Part shown: positions 1-64,000 of the stretch, one piece after another
How positions within the stretch are numbered: position 1 is the first letter of the stretch
Layout of the letters: each line of letters opens with the position of its first letter
From: Dermatemys mawii
Taxonomy: Eukaryota > Chordata > Testudines > Dermatemydidae
Reading direction: 5' to 3'
Length of the DNA: 64,000 nt
Assembly: GCA_007922305.1 (NCBI GenBank)
Contig: ML677331.1
Location: forward strand, 306,858-370,857
Translations under genes and position numbers: made by a program
The notes under the pieces: generated by a model
What the model saw: only the letters and a program-made list of their open reading frames with translations
What the model was told of the DNA's origin: nothing
Databases searched by the model: none

Positions 1-157
1 GTACAGAGAAACTAATTAACATTGGGAGTAAAGATGCTCTTGTGTTTAAAACACTGGGCTGGGGTTTAGAAGAGCTGGGTTCAGATCTCTACATGTTTCA
101 GCTCCTGTGTCTAATATGGGAAACATAATTCTACTTTTCTGGCTTGTCTGTTTAGAG

Positions 158-300
158 CAGACGTTGGCAAACTACAGCCCGCGGGCCATTTTTATCCAGC
201 CCGTGAGCTTTGGCCAGGGGCCCCGCCCTCCCGGCCTAGAGCCCAGTGCGGCAAGCCGCGTGGCTCCGCAGTGCCAGCAGGGGTCCGGGCTGAGCGGGGC
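158..300 (+). mobile_element. hAT-type terminal fragment, GC-rich
   Basis: The segment opens with a terminal-repeat-like sequence (ttggcaaactac followed by gcccgcgggcc) closely related to the left end of the complete element at 16286-17157, then runs into very GC-rich DNA. No matching right end is present: it is cut off where CR1 coding sequence begins near 300, and no continuation appears after the CR1 tail. It is therefore a one-ended remnant. Assignment to hAT rests on resemblance to the second copy, which has both ends and a 7-bp flanking duplication. Confidence 0.55.
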
Positions 301-2376
301 ATCTGCTATAGACCACCAGATCAGGAGGATGAGGTAGACAAGGCTTTCTTCAGACAACGAACAGAAGTTTCCAGATAACAGACCCTGGTTCTCAAAGGGG
401 ACTTCAATCACCCTAAAATCTGCTGGGACAGCAATACAGCAGTGCACAGACAATCCAGGAAGTTTTTGGAGAGCGTTGGGGACAACTTTCTGGTGTAAGT
501 GCTGGAGGAACCAACTAGGGGCCTTGCTCCTCTTGACCTGCTGCTCACAAACAGGGAAGAATTGGTAGGGGAAGTAGAAGTGGGTAGTAACCTGGGCAGC
601 AGTGACCATGAGATGGTTGAATCCAGGATTCTGACAAAAGGAAGAAAGGAGAGCAGCAGAATATGGACTTTGGACTTCAGAAAAGCAGACTTTGACTCCC
701 TCAGGGAACTGATGAGCTAATGAGCTAACTGGGAGGCTAATCTGAGGGGGGAAAGGAGTCCAGGAGAGTTGGCTGTATTTTAAAGAACCCTTATTGAGGG
801 TGCAGGAACAAACCATCCCGATGTGCAGAAAGAATTGCAAATTTGGCAGGCGACCAGCTTGGCTTAACAAATAAATCTTTGGTGAGCTTAAACACAAAAA
901 GGAAGCTTACAAGAAATGCAAACTTGGACAGATGACTAGGGAGGAGTATAAGAATGTTGCTCGAGCATGCAAGGGTGTAATCAGGGAAGCCAAAGCACAA
1001 TTGGAGTTTCAGCTAGCAAGGGATGTGAAGAGTAACAAGAAGGATTTCTACAGGTATGCTAGCAACAAGAAGAAGGTTAGGGAAAGTGTGCGCCCATTAC
1101 TGAATGGAGAAGGCAACCTAGTGACAGATGATGTGGAAAAAGCAGAAGTACACCATGCCCTTTTTTTTTTTTTTTTGCCTCGGTCTTCACAGACAAGGTC
1201 AGCTCCCAGACTACTGCACTGGGCAGCACAGTATGGGGAGGAGGTGAGCAGTCCTTAGTGATGAGAAAACAGGTTAGGGAGTATTTAGAAAATCTGGACA
1301 TGCACAAGTCCATGAGGCTAGATGTGCTGCATCTGAGGGTGCTGAGGGCATTGGCTGATGTGATTGCAGAGTCGTTGGCCATTATCTTTGAAAACTCAGG
1401 GCAATACCGGATGCCAGTCAGTTCTGGGGCTGGTTTTGTTCAACATCTTCATTAATGATCTGGATGATGGGATGGATTGTACCATAAGCAAGTTTTTAGA
1501 TGACACTAAGCTGGGTGGAGAGGTAGATATGCTGAAGGGTAGGGATAGGGTCCAGAGTGACCGAGACAAATTGGAGGATTGGGCTAAAAGAAATCTGAGG
1601 TTCAGCAAGGACAAGTGCAGAGTCCTGCACTTAGGACAGAAGAATCCCATTCACTGCTACAGGCTGGGGACCAACTGGCTAAGCAGCAGTTCTGCAGAAA
1701 GGGACCCGGGGATTAAAGTGGATGAGAAACTGGATATGAGTCAGCAGTGTGCCCTTGTTGCCAAGAAGGCTAATGGCATATTGGGCTGCATTAGCAGCAC
1801 CATTGCCAGCAGATCGAGGGAAGTGATTATTCCCCTCTACTAGGCACTGGTGAGGCCACATTTGGAGTATTGTGTCCAGTTTTGAGCCCCCCACTACAGA
1901 AAGGCTGCAGACAAATTGGAAAGAGTCCAGCAGAGGGAAATGAAAATGATTAGGGAGCTGGGCACATGACTTATAAGAAGAGGTTGAGGGAACTGGGCTT
2001 ATTTAGTAGGCAGAAGAGAAGAGTGAGGGGAGATTTGATAGCAGACTTCCCATACCTGAAGGAGGGGGTTCCAAAGAGGATGGAGGTAGGCTGTTCTCAG
2101 TAGTGGCAGATGACAGAACAAGGAGTAATGATCTCAAGTTGCAGTAAGGGAGGTCTAAGTTGGATATTAGAAAAAACTATTTCACTAGGAGCGTGGTAAA
2201 GCACTGGAATGGGTTACCTAGGGAAATGATGGAATCTCCTCCTTAGATGTTTTTAAGGTCAGGCTTGACAAAGCCCTGGCTGGGATGATTTAGTTGGGGT
2301 TGGTCCTGCTTTGAGCAGAGGGTTGGATTAGATGACCTCCTGGGGTCTCTTCCAACCCTGATATTCTATTATCTCA
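301..2376 (+). mobile_element. CR1 LINE, 5'-truncated and internally deleted ORF2 remnant
   Basis: Conceptual translation in several frames matches CR1 ORF2 in order. The C-terminal endonuclease part is at about 310-720 (GDFNHP near 400, then a [12 protein letters not shown] block). The linker with charged repeats is at 930-1140. A short pre-RT segment ([16 protein letters not shown]) is at 1340-1400, and the second half of RT is at 1420-1845 with FLDD at the position of the catalytic F/YxDD box. A C-terminal region and 3'UTR end at 2376 in the CR1-type tail (ccaaccctgatattctatt). Most of the N-terminal RT palm is missing between about 1400 and 1420. A T16 run lies at 1161-1176. Frameshifts and stops make it dead. 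Confidence 0.88.
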
Positions 2377-4901
2377 CTGGGTTTTAGGTGCTAATAGGAA
2401 TAATCCTGGAGTGATGTAGAGAGATGTCAGCCTCCCAGGTAGTCATGTGGGTGGTGAGATACTTTGGGAGAAGAGAGTGGAATGAAAGAACTACTAGACT
2501 GCTAGGCAGCTGTGATAGTTCAATTCCTGCTTTTCACTTTTTAAAGAACACCAAATAAAGGCTTAAGGACTTCTTAACTGAGATTTTTTTTATTAAAACC
2601 CATACACTAAGTACTGTGAAAATGAATCATGTTAGCCACTCAACCTTTTTTTTTGTTTAATGCAGAGGTGTTTTTTTAAAAAAAAAATCCTTGAAAACAT
2701 CAGTGCAATACAATTGTTCTTTCACCTTCAGCATTTTTGTTCGGTTTTTCAAAGGAGCAGTATCCTATCTGTGCCTGTTGTGAGTTATACAAAATAGCCT
2801 CATGAGGCGTCCTCTTTCTGAAATGTCTCTAATGTCTGAAAGAGGTTTAGCTGCTAGTGTTTTGTTTTATGGCTTAAATGAGAAGAAACAATCACTTTGA
2901 TTTGAAGACCGACTGATCTGTGCATTAGACTTTCTGACAAGTAATATACGTATAACACATGATCAAGCGGGTCCCACTAGAATTTCTTCTCTCTATGGAT
3001 AATAGATGTGGTTGCTCCTGCTAACATGTATCCTTTCACAGAAAGTATTTTTCCAGAGGAAATACTATTTTAATATAAAGTCCAAAGCCCCCTGAAGTCA
3101 ATAGTCTCTCATTGACTTTAATGAGCTTGGGACCAGGCCCTCAGTGCCCTGCAATTGAATTTTTTTAAAAAACAAACAATAAACATTGAGACCTAGTAGC
3201 TTTTGTCATCCCATCTTCAATAATGGGAACATGCAGGCAAGCTGATACAGTACTGCGTATTGTAATTTAAAGCTATCATGTGAACTAAAGGAAGTCCATA
3301 CATCACCTTGCTCTGTCCACCATATCTGTGTCCTGCCTGGTATTTAAATTTTCGACACAGGAAAGCAGGTATTTTATCCTTTTGCACCTTAATCTATGTA
3401 TCCTGATTTATTAGACTATTTTTAACCAGGAACGGAGCTTGGGCGATTTCTGTCCAGATTGCAGACTTATTCTCTGAAAGAGTTGCAATTAATCATCTTT
3501 TTTTAGTTTATATCTGACTCATGGGGGAATGTTTGTTCATTTTATTTTTCTTCCTCGCTTCCTGTTTATACATCTACAGTTTGAAGCATCACTAGTTAAG
3601 ATGAAGATGAATGCAAAAGATAAATTAAGTAGCAATACATCCTGCTCTCCAAATGAGCTGAGCTTTTGTAGTAAACCTAATTGTTCTTGTAATTAATTTT
3701 TATATTCATTTTATACTCCTTATACTCATTTCCTTTCTGTCACTCACTAATATTAGCCCCCTCTTCAGGAAGGTATTTAAGCATGTGGAGCCCCAATTAC
3801 TTCATGTCCTGAGGTAATTTCCTGAAGAGCGGGTATTTTGTGTGTGTATGTGCCCACATGTATACATGCCTGTACAAGTGTGCACACACATATATAATCT
3901 ACAGGTACAGCTGGTTGGGAATGTTTTGATTTTTTTCCCCATTAGGAAAAAAGAAAATATTTCATTTTAAGTCAACATTAAACTGTTTGCCTATCAATGC
4001 AACAACATGGTGGGGTTGTTTTTTTAGCTTGTGTGCTCTTCATAACAGAGACCATGTTTTCACTATTATTTCTATCATGGCGGCAGCACCCAAAGGCTCA
4101 AAGGAAGCTGAGGCCCCCCCATTGCTAGGTGGTGAAGAAACACACAGGTGTACTGTCCATGGCCCAACGCACTTTGTATTTATTCTGTAAAGTAACTAGT
4201 GCCCAGAAGGCTGCTTTTTTAATAAAGATACACTGTGGATCATATTGGAGCTGTGGTTTTCCAAAGCGGGTGAGGAAGTCGGATTGGAATTTATGGGACT
4301 GAGATGACTAATTCCAATTGGTGATTTTGAAAATTTCACCCTAAATTATCAAATGTTGCTGCATTCAAAGGCTGAGAAAAGAAAGCCAATGCTCCCTTTA
4401 AACTATAAACATGGCGAAGGAAAAGTGAGTTGTTCTAAAGCTGGAACATGGCCACTCACTGAGTTTCACTTGGTGGGTTTTGTGTAGTATCAGTCAATGA
4501 GACACAAAAACAAATCAGTGGAGTTTCTTTCCTGGAGCTCAAGTTTCACAGTGCTCGATGGAGCAGGGGAACAGTGCAGTGGGTGGCTCTGAGGTAAGAG
4601 CAGCATAATGGAGATTCCTAATCTCCCTTCGAGAGGGTGCTGCCTCTGCTCAACTGACCACTGGCAATCTGTATAATTACTGTCCAACTTCAAATCTTCC
4701 CTTCTGGGTTAAGCTTACAAAAACTTTTGTGGTGAGACAACCCTCCTGGAACCTAGTTATGGGCTTGTCACAGAGATGGCACTGTTTGCACTGGATGATC
4801 TCTTGGTGAAGGATCAAGGTCAGATGTCCAGGCTGATGTTGTTAGATCTACCATCTCCTTGCAGTTGCATTGGTTACGAGTCCGATTAATAATTATTTAC
4901 A
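2377..4901. other. Unclassified non-coding DNA
   Basis: AT-rich sequence with no open frame above about 70 codons and no recognisable repeat ends. A short TG/CA-rich stretch lies near 3838-3895. I see no splice-flanked coding segment. Ancient repeats too decayed to recognise by eye may be present. Confidence 0.5.
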
Positions 4902-6211
4902 TGTAACCCTTCTGCCCATCGGAGTTGGCAGCAACAAGGGCCGGGTTCAGTATCCAGGGGTTCCATTCCAATAGCACAATACAAAAACCGGCTCGAGCCC
5001 CCACCCAGTGACCTGGGACAACCATATACCACTCCTCTGGGCGTCTGTAAGAGACAATACTTCCCCTCTCGCAAGCACAGAGTCTGAGTGTACCAAAGCC
5101 TTTTAATAACAGGGAGAAACAATGTGGCATTGTATTGGGGAAACACCACAAACAAGGTTAATAAACCAAACCATGAACCAGAAGCCCCCCTCCCAGCAAA
5201 TAGGCCGTGAGTTCCACAACCCCAAAAAGTCACTCAATAGTCCCAAAAGTCCAGCAGCCCAAGCGTCTCTGTTCTGGGTCAGTGCAGAGTTCAAAAGTCA
5301 CTTGGCAGAGTCTTACCTCCCAGCGTGGGTGGAAATGGAGGGTAGGGCATGGGGCACCTTACATGGTCTGAGGCCGACTGCACCGCCTCTCTGTGAGGTT
5401 CTCTGCAGCCCTCACCGCAATCCGCTCTGCTCTGCTCGCCAACACTCAAACTGCTCTACGCACCAGTCACTCCGCTAGCCGTCCTGCTAGCCGACACACA
5501 GACTGCTCTGCTGTGCCAGCCACACAAAGTACACCCAGGAACCGCTCAGCTGAGTCCACTGCTTTGCTCTGCTAGCTGCACAAATTGCTTGGTGCCACCC
5601 ACATGCCTTTAAGCCCACCCCCACTGAACACAGGGCTTAGTGGTTTCAGCTCTTAGTGCAGGGGGGGGGAGAGAGGGAAAATAGCACCTTGACACAGGTA
5701 CACCAGCAGAGTCAAAGTGCATTCAGCTTAGCAGGCTGAACCAAGACTTCTAAGGGAATCAAAATGAGCTCTCACATTCCACAATGTAGAGAGGCATGGT
5801 ACAATAGGTGGGGAGAGGTATCCTTAAACAAGTCCCTCACCAAAAGGTATAGAGACTCATCTATAGCCTCTCTCAATCTCAGAGCACTCTGAAACGCATG
5901 GCCCTTGACCAGTGAGTGCTACTTAGATGATGGCGAGTCCTGCCATCTTAACAAGGGCCAAGTACATGTCCATAGTCCTTAATTCACACAATCAGGGTAA
6001 CATCACTTTATCATTCCTGCCCCAGTAACATAGAAACTGGGGCTCCCACGTCAGCCGAAGTGGCCATGTGGGCTGCTGTGAGCTCAGGCTAGGCGTAGTG
6101 GGTGTGTCTATGCAAATTGATCAGCCCCAAAGTTATTTTCCAAAACTCACTGCAATTCCCATAATTCGCCACCAGATGTCAGAATATATCTCATTCCTGA
6201 CACTGCTTACA
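4902..6211 (-). mobile_element. Solo LTR of the Ty3/Gypsy family, reverse orientation
   Basis: On the minus strand this 1310-bp block is co-linear with both LTRs of the full element at 49950-58880. It begins TGTAAGCAGTG (complement of 6201-6211) and ends GGGTTACA (complement of 4902-4909), so it has the same TG...CA ends. No internal coding region adjoins it, so it is a solo LTR, presumably left by recombination between two LTRs. Flanking 4-mers are taca and ttca, a target duplication with one mismatch. It contains only one copy of the 46-bp motif that is tandemly repeated in the other two LTRs. It keeps G at nearly all sites that read A in the edited 3' LTR, so it serves as an outgroup. Confidence 0.92.
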
Positions 6212-6805
6212 TTCATGATTGAAATCAAGGGTTTCATTGTGATCCTAGTTCTGTATTGGACATGTGGAAATGCTTTAGACTTACCTAGGACTTGTTGTGT
6301 GAAGAGACTACAGAGTTGGGCCCCCATCCTGTAAAAGAGATCTCTAGGCATGGAACCTATACTTTCACAAGGAGCTCAACTGACATTGATGGGAATTAGT
6401 ACAGGAGGAAAGGTCCATGTTTGCAGCTCCCTTTGCAGGGTCAGTGCTTTGGCCTACAGAGGATTATGGGCAATATTGTGTCTGGCACTGGATGGGTGTG
6501 TGGGATGGGAGAGGATGGTATGAAGTCACCCCTAACCCTGCAGACCATGACAGAGTCCGGGTAAAGATAACCTAATGCTAATGCTGCTGCTTGCTCTCTA
6601 AGGCAGGTGATCGGGAATATGGCTAGAGCTGGCTAGGCACATGAGAGAGTGTATTCTGCACTCTCTACAGAGCTGGTGCAGCAGCTCACGCTTCTCCTGT
6701 GCTCTCCTGACTTTGAGAGAGTTTACCTGAAGCACATTGTGCTCCATTCTTTAACTATGAAACAAAAGCATATCCTGGAAAATACAGTGCCTTGCATGTT
6801 GTCAA
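6212..6805. other. Unclassified non-coding DNA
   Basis: No gene or repeat ends recognised. The last 30 bases contain cctggaaaatacag, whose inverted complement recurs at 7022-7034 just beyond the following foldback, so the foldback may reach further out than annotated. Confidence 0.4.
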
Positions 6806-7035
6806 GAATCAGAGGGGTAGCCGTGTTAGTCTGGGATTGCAGAAGTAACAAGGAGTCCTGTGGCACCTTAAAGACTAACTACAGTATTAGAGCATAAGCT
6901 TTCGTGAGCTAATACCCACTTCGTCAGATGCATGCCTCCGACGTGGTGGGTATTAGCATACGAAAACTCATGCTCTAAAACTTTTTTTAGTCTTTAAGGT
7001 GCCACAGCACTCTTTGTTAGCCTGTATTTTCCAGA
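6806..7035. mobile_element. Penelope-like-element-associated foldback repeat, copy 1
   Basis: The left arm (aatcagaggggtagccgtgttagtctgg..., then cctgtggcaccttaaagact and gctaatacccac) is a sequence I recognise from abundant reptile repeats linked to Penelope-like retroelements. It is followed by its own imperfect inverted copy: gtgggtattagc at about 6940 and agtctttaaggtgccacag at about 6988-7007. The arms are about 95 bp and about 80% alike by eye, with a short centre. No reverse transcriptase or endonuclease coding is left here. The Penelope attribution is from memory of the family and less sure than the inverted-repeat structure. Confidence 0.6.
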
Positions 7036-8024
7036 AGTATCTTGATAAATAAATTAAATGACATCTTTTCCCAATTAGCATCACATTTTAAAACAGAAAT
7101 GGAACATTCACTTCCCAATGCATGTTCTCTTTCACTGATTTTTCCAATGTTATATAGGAGCCTCAAGAGCATCATCTTTCTTCTCTCCCACTCTAATATA
7201 GGCTGAAAACTTGAGGGGGAGAGGTAAACATGGTGGAGATTACAATAATTGTTGTTTGGGTGAGGAACAGCTGAATAAAAATAATTTGTAAAAGCAGTTA
7301 CCTTTCTGTAGTAAATTGTAGAAATGGCAGTTTTCCTTATCTGTTTTTTGTGCTGAAGTCAAACCTTAAGTTTAGTCCATTTGGGGAAAGGCAATTGTCT
7401 TTTGCAGCATTCAGTGCTTTGTGAAGGGAATACCTCACAAAATGGTTGAATCTCTGAAAATGAGGAAATGTCTTCAAGTGTGACCACTATATCTGTGTTC
7501 CCCGTAGATATTCTGATATCTGTATATGGTCATTTATTGCTCTAGGTGCATTCCTGCCGCCATTTGGATCAGCAATACCAAGCAGAACTAACTGGCTGGG
7601 ATAGATTCTCTTTCATGATCTGGCTTCTTTGAGTCACCTGAATGGAACCAGCTCTCAGATGACTTTAAAAGAGGTGGAACTAGTTCGTCTGGCAATCAAC
7701 TTCCCTACTGGACTGTCAGGGGTGTGATGGTGGAATAATAAAGCATGTTGGTGGAAGGATAGACAGAGGAGGGTGGGATGCCGTTCTGCTGTGCCAAGTC
7801 TCAGCTGATGTATGATCCATTGGGTCAGAGCTGATTGTCATAAATTAGAACAAGACCTTAGACTTCTCTAATTTACATCAGAACTGGAGTAGCTGTGCCT
7901 TCAGAGTCAGTGAGACTGAAGCAGCTCTTTGACACCCATCCTTTACCACCTACTGACCAGGTCTCCATACAGGATCAAATCTAGTCCTCCTGAACCTGAG
8001 GCAATCTTCATGCATGGGAGAATC
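7036..8024. other. Unclassified non-coding DNA
   Basis: No open frames of note and no recognised repeat ends. Ordinary AT-rich spacer. Confidence 0.4.
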
Positions 8025-9465
8025 ATATGAAGGAACATAAGAATGGCTGTACTGGGTCAGACAAACTGTCCATCTAGCCCAGAATCCTGTCTTCCAACAC
8101 TGACTGATGCCAGCTGCTTCAGAAGGAATGAACAGAGCAGGTAGGGTGACCAGATGTCCCGATTGTATAGGGACAGTCCCGATTTTGGGGTATATTTCTT
8201 ATATAGGCTCCTATTACCCCCTACCTCCTGTCCTGATTTTTCACACTTGCTGTCTGGTTACCCTAAGAACAGGTAACCCGTGAAGTGATCCATCCCCTGT
8301 TGCTCATTCCCAGCTTCTGGCAAACAAAGGCTAGAGACACCATTCCTACCTAACCTGACTAGTTCATGAATCCTTCGTGAATTTATCTAGTTCTTTTTAT
8401 AAAGCCTGCTAAAGCCTTCACAGCATCCTCTGGCAAAGGGTTCCATAAGTTGACTGTGCATTGTATGAAGAAATACTGCCTTTTATTTGTTGTAAACCTG
8501 CTGCCTATTAACTTCATTTGGTGACCCCTAGTTCTTGTGTTATGAGAAGGAGTAAATAACACTTCCTTATTTAATTTCTCCACACCAGTCATGGTTTTAT
8601 AGACCACTATCATATCCCCCCTTAGTCATCTCTCTTTTTCAAGCTGAAAAGTCTCAGTCTTATTAATCTCTTCTCACATGGAAGCTCTTCCATACCACTT
8701 GTTTCTGTTGCCCTTTTCTGTGCTTTTTTCAATTCCAATATATCTTTTCTGAGATAGGGTGACCACATCTGCACGCAGTATACAAGATGTGGGTGTACAG
8801 TGGATTTATATGTAGAGACAATATGATATTGTTTCCTTATTATATATCCCTTTCTTAATGATTCCCAACATTCTGTTAGCTTTTTTAACTACTGCTGCAC
8901 ACTGAGTGGATGTTTTCAGAGAACCATCCAAAATTACTTTGAGATCTTTCTTGAATGGTAACAGCTAATTTAGACCCCAGTATTTTATATGTATAGTTGG
9001 GATTATGTTTTCCAATGTACATTACTTTGCATTTATCAACATTGAATTTCATCTACCTGGGTTATTATTTTGCCCAGTTACCCAGTTTTGCGAGATCTCT
9101 TTGTAATTCTTTGCTGTCTGCTTTGGACTTCACTATCTTGAGTAATTTTGTATCATCTGCAAGTTTTGCCACCTCACTGTTTACCCCCTTTTCCAGACCA
9201 TTTATGAATGTTGAATAGTACTAGTCCCAGTATTGATTCTTAGAGGACACCACTATTTATTCCTACCCTTATTCCTTACCCTGACCATTTATTCCTAACC
9301 TTTGTTTCCTATCTTTTAACCAGTTACTAATCTATGAGAGGACTGTCCCTCTTATCCAATGACAGTTTACATTGTTTAAGAGCCTTTGAGGGACCTTGTC
9401 AAAGGCTTTCTGAAAATCTAAGTACATTTTATCCACTGGATCACCCTTGTCCACATGTTTGAATA
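8025..9465 (-). mobile_element. CR1 LINE 3' half, reverse orientation
   Basis: Read on the minus strand, the copy starts within RT near 9465 (YLDFQKAFDKVPQ encoded around 9380-9430). It continues through the FNVDKCKVMYIG segment (complement of about 9010-9050) and the C-terminal end of ORF2 (8383-8613, with [11 protein letters not shown]), then a 3'UTR down to about 8030. The frame is broken repeatedly. It is 5'-truncated, as is usual for CR1. A TA-flanked MITE (8142-8265) sits in the 3'UTR, so the CR1 copy is older than that MITE. Confidence 0.88.
8142..8265. mobile_element. TA-flanked short MITE, copy 1 of 5
   Basis: A 124-bp unit with inverted termini TAGGGTGACCAGAT and (A)TCTGG(T)TACCCTA and an interior of gggacagtcccgattttgg and tttttcacacttgctgtctgg. 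The flanking dinucleotide TA is present on both sides. TA targets and short TIRs are the hallmark of Tc1/mariner-type elements, so this is likely a non-autonomous relative. It interrupts the 3'UTR of the reverse CR1. Confidence 0.75.
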
Positions 9466-12311
9466 CTAATAAAAGTAAGATATCTGCTAAAACTTGAAGG
9501 AGAAAAATTAAATCTACATGTGCAGATTAAATTAATAAATGTTAGATCCCCGCTCTTCCTATACACATTACTTCTGCACATACACTAACTATTATGCATT
9601 GCTCCTCTATCAGATGCCAGTGGAATTGCAGCTATTAATGTTGATCCTTGTCCAGTTGGTTTTTGAAGCTGTTGTGCATGATGCCAGACTTTGCCAGACA
9701 CAGAAATAATTAATTCTATGAATTATGCAACTTCTGTTGGCTCAGGGTCTAACAGCTTTGTTTCACAGACCTTGCAAACCTTGGGTAGGAAATAAAAAGA
9801 AATAGAATTTAAACCCGTACTCTTGCCCTTTGTGTATAACTCATACAGCTTTCCTTCAAGGATTCATTTTGTTTATAATCAGTGGATAAAGCACTAGTAC
9901 TTCAACCATTTAATTTACTTTACTCCAGCTCATTAGCTTTGTATTGTAATTGCATTTGAAAATAAACTCACTCATGCTTGTGGTGTTATGCTTTCTCATT
10001 TTTCGCCTCCCCTTCCCAATGTCCTTGCATGTTAAAAAGAGAAGCTAGAATAGACCGAATAAATAAGGTGCTTTTAGTACCGTTCTGGAATTTGAAAGCC
10101 GTGTAAAAACTCCTTCAAATAATGACAGACTTGAATTACACAGACCCACTGGACCTCTCAGCCACTGGCTCTGATTTATACAAGTTAGGAAAATTTAAAA
10201 TAGAAATAAACTGGGAGCGAGGCACTTCCCTATATGTGCTTTGTCCAGCTCTCATGGGTAATTTCACTTGGGAGAAGAAGACTGGTTAGGCTTTTCCAAC
10301 GACCTATTGGGTTCAATCCAAAAACTGTCAAAGTTAGTGGTAAGATTGCTATGATTGCAGAAGTCTTTGGATCAGACCCATTGTCTATAAAAGGACTTAA
10401 TGAGATTCTGCAGTATGTAGAATCTCCTTTCTCTTGCTCTTATAGGGTTAGACACAAAATTCAGTGGACCTATCATCCTTACTGTTTCTACTCCTGTTGA
10501 CCCAGTAGAAATTTGCCTGGGTGAAAATGGAGAAAAAACTTCATGGATTTGGCCCTATGGGATTTGGAAACAACCTCTTATTCCAACATAGTCTGATGTG
10601 CAATGGCAAATGTCTTCACTGAAACCCCATCTGTCCTCTAGATTCAACTCCTGCTGTTGTAGAATTCCAAGTGGAATGATCTAATCTCCTTATGTCATAA
10701 AGTATAGGGCTGCTTAATAACTGTGTACAAAAAAAATCATGAGGTGGACAGGCAATTTTTAAAAACAGCTGTTGCTTTGGCTTCTGTTTTATCTCAGTAC
10801 TACCAGCTCTTTTTATACTCCAATTAGGCAGGCAGCATGTTGGCAAGATGCAGCCTGAGTGTTCTTACATGAAATAGCAGTGTTTTAATTAAATACAATT
10901 GCCTCCTTCTTTGTAGTGACAAATCTGTGGCAATTTGCATTGTTATTCATTCTCTTTTAAACTGAATTTCTTATCTTTCCTTCCAAGCCCTGCTCTTTCC
11001 CTCTCTAATTCATCGCTTTCAGTATCCCCCGTTATCCTGGTTCACAACCTCAGTGGTCATATTAGACGTCTTTATCTCACACTGCTCTGTATCCTGTCAT
11101 TTTTAACTTCTACGAAATCTCTGAAGCCCATCTTTGCACTTAGAACCCTTGTTGACACCATGGCCATATCTTACCTCCACAACTGCAACAAAGAAAAGAT
11201 TTAAGAGGTGGTTTTATCTCCGTCTATAGGTACCAGCATGGGGAGAAGATTTCTGATTGCAGAGGGCTCTTTAATTTAACAAAGAGCTAATAAGATCCAG
11301 TGCCTTTAAATATTCAGACTGCCACTAGGGTGCAATGAGGGCTGGTTCAAGATTTTTCATTAGAACTGTTCTTTCAAGTAAAATTGGGGTTTCCCGTTCT
11401 ACACAAAGTGTTTGCTTTCCATGGAAAACAGCCCACACTACACTTCACACAAGCAGTTCTGCCTGGGGTGGGCTTGAGACTCAATGACCCAGAAGCCCTA
11501 TGGCAACTCCTTGTTTGGTAACATTGTGTGAAACAGCCCCAATCTCCACTGGTAGTTCACGACCATTCACAGTGTGTTGAGGAGCTCTGTGCTCAGCACA
11601 ACTGTTGTCCCCTTCACAGAAGGCCAAGCTCAGTAACTCCATGAGACACCTGCTTTCCTCAGGCCTGGGGACAAAGCAGACCCCCAGCTGTCTGAGAATC
11701 CCATTTTCCCATGTAATAAATCTGTGGCCTGGTAGAGCTGTATTGACTATATACCATTAATGTTCATTTTATCTATTTCAATGATTCACTTAATTCTCTT
11801 TAAAGTTCTCATATGCTTCATCCCAGCCTTTCGGTCCTGTTTTTTACTTAATGCTAGAAACTGAAATATGGCCTTATGAATTGGGCCAACAGTGACTGGA
11901 TTTCCAGATGTGGTATAATTAGGTTCTATTTTAACTGGATTTCATAAGTTTCAAGGTACCTCTGTAACAGAATCTGCTAAGGGTCAAAGTATTGTAGCAT
12001 TCATCTTGAGGACTGCAGTCCTCTCATGGACTTGACTGACATCTTGTTATATCTTATTTTAATAAAAGAAATGCAGCTTCCCAGAACCTTCAAGAGAAAA
12101 CTCTTTTTTTCCTGATTCTTTTGCATCTTGCATTGTCCAGTGTTTGCCTTGTTATGCTCAGCATTTTGTCCTTAAAGTTTTCTCTCTCTTTATCTTCCTC
12201 ATGACTCTATCGTTCACTCTGTTCCTCCTTCAGATGCTCCATTAATTTCACTTGCTTCCTCAGCAGTCTAAAAGCCTGCAAAATGCTCGGATGTAGTAAA
12301 ACAAATATGTA
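9466..12311. other. Unclassified non-coding DNA
   Basis: AT-rich sequence with short open frames only (longest about 89 codons at 10935-11204, low-complexity Ser/Leu-rich, no domain recognised). No repeat ends, RNA genes or exon-like blocks identified. Confidence 0.4.
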
Positions 12312-12510
12312 GGGGAAGGGATAGCTCAATGGTTTGTGCATTGGCTTGCTAAACCTGGAGTTGTGAGCTCAATCCTTGAGGGGCCCATTTAGGGACATGG
12401 GGTAAAAATCTGTTGGATGATTTAATTGGGGGTTTGGCCCTGCTTTAAGCAGCAGAGTGGACTAGACAATCTTCTAAGATCCCTTCCAACCCTGATAGTC
12501 TATGATTCTA
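12312..12510 (+). mobile_element. tRNA-derived SINE of the Cry (cryptodiran turtle) type
   Basis: The unit begins ggggaagggatagctcaatgg, with an A-box-like segment at 12321-12339 (tagctcaatggtttgtgc) and a B-box-like segment at 12365-12375 (gagctcaatcc) at tRNA-like spacing. A unique body follows, then a 3' tail (agatcccttccaaccctgatagtctatgattcta) of the same type as the CR1 3' end. That tail resemblance is what allows mobilisation by CR1 machinery. This SINE class is known from hidden-neck turtles and is the strongest single clue to the organism. Confidence 0.85.
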
Positions 12511-12684
12511 TTATATAAATACACAAGGAGGCAGATAACACCTCCTCCCATTTCCTCAGTAGGGCATTGGGGTGGGAAGTGCTGTTGTGGGTGCTAGGCA
12601 CACATCACAATGTATTGGAGTCTAGCAGATGGCACTATTTAGCCTGAAATGCTGGTGGACAATTAACAAAGCAAGCTCTTGGGT

Positions 12685-12796
12685 AAGTCCTCATCTGTAA
12701 AGACAGGAATAATGATGCTGACCTCCTCTGTAAAGCACTTTGAGATCTATAGGGACAATGTGTTAAATAAGAGTTAGGCATTATTCTCATTATTAG
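12685..12796 (+). repeat. MIR/CORE-SINE-like 3' fragment
   Basis: The text (cctcatctgtaaagacagg, then taaagcactttgagatct, then aagagttaggcattattc) matches the conserved distal part of amniote MIR-type SINEs in order and spacing. It lacks the tRNA-like head. It is an old, immobile fragment. Confidence 0.6.
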
Positions 12797-13288
12797 CCGC
12801 ATGGATGAGTTCCTTGCCCTCCTCCCATGAGAGTGGCTCAGGAAAATCAAGAGAGAGCAGGCAGAAGCAGTTCAGATGGAAATCAGAAGAGAAGCAGGTG
12901 GCTGTATCCTCGTTAGGTTCCCATTATGGTTGTGCTTCATTCAGGTCTCACTTTTTATTTATTGAAAATGGTACCAAAAAGGCTATTGAAATATTTCATT
13001 TACTAAAAAGCCATTTCAATACACGAAAACTTTTCAGTACGTAGCCCGATACAAATTTTGAGGAGAGGTGGCAGGAGAAGGGTAAAAACCCATGACAACC
13101 AAAAATTGTTGACAATGTTTATCGTCTTTCACAAAATATGTAGTTTTGGAAAAGTCATTGCTTTATTTAAAATAATTGTTTAAAAATATTGACCAGTTCC
13201 AACTGTAATGCAGCATTTGCACCTATCTTGTATGTTGATTATTTCATTCCACTGGGAATACTACAGAAGAACTTTTTCATAGTGGAAG

Positions 13289-13418
13289 TAAGGTGGCCAG
13301 ATATCCCAATTTTATAGGAATAGTCCCAATTTTGGGGTCTTTTTCTTACATAGGCTTCTATTACCCCACCCCCACACTTCCTGTCCTGCTTTTTCATACT
13401 TGCTGTCTGGTCACCCTA
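13289..13418. mobile_element. TA-flanked short MITE, copy 2 of 5
   Basis: Same family and orientation as 8142-8265: left end TAAGGTGGCCAGAT, right end TCTGGTCACCCTA, with the cccaattttggggtctttttctta core. TA is present at both borders. It is slightly more diverged at the left terminus than the other copies. Confidence 0.72.
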
Positions 13419-16285
13419 AGTGGAGCCAAGTTTCACGAATGGCCTGTTTCAAAGCCCACTGAAGTCAATGGAAAGACTCTTACTGACATCAACAGGCTTT
13501 GGACTGTGCTCTACATATGAAAGATCATGGAAACACTAAACTAAAAATAACACACTTATTCCACTTCTCTGAAAACCCTGAGGTTTCTTCTCAGGATTTG
13601 CTGAGATTTGATTGGATTTTGTCTTCATTAGAAATTAGTTTGAGTAGAAATGGAGTAAACACCTCAGGATTTGGCCTTATAAAGATGTTCACTAAGCAAG
13701 TTATACTGTAATTTCCTACAATATTGTTGTGATGTGAGTCACCAGATATTATTGTTACACATACTGTTTTATTACCAACAATTTTTCTTAGTATGTGAGC
13801 AAGTTTTTAGTCTTCGAAGAATTGCTGAATTTTTGTTTTATACAGTTATTCTTTATGAGACACGGGGGCAGATAGTAGCGTTTTCTCTCTGCTTTATTTT
13901 CTATATTTGGAAGCAGTTCCTGTGGGGTGGGAAGTAGCTTCTTGGGAACCAGGCTCTGATGTGTGGCCTGCAATTTCAGGAAAAGGGAATTACCTGCATG
14001 CTGTTTGTGACTGTCTCTGTTCCAGGACTGGTGTATGGATAGATAGAAGGGAAGTTACTCTTAGAATATACCTGAACTCCACATCACTGATTTCTCAGAA
14101 GAGCACAGCTTACCTACAAGACTATAGAATGGCAGAGGGACAACTTTGGGGAATGATGGAACATAGTGTTGTTCCTGCTCCCAACATCAATCTAATTTAC
14201 CTATGAACCCAAAGCAAAATATAAATGTTTTACACAAAAGGGGGTTTTATCCAAATTTCCGTTTGGCCTCAATCCCAGCAGGAGCCACACTTTAAATTAC
14301 CGAGATTATTTAGCTAAGTAGGACAGGGTTTGGATAACTCATCTGAACAAGAGTCACTTTGCTGCAGCAGATTTATATTGTATTGCACAAACAGAATGCA
14401 GGAAAGTAAGTGGTTTCAAAACAATTCCCAGATGATCTTTGTGTATATTGCAATCATTTTGCTGAGATGCCACTGAACAGGAAACTGAAATCCTTTAGGG
14501 ACATGGCCCAGTTCAGAAATAGCAGGGAAAAAACTGCATGTCTGTTTATGTCCTTTATAGAAGTGTACTGAACTTAGCTTCTTCACAGGGAAAAACTAAC
14601 AGCCATTGGTAATAAATCCAAGGATTTCCCTTCTTTGCCATGCGAGAGCTTGCTGTCGGTGACCATTTTTAAAATAATATATTTTAAAATTGTTTTTGTC
14701 CGTGCACTGGTTGAGAAAGGTGCTTCGTGCATCCACAAAGCAGTGGTAGGGCAAACATCCAGCACAGAACTGTGCCAACAGGCCTCAGCCCTGACTCGGA
14801 TTGATAAGAGGATAATCCATTCTCTGTGCCCTTGAATACTCCACCTCTCTGTTGAGACAACCAAAATCAGAGCCAATTCATTCCAGTTTCAATTGTTTCT
14901 CTTGTAGCCTGGATACCTGTCCACTGGGCACAGAAATAACCTCACCAAATTACATTTCCTTTAGGCCACCAGACAAACAGTCACCAGATGGTAGCAACTT
15001 TCCATCACTCTTCATATGAGCTGGCTTTAGACTAGCTACTCCAGAGTGGAAGGCTCTGTATTTTGTTACAATCCCCAGAGCTATCCAGTCCCCCAGGGAT
15101 GTATATTTGAATGCATTATACATGAACTGTTCTTTTTGCAAATTAACTATATCATGGCAAGAGTCAGCAGACGGTGCCTCTGCTCACACACCAAGAAAAA
15201 GAACCTGTACGACTGTGTGTAAATATTTAGTCTTGCTTGAAATACAGTGTTGTTGGTTCTGTTGCAATCTCTTTGAGGGAGCTGTGGCAGACATCAGGGG
15301 AGTTTCCTCTTTGCCATACTCCCTCGAACTCTTCAGGTGGAGTTGCTCTCTGGAAAGTGGGCACTGGTGTTGGGTGGCATTCCTTTAAAGAGAGGATTGC
15401 CTGTGTGCTATTTGTGACCTTCTCTGTTCCAGGACATTTGTGTGCATAAATAAAACAAGTGGAACTAAGAATATACCCAGCCTTCATGTCACTGTTTGCT
15501 TTTGCAACAGAAAGGGAATGTCAAGGCCCCAGTATCTGACCGAGGATTAAAATCACCTGTTCATTGCCTAGGTACTGATTCAATATCCAAAACCCCAAAA
15601 CAAAAAATCCCCCTAATATTAATGAACTTTAACATCAAGAAATCAAGAACTCAGAAGTCATGAATTACACAGTTAAAATGAAACCATAATCTTAACTCTG
15701 TTCTCTTGTGTTTATACCTTTAAAAATTATAGGCTTTTTATATATAATTTTAAATAATTTGCCTTGTAACAGTCTATATGCTATCGAAATTCCCTATTCA
15801 ACCTCATGTATGACAAGTCATACAATCTATAGTCATCGTTCATAGTTTTGTAGTCTCCATGAAATTTACAAAACGAACCAATTCTCTTCAAACAGGGTAC
15901 CTTAACATTCATCTCCTTCTCTAAATAATTCAAACCTGTTGTTGCCAATGTTGATTTTTATCCTTTGATCTTAAGGATAATCCTGAATAATTTTTTTTTC
16001 TTTTCACTACACCAAACTGCAAGTGTTTAGGGAAAAAACAACAAAACTCCCAAGGATCATACCCATATGCTCTGTTACGTTGCCTTTCTGCTCCCATCCC
16101 AATATTTTGTGCCGCATAGGATGATGAAAAGCTATTGGGTGAGATACTGTACTGTGTCTCAAGGTCCACAGAGAGTAGGGGGTAAGTGGAATTAAACCAT
16201 CTTTGTGCCCTCCCAGTCCTGGGATGTTCTGGGTACTAGAGAGGCCACTGGTACAATTTAGGCAGCCCAGAGGAAGCATCTAAAC

Positions 16286-17157
16286 AAGAGGTGGGCAAAC
16301 TACGAACCATGGGCCCCGCCCAGCCTGCAGGACCCTCCTCCCCTGGCCTGGGAGGCGAGCTCCCAGCCCTCCCCCGCTGTTCCCCCTTCCCTGCAGCCTC
16401 ATCTCACTGCACTGCCAGCACAATGCTCTGGGCAGCAGGATGGTGACCTTTTGCCAGGCCATGGTTTTGCAGCTGCACTACCGAACTTGGTGCTCTGTGC
16501 TGTGCGGTGGCGTAGCTGGGTGACATGGCTGCCTGTCCTGGTGCTCTGGGTGGTGCAGCTGTAGCATCTCCAGCCATCAGTGCTCCAGGCAGTGCGGTAG
16601 GGGAGCAGGGGGCTTGGATACAGGGCAGGGAAGTTGGGAGGTGGTCAGGGGGCGGGGGTGTGGATAGCGCTTGGGGCATCAGAGGTCAGGGAACAGGAGT
16701 GTTGAATGGGGACAGGAGTCCCAGCGAGGGGCAGTCATGAAGGGCGGGGTAGGATGGGGTGGCGGGGGGGTACTCAGAGGCTGGCAGTGTGGGGGCGGTC
16801 AAGAAGAAGGAGTGGTTGGATTGGGCAGCGGTCTAGCGGGGAAGGGGGCAGTCAGGAATGAGATGAGGGGTTGGATGAAGTGGCAGGGGGAAATCAGGGG
16901 TGCGGGGTCTGAGGGCAGTCAGGGGACAGGGAGGGATGGATGTGGCAGGAGTCCCAGGGGGGCTGTCAGGGATGGGGGGTTGGATGGAGCAGGAGTTCCA
17001 GCGGGGCTGTCAAGGGTGAGAAGCAGGAGGGTTGGATGGGGGTGGGGGGGAGGACCATGCCTGGCTATTTGGGGAGGCACAGCGTCCCCTAACTGGCCCT
17101 CCATACAATTTTGGAAACTCAGTGTGGCCCTCAGGCCAAAAGGTTTGCCCATCCCAG
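16286..17157. mobile_element. GC-rich non-autonomous hAT-like element with both ends
   Basis: The left end aagaggtgggcaaacta and the right end aggtttgcccatcccag are inverted versions of each other (gtgggcaaac against gatgggcaaacc). Both are followed inward by ggcc-rich sequence. Flanks carry a 7-bp direct repeat TCTAAAC (16279-16285 and 17158-17164), close to the 8 bp expected of hAT. The interior, about 16610-17050, is G-rich on the plus strand with degenerate tandem-like units (gcaggagtcccag, ggttggatg, cagtcaggg). Its base composition differs sharply from the AT-rich surroundings. The long glycine-rich open frames within are products of composition, not genes. Confidence 0.7.
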
Positions 17158-17204
17158 TCTAAACTATTATCCTACAATCTGCCCACTGATCAACAGCACT
17201 GCCC

Positions 17205-19010
17205 AGCATCCTAGACATGTAGGGCTGGAAGGAACCTCAAGAAGTCATTAAGTCCACTGACGCAGGAGCAAATAAACAAACAATCACTGGCAGGTGTTAG
17301 TCCAACCTGTTCTTAAAAACCTCCAAGGATGGGGATTCTATAACTTCCATAGGAAGCCTATTCCAGACCTTTACTACCTTTAGAGTTAGAAAGTTTTTTC
17401 TAATATCTAACCTAAATCTTCCTGGCTGCAAATTAAGCTCATTATAGCTGGTCCTACCTTTAGAGGATATGGAGAATAAATGATCACTGTCCTTTTTATA
17501 ACAGACTTTAACATATTTGAAGACTTATCAAGTCCCCTCTCAGTCTTTTCTCAAGACCAAACATGCTCAAGTTTTTTAACTTTTCCTCATCTTTTATTAT
17601 TTTTGTTGCTCACTTCTGGATTCTATCCAATCTGTCCACTTCCTTCCTAAAGCGTGGCTTCCAGAATTGCACATAGTACTTACTCCAACTGCGACTACCG
17701 TTGCCGCTTGGAATGGGACAATTAACTCCATTACCTCTTATATACAACATTCCTGTTAATACACCCTAGAATGATATTAGCCTTTATGCAGCTGCATCAC
17801 ATTGTTGTCTCATATTCAATTTGTGATCCACTGTAACTAAATCCCTTTCAGCATTACTATTGCTTAGCTGGTTATTCCCCATTTTGACCTTCTGCATTTG
17901 ATTTTTCCTCCCAAGGTGAAGTATTTTGCATTTGTCTTTACTGAATTTCATCATATTGTTTTCAGACCAAATCTCCAATTTGTCAAGATTGTTTTAAATT
18001 CTAATCACATCCTCCAAAGTGTTCACAACCCCACCCAGGTTGCTGTCCTCTACAGATTTTATAAACATAAATCTCCACTCCATTATCCAAGCCACTAATG
18101 ACTATATTGGATAGTAACAGATATAGGACTGAGCCTTGTGGAACTCCACCAGATATACACTCCCTGTTTTAACAATGTTTAACTAGCTGTACACCCACCT
18201 TCTAGTAACTTCACCTAGACTGCATTTCCTTATGAGAATGTCACGCAGGACTGTGTCAAAAGCCTTATTATAATCCAGTTATATCATGTCTACTGTTTCC
18301 CTCCTATCCAGTAGGCTAATAACTCTATCAAAAAAGAAATGTAAGTTGGTTTGGCATGATTTGTTCTTGACAAATCCATGTGATCTATTCTTATAACTCT
18401 GTGATCCTCTAGGTGCTTAGAAATTGTTCAATAACTGGTTCGTGTATCTTTACAGGTATTGAAGTTAGACTGACTAGTATATAATGCCCAGGTCATCTTT
18501 GGTCCCCTTTTTAAAGATAGGTATTTTATTTGCCCTTCTCCAGTTTCCTCATGAGCTCCTGAAGATAATTGCTAACAGGTCTGAGATTGTTTCTGCTCGT
18601 TCCTTAAGTGCCTTAGGATGAGTTTCACCAAGCCCTGCTGACTTGAATACATCTAATCTAATTTATCTAAACGTTCTTTTACCTGTTCTTTCACTATTCT
18701 GGCTTGCATTCCTTCTCCCTTTTTGTTAATATGAATTGTGTTGAATATCTGGTAACCATTAATCTTTTCAATAAGGCTGAAACAAAATAGACTTTAGACA
18801 CCTCAGCCTTCTTGATGTCATCAGTTATTAGCTCTTCTTCCGTATTAAGTAGAGGACCTACACTTTCCTTCATCTTTCTCTTGCTCCTAATATATTTAAA
18901 GAACCTATTTGTGCTGACTTTTATGTCCCTTGCTGTTTTGTGCCTTAGCCTTTCTGCTTTCTCCCTGCAGACATGTGCTAATTGTTTGTTCTTCTCTGTA
19001 ATGGGATGTC
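17205..19010 (-). mobile_element. CR1 LINE, long 5'-truncated copy, reverse orientation
   Basis: On the minus strand the copy starts in the linker between endonuclease and RT (18694-19020, residues such as RLRHKTARDIK and ESVGPLLNTEEELITDDIKKAEV). It passes through a degraded RT region (18200-18650) and the MMKFSKDKCKILHLG thumb segment (17784-17978), and ends in a CR1 3'UTR near 17205 (complement of agggctggaaggaacctca). Numerous stops and frameshifts are present. It belongs to a different subfamily from the reverse CR1 at 8 kb, judged by its 3'UTR. Confidence 0.9.
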
Positions 19011-20562
19011 TACCCCACACTCACTCTGCAGGATTTAATAAAGGCCAGATGGGCCAATTAACCAAGGAGGAAGCTAATTAAGGGTGGTTAGCTGGGCAGG
19101 AAGAGTTGGGGTCCAGAAGCTGAAAGCAGAAGGGGGTTGTTGGGAAAAAGATGGGCATTCCCAGGAGAAAGGGAACATTGAGTGGAGACTACAGGTTACA
19201 GTTATATGTTTGGGAGAAGGTTTGGAAAACAGGTAGGTCCAGGACAAAACGCGGAGCCGGCAGTAGGAAAAGCAGTGAGGCTAGAGAGAAGCCCAGATTG
19301 CTGAGCTGAGGGTTTCTAGGTTGGAATCCAGACAATAGGATGGGCTGGGGTTCCCTACAAGTCACTGAGCAACTGGCATTAGAGGCAGTGAGCAGGAAGG
19401 CTGCCTAGGAATATTGAGACATTAAATCTGCTCTTGAAGAGGGTGGAAACACTGGTAGTGACATGGCTGGAGGGGTGAGCCACAAAGAGGATGCTGCAGT
19501 TCCTTGTGCTGCAAGAGGGACTTCAGGCAGACAGTAGAGACAAACTGATGGTGTGAGAGCTGCAGAGGGGAGGGGTGTCATCCTCACCCAATCTCCATAG
19601 TACCATGAGGAGACGCCAGCCTAATGGTAAGTGATGCACCCCAGGACATCCTCCTTAGCAATTTGTCCATGTTTCCAATCTTTGTAGGGTTCCTTTCTGA
19701 TGTCCCTGTAAAAACTTTGTGCTAACATGCTCATGTCCTGCTGTCTGAGGACACCCTTCCAAGCCTCTACTCCAAGGCTTGGAAGTGTGTCCTCAGACAG
19801 CAGAATATGACTTTTCTTCAGTTCCCACACCAAGGAAATCCTATCATGCCAATTCCCAGGCTTGGAGAGCCCCTTTGCTCAGCTTTAAACCATGTACTTG
19901 CCTTAAAAGTGCTAGAGCAGGAATGGGGATTTCATCCATTGCCAACAGCCTGGGCCAATTTATCTGCCATTCTGGACCATGGGAAAAAAGACTAGCAATT
20001 CAGTACCTGGTCGGGCAAACCTATACCCACATGCTCAACTCCACACACACTAAATAGCCCTATTGATGTCAGCCAGATTACTCCTAATGCATAAAGATGT
20101 TCCTATGTCTTGGCAGGATTGAACAATAGTTACTTTTTCTCTTTAAAACAATAGCTAATGACACTTGAAATATCTTTCTTGATAAAGAGATCAAAGGTTA
20201 TGGGTCAGAGTCTCTGTCCCACTCTGGGTCCTGTAGCATAAATTTCTAGCGGGATGAATAACAGGAAAATATCTATCTATATATAAATGTCATTGAAAAA
20301 TAATGTGAAATTTAGAGAATAAATGAATGTTATTCAACCAAACCAGTGTGCAGACTTTTATTATTTTATGACATTATTTGTATATTCATATTATATAATT
20401 TAGTCATTATGTATTTGTGTTACAGTGGTGTATAGGTTCCCATTGAGCAAAAGACTGTACACACCCAGAACAAAGAGAATGTCAAGGACACCCTCTAGTA
20501 ACATGATCTTAAAGTCAAAGTGCATTTTGCCATATTATTATGCAGTCTGCCTCTGAGGTAGG
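19011..20562. other. Unclassified non-coding DNA
   Basis: The first 600 bp are purine-rich on the plus strand (many gaggaag, gcagg and gtggaaac motifs) and could belong to an unrecognised repeat. A strong hairpin at 19731-19810 is annotated separately. The remainder is AT-rich with no identifiable features. Confidence 0.4.
19731..19810. repeat. Near-perfect inverted repeat, hairpin-forming
   Basis: Arms at 19738-19766 and 19775-19803 are 29 bp with a single mismatch (gaggacacccttcc against the complement of ggaagtgtgtcctc), separated by an 8-nt loop. Pairing extends imperfectly about 7 bp further out (tcatgtc against the complement of aatatga). The RNA would fold as a roughly 70-80 nt stem-loop of precursor-microRNA size. 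It may equally be a recent snap-back duplication. Nothing shows that it is transcribed. Confidence 0.8.
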
Positions 20563-21112
20563 TGTTAGGCCCAAAAATTGATCTAGGGGATTCTGAGTAG
20601 TCCCTGAGCAGAGTTGCAGATGAATCTGCACTCTTGCCAACCCTGAGAGAGAGCTGCATTCTAAACATCTTTTACCAAATGTCCTTCACTCCCTGTTAAG
20701 TGGAGCCTTAATGTCAACAACTCTCTGTTTTGTCTCACTCTCTGTTTTTTTGTTTTTTTGTTGTTAGATTATCTATCTTTTCTGTCTCCTGGTTTCTGGT
20801 ACTAGTCAAATGTGCTGATAAGAAAATACTGAAACAGCATGTATTGCTTTAACTTGTAATGAAATACTAGAAGTTTCTAACTAACGAAGGGGGGAGGTGA
20901 GTTGCTTGAATGAATAATTTGTGATGTAACGAAACTGTCTATAAAAATTTACTAGTTGTTAAAATGGGCAGCTGGTTCTCTTGGGAGACGGGCTGCTCTC
21001 TATTGTTGTGTGCACTCTTCAATAAAGAGCCTATTATCAGACCTTGCTGGTGTTGCCTGTCTCTTTGCGGTCAGACAACGAACCAGGCCAGTCTGGGCTA
21101 GAGTCCCTGACA
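20563..21112 (+). mobile_element. Putative solo LTR of an endogenous retrovirus-like element
   Basis: The 550-bp block starts TGTTAGG and ends CCTGACA (TGT...ACA). It is flanked by the 4-bp direct repeat TAGG (20559-20562 and 21113-21116). Inside are a TATA-like box (ctataaaaat, about 20939-20948) and an AATAAA signal at 21021-21026. Their roughly 80-bp spacing fits an LTR with a short R region and U5 downstream. No internal coding region adjoins it. A 4-bp duplication is typical of gammaretrovirus-like or spumavirus-like ERVs. The boundaries rest on the TG/CA ends plus the duplication, with no second copy in the window to confirm them. Confidence 0.6.
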
Positions 21113-24100
21113 TAGGTAACCTTTCCTTCTCAAAATAAATGGTGAAATCATTGTTTGCCCTATGTGCCTCCAGAGGGGAAGAAGGGGGCATATGGGATGC
21201 CATTAGTCCCCTGGATGGGCTACCTATATAGTGGTAGCAGCATGGGAGGGGAGAGCAGTTTGCACAGGGCTGTGGGGAGTGGGTAGACAAGTGTGGGGAG
21301 TGGGGGGAGCCTTGGCTCCACCTCCCTCACCATGGCAGCTGCTATAACAGCCAATGTGGAAGGGGGAGAAAGTAGAACCAGGTATAGGGCAGGCACAAAT
21401 CACTTCCCACATCAGAAGTTATCAGGACAGGCCCACGTTATCAGGACAGGCTGGGGCTGAAGGTTGATTCCATTATCCATGCATACCTCGTTCACACATT
21501 TAAACTAATGAGATTATGGCAGGGTTTTGAAAAATGAAGGTTACAGCAGGGTTTACAAAATGGAGTGAGCATTTCAAAATGGAGTTTGTTACAATATGGA
21601 GTCTTATTAATAATAGTAATAAAGAAAAGAAACAATTTTCATTCTTCAGCTCTACATACAGATGAAATAAATAGTTAAAGGGAGTAAGACACTTTAGGGC
21701 AAAGTCACCCATGTAGATGAAAGCAGAAACTCCGACTGACTTCGGTTTAAATTAAACTCTGCGACTTTTGCCCTTATCTATAGAGCGCACAACAGCCTAT
21801 TGTATTAGACAAACAACACGTCACTTATCAGACAGACTAAATACACAATGGATTTACACAGACTGGAGCAGGGGAAGACAGACTGCTGTAGTTCCACATT
21901 TTCAAGTGCTCAGTACCACAACTGGGGCCCCAAGGTCCTTGGAGCACTTTTGAACCTCTGGTCACTTATTTTGATGCCTAAATGGGAGCCAAGCCAAGTT
22001 CTCTTAGAAATCCAACTCCAGCTATAGATGCTGAGCTCTTCTGATAATGCTTTTGTTTCTCTCCCTGTCCCATGTCCCTGCCCCCTCCAAAAAATATATA
22101 ATGCAGATCATTTAACTTAATTCAGAGCAACGCAAATGAATATTTGCCTTTGTACTATTCACATACCATTCTGGTGACTCTCACAATTTGGCTGGTTGCA
22201 GTTCCTCTGAAACCAGAGAATGAAGCTCAGCATCTTCTTGGAAATATTAAAATTCTAAGAAACAGTTTTTCTGTTCTTCTTTGGACTCTGCTGCTTTCAG
22301 CACAGCTGATCACTGCCTCCTGCTTCACTTCCTCTGTGTTTGGGGCTTCTGTGATGATCTTGTCCGCTGCCTGGTTCTCCTCCTAAATGTTACACGTACT
22401 GTAACTGGTTTTTCTTTATTCTAAACAATTGAATAAAGGATTGATTTATAGGAATGAGTCTTTGCCATGTTAGCTGGTGTTAATTCTGCTTGGAAAAGAT
22501 TAAGTGGGTTCTGCTGACTCTTTGAGGCAAGGGATGCATTGCCCAAACTGGGTAAACGAGTGGTCCTCCAAGGAGGGGAGGACCTTGGGTGTAGGCTGCA
22601 CATTCATGAGGGGAATCCTAGGAGTAACCACGCCTGGGGAGAAGGTTTGAGCTATTTGTTGTTGTTGTTCTCCCCATTGTCCTTTTCTGCAGAAGCTCAT
22701 GACACTCTCCCTCCACCCAGACATCATAACTTTATAGTGAATACAATATTCTGCAGGCTGGGAAAACTAATACTTTCAATATGTGTTTTGTCTGGGTACT
22801 TTCAGGACATTAGTGGGACATCCTATTAAGCTGTACTCACAAAAAGGAAGGGGTGGGGGATAAAATATCTAGCAACTTCAGCTAGTTAACTTTACTAAAG
22901 GTGCACCCTGGAGGGCAGTGCACTTCACAGGCATTATGCCCAATGTGCTTATTTACCGAGATGGATGTTCGAAACAGAATATCACCTAGTCTGGGAAACA
23001 GTTAATTGCGATAAATTTTACTTACGCTACATCACCATCTGCTGGCTGCAGTGAGCACTCTGTGGGAGCCAGTCGCTTTCTTACTCTGATTGTTGAAAAA
23101 ACAATTCATCTCCAGCTCTCACATCAAATCCTCTATACAGAGGGGTGACCTCGGCTCAGGCTGGCACAGACTTAGGGAAACTACTGCTGCATGTGTGTTT
23201 ACATAGACAAAATACGTCACGAGAAGAGTTGGGGAGATGTTTTGAGACAAACCAGAAATAGTTAAACTCTCTTATAAGGTTCATGGGAACCTCTTATTCA
23301 AGCTTATGGAGGTGAAGGGGAGGTTCCTGTGAACCTAAGTTGATCTCAGTTTGTCCAGACCTGACCCATGACTACCTCTGCAATGCAATACAATTTTCCC
23401 AACCCTCCCACACAACCCCATGACTCCCTCTCCCATCAGATTTCATCTGTCTCCCTTGATATTAAAGCCAGACTGATATCTGGTGAAATGAGGTAGTGGG
23501 GCTGCTGCTTCCTCAGAGCAGCAAGCATCTCAGGATGGGAGGCTGTGCTACCGTGGAGCAGGCCTGGTTCTTTCCCCTGTTGCTTCAGATGCAGTCAGTT
23601 TAAGGCCCTATCTAGGGACAAATATGTTCAATTCCAGCCCACGCTGGTAGTGACTACAAGTCATTTCTTGGGTTTCCCGTCAGTGCCCTGTATAGAACTC
23701 TAACCTGAGGGAGACAAAGGCAGCAGCCAAAAGAGGAGACTTACACAACCTGGGGCTGCGAGATGGGGAGGGGGCAAGACTGACATGCTTTGAGAAAAGA
23801 CTTTCCAGGACTGGGAGGTGGGAGCAGCAGCGTTCCTGCAGACCATAGCAGAGGTGAGCAGTAGGGCTGGTCAGAAAAAAAAGGGGGAATATCTCTCAGA
23901 GAAAATTTCAAAATGAATTTTTCCCAACTCTTCAAGATTCGATTCTAGTTAAAAATACCTTTTAACTGCCTCCCCTCCCCATCCCCTACACAAACAGGCA
24001 CATATATGCAAAAAGGGTAGAGGAAGAATAAAAAAAGTGAGAGCAAGTGTTCCCTCTCTCACTCCCTTCACCCTCATAGCAATTTACTTGAGTAGAAAAT

Positions 24101-24447
24101 CAGTTTCTAAAAGATGAAAGTGGGTTTTTTCCCATCAAAATATTATGACTTTTTTAAAAAAAAAAATGACCCAAATGAACATTTTTGTTCGGTCAAAAAG
24201 TCTTTTTCTGCTGACAAAGTTTGGATGGGAATTTTTTAACCCCTCAATGTGAGCAGGATACCTGACTCCCCTAGAAGATACGAACTAGAGGAGGTTTCAG
24301 ATGTTTCCTCTCCTCTCATAAGGTCACTTAGAGCACACCACTCAGCCTGTCTGTGTTCTCTGGCGGTGGGAAGTTGTCTATGGGGAAAAAAACTCATGAA
24401 ATTCAGTTTGTGCCTGCAACTATCCAGTTGTGCTGGTGGAGTTGGGC
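21113..24447. other. Unclassified non-coding DNA
   Basis: No recognisable genes or repeat ends. Includes short purine-rich tracts (21240-21380) and A/T homopolymers. Open frames do not exceed about 97 codons and show no domains. Confidence 0.4.
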
Positions 24448-24573
24448 TAGGATGACCAGACAGCAAATGTGAAAAATTGGGACAGAGGTTGGAGAGTGTT
24501 ATAGCAGCCTGTATCAGAAAAAGACCCAAAAATCGGGACTGTCCCTATAAAATTGGGACATCTGGTCACCCTA
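24448..24573. mobile_element. TA-flanked short MITE, copy 3 of 5, inverted
   Basis: Reverse orientation relative to copies 1 and 2: left TAGGATGACCAGACAGCAAA, right ACATCTGGTCACCCTA, with TA at both borders. The interior keeps the gggactgtccctataaaatt core. Confidence 0.75.
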
Positions 24574-27500
24574 GGTTGAGCCAGCTTGAATTGGTCTTTC
24601 TGTGCTCACAAGCACCGGCAAGTGAAAGGGTGTGAATCTCTGCAAATCTAAGTGGCATGGGGCTTTGTTTGAAAAACCCAGGAAAAATAAAAGCAAAATA
24701 ATTCAGGCAGCCTGAGATGTAGCTCTCCTTTGTGTGACATCAGTTTAAACGGCCTGAATGCAGGGATGGGCCCAGCACTGAAGTGACTAATACACTTTAG
24801 TTTACAGTTATGTGAATCACATTCTAATCAGTTGTGAAATTTCTGTACAACTGTGTATCTGAGAAGGAATATGATGTGGCACCTCATAGGCAGGCTCAGA
24901 TCAGTGCTCTACACACATTTCATTTTATTTGGACACATTGCCGCCATTTTTAATGGGCTTATTGGCTTTCCTGCTAATAGCAACCAACCTAAATTGTAAC
25001 TGATTCGGATGTGCATTGCAGTATTGACTTTTGCTTGATTTACATGGTTTTTACCCTCCTTCGTGGACCAGATGATAACATGAGATCCTTGACTAGGAGA
25101 CAGACTGGAGCAGATTATACAAAGATGCATTAGAAACTGACTAGATAATTGTTGAATGTGTTGCCAAAGGCCAGGACAGCTAACTCCGCTCCTGGAGCAG
25201 GCTATATAGATATAATCTCTCTTAACTATGCTAAATAGTTTGTCACTGTGGCTGTCTTCGAAGTCCAGCGTATGGATCCATACAAAACACAAGTCATGCT
25301 TCTGGAGAGCAGGGACACAACTGAACACTCAGTTATTAAATAACAGGTGGTAAGCACAGGCTGGCATGTCGTCAGACACCACCATCCCCAGATCTACAGG
25401 AACAAACCGTGACAGGAGACCTTGCAGATTTTCCAAAACTGCTGGAACTTTCTTTGGAAGTTTTGGGTTTCACAAAACTGTTTCCTCCTTTAATTTAACC
25501 ATTTTCCCCCCTAGGGAAATGTAATTCAAAAAAAGAAAGGCAACTTCTGGCTTTTCACCTGGGGGCAGTGCTGGATGTGGGCCTGTAGCTATGGCAGTTG
25601 AGCTGAAGCATGTCAACACATTCTACCAGAGCAGTCCAACAGTTCGAATGCTCAGAGATCTGTCTGAAGTGCAAGAACAACAAATAACTTTGGAGTAGAT
25701 TCTGCATTCAGCAAAATTGAGTTTTCCCACCCTGAGTGACATTTCCTGCTTTAATGTTGGATTTGCCCTAGCAACTGGTCATTCCTTAAGCACCTCAGCC
25801 AAGAAATGACTGGTCATTTAATAGACAAAAAAAGAGATGGCTGGTCTCCAGTTTTTTAAGTTATTGGTACAGAATGCAGCTTCCTGCGCTAACACACACA
25901 CACTCCATACTAGTACAGCTAATATCTCTGATTTCCTTTTAGTGCTTAGGTAGCGGTGGCTGTTTGACACATTCTATTCAATTAATTTGGTTGACTTGGT
26001 CCAGTCCCCAAGGGACAAGTGTCCATATCTCCAAACACTGGCACACTAGTTGGCAGTTTTAGCATGGAGGCCAAGGACTAAACATTTATGGAACTGAGCT
26101 ACCCTGTCTGAGCTAGAGGTGGTCCCTTGCAGATCAGGTTTAGAAACACTGGAAGGACTGTATGGGAATGCTTGTACAAAGACTGCCTGTTCTGTTGCTT
26201 AGTAGAGGACTCTGGTCTCCAGAGCTGTCAGCAGAGCACCTTTCATGATTACTAAATTCATACAAAGGGAAAGTATGGATGTTTTCAGTATGGCTGGAGA
26301 GCACGCTGGCTTGTCTACTTTAGAGGGGGGGAAAGGGTAACAGTGAGTGACTAAAATAGCATCTTCCAGTAGTTTTAATTGATAATGAGTGGAAACTGTT
26401 TGAATGCTCCAAGATTTAGAGTTTCTCATTGCAATGTATCAGTTAATGTGGAAAAGCAGATAAGAAGACCAATATTTGATGGACCTTAACAACACTCCCC
26501 CCCCCCACCTCAGAAGGACATATTGATGGCTGATGATCTTTTGTTTCCTTCTACACACACAAAGGCCTGAGCACAATAAATCTCATAAAATATTCTCAGG
26601 GAATCAGTCTAGAAGGAAAGAAGAAATCTAAAATCATGTTTCTAGCTGCCAGTAAATTTCCAATAAGAATTCAAAGTGTTCTTCGAGAAATAGAGTGTAT
26701 AGAGATACCTATAGAGCACAATAGGCTTGTTACCTGAGAGAAAGCATCCCTCTCATGCCATACTCACCACAGTTGCAGTTGGTGGAGGTAGGTACTAATG
26801 ACAGCGCTCCCTCATTTGACATGAGAAGAAGCCCCTACTAGTGCATTCTCTGTGTATTCCTCTCAGTTTTAGAACTCACTTTCCACCTTCATCAGCCTGA
26901 GTATGAACTGGTTCTTTCATGTTCCAGGCATACCACAAAGTCCATCTTCCTCCTAAGCATCTGGGAAGAGGAGGAGCTGGGAGGTCAAGGTGTTCTATTA
27001 TGATCACTTGCGGGGCCTGTGCTAATGTTGGGCTAAATAAGGCAGCTATTAAATTTCACAGCTAAATATTTTGCACTGAATGCTGTTCATCTATGTAAGG
27101 TTATATTCTAGAGTATAAGACCGATGCTTATCAAGTTAATAAATATGAGAAACCTCCTGAGTGAATAACTTTTCATCATGTTGTACCAGTCATCACAGAT
27201 GATGACAAAGCAGAGAGATATAAGAGATGAACGGTAAAAATTTACCTTGCAGATACTCAAGATCAGTGGAAATCTCTGAGCCTTTAGCAAAGATGAGTGA
27301 CCAATTCTAACTACAAGAAAGGCTCATGGTATTTCCAGGCCATTCAGAAGTACGAAATATCAAAACTTTCATCAGCTTTTGCCTAGTAATTCCAGCCCAG
27401 AGCTTTAGATCTGTGAAATTCAGAAAAGCATCAGGACTTTGGGGTGCTTACATGAACTGAATGAATCTATGAACATTTTGAGGTTTGTGCACCTTTGGAA

Positions 27501-28368
27501 GGTAGAGTAAGAAATGAAGTACAAGAGTAGATTTCGTTGACATCTCTGCTAATGGTCACCTGTTGATCTTGGTATCCTGAGTTCCTCCACAAGAGTTGCA
27601 TTTAATTCTGCCGACATCTGTTATAATGGCCAGAAAAAATATGAGTCACACTGGTGATTCTTATAAACAGTTTCCCAGTATAATAAAAACTATATTTTAC
27701 TGAGTCATAATAACAAGAATAAATCTGTGCCTCTGGGAATTTCACCAATTGTAAAGCTAAATTTGACTTCCAATGTTTTACAGAGAATTTATTGGAGGCA
27801 TTCCTTTGGTAGACATTCTTTGTTCAAAGCTGACTAATGTTTATTCAAACATCTTTCAATGCAATACTTAATATACCAGTGGCTGAACTGACCCAAAATA
27901 GTGGGCAGTGTTTCATGTGTCCTTTGGGAAATCAAAACAAAAGGAACCCAGAATTTAGCTTGATTATGTAAACACTAGGCTAAGAGAAAAATGCTCTATT
28001 GTAAAGACACATTATAGAGAAATGTGATCTCAGAAGTGATTAGTTCTAGACTTGAGTGACTTGGGGGGAAAATATAGTTGATGAATTAATTTGTCTGTTT
28101 TAGTTTAAAATAAAGTTCGACTAATAAGGCATAACAAGACTTGGGGAGGGAAATTGTGATCATACAATTAAAGACCATAATTATAGATATGTATGAGAGT
28201 GCTCAGTTATGGTTGTGCAGGCAATCTGAATACAGTATTCTCATTTCACAACTGTATTTAATTTCCTATGTATAATAATAGAAAACAAAGCCATATTAAT
28301 TTGTTCCATCATCTTAAAGTCTTCAGTGCCTTAGTGCAACATGTTCTAAATGTATCTGAATCACATAT
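24574..28368. other. Unclassified non-coding DNA
   Basis: AT-rich. The longest open frame (139 codons on the minus strand, 24909-25328) has no recognisable domain or splice context and I do not regard it as a gene. A short C-run lies near 26496-26507. Confidence 0.4.
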
Positions 28369-28680
28369 AGGGTATGTCTACATTTGATTTGGGAGGTGTG
28401 ATTCCCAGCTTACATAGACTTACCTGTGCTAGCTCTGCTTGAGCTAGCACCTAGAAATAGCAGTGTGTCCACAGCCGCAAAGGCAGTGGCTAAGGCTAGC
28501 CACCCAAATACATGCCCAGGGGATCGGGTAGGATTGTACTCAGGGTGTCTATCCCAAGCATCCGCCATGTCACTGCAGACACACTTCTATTTTTAAGCAC
28601 TAGCTCAGGCAAAGCTAGCACCGGTATGTCTATGAGAGCTGGGAATGGCACCTCCTAGCTCAAATGTTGGTTTACCCATA
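28369..28680. mobile_element. Foldback DNA-transposon-like element with about 50-bp terminal inverted repeats
   Basis: The left terminus (gggtatgtctacatttga, then gaggtg and attcccagctt, catagac) is mirrored by the complement of the right terminus (gtctatgagagctgggaat, cacctcc, caaatgttggtttaccc). Subterminal motifs gctagctctgcttgagctagc and tagctcaggcaaagctagc are inverted too. There is no coding capacity. I see no clean target duplication, so superfamily is not assigned. Confidence 0.65.
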
Positions 28681-29779
28681 CATGGTTTGAATGAGACATA
28701 TACAATATATGATTCTGCTATACCCAGAAAGGAATATTTACTTGCTGTTCATATAGTGATATATCTAAGGAACAGAGATAATTACATTTACAAATGAAAG
28801 AAGTCTTCATTAAGTGTAGATTATGTATGAGGAAGAGCAGTCTCGTAAAATAGCAATTCCTTTCTGTCCACAATCTCATTAATATGGCCATTTAGTTCTA
28901 AATCTTTCAAATTCAAGTGTCCTACACCGGAACAATCTTTCAAGTCATTTATTAGCTTGACCACTCAGTTTATATCATATTCACTCATTTCCAACAATAA
29001 ACTTTGATTTCATTTTTCTAAGTTTGTTTTACATTAAATATGCACAAGTTGAATTATTATTTCTCAGACAGTAGTGAAGATAAGACTAATAATATCTCCC
29101 CCATTCCATATGTTGCCTGTGTTTATTCCTAGAAGACCTACTGAAGGGTAAAGAGTTTTGAGGTGTTGGCTTTTCAGAAGCATTTGTGGTTTTGAGCCAT
29201 CACGTTGTTAGACTAGGGATACTCCCACAAACAGTGATGTTGTCTTGGGGACAGTAGTGATATTCAAGGCAGTTCGATGGTAAATGTGGCCATATCTTAT
29301 TACCAACTGTATGAGAGTAACATCTGTGAGCAACATACACAAAATTCCAACATATTTATTTCTTTAGATGGGAGAATAATAAATGTAGCTTAATTTATGG
29401 TAATGCAGTCCTCTCCACTATTTCCCTGTCAATGGCTCTGCTACAATCAGTGTTTTGGTATTCAGTACATTTCCTTTTCTCCTTCCCATCTCCCTGTCTT
29501 TCTCAGGGCTTATCTGCATGATGCATTAGTCTGCACTAGAGGGATATAAATTCTAATGTGCACTTGTGGGTTGCACACTAGCTGGCCAATTATGGGTCAT
29601 GCTAGGATGCCCTGAAAGTTCTTTACTGTGAGTTAATGTAGTACAGTTTGAAACAGGACCACATTGACACACACTACAGAACTTTTGGTACATGTCAGCA
29701 GAATCTACATGGATCAGTTAGTGTGTAACATGTCAGTGCACATAAGATTTACACCCCTCCCGTGGACTAACGCTCCATA
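28681..29779. other. Unclassified non-coding DNA
   Basis: AT-rich spacer without open frames or identifiable repeats. Confidence 0.4.
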
Positions 29780-30260
29780 AGACAAGATCAGGGTCTAATT
29801 GATCCCAATATGTGGGGTCAGGAAGGAATATTTTCCCCAGGTCAAATTGGCAGAGACATTGGGGGAGTGTGTAGGTTTCTAGCGGGGGGTGGCTAGACAG
29901 TAGCTGTTAGGGTGGCAGTCAGGTGGCCTTTGGAGGCATTTCTGCAGGAGGTACGCCAGTCCTGCGGATTCGGTGCAATTCGGCAGTGGATAAGCCAAAG
30001 TCACAGGACCGACTGACCGCCTGCAGAAATGCCGCTGAATGCTGCCTGACTGCCAGGCTTGGGGCAGCAAAACACACAGAGCTGCCCCTGGTAGGTTTGT
30101 TTTGTTTTTTGCTTTCCTCTGCAGAAGGGTATCTGGGTTACTTGCTGGGATTATCTGAGTATAAATTACATAGTCAATTCCTTGCTGTTGGGTCTGTAAT
30201 GTACAGGTAGCCAGGCTAGATGATTTGGTGGTCTCTTCAGGCCTTAAACTCTATTACTTC
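29780..30260 (+). mobile_element. CR1 3'-end fragment interrupted by a hAT-like MITE
   Basis: The outer parts (aggaaggaatattttccccagg with attggcagagac at about 29819-29860, and ggctagatgatttggtggtctcttcagg at about 30213-30240) follow the layout of chelonian CR1 3'UTRs. The same order is seen in the longer copy at 39230-39985. The middle is a separate insertion (29879-30090). Confidence 0.65.
29879..30090. mobile_element. hAT-like MITE nested in CR1, 8-bp target duplication
   Basis: The 212-bp insertion is flanked on both sides by GTAGGTTT (29871-29878 and 30091-30098), a perfect 8-bp direct repeat as made by hAT transposases. Its right end read inward (caggggcagctctgtg, then ttttgctgcccc) is of a common vertebrate hAT MITE type. 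The interior contains an inverted repeat (ggcagtcagg and aggcatttctgcagg against cctgcagaaatgcc and cctgactgcc). The left end is degraded. Confidence 0.72.
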
Positions 30261-32194
30261 ACTTTACAAGTAATTGGGTTTTGCTGAAAGACCACAGAAT
30301 AGAAAACATGAAAAACCAGAGCAGACCAAATAGATTTCCGAGTGTCAATTCTAAATCTTTTCTTTCTCTTTGTCTCCTGATAATGGCCTACCAGGCAAAG
30401 TTTCAAAAGCAAAATCATCAGACTTGCACAATAAGCAAATAGAGGCTATTCTGGGGAAATAGGTGCATTTTTTTTAAAAAAAAGACAAATTTTAATGGGA
30501 TGAGAAAGCATGTCCCTGATTCTGGCTATTTATAGACCAATGAGTCTTGCCGCTATAATGTAATCATTAAGTCATTTACTACTGGTAATTTGGATTCTCA
30601 TTTTCTTTTTCAGACTGAATATAAAATTGTACAGCTGTGTCTAGCTGTTGCTCAGAACTGTAAAGAATGATATGATAATGTAATCCTCTATTCAACTGAC
30701 AGTGTGATTGACAGAGGACACCTAGTGGTGGAACAGCTGGCATAGTAAAATTGTACTTCACAGAGACTAACGGTAAAATTTTCAACATCATATAAGTCAC
30801 TAAGAGGAGCCTAAATCCCAGTGGCTCTCAATAGGACTTAGATTCCTCAGTGACTTGCATGTTTTTGCAAATGGAACTTAGGATGTTATAAGTCACTGAG
30901 GCACTTGTTGGAAATTTTACACTAACTGGTTATTTGCTCTGTGATGTGACAGAAGAAATGTTGGGTGGGAAAAAAGCTCGGTGGAAAGACTTCAGAGAGG
31001 TCATGAGAAGACATGGAAGACATTCAAACCATGTTTGGAATATATAGTTTACTACTAGTGACAGTGATGCAGTACCCAAAGCTCTGGACCATTCTTCCCT
31101 TCACAATATCAAAGCTGCCTAACAGTTTTAGACTCCTGGGGAGCCAAATCCCTTGGGTGACTTTAAAAATCTGAGCCTTGAAGTAGATGGCTGTAATTGA
31201 TATAGGTAAACAGTTCTAAAAGACAGCTGCTGCCTCTTAAGCCACCCTATCCCATGAATCCTACATTGTTTTTATGTCACTCCCTCCATAGGAGATTTGA
31301 AACAGATGGAAAATTCTATGGTGACCAGACGGCAAATGTGAAAAACGGGATAAGGGGTGGGAGGTAATAGGAACCTATATAAGAAAAAGACCCCAAAATC
31401 AGGACTGTCCCTATAAAATCGGGACATCTGGTCACCCTAGAAGATTCCCAGTCCACTTGTGAGGCCTTTTAATTCAATGATAGGAGGATGTCAGCAGTCT
31501 GCTTCCCATCGCTTTACAGACTGGCTGGAAAGAGTGTTCCTTTCCACTGCTTGGTTGACTGACAGCCTGAGCAAGCATGGCTCAGGCAAGCTGAAATGGG
31601 GCCAGGATGCTCCATACAAGATCTCTGTGCAGAGGCAGAAACACAGCACCACAGGGAGCTTACAAGACTTTAACTCCTAAACGGGAAATTTTCCTGGTTG
31701 CTTTTTCAGCATGGTTTCCAACCCCTTGGGCACACAAAGAGGATATAGTTAACGAAAAGTTTAAAGGCTAGTATGGAATGCTTGATCACCGCTGCTAAGG
31801 TCAAAGAAGAAGACCTGTCTAGCAGGAAGCTTTTTTCTGATAGCCCATGATAGCTTTCTTCTGCCCCAAGTAGATGTGATATGAGAAGCCCCACGAGTGC
31901 TGGATGTGGTAGGAAGGAGAACAATCCCTAAGAGGTTAAAGGTATTAGGCATGATATTGCAGCTCCTTTTGTCTACCACACCTTTAAACATGGCAGCAAT
32001 CTCTCCCCACGTAGAGTGTGGCTGTCATGTTCACACAGCTCAATACAGATATCACTTTTCTTCTGTTTTGCTGTTCTGTCTTCATCTAAATGTAAGTACT
32101 TTTAGAATGAGTATATTTGTTTACTCTTTGTGTCTGGGGAAACATAAACATAGGAAAGACATTGTTATGGGAACAACCATAAAATGGTGAAGAG
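30261..32194. other. Unclassified non-coding DNA with one MITE
   Basis: Apart from the TA-flanked MITE at 31317-31439 I recognise nothing. Open frames are under 100 codons. Confidence 0.4.
31317..31439. mobile_element. TA-flanked short MITE, copy 4 of 5, inverted
   Basis: Left TATGGTGACCAGACGGCAAA, right ACATCTGGTCACCCTA. The core ggactgtccctataaaatc is intact. Same orientation as copy 3 and TA at both borders. Confidence 0.75.
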
Positions 32195-33142
32195 TATAAC
32201 AGGGTGCATAGAGAGTATCCCAAAGCATGAACCAAATAGGATTAGCCCTATCAAGGCTGATTCTCCACTCTGGCACCCCGAGTGCAGAAGATGGGGGCCC
32301 ACAGGGATTCTAAAAATTAATACTGGCCACTCCAAGGTTGTATTAAACGCCCAAGGTTACAGCTTCTCTCTGACCTCGGATTGGTAGATGCTGCCACCAT
32401 CCAAGTACAAAAAAACCTTTTGGACCCAGGAAGGAGCATTTGGGAATTCCTCTCTGTGGGATACCCTCAAACCCTTTCACCCCCCACCTCTCCAGGGAAG
32501 AGCTAAGCAAAAAAACAAAAGAAATTAGCTGTAGACACCAGCTAATCTTAGGACACCAAAAATCCAATTCTGTTCTTAAAAAAGGTAAATTTTATTAAAA
32601 ATAAAAAGAAAGAAAATACATCTGGAACTTAGGCTTTTGCTGGATTTAAGAAACCCACTTACAAAATTTAAACATCAAGAATAACCTTCTCAAGGTCCAG
32701 CTTAAGGGTTACAACCAAAAAAAAATAGCATTTGGTGTTAGCACAGAGGAGTCCACAATCCAATAAAAAATAAAAGAAATAACCCTAATTATGTCTTCCT
32801 AGACATTTCCTAATTTACTTGAATTTCTGGGATTTCAGATAAGCAATCTTTAGGTATGATCTGATGGTTTTTCATATCTGGCTTAAAGCTTCCCACAGCA
32901 TAACTGTTCCCCGGAGAACAACAACAACATAGACAAAGGGAATTTTTTTCCCTATTTTAAAAAAGTTCTAGCCCTCCCATTGGCTCTTTTGATCAGGTGC
33001 CCACTCCTTTCTTTTTACCTGTGGGCTTGTTAACCCTTTACAGGTAAAGCAAGTAGAGAACAACCACCAAGAGGGATTCCATAGCCAACTGGCTGGCTGA
33101 GTGCCCACAAAAGGGAGCTATACCCCCCAGGCATTTGTTACA
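32195..33142 (-). mobile_element. Probable LTR of a chelonian retroelement, reverse orientation
   Basis: Read on the minus strand the block starts TGTAACAAATGCC and ends CCCTGTTATA, nearly inverted termini (TGTAAC against GTTATA). It has a poly(A)-signal-like taataaaattt in an A/T-rich middle (complement of about 32590-32600). I recognise the block as a repeat common in turtle sequence. Flanking 4-mers do not match (agag and agcc), so the boundaries or the LTR call may be wrong. No internal coding sequence adjoins it. Confidence 0.45.
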
Positions 33143-34450
33143 AGCCCCATTCAGCCTTCTACTTCACATAGTTTAGCATAAGGAATTTACTTTTTTTGGC
33201 AGATAGTCTAATGCTAGTTGAGTCAAAGCTTCCAGAACAGCAGGAAAGGAGATATTCCTATAGGAGGAGCATTGCTTCTCAACTGTCAGTAGGTGGAAAA
33301 TCAGAACAGACTAAAGTAGACAAACTATAACATCAAAGAATTTGCAGGTGAAAATTATCCATGATAACTGGAATCTAATTATCTTCCATTTGCAACTGAG
33401 TAACAGGTATTCTGAGCTGATAAAAAGAGGCAGGAGACAGGGTGGATTTTTTCTTATGGGTCCATAATGTAGCAGTAAAAGTCCTTTGACTGTACTGCAA
33501 AAATCTAAGGGCTTCTGATAGTTAGCATTCTGTGTTAATTTAATCCAAAGATGTTTCTTGTAAGAAAGGGCAGGGAAAGCTAAGTGGTGATAACATGTGA
33601 CTGAAGAAAAGACTTTTTTTTTCTTGAAGTGAATTAACTGGACTGAAGTGCACTCTTTGAAACCACTTCTGTCATCTACAACCCTATTACCCAGCCTCAG
33701 ATAACCTCAGCTGACCTCCTAGCTGTTAGTTTAATTTTCCAGGAAGATGTAGCTCTGGTAGTAGGCAATGCAACCAGATTTATAGTGTGCCACTGATGAA
33801 CACATATCTGTAAGGATAGCTACAGGTTGCTTATATATGTGAACCATCTGCATAGATTGGACTGCTTTTTGTTTTACTTATTAACTATTTTATTAGCAGA
33901 GAGAGTGCCTATTAATTCTGGAAGTAATGCTAATCCAAACTAATCTGACTGAACAAAGATAGGGAGGAACAGAACTCTACAAACTTTTTGTTTGTTTTTG
34001 TAGCATGAGGGAAAGGGAAACAGAATAATCTCACATATTGGAACAACAGACAGACAGCTGAGTTGTATGTAATCATTGAAAACATCAGCTTTCAAGACAG
34101 CATAAATAGTGAATACAAAGAAGAGCTAGAAAGAAATCTGTGGAGAGAACCATACAAGGAAAGATAAAAATGTCTAAGACTAGACTGGATAAAGACAGAA
34201 GAAACCAAAAATGCCCATAAACAGGACTGAGCTGTACAAAACCATGCAAGGTATAGGGAAAAAACAGCCCATTATTTTCACAATGTTTCCACAGCTCTTT
34301 GATTCTCGGCTATGTGTGTGATATAACAAGCTAAAATGAACTGGTTCATTGTTTGTTAATGCCCTATATACCACTAATGTGCACATAGCTGGGTAGCATA
34401 TCTTTCATCTCTGAAAGAAAGATCAGTTCATTTTTAACATTTCTAAGTTC

Positions 34451-34498
<48 letters not shown>

Positions 34499-35899
34499 GC
34501 AAGTTTCAGGCCTCTGAAGCCCTCACCCAACAGAAGAAGCTGAATCATCTAATATAATATGTGGAGAAATATTTTACCATCCTAAATCCCATAGGTCTTC
34601 TCTGCACAAGTAAAGACTTTTTAGAAAATTTCTGCATAGGAAGTAGTCCCCACCTGGTCCCTCCCTGCAGCCATTACCTCAGCTATATCAAGACTTGTAA
34701 CTAGAATACATATGCTGATCCTGCTGGAGTTGTCTTCATTCTGCCTCTCACCTAGCATATGCTCAGGCTGAATATGAACTAATACCAGATTCTTTTTCAT
34801 CCCTGAAGAGCCAACAATGCTCCTGTTGTTTCCATTATTCACAAGCGACAAACAAAATAGGAAGTTCATCCAGTTTCAGAGCTTATACTGTCTACATGTT
34901 TGCTCTTGCACATTGAAAGGGTATTTGTCCTATGCTATATCTTTACAAGTTTTGACTGAGCTCTTTCACAGAGGCTCCGGAATAAAACAAACTATAAACA
35001 AGTGAAGTATTCATCCCATCAAAAAAGCCTCCAAAAATTCAAATATGTTTTTAATTCAAATGATTCCTCTACAATGTTACTATTGTTACTATGTTTTAAA
35101 ACATCCAGAGCCTTTGCTTTTACTCCGAACTATTTCCCAGCATCAGTGTAAGAATGTTTCTGTGCTACTATGCTCTAGACTCTAGCCCAGTTAGGAGCTC
35201 AGCCACCGCTCCGATTGGCATGTTATTGCCTGAATAAAAGAGGGCAGAATAGAATTAACTAGCATTTTTGCTGTTTGAAAACAAAAGCAAATGAAAGGGA
35301 AAATTTTTAGTATTTTTCTTTTCCCTTATATTTTAAAGATTAAGTGATAATGGTGGAGTTCTCTATTGATCTGTGTGATCTAATGATCCCCACTAGCCTT
35401 AAAATCTATGAAAACAATATAATTCATAGGATAACGCAGAGAAAAATAAAAATCTATAATATAAAAAAAGATTGAAGTAGTCCCCCAAATACTCTAGACT
35501 TCTTAAAGCACACACAAGTAGTCCAATCCTGGAAATATTTATGCATAGAAGTAAAGTTAAGCATTTGTGTGTTTTCAGGCTCATAGTCTTAGAAACAGCT
35601 AAATTGTTTATCAGTACAGGAATGACTTGAATGTCCAAAACCAAACCCCATTATGAGTGAGTCAGCATTTGAAAGACGTCTCTCTTCCCGTGTGGTGGTG
35701 GTGGTGCTGTAATCAGCAGAGCCACTTAGTTTGGAGCCACTTTGGAAAGATTTTCTCAGTGACCAACCCTCATCTTTTGAATTCATTCTCTCCTCCCTTG
35801 TTCCAAAATTGCCACCAATTTATTGACCCCCCCCCCCCCACCCAGCATCTGCACAGGCACAAATAGTTTGAGAATCCTCTGGTGGCCCTTACTATCTTC
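33143..35899. other. Unclassified non-coding DNA
   Basis: AT-rich. It contains a TG/TA microsatellite (34451-34495), a tiny CR1-tail-like piece at about 35370-35408 (gatctaatgatccccactagccttaaaatctatga split by mismatches), a GTG/GGT trinucleotide run near 35690-35706, and a C-run near 35827-35838. No genes seen. Confidence 0.45.
34451..34495. repeat. (TG)n(TA)n microsatellite
   Basis: About six TG units followed by about 16 TA units. Length is likely polymorphic. Confidence 0.95.
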
Positions 35900-36022
35900 T
35901 AGGCTGACCAGATAGCAAGTGTCAAAAATTGGGACAGGAGGTAGGGGGTAAGAGGAGCCTATGTGAGAAAAAGACCCAAAAATCTGGACTGTCCCTATAA
36001 AATCAGGACATCTGGTCACGCA
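35900..36022. mobile_element. TA-flanked short MITE, copy 5 of 5, inverted
   Basis: Left TAGGCTGACCAGATAGCAAG, right ACATCTGGTCACGCA. The right border has lost the TA by substitution. The interior core ggactgtccctataaaatc matches copies 3 and 4. Confidence 0.7.
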
Positions 36023-36312
36023 CTGTCTTCGGTGTCCCAGGAGCCACCAGAACCCAGCCAGAGCATCAGGGTATATGTGTAGCTATGCCTTGCCTGTTGT
36101 ATATAGTTTGTGAACATGGGTGTTTGGACCCTTGTGTGTATGGTTTACATCATATTACATCTGTTGTGTGAAGAGAAAAAGAGGAAGGCTGAAATGTAGG
36201 ATGGTGGAGGGGTTGGGTCTCTGAGGGGGTAAGAATAATTTTAAGTCAGTGGCCTCGTTTTGCTGCCATGTTGGTCCAGATATATTACGGGGTTTGTAAC
36301 CTTGTGGAGCAA

Positions 36313-36667
36313 GGCCCAGATCTACAAAGGGACTTAAGCACCTACAGCCAGATTTAGGCACCATTGTAATCTACAACACCACCACCACCACCAGGGTTGT
36401 GTGCGCAGCTGCCACATAACCCTGTAAGTGCCTATATGTACTTGGCGGCTATATTTTTGCTGTAAAAGTCTCCTAAGTGCCTACATTTGTGCCTTTCTGA
36501 GCATGCGCTCTGCTGCCTCAAGCAGGCATCTGGATGTCTGTGTCAAACCTAAACCCCAGCATGGTCATTACACCAGCTGACAATAGGTGGAGCAGTGCCT
36601 CTTTCACCGGCAGGGTGGGATCCGTTAGGTGTGTAACACCTAAGGCCCTGTGGGGATCCAGGCCCAG
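36313..36667. repeat. Foldback MITE-like repeat
   Basis: The left end ggcccagatctacaaaggg with acttaagcacct is loosely mirrored by the complement of the right end (aacacctaaggccctgtggggatccaggcccag). The interior is rich in taagtgcct motifs. This looks like a degraded short DNA transposon. Superfamily not assigned. Confidence 0.45.
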
Positions 36668-38899
36668 AGACTTGAGCTGGTTTAAATCAGCCTACGTCCA
36701 AATAGGGTCAGCTGAGGATCTCACTCAGAAGTGCAGCCAACCGAGATTTGGTTCTTTTTTTAATCCATATAATGTGAGCTAACAATATAAAATCATATAA
36801 AATTTGGTAACTGGTACAGAGATGGCATAATTATTTCCTATTCCAAGCTGAGGGTAAAGCTGTGGTATCTATGGTACCACTCTGTGGTAACCAGGGGGTA
36901 AAATAAGGGGAGGAAGGTATTAGGAAAACACAGATCCTCTTCCTTCTCCTTGGCTAGTGAGTAGAGCGCCCCTTTGCTGCTCTAACCTACCTTAACCACT
37001 GCTGATAACCATTGGAAAATAGCAGCATTTGAATGGGTACTGCTTGCACTCTCTCTCTTTTCTCTTTCTCACCTGTGGAAGCTGAGTGTGTTTGTGCATA
37101 TAAAACAAATGATTGTGAAGAAAAGAAGCTATTATTGGTGTAATCCTGGAATAATTGCCTGCAGGGTATGGAAGCACTCTCTAACCACTGAAGCCAGTAC
37201 AGCAAGAGAGGAAGGGGAAAAAGCTGAATGTAAAGCAAAGTGGCCTTTAGAGTTGTTAAAGTAATCCTAATCAAAGAGTGTCCCTGGTTTATAGTTATTT
37301 CTTGTGGCATGTAATGGGGTGGTTGTTTATAAGCCAAGTAATCACCTGTGCTTTTTAAAAATTGATGCTCCATTTCAAGTCAAGCAAGACATTTATCTCC
37401 ACAAGTTCTAAGATCTGGGATGGGGTGAGGAGCATTACTGAGGGAATGCACTTACCACCTTTTTGGAAATGTTTTTGTGTGAATGCTTTAATCTCTACTA
37501 TCATTTGTCTTTTATGAATGTGTGAGGCAGACTCTGAAAGTTATGGTGGTAAACTAGACTGTTTGTGAAATAAACAATTTCCATTGAAGACCTTTTCCCC
37601 CTTTCCCCCTTCCAATGCTGGGGTAAAAAGGGAATTAATTTCTAAAGAGAAAATAAGTCAGCGCAAGATGCTACCAGGCCCTTATGTGGATGTGGAGTGG
37701 GGCACTTGGTCATAAAGAGAGATCCCTTTTCCCAGCCTTGTGTGGCTTAGCGAGGAGGCAGGGCTAGGGCATACTCAAACAGTGAAGAAAACAAAGATGC
37801 ACCTCACAAAGGTATACATATGCAGTCTAACCCAGTGGGTTAGACTGAGCTGATTTCTGTTTCTGTAATCCAAGTAACAATAATCTATCCACCAGTCATT
37901 GGTAAATCCTTAGGGACCATATTCTACCTCTTACTCACATTGACTAATACCTTATTTGGCCAATAGCCACAATGAATTATAATAGTAGAAAACATGTCAG
38001 CTATGAGAACAACTTGGCAATGGCCTCCTGTTTCAGTAGTGAATTGTTCAAAGCTCTTAAATTAATGCCCCACAATACAAGTAACAGTCTATAAAGACAG
38101 GCTTAATAGAAAGGATACGTGTTCAAGTCTGCTCTAGTCCTGTGTACTGAAATTAATTCAGCTCTGAAAGAATATGCTATAATCTGAAGGCTCATGCCAA
38201 AGGAAGAGGAAGGTCAGCCATCACAAATAGACAATGAAAGCATTTTGTGTAGCAATTGTTGTCACAGAACTGAGCTGAAAGCCAGGACAATAACTCTGAT
38301 GTTGAACAGGAAAGAGGAAACTTGGACTATAGGAACAACATGACCCGAGTTGTAGGGAACATTCAACTTCTCTGAAGCCAGGTGGGTTCTATCATGTTTG
38401 AATTTGATCCCTAATGTCTGGGAACAAACAAGAAATAAAGGGGTAAACAGGATTAACCTCTGAAAAATTTGAAGCAATTCCATTGTTTGCAAACTGTTAG
38501 GAAGTTCACCAATTAACACTACTGGAAGAATCAGTGCAGAAAACGAGGGACTGCTCCTTAATGTGTGTCACTACAGTGCTCTGCACTATTTTTGTTTCTT
38601 TTCATTACCTCTTTGAATAAGAGGCACTTTCTCCTATGAACAGTTTATGTCATGTTGCTAGTGCACAACATCTGCCACATTCCACACCAGAACTGGCTGC
38701 ATCAATGGGAAGCAGTGGAACTTTGTGACCAGATTGTCAGTATACATCAGAGTAGCTATGTGAAACAGAGAGGCAGGCCCAATGTATAATAATAAAGCAC
38801 CAAATTCTTCTAGCTACTTCAGTGTTTGGTCTCCTAGCTTGATTTTTTTGGACTCCTATACCCAGTTACCAACATCTAATTTACATCACTCTACACATT

Positions 38900-39015
38900 A
38901 AGGCCCCAATTCTCCACTGAAAACTATGTAGGCAAATCTGCACTGAAGTCAAAGGGATTCCTGGGAGCCTCCAGGGTAGAGAGCTGCATGGTTCTTAGTG
39001 TAGGATTGGGGCCTA
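38900..39015. repeat. Short foldback repeat with inverted ends
   Basis: The left end taaggccccaattctccact is mirrored by the complement of the right end agtgtaggattggggccta, giving about 20-bp inverted termini on a 116-bp unit. Coding capacity is nil. Confidence 0.5.
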
Positions 39016-39229
39016 AGTCTAAATTCAGCCCATTGTCTTTAAAGTATATTAGAATCTTTCTGGGTAAAAGGTGCTTATAAAGCTAAATGATAACCTTTCC
39101 TCACCAGTGGTCACATGCATAATGCATTTCCTACATCTCTATGCTTCAGTGTCATGTAAAAACAGTTTGGTTCCAAGTTTACAGTACTTTAAAATGAAAG
39201 CATTTATATTAATTTAAATAACACCACTA

Positions 39230-39985
39230 ATGAAAGGAGACTCAGAGAGTTTGGCTTGTTTAGCCTAACCAAAAGAAGGCTGAGGGGAGATATGATTGCT
39301 CTCTATAAATATATGAGAGGGATAAATACCAGGGTGGGAGAGGAATTAGTTAAGCTCGGTACTAATGAGGACACAAGAACAAATGGATATAAAGTGGCCA
39401 GCAGGAAGTTTAGACTTGAAATTAGACGAAGATTTCTAACCATTGAGGGAGTGAAGTTCTGGAACAGCCTTCCAAGGGGAGCAGTGGGGAAAAAGACCTA
39501 TCTGGCTTCAAGACTAAGCTTGATAAGTTTATGGAGGAGATGGTATGACGGGATAGCCTAATTAATTGATCTTTGACTATTAGCAGTAAATATGCCCAAT
39601 GGCCTATGATGGGATGTTAGATGGGATGGGATTTGAGTTACTACAGAGAATTCTTTCCTGGGTGTCTGGCTGGTGAGTCTTGCCCACATGCTCAGGGTTT
39701 AGCTGATCACCATATTTGGGGTTGGAAAGGAATTTTCCTCCAGGGCAGATTGGCAGAGACCCAGAGGGTTTTTCACCTTCCTCAGCAGCATGGGGCATGG
39801 GTCTCTTGCTGGAGGATTCTCTGCAGCTTGATTAAACCATGATTTGAGGACTTCAGTAGCTCAGACATAGGTGAGAGGTTTATTGCAGGAGTGGGTGGGT
39901 CAGATTCTGTGGCCTGCATTGTGCAGGAGGTCAGACTAGATGATCATAATGGTCCTTTCTGATCTTAAAGTCTGAGTCTATGTTT
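39230..39985 (+). mobile_element. CR1 LINE 3' end (ORF2 C-terminus plus 3'UTR)
   Basis: The frame at 39256-39561 encodes the C-terminal CR1 ORF2 segment (LTKRRLRGDMIALYKYM, and WNSLPRGAV near its end). It is followed by a CR1 3'UTR with the ggaattttcctccagggcagattggcagagac block. The tail is gatcataatggtcctttctgatcttaaagtctgagtctatg with mismatches to the family. It is strongly 5'-truncated but relatively intact within what remains. Confidence 0.88.
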
Positions 39986-42536
39986 AGACGAGTGTCTGTA
40001 TATATCCCTTACTTGCTTGTGTCTCTGTTATCTTCCCTTGGACCTCTTGCTAATACCATGAGTTGAAGCTGTCTTATGATTTTTAAGGTTATTTCAATGT
40101 GTGATGGTTAAAGCGATAGCCAAACACAAACAGGCCCAGCTGATTCCCAGTGACTCTGCCACAAGTGTGGCATCTGTGATCACCTTCACCTTGCATACAG
40201 AGGGCCAAATAGTCAGCTGGCGTCAGTCAGTGTTGCAAGCCAACGGAGCAACACTGAAAATCAGGCCTACAATATGCACTTAAACAATGGCTTGTAATGT
40301 TGTACAGTCAACCCAGCGTTAGAAATACAGCAGTGACTCCTGCTTCTGAACCATGGTGGCTGCAAAACATGGATTCCTTGCGGTACCTTAATGACTAACA
40401 TATTTCTTTGTGGGCCAAGCCCATGAACGCTTATGCTCAAATAAATGTGTTAGTCTCTAAGGTGCCACAAGGACTCCGCGTTGTTTTTGCTGATACAGAC
40501 TAATGTGGCTACCCCTCTGAAACATGGTGGATGTGGGACACTAAAACATCAGTAATTTATGAATGTTTTCTTTTTGCTATCAAGTTAGTTCACATTGACA
40601 AAACTCAGACCATGCTCTACGCTACAGCTGCTGGTATAATACTCTAAACCCAGAAGTTGGAACTAAAGCAGTAAAATAGGTTGAGTGTTAGCAATTATCC
40701 CACATTGTAGGAAGTGTGTGTCTTACTAAAAGATTAATTACTGATGTATATGCTGTATGTGTGTGATTGTTGGGTTATTTTATTTTTATTTTCCAGCCAC
40801 TTCCTGGAACACTTCTGATGTTGACTAACATGATCCTGCAACTGATTTTGTCTTTGCATTATGCAAATCATTTTAGAATTCGTAGGCCCCCTCATCAGAT
40901 GCTATTGCCTTCACAGTTAGATATAATTAGGCAAAATATCTCCTTAGAAAGCAGTGTTGCAATGGAAATGTGTAGTTAATAGTAGTTTTAATAAAGGATC
41001 TTTATGGACTACAAATTATTAAATTTTGATTTGTGGGCTCTGAACTCCCTTAACACCAGCTAAACTGTGGCTTCATTTTCACAAACCTAAATTGCATCCC
41101 TTTTAAAATGCCATGAACTAAAACACTCGGGGAATTGTCTTCTGTCATTAATCATGGCTGTGTATTCCTATTGGTCTTAAAGGCAAGAAGCATGTGTTGT
41201 CTTTGTCTAGTTCGTCTATTGTATTGCTATGGGACAGGATATTTTTTAATTAATACAACATGCAAATATATTTGTTTTCACTCCTTATGCTAAGGTAAAA
41301 CAGACTGACGGCACAATGACAAACAGACTTCTCTGCTAACTAACTAGCCTCAAATTTTGTACCCGCAACTGAGTAGGCATGTCATTTACAGCCACTCTGC
41401 TCTGAATGGGCAAACTGACTTCCATGGGATCTCTGAAAATCCAGCCCTAGATGTCTAGCTATCTGATTGCACCCACAAGTCAGATAGGCTTGTAGGGTCA
41501 TGCTATCAAACAAGTTCGGCAAGGAAGTACCAGTTATTCTGTTCAAGTTCTTCTATATGCAAAGTCCTGCAAACCAAGTTAGGCTAAATTCTGAAATGTG
41601 GTGACTATTCTGATCTCAAGCCTGCAAAGCACTGAATCATATCCTTGACTATGGGTGTAATGCCATATTAAAGAATTTTGGAGCCCTGTGCAGTATGGAA
41701 GTTCCCGGCATGGTGAGGATTGGAGAGGGAGCCTTGCAGCAGCTACCGTGTCATGGGGCTGGTCCAACTCCCCACTCTAGCAGGGCAGCTGTAGGGCCCT
41801 TCCACATAACACCCTGTCCCCTTCCTGGCTCTGAGTAGGTTTTTTGTGTGTGATTTTTTTTTCCCCCAGTGGGATGTGAGCCCTGTGCAAGGTTCCCGAG
41901 TGCACATGGTTAATCTGGGCCTGTTGACTTCAGTTCAACTACTCATGCATAAAATTAAGCACATGCTTAAGCACTTTGTTGGATCAGTGCTCCTTACCTT
42001 GCAGGATCATAGTGCATAAAGTCACTGTAATTGTGCATGACAATTAGGGACAGAATTGCTTATGTGTTTCTGTGTTGAGGCTGCTTTGAAAAGGTGGCCC
42101 AATAAATGTGTTGGTGTATGTGTTTAGATACCATTAGATATGTACGTATATGTAATGTATGAATATATGTTTATGGTGTGGGACAAGAAAGGGGAGAGAG
42201 AGGGAGCAATTAATACTAATCCCGGTCACAGTAACCCAAGATGTGGATTGTAAGAAAACCCAAGAGGAATACCTCATTCTTGACCAATTTATCATCTGGA
42301 GTTCAGATGGATTCTATCAACTCGGTTAAAAATATTCAGTAATTGAAATGCTTAACAATTGCATGCAGAGGCAAGCACTGAGATGCTGTCATGTGAAGTG
42401 CCCTGATCTCATCTTCAGTGGCAGTGTATAAAAATCTCAGTCGAGATTAAGATTTAACATCTCGTTAATGCCCCTACTGACTCTTTCAGTAAATCCAGGC
42501 CCTAATATACAAATATTTTAATAAATACAGCCAAGA
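39986..42536. other. Unclassified non-coding DNA with one foldback
   Basis: Only the Penelope-type foldback (40360-40522) is recognised. Other sequence is AT-rich with open frames below 71 codons. Confidence 0.4.
40360..40522. mobile_element. Penelope-like-element-associated foldback repeat, copy 2
   Basis: The right arm is the complement of the 6806-7035 left arm (ggtgccacaaggactcc at about 40461-40477, tgatacagactaatgtggctacccctctga at its end). The left arm (ggattccttgcggtacctta, gactaaca) is its imperfect inverted copy, giving the same foldback design as copy 1. Near-identical 13-mers tgaaccatggtgg (40347-40359) and tgaaacatggtgg (40518-40530) flank it and may be a target duplication. 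Confidence 0.58.
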
Positions 42537-42945
42537 TCTATTTTAGTTATTCATTCATCTTACAGTAGTACCTAGAGGATCCCACTAAGGATTGAGGCCC
42601 TACTATGCTAGGTACTGTACACACACATCATGAAAAGATGATCCCTGCCCCAACAAGTGAATAAAACCACTAGGTTCACGTTTTAAGATTGAAACCAAAA
42701 TTAGGGCTCGTGGGTGCCAGATACTGAATAAACAATAGAGTAAGAGATGTTCCCTTTCCAAAAAAGCTTCTGATAGAAACAGACAGGACAGATACAAATA
42801 GGAAACATTTCTATCCCATTGACAGATAAAGAAATAAGGCAAAAAGAACGTGTGACTTTCACAAGACTGGCAGAATCAGGAATTTTATCCACACTTCCTA
42901 AGTAACAGGCCAGTACCTTAACTACATACTCATTCATCCTCGTTA
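42537..42945. repeat. MIR/CORE-SINE-like compound fragment
   Basis: The left part (tgaggccctactatgctaggtactgtacacacac, with mismatches) and the right part (cagataaagaaataaggc, aaagaacgtgtgactttcacaag, cagaatcaggaatttt) recall, in order, an old amniote SINE in antisense of MIR type. It is heavily mutated. Confidence 0.5.
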
Positions 42946-43059
42946 CATTTGGTACATGTTTTTATACATTTTATACAGAAAATGATACTTCTCATATAAA
43001 ATCAGGATCCTTTAAAACTTAAGATTTCCCTTCCTCTGTCTAATTCTCTCACACACACT

Positions 43060-43109
<50 letters not shown>

Positions 43110-45124
43110 CTGAAGAAAAGATACATGCTGGCTTTAAAATGGTGTTTCTTACCTGTTTTGAAAATCTGCACATTCTAAAAGAGAACTGCTTTGAAAAGAA
43201 CTATATAAAGTCTACCTCAGAATGTGCTGCCATCTAGTCAAAAGAGCAATGTCAGCTTATGCAAATGTGCAGGCTTTCTCCTTCTGTTTCCAAGCCCAGT
43301 GCAGGAGGGAGCTCAGTGCACACATAAACACACCTACCCTTTTTGATTTGTTGCCAGATGACAGTGCTGCCTTAGGACTGCTGTGTGGTTGGCAGAGCAT
43401 TCGGGGAACTAATATGTAAATGAACATATCACGTGTCCTACTATGCTACAGCAACCTTACCCCAATTCTGCTTCAGAAAGCAACTTCATTCATAAACTGG
43501 AGAAGGATCTACCAGAGACAAAAGTACAACTATGAGCATATCTTTTTGTGTCACGTATTTCTCACTAGTCATATTCATTAATATCACCTGCCCACATAAT
43601 AGTCCTGTAGACATTTAGTTTCCAAGATATCTTGTGGATGTTGGGAGTAGAACTATATGTGAAGTGCCACCATCCATTCTCCAGAACCATCTAATTTCTA
43701 ACCAGTTGGTTCAAATATCTTGTATTTCTGCAGGGGTGGGTTCAGTACTCAAACTGGATTCAGTGATCACACATCCATTCCTCTCTAGAACTATTTGGAA
43801 TCTTTCCCATGCAGACTCCGCAAATGCATAGATTTTGAATAGTCACCAACATATCACCTGTGTGCATATTACGGTCAGTCTTTAAAACCAGACGGTCTCT
43901 CTCTCTTTCTCCCTCTCTCTCTCTTTTCTTCAAGAGCTCCATCTCTGGGAAGAACATGAGCAAGGCAACAGGAAGCATTGTAGGAGAGTTTCTCAGTGAA
44001 GCAGTCCTTTACTCTGCATTTGCATTCTGCCTAGCACAATGAGGTCCTATTCTTGGTTGATCCTTAGGCACTACTGTCGTAAATGTGATTAATAATAGTA
44101 GTAAGCACTGTGAAAGCTTTCATTGACTGTTAAGTGCTGAGTTTGGGGTGCTTTGCCCACACCTGGTAATACATGCTAAACTGTGCCCGTTATTAACACT
44201 CTCCACTCTGTTAAAATAAGCCTGAATAGCAGACATACTGCTTGTCTGGAAGCTGGCAGGCTATCTTAAACATGCCTCTGCTGCTGTTTCGAACCTACAG
44301 AGGGTACAGCATCAGGGCTTCCCTGAGAATTGGCCCTCCCAGACTATGGTGATAAGGAGGGCCATACCATAGTATATAATGAAAAATTAACTAGAGGACA
44401 GACAGGCTCAGCTCACTTTCTTCTGATAGACAGTGATGTCCAGACACTGAATCAGCTGCATGAAGCCTGACAGAGCCTGTCATTTACAATCCCAGACAGT
44501 CAAGGGTGGTTATCCCATGAGATAATCTGGAAGGATACTTGTGAATTGCTCATGAGGCTAGCTCTCAGGGCTGATAAAATGCATTTCAGTTAGATCATGG
44601 CAATGAAAATTAAAATATTACCTTAAAATAAAGACAGCTTTTACTAGTAAATAATATATAGAGGTGTGCATATGATTTTTTTATTTATATTGTAAAAGCA
44701 CCTAAGATCTCCAAACAGAATCAAGGCCCCATTGTTCCGGGCACTATACAAACACACAAGTAGATATGGTCCCCGAGCTATGTTTTATGACATGCGCTTG
44801 GGATCTGACAAACATTTTATCTGAATATTTTATTGAATAATTTTTTTAAAGGGCGGATTTCTTTTGACGCCTACATAAACATACCGACAAGTATCTCAGT
44901 ACACTGAGCAGAGGCTGGGCCTGATTATGTGCTCATGCACTTCTTACACTATTACACTACACCTAACCCAGTTGCCCTCAGGGGGTGTGAACAAGTGTGA
45001 GTGAACAATCTAGCCCTTGTGTGTAGAAAGGTATTTTTAAGATATGCAGATAAATTCCATGGAAGAGGGATGTGGCTAACAGAGGAGATGTATGCTGAAG
45101 TTGTCGACTGTGAAGTCTTAGAAA
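42946..45124. other. Unclassified non-coding DNA with old SINE scraps
   Basis: Contains two CT-rich simple repeats, a MIR-like scrap at about 44018-44105 (tgcctagcacaatgaggtcc, ttaataatagtagtaagca) and an antisense relative at about 44695-44765 (aaggccccattgttccggg). No genes. Confidence 0.45.
43061..43106. repeat. (CT)n microsatellite
   Basis: About 22 uninterrupted CT units. A shorter CT-rich run lies at 43893-43924. Confidence 0.95.
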
Positions 45125-45985
45125 CATTGAAATTGCCAGATCGGATCAGACCCATGGACCATCTGGTTCAGTATCCTGTCTCTGACAGTGTCCAGTACTA
45201 GATGCTTCCAAGCAAGGCATCAGAACCCTGCAGTGGGCAGATGTGGAATACTCTCCCTCCCATTTACACACATACTAGGTTTCATCCTGATCTCTGATAG
45301 TCAGAGATTGGTTTAAGCCTTAAAGCATAAGGCTTAATATCTCCTCCAGAAATTTTCTTAACATGAATTATGATAACTGCGTATATTCTTGGTATCCAAT
45401 ATGTATATAGATATATGTTATATGTATATGTTGAATTCCTTTTTGACCCTTGTTAACTTCTTGACCTCGTTCTTGTGACAATGCAATCCTCAGTCCAATT
45501 ATATGTTGTGTGAAAAAGTATTTTTTTATCAGTTTTGACTTTTCTGCCTTTTAATGTAATTGAATGTCCCCTTGTTCTTGTGTTATGGGATGGCTAGAAC
45601 AGAAGTTCCCAGTCTACCTTTTCTAGACCATAAATTGTTTTATATACTGTTATCGTGTCTCTCTTATTTATCTCCTTTCTTAGGTAAAGAAGCCCCATTT
45701 TTTTAATCTCTCTTCATAAGAGAGGTTTTCCACATCCTTGCTCGGTCTCATCTCTCTTTTCTGAACCCTCACTATTCCAGCTGTATCCTTTTATGATAGG
45801 GTAAACAGATAAGGTCACACCATTGGTTTATATAAAAGGTATTATAACAGTCCTCATCCCATTTCTTATATAACCTAGTATCTTGTTGGGATGCAGTTTT
45901 TTTTAACCTTAGCTGCATACTGACTAGTGGTCTTCATTGAGTTATTTACAATGAGGCCCAGGTCCCTCTCCTGTTGGAGTAGCCC
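45125..45985 (-). mobile_element. CR1 LINE 3' region, old copy, reverse orientation
   Basis: The plus-strand text reads as the complement of a CR1 C-terminus and 3'UTR. The marks are cagacccatggaccatctggttcagtatcctgtc with mismatches at 45145-45180, the ccccttgttcttgtgttatg segment at about 45567-45587, and the aggtccctctcctgttgg segment near 45960. Frames are thoroughly broken. It parallels the reverse copy at 8025-9465 in order but is more decayed. Confidence 0.75.
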
Positions 45986-47810
45986 TTGTAATTTGTAGTC
46001 AAAAATCAATAAACAATTTATGGGTTTCAATATATTCAACAATTAAAAAGGCCTCAGAGAACTCTGCTTAACTAAGTCTACCAAGCAACTGTTAGCACTA
46101 AGTAACAAAGATATACATTGCCAGATCAAATCCATTAGAACTGCTCCCTGCAGCCTCAGCAGCAAGTCTGGTCTCAGAACAGGGAAGGCTGAGATGAACT
46201 ATCTGCCTGCTTTCAGATAGTCACCTAAATTATTGGGGGAAGAGGAGGCTTACAATTTTGGCTCCTAGCAGTTCCTCTTTTCTCCCCCAAATATATCTTA
46301 TGTTAGTATATTTCCAGATTTTGTCATATTTCATAGATGTCCTAACTCTGTAATTAACATCTGCTGCTTACTCATTATTTTTGTTGTTGGTATATTATTT
46401 GTATTCCTACTTACTGTGGTTAAAAAATGGTTTGCTCAGTTGAAAAAACAGGCACTACATTAAAGGTCACTATCATATTACTGAGTTTACCAAGCTTGTA
46501 TTTTTCACTTCTTAACATGACAGTAGAGAACTATGGGAGTTTGGTTCATGAACAAGCTCTAGGCCTCATCGAAGTCTGTTTCAGAAGTCAAAACCCTGAA
46601 TGATTAGGTTTGTAAGAAATGCCCTGTACACAATAGAACTAGTTGCCCAAATTGCATTGCTCCCTTCATGGTGATTACATTCTTTGAAGACATGGAACAT
46701 CTTTAGATTCTGTGAAATCATGTGACCAAAAAACATAGCAAGCAGGCATAATGAACTGGCATTTTCTAAATGTCTAGCCCTGAAAATTTCAAAGGAGGAA
46801 CTTCAGTGTGAAGAGTTTAATACAACTATTTTGACCTAAACTCTGTCCACATACTGTTGTCTATCTACTCCCTTAGGGTATAGTGAGTATTAATTAGCAC
46901 GTCTGCAAACTTCTTTCAGTTTGGGAAGTGTTATGTAAGTACGAAGCAAAACTATTATTGCTATCCATAGGGAGTCATATTCTCCCTTTTGAGGTTTCTA
47001 TGTGATTCAATTTCCAATTCATGTTTTAAAAGTGGACATTATAAAACAAACTGCCAATATTTTCAGTATATGGGACAATTGCTTCCAAACAAGCTAAAAA
47101 TACAGGACGCTTAAGTATTTTTAGCTCAGGAAAAAATGCTTGCCCTTTGTCTTTTGAGTGAATTTCTCCAGAGTGCTCGAAGGAATTAATTAATTGGCAG
47201 TTCGCTTTTAAAATGCACCAGAGCCTGCATGGGAAGAGCAAAATACCTGATCCTTTCTAGAAATGGTAAAAATAAAGCTGCACAGAGCCTTCAAATCCTT
47301 CATATTGGCAGATATTGGTGGAGGAGGCTTGGCATTCATTAGTGCAAATATTTTGCTTTGGAATAAACCAGTTCAGGGTGTTCATACAATACAGAATGCC
47401 GAAGAAAGAAAGGCCATGAATAATGTTATATTTACAGGCTTTCTTTCCTTCGAATGCAAATGTGCATGTCACATAACAACCCTAATTTATGTGTAACTTA
47501 CTAGCTTTGACTTTGTTCCTAACACAACCTCCACAGTCTGTTGAACTGTATTCAAAAAACAGAGAGAAACTATTGATCTTCTTTCCTCTGTGTATGTCAT
47601 TATGATGAATGTTCTCAATTAAAGAGAAGGAAGATAAATTGAATGATCTGTTACAATGCTCTATTGCCAGTCTGGTGTCCTGTTACCATTCTTTTCCTGG
47701 TATCCCTAGTTTATGTATCTGGCTCTGTTTTATTTAGGTTCTTGTACTGCATCTACATCCCTGGAACCTATTGGATGGTGGTAAACTAGCCTTATAAAAC
47801 TCCGTGTGTG

Positions 47811-47845
<35 letters not shown>

Positions 47846-49149
47846 GTCTGTGTGTGAATGCATTATAGTAAGAAAAATCCTACTACTAGCTAACAAAAAA
47901 ATAAATGTAAACATCATCATTTCTGATGTGATCTGAGGGCTTAATATAACGAAAACTTAACACAAACATTAAAGGATTCAACTGACAGGATTTACTACAT
48001 GTAAAAAGCTAAATTATGTAATGATTCCTGGAGTTTATCTGCAATATCCAGTCACATAGCCCAATAAGGGAAGTTCATGACTGTCTTCAGCTATGCATGA
48101 CAAATTTAAACCCAGAGGGGTTAATTTGCTGCTGAAAAAATTCTAAACAGAGATCTAGAATGGAAGTGCATTAACCAGAGCATCTGCATGTTAAGTTAGG
48201 ATGTGAATGAGGATGGGCAGGTGAAATTCATCCCTTTGCAGAGGACCAACACAAGACCTATCCACCATGTAAGTCCAAAGCGATTAAGTTCTCAAAATAG
48301 CCCTTAAGCTGGCTTTGGGGAGTATTTAGGCCCTGGACTGGCCCTCTGCATAAGGATTATTTTTGTCCTTGTTGTGTAAAAGGAGGGAAGCTGTTTCAAG
48401 TGTAAGGAACAGCATGAAGAAGACCCAAAGATGTGAATCAAGAGCTAAATGGAGAAATAAAGAGAAAGGATTGGGCAAAATATGTGGGGTTGTAAGAGGA
48501 AATGAGAGCAAACCTGTTAGCGTAGGTGGTGCTGTGTAGAGCATTCAGTGTACAGTTACTAAAACAAGAGTTGACCAAGATGTTGGGAAGAAGAGGAGGA
48601 ATGGATTTCAGTGCTGTAGAAGAAACATCAGGATTTGACAGGAGCCTGAATATGAGTGGGAGGAGAGAACGTTTTGGGAGAAAAATCAGAACTTCAGCTC
48701 TTGGCATGTTAAGTTGAGTTTGAGAGCACACTGGTTTACCCAGGGGATGACAGAGATGTGTGATAGAAGAGTGGGGAAAGGCAGATTTTTTGAGTCATTT
48801 GCTTGCTGAAACTGTCAAAGTAAATAATGTTTTCTGGAAATGTGTAGAGAGGAAAACCAAGGACAGGACTCGAGGCATGTCCGCAGGGACAATAAGGGAG
48901 GAGGCACTCAAGTGGCCCTCAAGGAATAGTAGTTGAAATTAAAATACTTACAAATTTTCCCTTTGCCTAATTGATATTACTGTGCCACTTGCTGCATTTC
49001 CCACATTTGTAGAGAGTTCTAGGATAACATTACTGAAATCTTGGCAATTGCTGTTAGCAAGTAGTGACAGTGGTGACTTGGTCATGATCTTCAAGTCCCT
49101 ACATTGGGAGTTGATCTCTTGACAGTCACCTCTTTAACAGAAACCAGCA
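45986..49149. other. Unclassified non-coding DNA
   Basis: AT-rich, with a GT microsatellite (47804-47856). A purine-rich block at about 48400-48760 has some look of an old interspersed repeat but I could not place it. No genes. Confidence 0.4.
47804..47856. repeat. (GT)n microsatellite, interrupted
   Basis: About 26 GT units with interruptions at the ttt and ctg positions. Confidence 0.93.
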
Positions 49150-49435
49150 TCACGTGATACAATGGTTGGAAACTGAAGCTAGACAAATTCAGACTAGAAA
49201 TAAGCAACAAATTTTTGACAGGGAGGGTAATTAATTGCTAGAACAACTTATCTAGGTATACGGTGACCTCGCTATCATTTGACATTTTAAAGTCTAGATA
49301 TATCTAAAAATATGCCATACTTCAACTAGAAGTTATGGGTTTGAAGCAGAAATTACTGTGTGAGAATTATTTCCTTATGTTATTCAGGAGAACAGACTAA
49401 ATTATCGTAATGGTCCCTTCTGACCTTAAAATCTA
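49150..49435 (+). mobile_element. CR1 3'-terminal fragment
   Basis: Starts with the last ORF2 codons region (ggaaactgaagctagacaaa, ctagaaataag, ttaattgctagaacaactta) and ends in a CR1 tail (taatggtcccttctgacctt aaaatctatgaat). It is about 285 bp and severely truncated. Confidence 0.78.
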
Positions 49436-49949
49436 TGAATGGCTCTATGAGGAAAACCAAGAAATCAGAGTCATATAAGCCCAGGGAAGATATGGTCTTG
49501 AGGAGAAAGGAGTGAAGCTAGCTTTCAAAGGCAGCAAAGAGAATAATTTTGATGCACATGCTATTTATTTAGTGGTGCATATACCTGACTGAGTTTCAGA
49601 AAGTATCCAGATTTAAAGGGGTCCAGAATGGAGATTTGAGGTGCTGGAAGAGAAGATGGATCAATCCAGATAACTGCAGATGCATAAAATGTTCAACTGA
49701 ATGGCTGTTTAGCTACAATTTATTTTTATTAAAACTCAGTGGAGAGATTTGGGGCACCAGAGGCAAAATAAAGTTGCTGCAGAGATCATAGGGTAAACAG
49801 ACCAAAACAATGAACCCCAGAGGAGTGACTTCCCACCGCAAGCAAGCTGCTATGATGCTAATAAAAATACTGGTATTTTACAAAAGAAAGGAAATGGATG
49901 AAACGATCATATCAGTCAACTGATGATCCTTAACAATGCTCATTACTCT
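49436..49949. other. Unclassified spacer before the Gypsy element
   Basis: No recognised features. The last four bases CTCT (49946-49949) are the left copy of the Gypsy target-site duplication. Confidence 0.5.
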
Positions 49950-51450
49950 TGTAAGCAGTGTCAGGAATGAGATATATTCTGACGTCTGGTGGTGAACTAT
50001 GGGAATTGCAGTGAGTTTTGAAAAATAACTTTGGGGCTGATTCATTTGCATAGACACACCCACTGCGCCTAGCCTGAGCCCACAGCAGCCCACATGGCCA
50101 CTTCGGCTGATGTGGGAGCCCCAGTTTCTATGTTATTGGGGCAGGAAATATAAAGTAATGTTACCCTAATTTGGTAAATAAAGGACTATGGACACATACT
50201 TGGCCCTTGTTATGATGGAGGGACTCGCTATCATCTAGGTAGCACTCACTGGGCAAGGGCCATGCATTTCAGAACACTCTAAGTTTGAGAGAGATTATGA
50301 GTAGATCTCTATATCTTTTGGTGAGAGACTTGACTAAGGCCCTGTCTACCTGCCTGTTGTACTGTCCTTCTTTCCACTGTGAAATGTTAGAACTAATTTT
50401 GATTCCCTTAGGAGCCTTGGTTCAGCCTGCTAAGCTGAAGTCACTTTGAGTCTGCTGATGTACCTGTGCCAAGGTGCTGATCCCCACCCCCACTAAGCAC
50501 TGAAATCACTTAAGAGCTGAGACCACTGAGCACTATGTTAAGTGGAGGTGGGCCTAAAGGCACATTCGTGGCACTAAGCAATTTGTACAGCTAGCAGAGC
50601 AAAGCAGCAGACTCAGCTGAGTGGTTCCTGGGTGCAGTTTGTGTGACTGGCAGCGGACTCAGCCAAGCGGTTCTGGGGTGCAGTTCGTGTGACTGGCAGC
50701 GGACTCAGCCAAGCGGTTCCTGGGTGTAGTTCGTGTGGCTGGCGGAGTGGCTGGCACAGCAAAGCAATCCGTGTGTCGACTAGCGAAGCCGTTTGTGCTG
50801 CTAGCAGAGTGACTGGCACCGCAGAGCTGTCCGTGTGTTGGCTAGCAGGACGGCTAGCAAAGTGACTGGCGCTGCAAAGCAGTTCAAGTGTCAGCGAGCA
50901 GAGCAGAGCGGATTGCGGTGAGGGCTGCAGCGGAACCCCACAGAGAGGCGGCGCAGTCGGCCTCGGACCACGTAAGGTGCCCCGTGCCCTACCCTCCATT
51001 TCCACCCAGGCTGGGAGGTAAGACTCTGCCAATTGACTTTCGAGCTCTGCACTGACCCAGAACAGAGACTCTTGGGCTGCTGGACTTTGGGACTATTAAG
51101 TAACTTTTTGGGGTTGTGGAACTCAAGAGCCAAAGGGAAGGCCACGGCCTATTTGCTGGGAGGGGGGCTTCTGGTTCATGGTTTGGTTTATTAACCTTGT
51201 TTGTGGTATTTCCCCAATATAATGCCACATTGTTTCTCCCTGTTATTAAAAGGCTTTGGTACACTCGGACTCAGTGCTTGCGAGAGGGGAAGTATTGTCT
51301 CTTACAGATGCCCACAGGGGTGGTATATGGTTGTCCCAGGTCACTGGGTGGGGGCTCGAGCCGGTTTTTGTATTGTGCTATTGGAATGGAACCCCTGGAT
51401 ACTGAACCCGGCCCTTGTTGCTGCCAACTCTGATGGGCAGAAGGGTTACA
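49950..51450 (+). repeat. 5' LTR of the Gypsy element
   Basis: 1501 bp, TG...CA, with 5-bp inverted ends TGTAA/TTACA. It holds two full 46-bp tandem units (50645-50736) plus a partial one. A TATA-like aatataaag lies near 50147 and an AATAAA near 50176. A second run, ttattaaaaggc, lies near 51243. I cannot say which are used. Compared with the 3' LTR, the first about 270 bp and the last 714 bp are close, while the middle (about 50270-50640) is much more diverged. It keeps G where the 3' LTR reads A. Confidence 0.95.
50645..50736 (+). repeat. 46-bp tandem repeat in 5' LTR, two full units
   Basis: Each unit begins gactggcagcggactcagcc and ends cagttcgtgt or tagttcgtgt. A partial unit precedes (from about 50608). 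Downstream, to about 50900, the same words (gtgactggc, gctagcag) recur in degenerate form, so the array probably grew from an older quasi-repeat. Confidence 0.93.
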
Positions 51451-51454
51451 TTTT

Positions 51455-51472
51455 GGGGGGCTCGTCCGGGAT
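51455..51472 (+). promoter_or_regulatory. Primer-binding site, tRNA-Pro type
   Basis: Four bases after the LTR end, 17 of 18 positions match the complement of the 3' end of tRNA-Pro (GGGGGGCTCGTCCGGGAT against the expected T at the first base). Reverse transcription would start here with tRNA-Pro as primer, as in many gammaretroviruses. The six-G run may instead be one inserted G after a T. Confidence 0.85.
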
Positions 51473-51567
51473 TGTCTGGGTCAGTACCCCTCGCAAGCAC
51501 CTGTTAAGTGATCCACTAAATTAGAAAATATTTGTGTTTATATGTTGGGAAAATTACTGTTTGTGTA

Positions 51568-53241
51568 ATGACTAATATGTCAGGTTTGTTGAGCCCTGGC
51601 CCTGCAGCCTCTAGCTCAGGGGCCGCAGCCTCGGCCGATAACTGGGCAAAAGCACTGGGGCAAACACTGGGGAAGATCATGCAGCCCTATGCTATGCCAA
51701 ACTCTGGTCGTAAGTTAAGGTTATTTGCTGGGGAGGAGGAGTTTGAACCCTGGTTAGAGCATACCACTAAAATGCTGCAAGAGTGGGACATACCAGATGC
51801 AGAAAAGCGAAGATGTTTAATAGAGAGTCTTGGGGGCCCAGCATTAGATGTGATTCGCACTTTGAAGCTCGTTGATCCTAGGGTCAGTGTGAAGGACTGC
51901 CTAGAGGCCCTTGGTCACACGTTTGGGAGCACAGAGGGCCCTGAAGACAGTTATTGCAAGTTCCTTAATTCCCAACAGCAAAGAGGTGAGAAGGCTTCAG
52001 CCTATATACAGAGGCTGGAGAGACTACTTCAGAGAGCTGTCATAAGGGGAGCAGTAACTGCTGAACAGATGGATCGAACCAAACTGGCTCAAATCGTAAG
52101 AAAAACCCAGTATCACAACCCAATCCTACTTCATCTCCAGTTAAAAGAACGACAGGAACATCCCCCAAGTTACTCAAAGCTAATAAAAGAGGTCAGAGAG
52201 GAGGAAGAAAGGCAGGCTGCCAGCGAGTTTTGGAAAGCCCAAACATCAGAACCACCCAGCACAACTCCACTACAAACAGCTAGTGTACTGATGATAAGCA
52301 CCAAAGAGAAGCTTGCCCAACAACTACAGGTCCTGACGGAACGGATAGCTAAGCTGCAAAGCACCATTAACCAAGCTAAGGCTTCCAGGAATGAGGAGTC
52401 TCAATTTGTGGCAGTGGAGACACCAGCATTTAGAGCAACCATCCCACTCAGGCACAGCAGAAAAGGGAAATTCTTCTGCTACCGATATGGTCAAGATGGG
52501 CACAGTGCTACCAGGTGCCATAAGGAAGAAAATCTCTCCCTAGTGTACAAAAAGCTGAGGAGCAGCTGGGAGAGATCCGGTAACTGCCCAAGCATCCAGG
52601 GACATGGACCACCCAGGACTGCAGGATTGGAAAATTCCCACAAACAAGACTGTTCATCTGGGATCCCCACCGGACTGATAGGGCCTCGGGCAAAGGTAAT
52701 GGTGAGGATTAAAGGGGCGGAGTGTAAAGCTGTGCTTGACACTGGATCTCAAGTGACTATTATATTCCAATCTTTCTACCAGCAGATGCTCAGGCATCTG
52801 CCTATACGGCCCTTGACAGGGGTTGGCCTGTGTGGCCTCAGCATGGATGAATACCCCTATCAGGGGTATGTCATAATACATCTGAAGTTCCCAAAAGAAA
52901 TCGCTGGGGTAAGACAGAAGGTGGACACTGCCGCTTTAATATGCCCTGACCCTAAGGAAGTCTCTGACGTGTCTGTGCTAATAGGGACCAACTCCAGTCT
53001 CTTTAGGGTGCTTGCCAATTACTGCAAACAGCGAGCAGGGGACCAGTACCTGAACACCTTAATAATACACACACATTGTGCTGCAGCCTACAGAAAAATT
53101 AAGAACATCAAAAAAGTAATGCCTGATTTGCCAGTGGGAGCATTAAAGTATGCGGGCCCAGTCCCCTTAGTGGTGCCTGCAATGACTGAAAAGAAGGTGT
53201 TTGTCAGGAGTACCTGCCTAAAGGCAGCAAGAAAGCATTAG
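51568..53241 (+). CDS. Gag-protease polyprotein of the Gypsy element, PNMA-like capsid
   Basis: The first ATG of the frame is at 51568 and a second at 51577 (MSGLLSPGPA) is equally plausible. The upstream part of the frame has no ATG. A Ser/Ala-rich leader of about 40 residues is followed by a capsid-like domain (GEEEFEPWLEHTTKMLQEW near residues 52-70, then ALDVIRTLKL and an alpha-helical stretch to about residue 220). This closely recalls the vertebrate PNMA family, which derives from Ty3/Gypsy gag. A short coiled-coil-like segment follows near 52310-52380. A CCHC knuckle at about 52477-52520 reads CYRYGQDGHSATRC, so its second Cys is Tyr. The aspartic protease has an intact DTGS (52738-52749). 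The frame ends at a TAG, one frame off from RT. Confidence 0.88.
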   Translation: MTNMSGLLSPGPAASSSGAAASADNWAKALGQTLGKIMQPYAMPNSGRKLRLFAGEEEFEPWLEHTTKMLQEWDIPDAEKRRCLIESLGGPALDVIRTLKLVDPRVSVKDCLEALGHTFGSTEGPEDSYCKFLNSQQQRGEKASAYIQRLERLLQRAVIRGAVTAEQMDRTKLAQIVRKTQYHNPILLHLQLKERQEHPPSYSKLIKEVREEEERQAASEFWKAQTSEPPSTTPLQTASVLMISTKEKLAQQLQVLTERIAKLQSTINQAKASRNEESQFVAVETPAFRATIPLRHSRKGKFFCYRYGQDGHSATRCHKEENLSLVYKKLRSSWERSGNCPSIQGHGPPRTAGLENSHKQDCSSGIPTGLIGPRAKVMVRIKGAECKAVLDTGSQVTIIFQSFYQQMLRHLPIRPLTGVGLCGLSMDEYPYQGYVIIHLKFPKEIAGVRQKVDTAALICPDPKEVSDVSVLIGTNSSLFRVLANYCKQRAGDQYLNTLIIHTHCAAAYRKIKNIKKVMPDLPVGALKYAGPVPLVVPAMTEKKVFVRSTCLKAARKH

Positions 53242-53693
53242 CAGTGGTAAAGCAGCCAGCCGAGGGAGGACTCCCTGAAGAAGTGCTGGTTCTCAGTGAA
53301 GTCATAACCGTACCTGCTGAAACCCAAAAAAAGGTGTCTATACTAATTGCTAATAAAACAAGCCGTAATGTGCTTGTACAACCAGGGCAGAAGATCGCAG
53401 ACATCTTTGAGCCTGAAACCATTGTAAGACCCCAAGGTGACAAGGACGTCCCAATGATGGATCCTGCAAAGTTTGATTTCGGGGACTCCCCATTGTCTGA
53501 GGCGTGGAAGTATCGCCTAAGAAAGAAGCTTGGTAAAAAATCCAAGGTATTCTCACTGCATGAGTGGGACGTGGAATGTGCCAAAGAAGTGAAACATCAC
53601 ATCAGGCTACAAGATCCTCAATCCTTCCGGGACAGATCTAGGAGGATTGCCCTCTCTGAAATGGAAGATGTACGATGACATCTTCAAGAGCTG

Positions 53694-54509
53694 ATGGCAA
53701 ATGGTATCATTAAAGAGTCCCGCAGTCCCTACGCCTCTCCCATTGTGGTGGTTCAAAAGAAAAGTGGGAAAATCCGGATGTGTATCGATTACCGCACCCT
53801 AAACAGGCGCACTATAGTTAATCAATACACCATGCCCCAAGTACAAGATGCCTTGAACTGTTTGCTGGGTAGCCAGTGGTTCCCTGTGTTGGATCTTCGG
53901 AGTGGATACTACCAGATCCCTCTGGGAAAAGAAGACAAGGAGAAGACAGCCTTCATCTGCCCATTAGGGTTCTACCAATTCAAACACATGCCCCAAGAAA
54001 TCTCTGGGGCACCTGCCACCTTTCAACGTCTTATGGAAAAGGTCGTGGGGGACATGAATCTACTGCAAGTATTAGTTTATTTGAATAACCTAATTGTGTT
54101 TAAAAAAACCTTAAAGAAGCATGAAAAAAGACTTCTTAAAGTGCTTAATAGGTTGGAGGCATATGGTTTAAAGCTTTCAATTGACAAGTGCCAGTTCTGC
54201 AGAACCTCGGTAAAGTATGTGGGTCACATCGTGTCTCAAAAGGGTGTGAGCACTGATCCCAAAAAAATAAAAGCACTCACTACCTGGCCATGTCCAAGTA
54301 ACTATAGAAAACTCAAGACCTTTCTTGGATTTAGTGGCTACTATCGCAAATTTGTGAAGAACTATGCTTCAATCGTAAAACCTCTAAATGATCTTACCAA
54401 GGAATACCAGTCCAACAAAAACAAATCTAAAACCAAAAATAAGGGAAGGTCCCCAAAGCCTCCAGTGCAGAGACACTATGGCCCCTTTGAACCTTTTGGG
54501 CCAAGGTGA
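53694..54509 (+). pseudogene. Reverse transcriptase domain, catalytic pair lost
   Basis: Recognisable RT blocks in order: PYASPIVVVQKKSGKIRMCIDYR, here broken at PYASPIVVVQKK and IRMCIDYRTLN; FPVLDLRSGYYQI with the first catalytic Asp intact; GAPATFQRLM; and the box normally YxDD, which reads YLNN at 54078-54089. Both aspartates that bind the catalytic metals are Asn, so the enzyme would be inactive. Both codons (AAT AAC) differ from Asp codons by one G-to-A change in GpA context. The thumb and connection (KTFLGFSGYYRKFVKNY) follow. A TGA closes this stretch at 54507-54509. Confidence 0.93.
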
Positions 54510-54990
54510 AATGAAAAATGTAAAAGGGCATTTCAAAAAATCATTACTCACCTAACTTGTGCTCCAGTCCTAGTCTTTGCTGACCCCAGCAAGCCATTTA
54601 TCCTACATACCAATGCCAGTTTAAAGGGTCTGGGAGCAGTACTGTACCAAAAAGTGGAAGGCAAACGTAAACCTGTAGCGTTTGCCAGCCGAGGACTGTC
54701 TGACAGTAAAACTCGCTATCCTATCCACAAGCTGGAGTTCTTGGCCTTAAAATGGACCATCACCAAAAAATTTCGAAACTATCTGTATGGGGCTCAGTTC
54801 CAGGTGTGGACAGACAACAACCCATTGACTTATGTGTTGACAAGTGCTAAGCTGAATGCTACAGGGGAAAAATGGGTGGCCACCTTGGCTAGCTATAAGT
54901 TCAGCATTCAATACCGCTCAGGAAAAAGCAATGTAGATGCAGATGCTTTGTCCAGGCGTCCGCAGGCACCAAAAATTGCTGTAATACCCA
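54510..54990 (+). pseudogene. RNase H domain of Gypsy pol, first catalytic Asp replaced
   Basis: The domain runs from about 54560 (ADPSKPFILHTNASLKG) through KLEFLALKW with its Glu, WTDNNPLTYV with its Asp, and DADALSRRP with the last Asp. The first active-site residue, Asp in the usual TDAS motif, is Asn here (codon AAT at 54612-54614), again one G-to-A step in GpA context. It would degrade the RNA strand of the hybrid during reverse transcription in an intact element. Confidence 0.9.
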
Positions 54991-55289
54991 CAAATGAAGT
55001 GAAAGCTATCTGCAGTGTAAGTTGCCAAGAGCCAGAGGCCCATAAGAGCCTTTATGGATGTGTTGCAAAAGCGCTGGGCCTGCCCCCAGAATGCGTGCCT
55101 TCTGCTTCAGTAAACTATATTGCATTGGACCAATCTCCCTTGCCCATGCTCAATGCAGCTGACTGGCAAGAAGCCCAGCTGCAAGATGCTGACATTCATA
55201 ATACACTACTTGCTAAAAGGGAGAGGCGAAGCCCAGCTGCCATTGTCCCACCTACCTCAGAGGGTAAACTGCTATTAAGAGAATGGGCC

Positions 55290-56879
55290 AAACTAAAGCT
55301 AATTCAAAAAGTGCTACACCAAGTAACTATGAACCCTTTACAAAAACAGCGAGCACAGCTAGTGTTGCCAAAGAAGTACCGAGCCCTGGCCATGAGGGCT
55401 CTGCATGACGACTTTGGACATCTAGGGATGAAAAGGACCCTGAAACTTATTCGTAATAGGTTCTATTGGCCCCGAATGGCTGAAGATGTCCGCAGGAAAT
55501 GTAAGTCATGTGCTCAATGTGTTCAAAGGAAAACTCTGCCCACGAGGGCGGCATATCTCAAAAACATCACCAGCGACAAACCTTTGGAACTAGTATGCAT
55601 CGATTTCTTGTCTCTAGAAGTAGACAGAAGAAATGTTGGAAACATCCTAGTAGTAACTAACCATTTTACACGGTATGCGCAGGCATATCCCACACGTGAT
55701 CAGAGGGCCACCACTGTCGCTCGAGTACTGTGGAAAAAATATTTCTCAGTCTACGGATTCCCGGCCCAGATACACTCCAATCAGGGGCAAGACTTTAAGA
55801 GTCACCTTCTGAAGGAGGTGCTAAAAATAGCAAAAATTAAAAAGTCTAGGACAACGCCTTATCACCCGCAAGGTGATCCCCAGCCAGAGAGGTTCAACCA
55901 AACCCTGTTGAATATGCTGGGAACTCTGCGACCAGAGCAGAAGGCAACCTGAAGCCAGCATGTCGCATTTCTGGTGCATGCCTACAACGCCACCAGAAAT
56001 GATGCTACGGGAGTCACTCCATATCTCTTAATGTTTGGGCAAAAACCCAGATTACCCATAGACCTGTGCTTTGGCGTATCAAAGAATAAAAAAAGCTATA
56101 AAACACATCAGCAATATGTATCCCGTCTAAAAAAAAAGCTGCGGAATGCTTACCGCCTAGCTACGTCTGCGGCTCGAAAAAATGCAAACCGCAACAAACA
56201 TCCATATGACGCTAAAGTACGTTTACAGAAGCTCCAACCGGGAGACCAAGTCCTGCTGCAAAATTTGGGTATTGCCGGCAAACACAAAATAGCTAACAAA
56301 TGGAAGGCAATACCTTACCTAGTGATAAAAAAACTAGAAGATCTGCCGGTCTACAAGATCAAACCTAAAAAGGGTCCAGGGCAAATAAAAACGGTGCATA
56401 GGAACCTTTTGCTCCCTGTGGGGAAATTGGTAGGCACCCCTTATGAGATGGGCCATGAGAGGGCGGCTGGGCAGAACCAAAGTGCTAGGCCAAGGCCGCC
56501 ATCCAACATGGCCTGCGGGCGCTCTAGAGCTAACCTACACCTATTCAGCATGTCAAAAAGTGAGGCAGAGGAGGAAGATACAATCATGGTGTATCCCAAA
56601 ATGAAAACAAAATCTCAATCCCAATCAGCTAAGCCAATAAAAAGTTCCCCCTCCTCAGCTCTAAACCCCATGGCAAAGGCATTTAGGCCCGTTACTGGCA
56701 CCCCTATGCCATCAATGGAACCCTTGTGTAATAACGCACACAGCTTATCCAACAGTAAAGACATCCAGCTGAAGAAGGCCCTAGGCACGTTAAACCTTCC
56801 ACGGCCAAAACCAAAAATGCCAAAACCTATGCCAGTAGCCAAAAAATCCCCCCAAAAAACCTTTTCATCCGTCGCTTAA
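55290..56879 (+). pseudogene. Integrase domain of Gypsy pol, second catalytic Asp replaced
   Basis: A zinc-binding HHCC region is intact (HDDFGH near 55405, then CKSCAQC near 55500). The core has its first Asp (LVCIDFLSLE, about 55590-55620). The second reads Asn (IHSNQG, codon AAT at 55779-55781) and the Glu is kept in PQPERFN (about 55880). A TGA at 55950-55952 follows KAT, where the same frame resumes directly with SQHVAFLVHAYN. The C-terminal part (RLQKLQPGDQVLLQN near 56220) is a normal GPY/F-type module. A basic tail runs to the TAA at 56877. There is no chromodomain. Confidence 0.9.
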
Positions 56880-57071
56880 AAAAATGTCACTCCCACTCCT
56901 GCCACAAAGATCCTCAATAGACGGGACAGGGTAATAAGACCAGTAAAACGGCTAACTTATGATGCACCTGGGGTAATTAGTAAGGAGCCAATACACTTAG
57001 CACACAGGTTTGTAAGAGCTAAAGTGGAATTTCTGAGGCCCTTTGACAAAAACCAAAAGTTGGTATTATAG

Positions 57072-57116
57072 GGAGTGTGATTTGTCGGGACGACAAATTC
57101 TTGGCTGGGGGGTGGA
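57072..57116 (+). promoter_or_regulatory. Polypurine tract and upstream 7-bp palindrome
   Basis: The purine run ggggggtgga (57107-57116) directly abuts the 3' LTR and is the expected plus-strand primer site. Just upstream, 57081-57097 reads tttgtcg-gga-cgacaaa, a perfect 7-bp inverted repeat with a 3-nt loop, placed immediately after the pol stop. Confidence 0.8.
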
Positions 57117-58880
57117 TGTAAGCAGTGTCAGGAATGAGATATATTCTGACATCTGGTGGCGAACTATGGGAATTGCAGTGAGTTTTGAAAAATAACTTTG
57201 GGGCTGATTCATTTGCATAGACACACCCACTGCGCCTAGCCTGAGCCCACAGCAGCCCACATGGCCACTTCGGCTGATGTGGGAGCCCCAGTTTCTATGT
57301 TATTGGGGCAGGAAATATAAAGTAATGTTACCCTAATTTGGTAAATAAAGGACTATGGACACATACTTGGCCCTTGTTATGATGGAGAGACTCACCACCA
57401 TCTAGGTAGCACTCACTGGGCAAGGGCCATGCGTTTCAAAACACTCTGAAATCAAGAGAGGCTATAGGTTGATCTCTATATCTTTTGGTGATGGAGTTGT
57501 TTAAGGACATTTCTAGGTCTCTTGTACTGTGTCTCTCTCCACTGTGAAAAGTTAGAGCTAATTTTGATTCCCTTAGGAGTCTTGGTTCAGCCTACTAAGC
57601 TGATTTCACTTTGAGTTTGCTGGTGTACTTGTGCTAAGGTCCTAACCCCAACTGTACCCCCCCCCCCACTAAGAGCTGAAATCACTTAAGAGCTAAAACT
57701 CCTAAGCACTGTGTTAAGTGGGGGCAGGCTTAAAGGTATGTTGGTGGTACTAAGCAATTTGGGCAGCTAGCAGAGCAGTTCCTGGGTGCAGTTCGTGTGA
57801 CTGGTAGTGACTTCAGCCAAGCGGTTCCTGGGTGCAGTTCGTGCGACTGGCAGCGGACTCAGCTGAGCAGTTCTTGGGTGCAGTTCGTGTGACTGGCAGC
57901 GGACTCAGCCAAGCGGTTCCGGGGTGCAGTTCGTGTGACTGGCAGCGGACTCAGCCAAGCGGTTCCGGGGTGCAGTTCGTGTGACTGGCAGCGGACTCAG
58001 CCAAGCAGTTCCGGGGTGCAGTTCGTGTGACTGGCAGCGGACTCAGCCAAGCAGTTCCTGGGTGCAGTTCGTGTGACTGGCAGCGGACTCAGCCGAGCGG
58101 TTCCTGGGTGCAGTTCGTGTGACTGGCAGCGGACTCAGCCAAGCGGTTCCTGGGTGCAGTTCGTGTGGCTGGCGGAGTGGCTGGCACAGCAGAGCAGTCC
58201 GTGTGTCGACTAGCGAAGCCGTTTGTGCTGCTAGCAGAGTGACTGGCACCGCAAAGCTGTCCGTGTGTCGGCTAGCAGGACGGCTAGCAAAGTGACTGGC
58301 GCTGCAAAGCAGTTCAAGTGTCGGCAAGCAAAGCAAAGCAAATTGCGGTAAGGGCTGCAGCGGAACCCCACAGAGAGGCGGCGCAGTCGGCCTCGGACCA
58401 CGTAAGGTGCCCCGTGCCCTACCCTCCATTTCCACCCAGGCTGGAAGGTAAGACTCTGCCAATTGACTTTTAAGCTCTGCACTAACCCAAAACAAAAACT
58501 CTTGGGCTGCTGGACTTTGGGACTATTAAGTAACTTTTTGAGGTTGTGAAACTCAAGAGCCAAAGGGAAGGCCACGGCCTATTTGCTGGGAGGGGGGCTT
58601 CTGGTTCATGGTTTGGTTTATTAACCTTGTTTGTGGTATTTCCCCAATATAATGCCACATTGTTTCTCCCTGTTATTAAAAGGCTTTGGTACACTCAGAC
58701 TCAGTGCTTGCGAGAGGGGAAGTATTGTCTCTTACAGACGCCCAAAGGGGTGGTATATGGTTGTCCCAGGTCACTGGGTGGGGGCTCGAGCCGGTTTTTG
58801 TATTGTGCTATTAAAATAAAACCCCTAAATACTAAACCCGGCCCTTGTTGCTGCCAACTCTGATGGGCAAAAGGGTTACA
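57117..58880 (+). repeat. 3' LTR of the Gypsy element, G-to-A edited, expanded tandem array
   Basis: 1764 bp, against 1501 bp in the 5' LTR. Most of the difference is six extra 46-bp units. The last 714 bp align to 50737-51450 without gaps. Of 31 differences, 24 are G in the 5' LTR and A here, 18 before A and 6 before G. The solo LTR carries G at 22 or so of these, so the change is in this copy. Examples are the ctattaaaataaaaccc block at 58808-58824 and gcaagcaaagcaaagcaaat at 58324-58343. Confidence 0.95.
57799..58166 (+). repeat. 46-bp tandem repeat array in 3' LTR, eight full units
   Basis: Eight contiguous 46-bp units (starts at 57799, 57845, 57891, 57937, 57983, 58029, 58075 and 58121) plus a 25-bp partial unit before them. 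Units 3-5 share ccggggtgcag while the others mostly have cctgggtgcag, so internal units were duplicated in blocks. There are no unique spacers, so this is a minisatellite. Confidence 0.95.
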
Positions 58881-59357
58881 CTCTAAAGAGAGGAATAAAT
58901 TCAAGAGAGGATGTGATTGTGAATGACTGTCAGTAACAGAATCAGCAGGAACAAACTCCACGATAGCATCTCTGAAATAATAATAGTTTAGCAATCAGAA
59001 TAAACAAGACAACTGAATACACAGATGTAAATTGTAATGGGCATTTGAAACTTAAGTAAAAGAAAATGCTGGTTGGATAGGAAAATCAAAAGATGACATT
59101 GTCCAGCTACTGCTCTGTCAGCATAACAAGATTTGTATGAGGACCGAAAGACTGGTGAGGGAAACCATATGGGGTCAGCACAAACCTGTTCCACTCAGGG
59201 ATGAGGCTAGTAATGGTGAAGAAGCAGTCTTGGGGAAGTAGTCTAGGGTTTACTAAGATGATTCTGCTGCTGACCCCAGCTTTAGGGCCAGAAGATAGAG
59301 CTCCATGAGCAGGAACTCCCTTTTCCTGTCAGCTGTGAAGGAATCAGTCAGGTTCCT
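58881..59357. other. Unclassified spacer
   Basis: Begins with the right CTCT target duplication of the Gypsy element and ends with GGTTCCTG, the left target duplication of the hAT element. Nothing else recognised. Confidence 0.5.
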
Positions 59358-60516
59358 GCAGGGCCAGATTAAGACCTTTAGAGGCCCTAAGCACTGAAAA
59401 GACTATGGTGCCCCCCCATGTGTAATTCAAAATAAAAACAATACTATACCATAAAATAATTTATTTTTTGGAAATGACACAAAACTTTAATGTATGCTGA
59501 AATTAAAATAGCTTCTTTCGAGATTTTCTGATTGCAAAATTCTGGATAAGTTCATCAAAACTGACTCGACAAGGCATGTCCGCTTCCATATACAATAGGG
59601 AAAGTGAATCAAGTCTGTCCTGACACATTGTTTTTCTTTTCAGCTGAGAAAAAGAGCATTCTGCGGAGCAGTTAGTAATCATCAATGTTAGAAAAATACG
59701 TAGTGTGATCTCTGTATTTGGAAATACACATTGTATTCCATCTTTCAATATTGTGTCATGAAGATCAATGTGACTGAATTTCATTTTTCCTGTTTCATTA
59801 AACATTGTGTGCATATAACAATGTAACTGCCGTACTTCTCCACAGAGATTCATGTTCAAGTCAACAGGGTATGAGTCAACTAGCTTATGGGAACCTTGTA
59901 AATATTGTTCATCAGATAAGTCTATATCATTTAGAAAAGAAAATCTACTTGATACTTCTTTGTACACTTCACCTCTCTTCGTATCAGCTTCAAGTGTATC
60001 AATTATAGAGTACTAAGTAGATACACAAAATTTGTCTCTAGGATTCAATGCTGTTTCTGTTGCACTGCTATCATTTGCTTGGTTTTTTCCTGATTCGCTT
60101 GTGGGACTGGGCTTCTTTGTAGTTAGTATCAGGCAAGATATCTTTTGATATGTCTTCAAATCTTTCGAAATCATTTCTCAAAGTGTGTAAGTGGTCCTTT
60201 CAAGCTCCCCTCCTGACTAGCTACATGAGAGGATCTGATTTCATCACATTATTTCAATCTATTTTAGTAGGATGCCTCCCGGTTTAGGTGAGGATAAGTA
60301 ATAAAAAGAGAACACAAAAACAGGGGCAAGAGTGTGTAGCAGAGTATAAAGAAGTCTAACAAAGTTCTGATTTTTCCCATGTTGATTACTTTGATGCTTT
60401 TTTTGAAATATCAAATATCAAATTTTTCCAAACAAAAATCTCATTTTTTTGGTGCCCCTTGCTTTGCTGGTGCCCTAAGCACGTGCTTAGTCTGCCTATT
60501 GGGTAATCCAGCCCTG
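59358..60516 (-). mobile_element. Internally deleted hAT DNA transposon with perfect 8-bp target duplication
   Basis: The left end cagggccagattaagacc and the complement of the right end (cagggctggattacccaat) are inverted termini of hAT type. Both are followed inward by ctaagcac. The element is flanked exactly by GGTTCCTG on both sides (59350-59357 and 60517-60524). It is 1159 bp, much shorter than an autonomous hAT, and keeps only the 3' part of the transposase (59503-59967, minus strand). The perfect duplication suggests a rather young insertion, or good luck. Confidence 0.88.
59503..59967 (-). pseudogene. hAT transposase C-terminal (dimerisation) domain remnant
   Basis: A 154-codon open frame. 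Its second half carries the hAT C-terminal dimerisation signature (TEITLRIFLTLMITNCSAE, then CSFSQLKRKTMCQDRLDSLSLL and a DELIQNFA end). Resemblance is to ZMYM1-like and other vertebrate hAT-derived proteins. The N-terminal zinc finger and the catalytic RNase H-like core are absent. Sequence upstream on this strand (59968-60250) is non-coding or too decayed. It cannot act as a transposase. Confidence 0.8.
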
Positions 60517-61504
60517 GGTTCCTGGTGGTTCCATCCTCTCTCTCTCTCTCTCAGAACCAGGAGAGTGAGAGACTGGCTGGTACCACCCGATACATTGGGA
60601 AAGTATTGTTTTTCATTTAAGGTTTTTGCATTGTACCCATTCCCATGGTACCCGGGCACCTAACAAATTGTTCCAAGGGAACTAGCACCTAGCAGAGGGT
60701 GATTTATGTCCATCAACCTCTGAACTCTGGCCCTAGCATATTCTCACTGCATCACGTTGCTGCTGTAGTCCACAGGGAGCGTGTGTTGCAGTTTTAAACT
60801 GGGGCTCAGCATGATGAAAAAAAAGAAAAAACCCTGCCCTTTCTACAGACTGAGAAAGAAAGAGAAGGAGGCAGGCTTTCTCATGGCATCTTCATGAGGG
60901 TGAAGAGCAAATAAACCCGTTTTTCCGCATTTTATTTAAGCCTTTGCTTGATTTTGCGGGGCTGGCAGATTAAACAGACATGCCAGCTCCAAACGCCTTT
61001 GTCTACAAGCTTCAAAGGCCTTCCTTTTTATTGTTGTTGCCAGAGTCAGCAAATAATACTGTTGTCAATGATGAGATACAAAAAAATATATTCAAACTCG
61101 ATAAAACTTTAGAAGCAGAACAGTGGTTAAAATGCTTCTGAAAGCAAAACATTACAGTCTGAAAATTCTGTTTACAGTTCTCCATACCTTCCTGTTAAAA
61201 TGCAGTATCACATGTCTTGGGTTAAAGAAAAAGCTAGCTGATTATGTATTGTGGGATTTTTCAATGGTACGTGACTTCAGAAGGAATAAAGTTAGGATGA
61301 TGATAGTGAGCAACTTTGAAAACTCCTCACCAATAATAACCAATTAGCCAATTTGACAGGCCAGATCCTCAGCTGGTATAAATTAAGGAGCTCTGCCTGT
61401 TAACAGCAGTTGAGAATCTGGCTCTATGCCTAAACAAATAATAATGCCATAGCTTCAGTTGCTTATATTACACCAGCACATTGTTTGATAAAGCCTTTAT
61501 TTTT
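60517..61504. other. Unclassified non-coding DNA
   Basis: Holds a short CT run (60537-60552) and a roughly 65-bp inverted motif (ccagatcctcagctggtata ... gttgagaatctggc, 61361-61421). No genes. Confidence 0.4.
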
Positions 61505-62680
61505 CCAGAGGCGAGGCAGGTGAGATAATATCTTTTATTGGACCAACTTCTGCTGGTGAGAGAAACAAGCTTTTGGCCATGGTTACACTTACAGGATTAT
61601 AGCAGTACTGGTTATAGCTATCCTCACATACAGCTATAGGGATAGCGCCACAGCGTGGCCACGCTGACACCCACCAGCGGTATAGCAGGGCCACATTTGC
61701 GGCACTTCAGGTGGCATTGGGAGCAGCACATTAGGGCAAGTATCCCAGCATTCAGCTGGGTGCAATGTGCTTTTCAAACAAGGGGGGTGAGGGGGGACGT
61801 GTTGTGTGTATGCGGAGGGAGAGAGCCAGTGGTTTTTCCATCCTTTTGAGAGCCTGTCAGCGTGTGTCCGTTCACAGAGGGCTTTGTTTTCACACAGGCT
61901 CCCTCCTTAAACATTTGCATTGCTTATCTGCCGAGTTAAGAGAGAAACTCTAAAAAGGTACTTCTGCATTCCTCCAGCTAAGTTCAAAAGAAAGGGAAGA
62001 GACGTCAATTGCCTTAAATGGCTCCAGGCATCTCAAGAGATCACTTGTAGCGCAGTGGGTGGGAGCGGGAGCGCTACAGCCCTTATTCCCCGTGCGGAGG
62101 TGGATTACCAGTAGCACTATAACTCTGAGGTTATAGCGCTCTACGTGCCTTGCCAGTGTGGATGGGTAGGAGGTTATAGCGCTCCTGGGGGCTTTATAGC
62201 GCTATAAAGTGCCAGTGTAACCAGGGCCTTAGAGTCAACAGAGCTGTTCTTCAGGACTGGGAAAAGTACTCCCAGCATCACAGGGAAATGGAACAGATTG
62301 TTTAGCATAGGTAGTTAACACATATTCTAAGGGACCATTCAAGGTAATTGGACCATTAACACCTCTGCTGCCATAGGATAGAAAGGGCAGTTAGTGGGTT
62401 ACAGATTGTTCTAATAAGCCATAAATCCAGGATCTCTGTTCAGTCTATGATTTTTGGTGTCTAGCAAAGATATGAATTTAAGATCCCAAGGTCATCCATT
62501 GATAGTATTGTACAGATTACCTTTGAGGATGAAGTCTGATAGGTCAGATTTAGAGTGCATTTAAAAAGAAGGATGTTTTTTGGGGAGGACTTTATACTGT
62601 CAGTGCACAAAATTGTTAATGTAAGAGATATGGTAAGGCGTAAGTGAACACATGAAGTCAGCTTTACCGTTGATAACTCA
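61505..62680 (-). mobile_element. Penelope-like retroelement 3' fragment, split by a DNA transposon
   Basis: Read on the minus strand, the region complementary to about 62380-62475 encodes the end of a GIY-YIG-type endonuclease (WDLKFISLLDTKN, LNRDPGFMAY). The 3'UTR runs on to about 61505 (complement of ttttattggaccaacttctgctggtgagagaaacaagc). I recognise this text from abundant turtle Penelope-like repeats. Stops break the frame. It is interrupted at 61575-62228 by an unrelated element with inverted ends. Confidence 0.65.
61575..62228. mobile_element. Non-autonomous DNA transposon nested in the Penelope-like fragment
   Basis: The ends ggccatggttacactta and cagtgtaaccagggcc are inverted. Subterminal ttatagc and tagcgct motifs repeat on both sides (ggttatagctatcc; ggttatagcgctc; tatagcgctataaag). 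The Penelope-like text is continuous across it (caagctttt, then agagtcaacagagctgttctt). The insertion is 654 bp. Flanks give only a TTT/TTA trinucleotide match with one mismatch, so PIF/Harbinger is a possibility but superfamily stays open. The 61755-61900 segment is unrelated filler. Confidence 0.6.
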
Positions 62681-64000
62681 TATCCTAAAAAGAACATCCT
62701 TGATGAATTCTAGATAGAGATGGGGAAACTAGTGGTAGGAACACAGGAATGAATAAGATATTTAGGCAGACCTACTTCACCCAAAGGGACATTAAAATGA
62801 TAAAATATATTATTGGGAAAAGCAGTTGGAGTGGAATGGGCTCAAGAGATTTATTTTATGGAGTAAGATATTGAGGGGTATAGTGAATGAGCAGGAAAAT
62901 GGGCTGAAAAGGACACACTCAGGTCAAATTTGGATCTCAATTTAAGTTCTGCAGAAACAAGCCTTTCCCACAACCTATTTCCAGTAAAAAATTGTTTGTT
63001 TTCCTTTAAAGCAAATGGAAACAATTTCCTAGAAAAAGCAAACAAACATCCTCCTAAAGTGTTTGCAAAACAATGCCTTGAAATAAACATTTATACACAC
63101 AAGTGACTTTATGCATATGAATATATCCATTTTATTGTCTGTAGTGGGACTACTGAAGCATATAAGGGTTTGAAGGATTGTAACATAAAATTGATTTGTG
63201 CTGGTATGATAGAAATTGAAATTGGAATTGAAACTAACTAGAAAGTGACTATAAACAATAATGAAATTAACTGGCCTATTTTTATTGCCCAATCAGCCAA
63301 ATACAAAAAATAAAGAAAAAGCATAATTAGTGAAAAGTGAACCTTAGCACAGATTTTTGGAACTGTGTGCACAAAACTACTTATACGCAATTTGCACACA
63401 CAGTAACGAGGAGAGCACATGCAAATCAAGAGATAGGCAAAAATGACCTGTTCTTTGAGCATAGTAATTGCATTTCCATTTCTGCATATCTGTAAAATTC
63501 TGTGCCTTGATTTTCAGTTGTAATTTAACATGCAATTAGTAACAGAGATAATTATATCTATTTGCTTTTTGAAATGTGATTTTTATCTTAACATTGTCCA
63601 CTGAATATGAGCTAAACTAGAGACAAGCATGTTGAACTAAATAGCATTTCCCTTCTCATAGAATTTTTGTATGCTTATGAAATGATTCATATAAAACATT
63701 CTGAGCTAAAATTTATTCTAAAACACTTGCAAATAACTTCCATTTCATTCAATATGGCACAATATATGCATTACAAATGTACAATACTTGCATTATTCAA
63801 CCACTTGTTGGCCCTATAATGTCAATAGCTGTGATGTACTCCTGAAAATAAACTAAAGTACTGAAATGGCTGTTTAGTAAATCAATTATATGCACGCTGT
63901 CAACTTCAGCTTTTAGTATGAGTTGGGAAACCTTTATTAAAATTTTACTCCCCTTAAACTGACAGTACTCTCTTTAGTTGTGAAAGTTATTTTTTTGTAT
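62681..64000. other. Unclassified non-coding DNA
   Basis: AT-rich to the window end with no recognised features. Open frames under 90 codons, hydrophobic and compositionally driven. Confidence 0.4.

Follow-up and report, generated by a model that had tools for sequence, protein, structure and literature searches.

A turtle Ty3/gypsy retrotransposon carries strand-biased G-to-A changes in its internal region and 3' LTR, consistent with deamination of its cDNA

Results

A Retrotransposon Edited on One Strand. The 64,000-nucleotide stretch of turtle DNA analysed here (herein the window) contains an LTR retrotransposon whose internal region and 3' LTR are marked by an excess of G-to-A changes, most of them at GpA. 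We regard it as very probable that the cDNA of this insertion was deaminated by a host enzyme that prefers TpC, and that most of the edits in the LTRs were made after plus-strand strong-stop synthesis. The parts of this explanation differ in strength: that minus-strand cDNA was deaminated is close to certain; the displaced-strand timing is likely, with the displacement step taken over from the established scheme of reverse transcription; and the enzyme is most likely APOBEC1-like, a candidate suggested by the sequences of host genes. An initial annotation of the window had proposed APOBEC-type deamination of first-strand cDNA from the LTR pair, and this is now strongly supported by the strand bias, the GpA context, the derived state of the changes, their clustering, their all-or-none distribution over copies, a gradient along the element and the presence of deaminase genes in the genome.

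Identity of the Element. Among LTR retrotransposons the element belongs to Ty3/gypsy (Metaviridae), and its gag is of PNMA type; its features are listed in Table 1. The reverse transcriptase (RT) stretch has its best matches in 4ol8 (E = 2.7e-49) and 7q5b, which is Ty3 (2e-48), followed by 8r0s (2.4e-29) and 7o0h (1.2e-21). Pfam orders the pol frame as RT, RNase H, H2C2 zinc finger and integrase core; the remainder of the frame (55953-56879) has no Pfam match, which bears on the question of an envelope gene. A reading of the element as an endogenous retrovirus is ruled out by RT and gag, both of which are Ty3/gypsy. A search of the window with Rfam gave 0 matches at gathering scores. We take the primer binding site region to resemble a tRNA-Pro site. 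Two stops in the pol frame can be compared with other copies; one stems from G-to-A in a tryptophan codon and the other does not, so that editing accounts for just part of the breakage. Metaviruses with a PNMA-type N-terminal domain are described in PMC11011659 as retaining activity in reptiles, amphibians and fish.

The window holds several other repeats and mobile sequences. An ORF with a hAT transposase dimerisation match lies just 3' of the element (59503-60012, minus strand). Two stretches match their own reverse complement (6846-7019, 84% over 174 bp; 19731-19810, 83% over 80 bp) and are likely palindromic mobile elements. A repeat of ~125 bp occurs in five copies, on both strands (8142-8265, 13288-13420, 24447-24574, 31314-31440 and 35897-36019), and is presumably one known from turtle genomes.

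Table 1. Coordinates of the element, its parts and related features in the window
Feature	Position	Strand	Basis or remark
Solo LTR, same family, outgroup	4902..6211	-	
Target site duplication CTCT, left	49946..49949	.	
5' LTR, starts TGTAAGCA, terminates GGGTTACA, few edits	49950..51450	+	Alignment, printed ends
Hypervariable U3 block of 5' LTR, not part of editing	50274..50549	+	
46-bp tandem repeats, 3 copies, 5' LTR	50604..50743	+	
Primer binding site region	51451..51475	+	From sequence
Internal stretch used for comparison with 18 other copies	51451..54690	+	115 G-to-A vs 11 C-to-T, 5'-to-3' rise
gag ORF, PNMA family (PF14893), in edited region	51520..53241	+	Pfam
Reverse transcriptase stretch of pol frame, closest to Ty3 RT	53679..54509	+	
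RNase H, then H2C2 zinc finger, then integrase core	54510..55952	+	Pfam
Remainder of pol frame, without Pfam match	55953..56879	+	
Stretch immediately 5' of 3' LTR	56753..57116	+	G-to-A vs copy L061
Purine-rich stretch, likely polypurine tract (putative role, from sequence)	57097..57116	+	
3' LTR, the edited one	57117..58880	+	Alignment, edit counts
46-bp tandem repeats, 8.7 copies, 3' LTR	57774..58173	+	
Final 714 bp of 3' LTR; 24 derived G-to-A, nothing else derived at differing sites	58167..58880	+	
Target site duplication CTCT, right	58881..58884	.	

Differences between the Two LTRs and Their Polarity. The final 714 columns of the LTR pair align without gaps and contain 31 differences: 24 G/A, 3 A/G, 2 T/C, 1 C/T and 1 C/A (5' LTR/3' LTR). 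The 24 G/A sites comprise 18 before A, 6 before G and none before C or T. Both sets of counts agree exactly with those made by hand in the initial annotation, and the imbalance of 24 vs 3 is significant (p = 2.5e-5). The solo LTR of the window has G at 23 of the 24 sites, close to the earlier estimate of about 22.

The differences were polarised against 29 other copies, namely the window solo LTR and L003-L030; two pairs among them are apparently allelic or duplicate contigs, leaving about 27 independent copies. The claim that the A states are derived in the 3' LTR holds at 23 of the 24 sites. The exception is 58697, where the change lies in the 5' LTR (A in 29/29 other copies), and position 58745, scored above as C/A, is a G-to-A change in the 3' LTR before A (G in 29/29 other copies). 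After polarisation the differing sites resolve into 24 derived G-to-A changes and nothing else in the 3' LTR, and 8 changes of mixed type in the 5' LTR; one site, 58739, is polymorphic, with the 5' LTR state in 5/29 other copies. Each derived A is present in at most 2 of the 29 other copies, and this rules out A as the ancestral state; as the comparison copies were picked by similarity to the edited LTR, copies sharing A states are if anything over-represented. Scored against the per-site majority instead, the 3' LTR has 33 G-to-A changes and 0 others, and the 5' LTR 12 and 5.

Edits confined to the 3' LTR fall at 18 of 47 GpA sites vs 4 of 170 other G (p = 2e-10). Four of the five remaining GpG edits in the 3' LTR are the first G of a GGA that reads AAA, i.e., they are consecutive edits, and 58541 is a lone GpG.

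Editing in the Internal Region and in Other Copies. The restriction to the 3' LTR given in the initial annotation is incorrect in that form, as heavy editing also extends over the internal region and five GpA edits occur in both LTRs. Over 51451-54690 the window copy carries 115 G-to-A vs 11 C-to-T changes, with 90 of the former before A (GpA odds ratio 11.5, p = 3e-29). Hypermutation over this interval is seen in five of 19 distinct copies, with GpA odds ratios of 11.4 to 18.5 and, for the four copies other than that of the window, p from 1e-14 to 2e-35; the ratios of G-to-A to C-to-T are 115/11 in the window, 115/8 in L048, 55/13 in L051, 49/11 in L042 and 44/1 in L040. GpA bias is absent over the same interval in the other 14 of 19 copies (all p above 0.1), and the distribution over copies is thus all-or-none. 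The 19 copies are 22 rows minus 3 twins (L035, L041 and L050). Scoring covered the best 40 of the 2413 candidates for the LTR and 40 of the 69 for gag, with the gag matches L053-L060 and 13 unfetched gag rows outside the editing counts; since the scored copies are a selected subset, 5/19 is not a family-wide rate. The editing claim had been tied to an inequality of the two transitions in other copies and to non-ancestral A states, and both were found: the edited copies have 44 to 115 G-to-A vs 1 to 13 C-to-T.

At GGA trinucleotides, an edited second G is accompanied by an edited first G in 30 of 117 cases, and an unedited second G in 7 of 358 (p = 6e-14), which indicates that the GpG edits at these trinucleotides are mostly consecutive TpC edits. 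Any two edited copies have 0 or 1 derived changes other than G-to-A in common per pair (L052 was also left out of the unedited set in this edit-sharing comparison). The edits are therefore mostly independent between copies, and amplification of one edited master copy is ruled out. For 3 of 10 copy pairs there are more edit sites in common than a simple expectation predicts (p below 0.001; 49 vs 32.9 for the window and L048); the gradient described below together with hotspots can suffice to explain this excess, and common ancestry of some sites may contribute. One copy, L040, has 45 G-to-A changes and no other derived change relative to the unedited set, or 6 other changes by a looser yardstick, and its editing event looks young by either.

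The copies recovered differ in form. All 28 of the non-window LTR loci L003-L030 are without the queried internal sequence within 1.5 kb on either side and look like solo LTRs. Two of them, L016 and L020, carry edits at 9 and 8 of 47 GpA sites, which shows that edited copies persist also as solo LTRs. The short contigs C290 and C508 each contain two gag copies with an LTR between them (tandem arrays or assembly joins), and C45/C46 and C2/C3 are apparent allelic duplicates in the assembly.

A 5'-to-3' Gradient of Editing. The edited fraction of GpA sites rises from 5' to 3' across 51451-54690 in all five edited copies (trend p from 1e-6 to 4e-4); in the window copy five successive bins give 0.14, 0.20, 0.47, 0.29 and 0.58. 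Immediately upstream of the 3' LTR (56753-57116), comparison with copy L061, which belongs to a provirus without signs of editing (L032), finds A at 30 of 109 G overall and at 21 of 36 GpA. Within the 3' LTR of the window copy, the first 291 bp have 3'-only edits at 0 of 19 GpA sites, a measure that ignores edits common to both LTRs, unlike the 21/36 upstream. Beyond 54690 the comparison resumes at 55519, and for 55519-57116 the sole long one is with L070, from the edited C508 array, and gives 18 G-to-A vs 16 A-to-G and then 30 vs 15; it is ambiguous because both copies are edited, and the G-to-A excess is weak in the upstream part. The shape of the gradient matches that known for minus-strand exposure, as set out in PMC2041998 and PMC2564838.

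LTR Asymmetry in Other Proviruses. GpA edits present in both LTRs, in the 5' LTR only and in the 3' LTR only number 5/1/18 in the window provirus, 3/1/16 in that of C49 and 4/0/16 in that of C46; the salient feature of the LTRs is the near-absence of 5'-only edits. This asymmetry is seen in three of the four edited proviruses for which two distinct LTR reads exist, the reads of these four pairs coming from distinct places. The counter-case is C20 (L051/L080), in which 430 bp of the 3' LTR give 2/2/0 over 34 covered sites, with no 3'-only GpA edit. In the fifth edited unit, C508, both reads are the same LTR and there is no pair; the C45 allele of C46 shows 18 G/A vs 2 A/G in direct comparison and is not an independent case. 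In a reference of 41 rows, made without edited, distant and twin rows and without the window solo LTR, each row has 0 to 2 such GpA sites and 24 rows have none. Two unedited pairs were usable: L038/L067, without any difference, and L044/L073, with a balanced set (5 G/A vs 10 A/G). L034/L064 and L041/L069 are each one LTR read twice and are of no use as control pairs.

The asymmetry is not uniform along the LTR. Pairs in which a G of the 5' LTR is matched by an A of the 3' LTR occur at 8 of 53 GpA sites in the first 291 bp vs 53 of 135 in the last 714 bp (pooled p = 0.0016); among the single proviruses, only the window copy has a significant early-U3 deficit (p = 5e-4; C49, p = 0.42; C46, p = 0.31).

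Discussion

Proposed Timing of the Edits. Under the proposed mechanism, the cDNA of one insertion would have undergone deamination, most probably while it was being reverse transcribed for the last time. The minus-strand cDNA would have been single-stranded longest near the polypurine tract, so that edits would climb from 5' to 3'; this cause of the rise is established for retroviruses, and we infer it here. A few LTR edits would precede the copying of plus-strand strong-stop DNA and hence appear in both LTRs. Once the minus strand was extended over the plus-strand strong-stop DNA, the minus-strand copy of the future 3' LTR would be displaced from U5 onward and become single-stranded a second time, and edits made at this point would be found in the 3' LTR only. 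Few common edits, many 3'-only edits, almost no 5'-only edits and a higher density toward U5, in three of four proviruses, fit this displacement timing. The initial annotation had likewise placed the editing after plus-strand strong-stop transfer; as the best explanation of the LTR asymmetry, repeated in two other proviruses, this timing stands for the window copy, and it does not carry over to the fourth edited provirus, which differs.

Two cDNA Molecules or Gene Conversion as Unlikely Alternatives. The LTRs of the window are not simply identical sequences plus edits, as shown by a U3 block (50274-50549 in the 5' LTR, about 57441-57716 in the 3' LTR) and by the number of adjoining 46-bp repeats, 3 vs 8.7 copies within one insertion. 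Pairwise diversity in the block is about 0.10-0.34 per 30-bp bin vs about 0.03-0.09 before it, and the window LTRs differ at 53 of 273 sites within it (about 20%) vs 6 of 300 before it. Such differences in the U3 block and in repeat number would be expected if the two LTRs came from two cDNA molecules, unedited plus-strand strong-stop DNA of one having been transferred to the edited minus strand of the other within one particle; intermolecular transfer has been proposed for asymmetric HIV-1 LTRs (PMC9278108). We nevertheless think this origin unlikely. The first 271 bp of the two LTRs are 99.3% identical, whereas neither is more than 97.8% identical to any other fetched copy; GpA edits are common to both LTRs in three proviruses (5, 3 and 4); and divergence near the repeats is also present in the unedited pair L044/L073. 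As such divergence accompanies the repeats without editing, the U3 anomaly is kept apart from the editing here.

The U3 block also bears on post-insertion gene conversion, in which part of one LTR would have been replaced from another copy. It looks conversion-prone: 10 of 10 differences between L010 and L013 (allelic), and 25 of 53 between the window LTRs, are variants of at least 3 other copies. This hints that conversion shaped the block in part, and the block may be a gene-conversion hotspot beside a minisatellite. As a source of the LTR asymmetry, however, conversion is very improbable, as there is no donor with the A states among the 29 copies, and the changes run in the same direction in three proviruses with largely independently edited internal regions. 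Displacement of the minus strand remains our preferred account of the LTR asymmetry.

Candidate Deaminases of the Host. In the genome (G000, 1.815 Gb, 1030 contigs), two lysozyme C exons have chain 2gv0, a soft-shelled turtle lysozyme, as their top hit (95.5 and 84.9 bits, vs 81.3 and 71.4 for the next) among the best 60 of 278 and of 274 matches, a result that would not set turtles apart from other reptiles. The repeats of the window look turtle-like. A search of this genome with the APOBEC_N profile, PF08210, gave 13 matches: 8 on C28, 2 on C231 and 1 each on C98, C30 and C42. At C28:35897680-35965498 five similar APOBEC-like exons adjoin a three-exon AID-like gene, and C231 adds two further exons; the cluster is expanded. 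The three-exon gene looks like AID by its exon layout and position alone. Three exons of the C28 cluster were read, and all are open and contain the HAE and SPC-x-x-C motifs. APOBEC-1 is the best solved-structure match of each (5e-35, 9e-33 and 5e-39); among Pfam models, APOBEC1 ranks first for one of the three and below SNAD4 for the other two, and NCBIfam assigned 0 families to the deaminase exons. No APOBEC3 locus was recognised among the 13 PF08210 matches, judged by linkage and best matches with three exons read. For the terms searched, the painted turtle paper contains no text on APOBEC.

The adjoining AID-like gene, so named from position and exon layout, raises the prospect that AID itself, and not an APOBEC1-like enzyme, was the editor. 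AID prefers A or G before its target C, whereas 90 of the 115 internal edits have T before C on the minus strand, and this counts against AID to the point that we consider its involvement very improbable. Ordinary ageing of the 3' LTR, by CpG decay or otherwise, has a negligible chance of being the cause: the window is indeed CpG-poor (observed/expected 0.22), but the derived 3' LTR changes are 24 G-to-A vs 0 C-to-T, a strand asymmetry that refutes CpG decay, they follow the GpA context, and the unedited pairs have either no differences or balanced ones.

Returning to cDNA editing by an APOBEC1-like enzyme, we lean, with somewhat better than even confidence, toward a broader proposal: that the AID-linked APOBEC1-like cluster of this turtle may be an equivalent of APOBEC3, editing within particles the cDNA of a Ty3/gypsy element that is, or recently was, active, and that the classes of both-LTR, 3'-only and early-U3 edits would record the order in which single strands were exposed. 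If this is true, fossil copies could be used to read the reverse-transcription intermediates of a non-retroviral element. LTR divergence overstates the insertion age of edited copies; in the window about 24 of the 31 differences would count as age.

Comparison with Known Systems. Edited LTR elements, endogenous retroviruses, were reportedly found in birds, which are sauropsids, by Knisbacher and Levanon in 2016; the element described here is Ty3/gypsy. A search of open-licence PMC papers on editing and Ty3/Metaviridae, turtles or reptiles listed no title or abstract that treats edited LTR elements from hosts of this kind. Zebra finch elements are tabulated in PMC12548423. The editing described for the green anole by Lindic et al. 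(2013, PMC3880073) is alike in involving a non-mammalian host in which APOBEC1 is suspected; it differs in being found in L1 and not in L2, CR1 or LTR elements. Our data are indirect evidence that enzymes of APOBEC1 type edit LTR elements outside mammals, of which that reptile survey found no case. The edited endogenous murine leukaemia viruses of Jern et al. (2007, PMC2041998) share the excess of G-to-A over C-to-T, the TTC context and the 5'-to-3' gradient; they are retroviruses edited by APOBEC3, and the term "LTR" does not appear in the searched text.

The closest parallel is with mouse mammary tumor virus (MMTV) and APOBEC3. Shaffer et al. (2025, PMC12548423) describe four Mtv proviruses with 3'-LTR-specific G-to-A changes together with edits common to both LTRs, explain them by displacement and claim them as previously unreported. 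The two systems are alike in G-to-A changes private to the 3' LTR, edits in both LTRs, internal edits, consecutive edits and the displaced-strand explanation. They differ in that MMTV is a retrovirus of mouse edited by APOBEC3, whereas here a Ty3/gypsy element is edited in a host that has APOBEC1-like genes and in which no APOBEC3 was recognised, and the polarity between early U3 and late U5 is weak. Editing specific to the 3' LTR is therefore already known, from 2025, in mouse retroviruses, and is found here in a Ty3/gypsy element and in a host without a recognised APOBEC3. As the pattern is repeated in a different class of element and a different host, displaced-strand exposure may be general to LTR elements.
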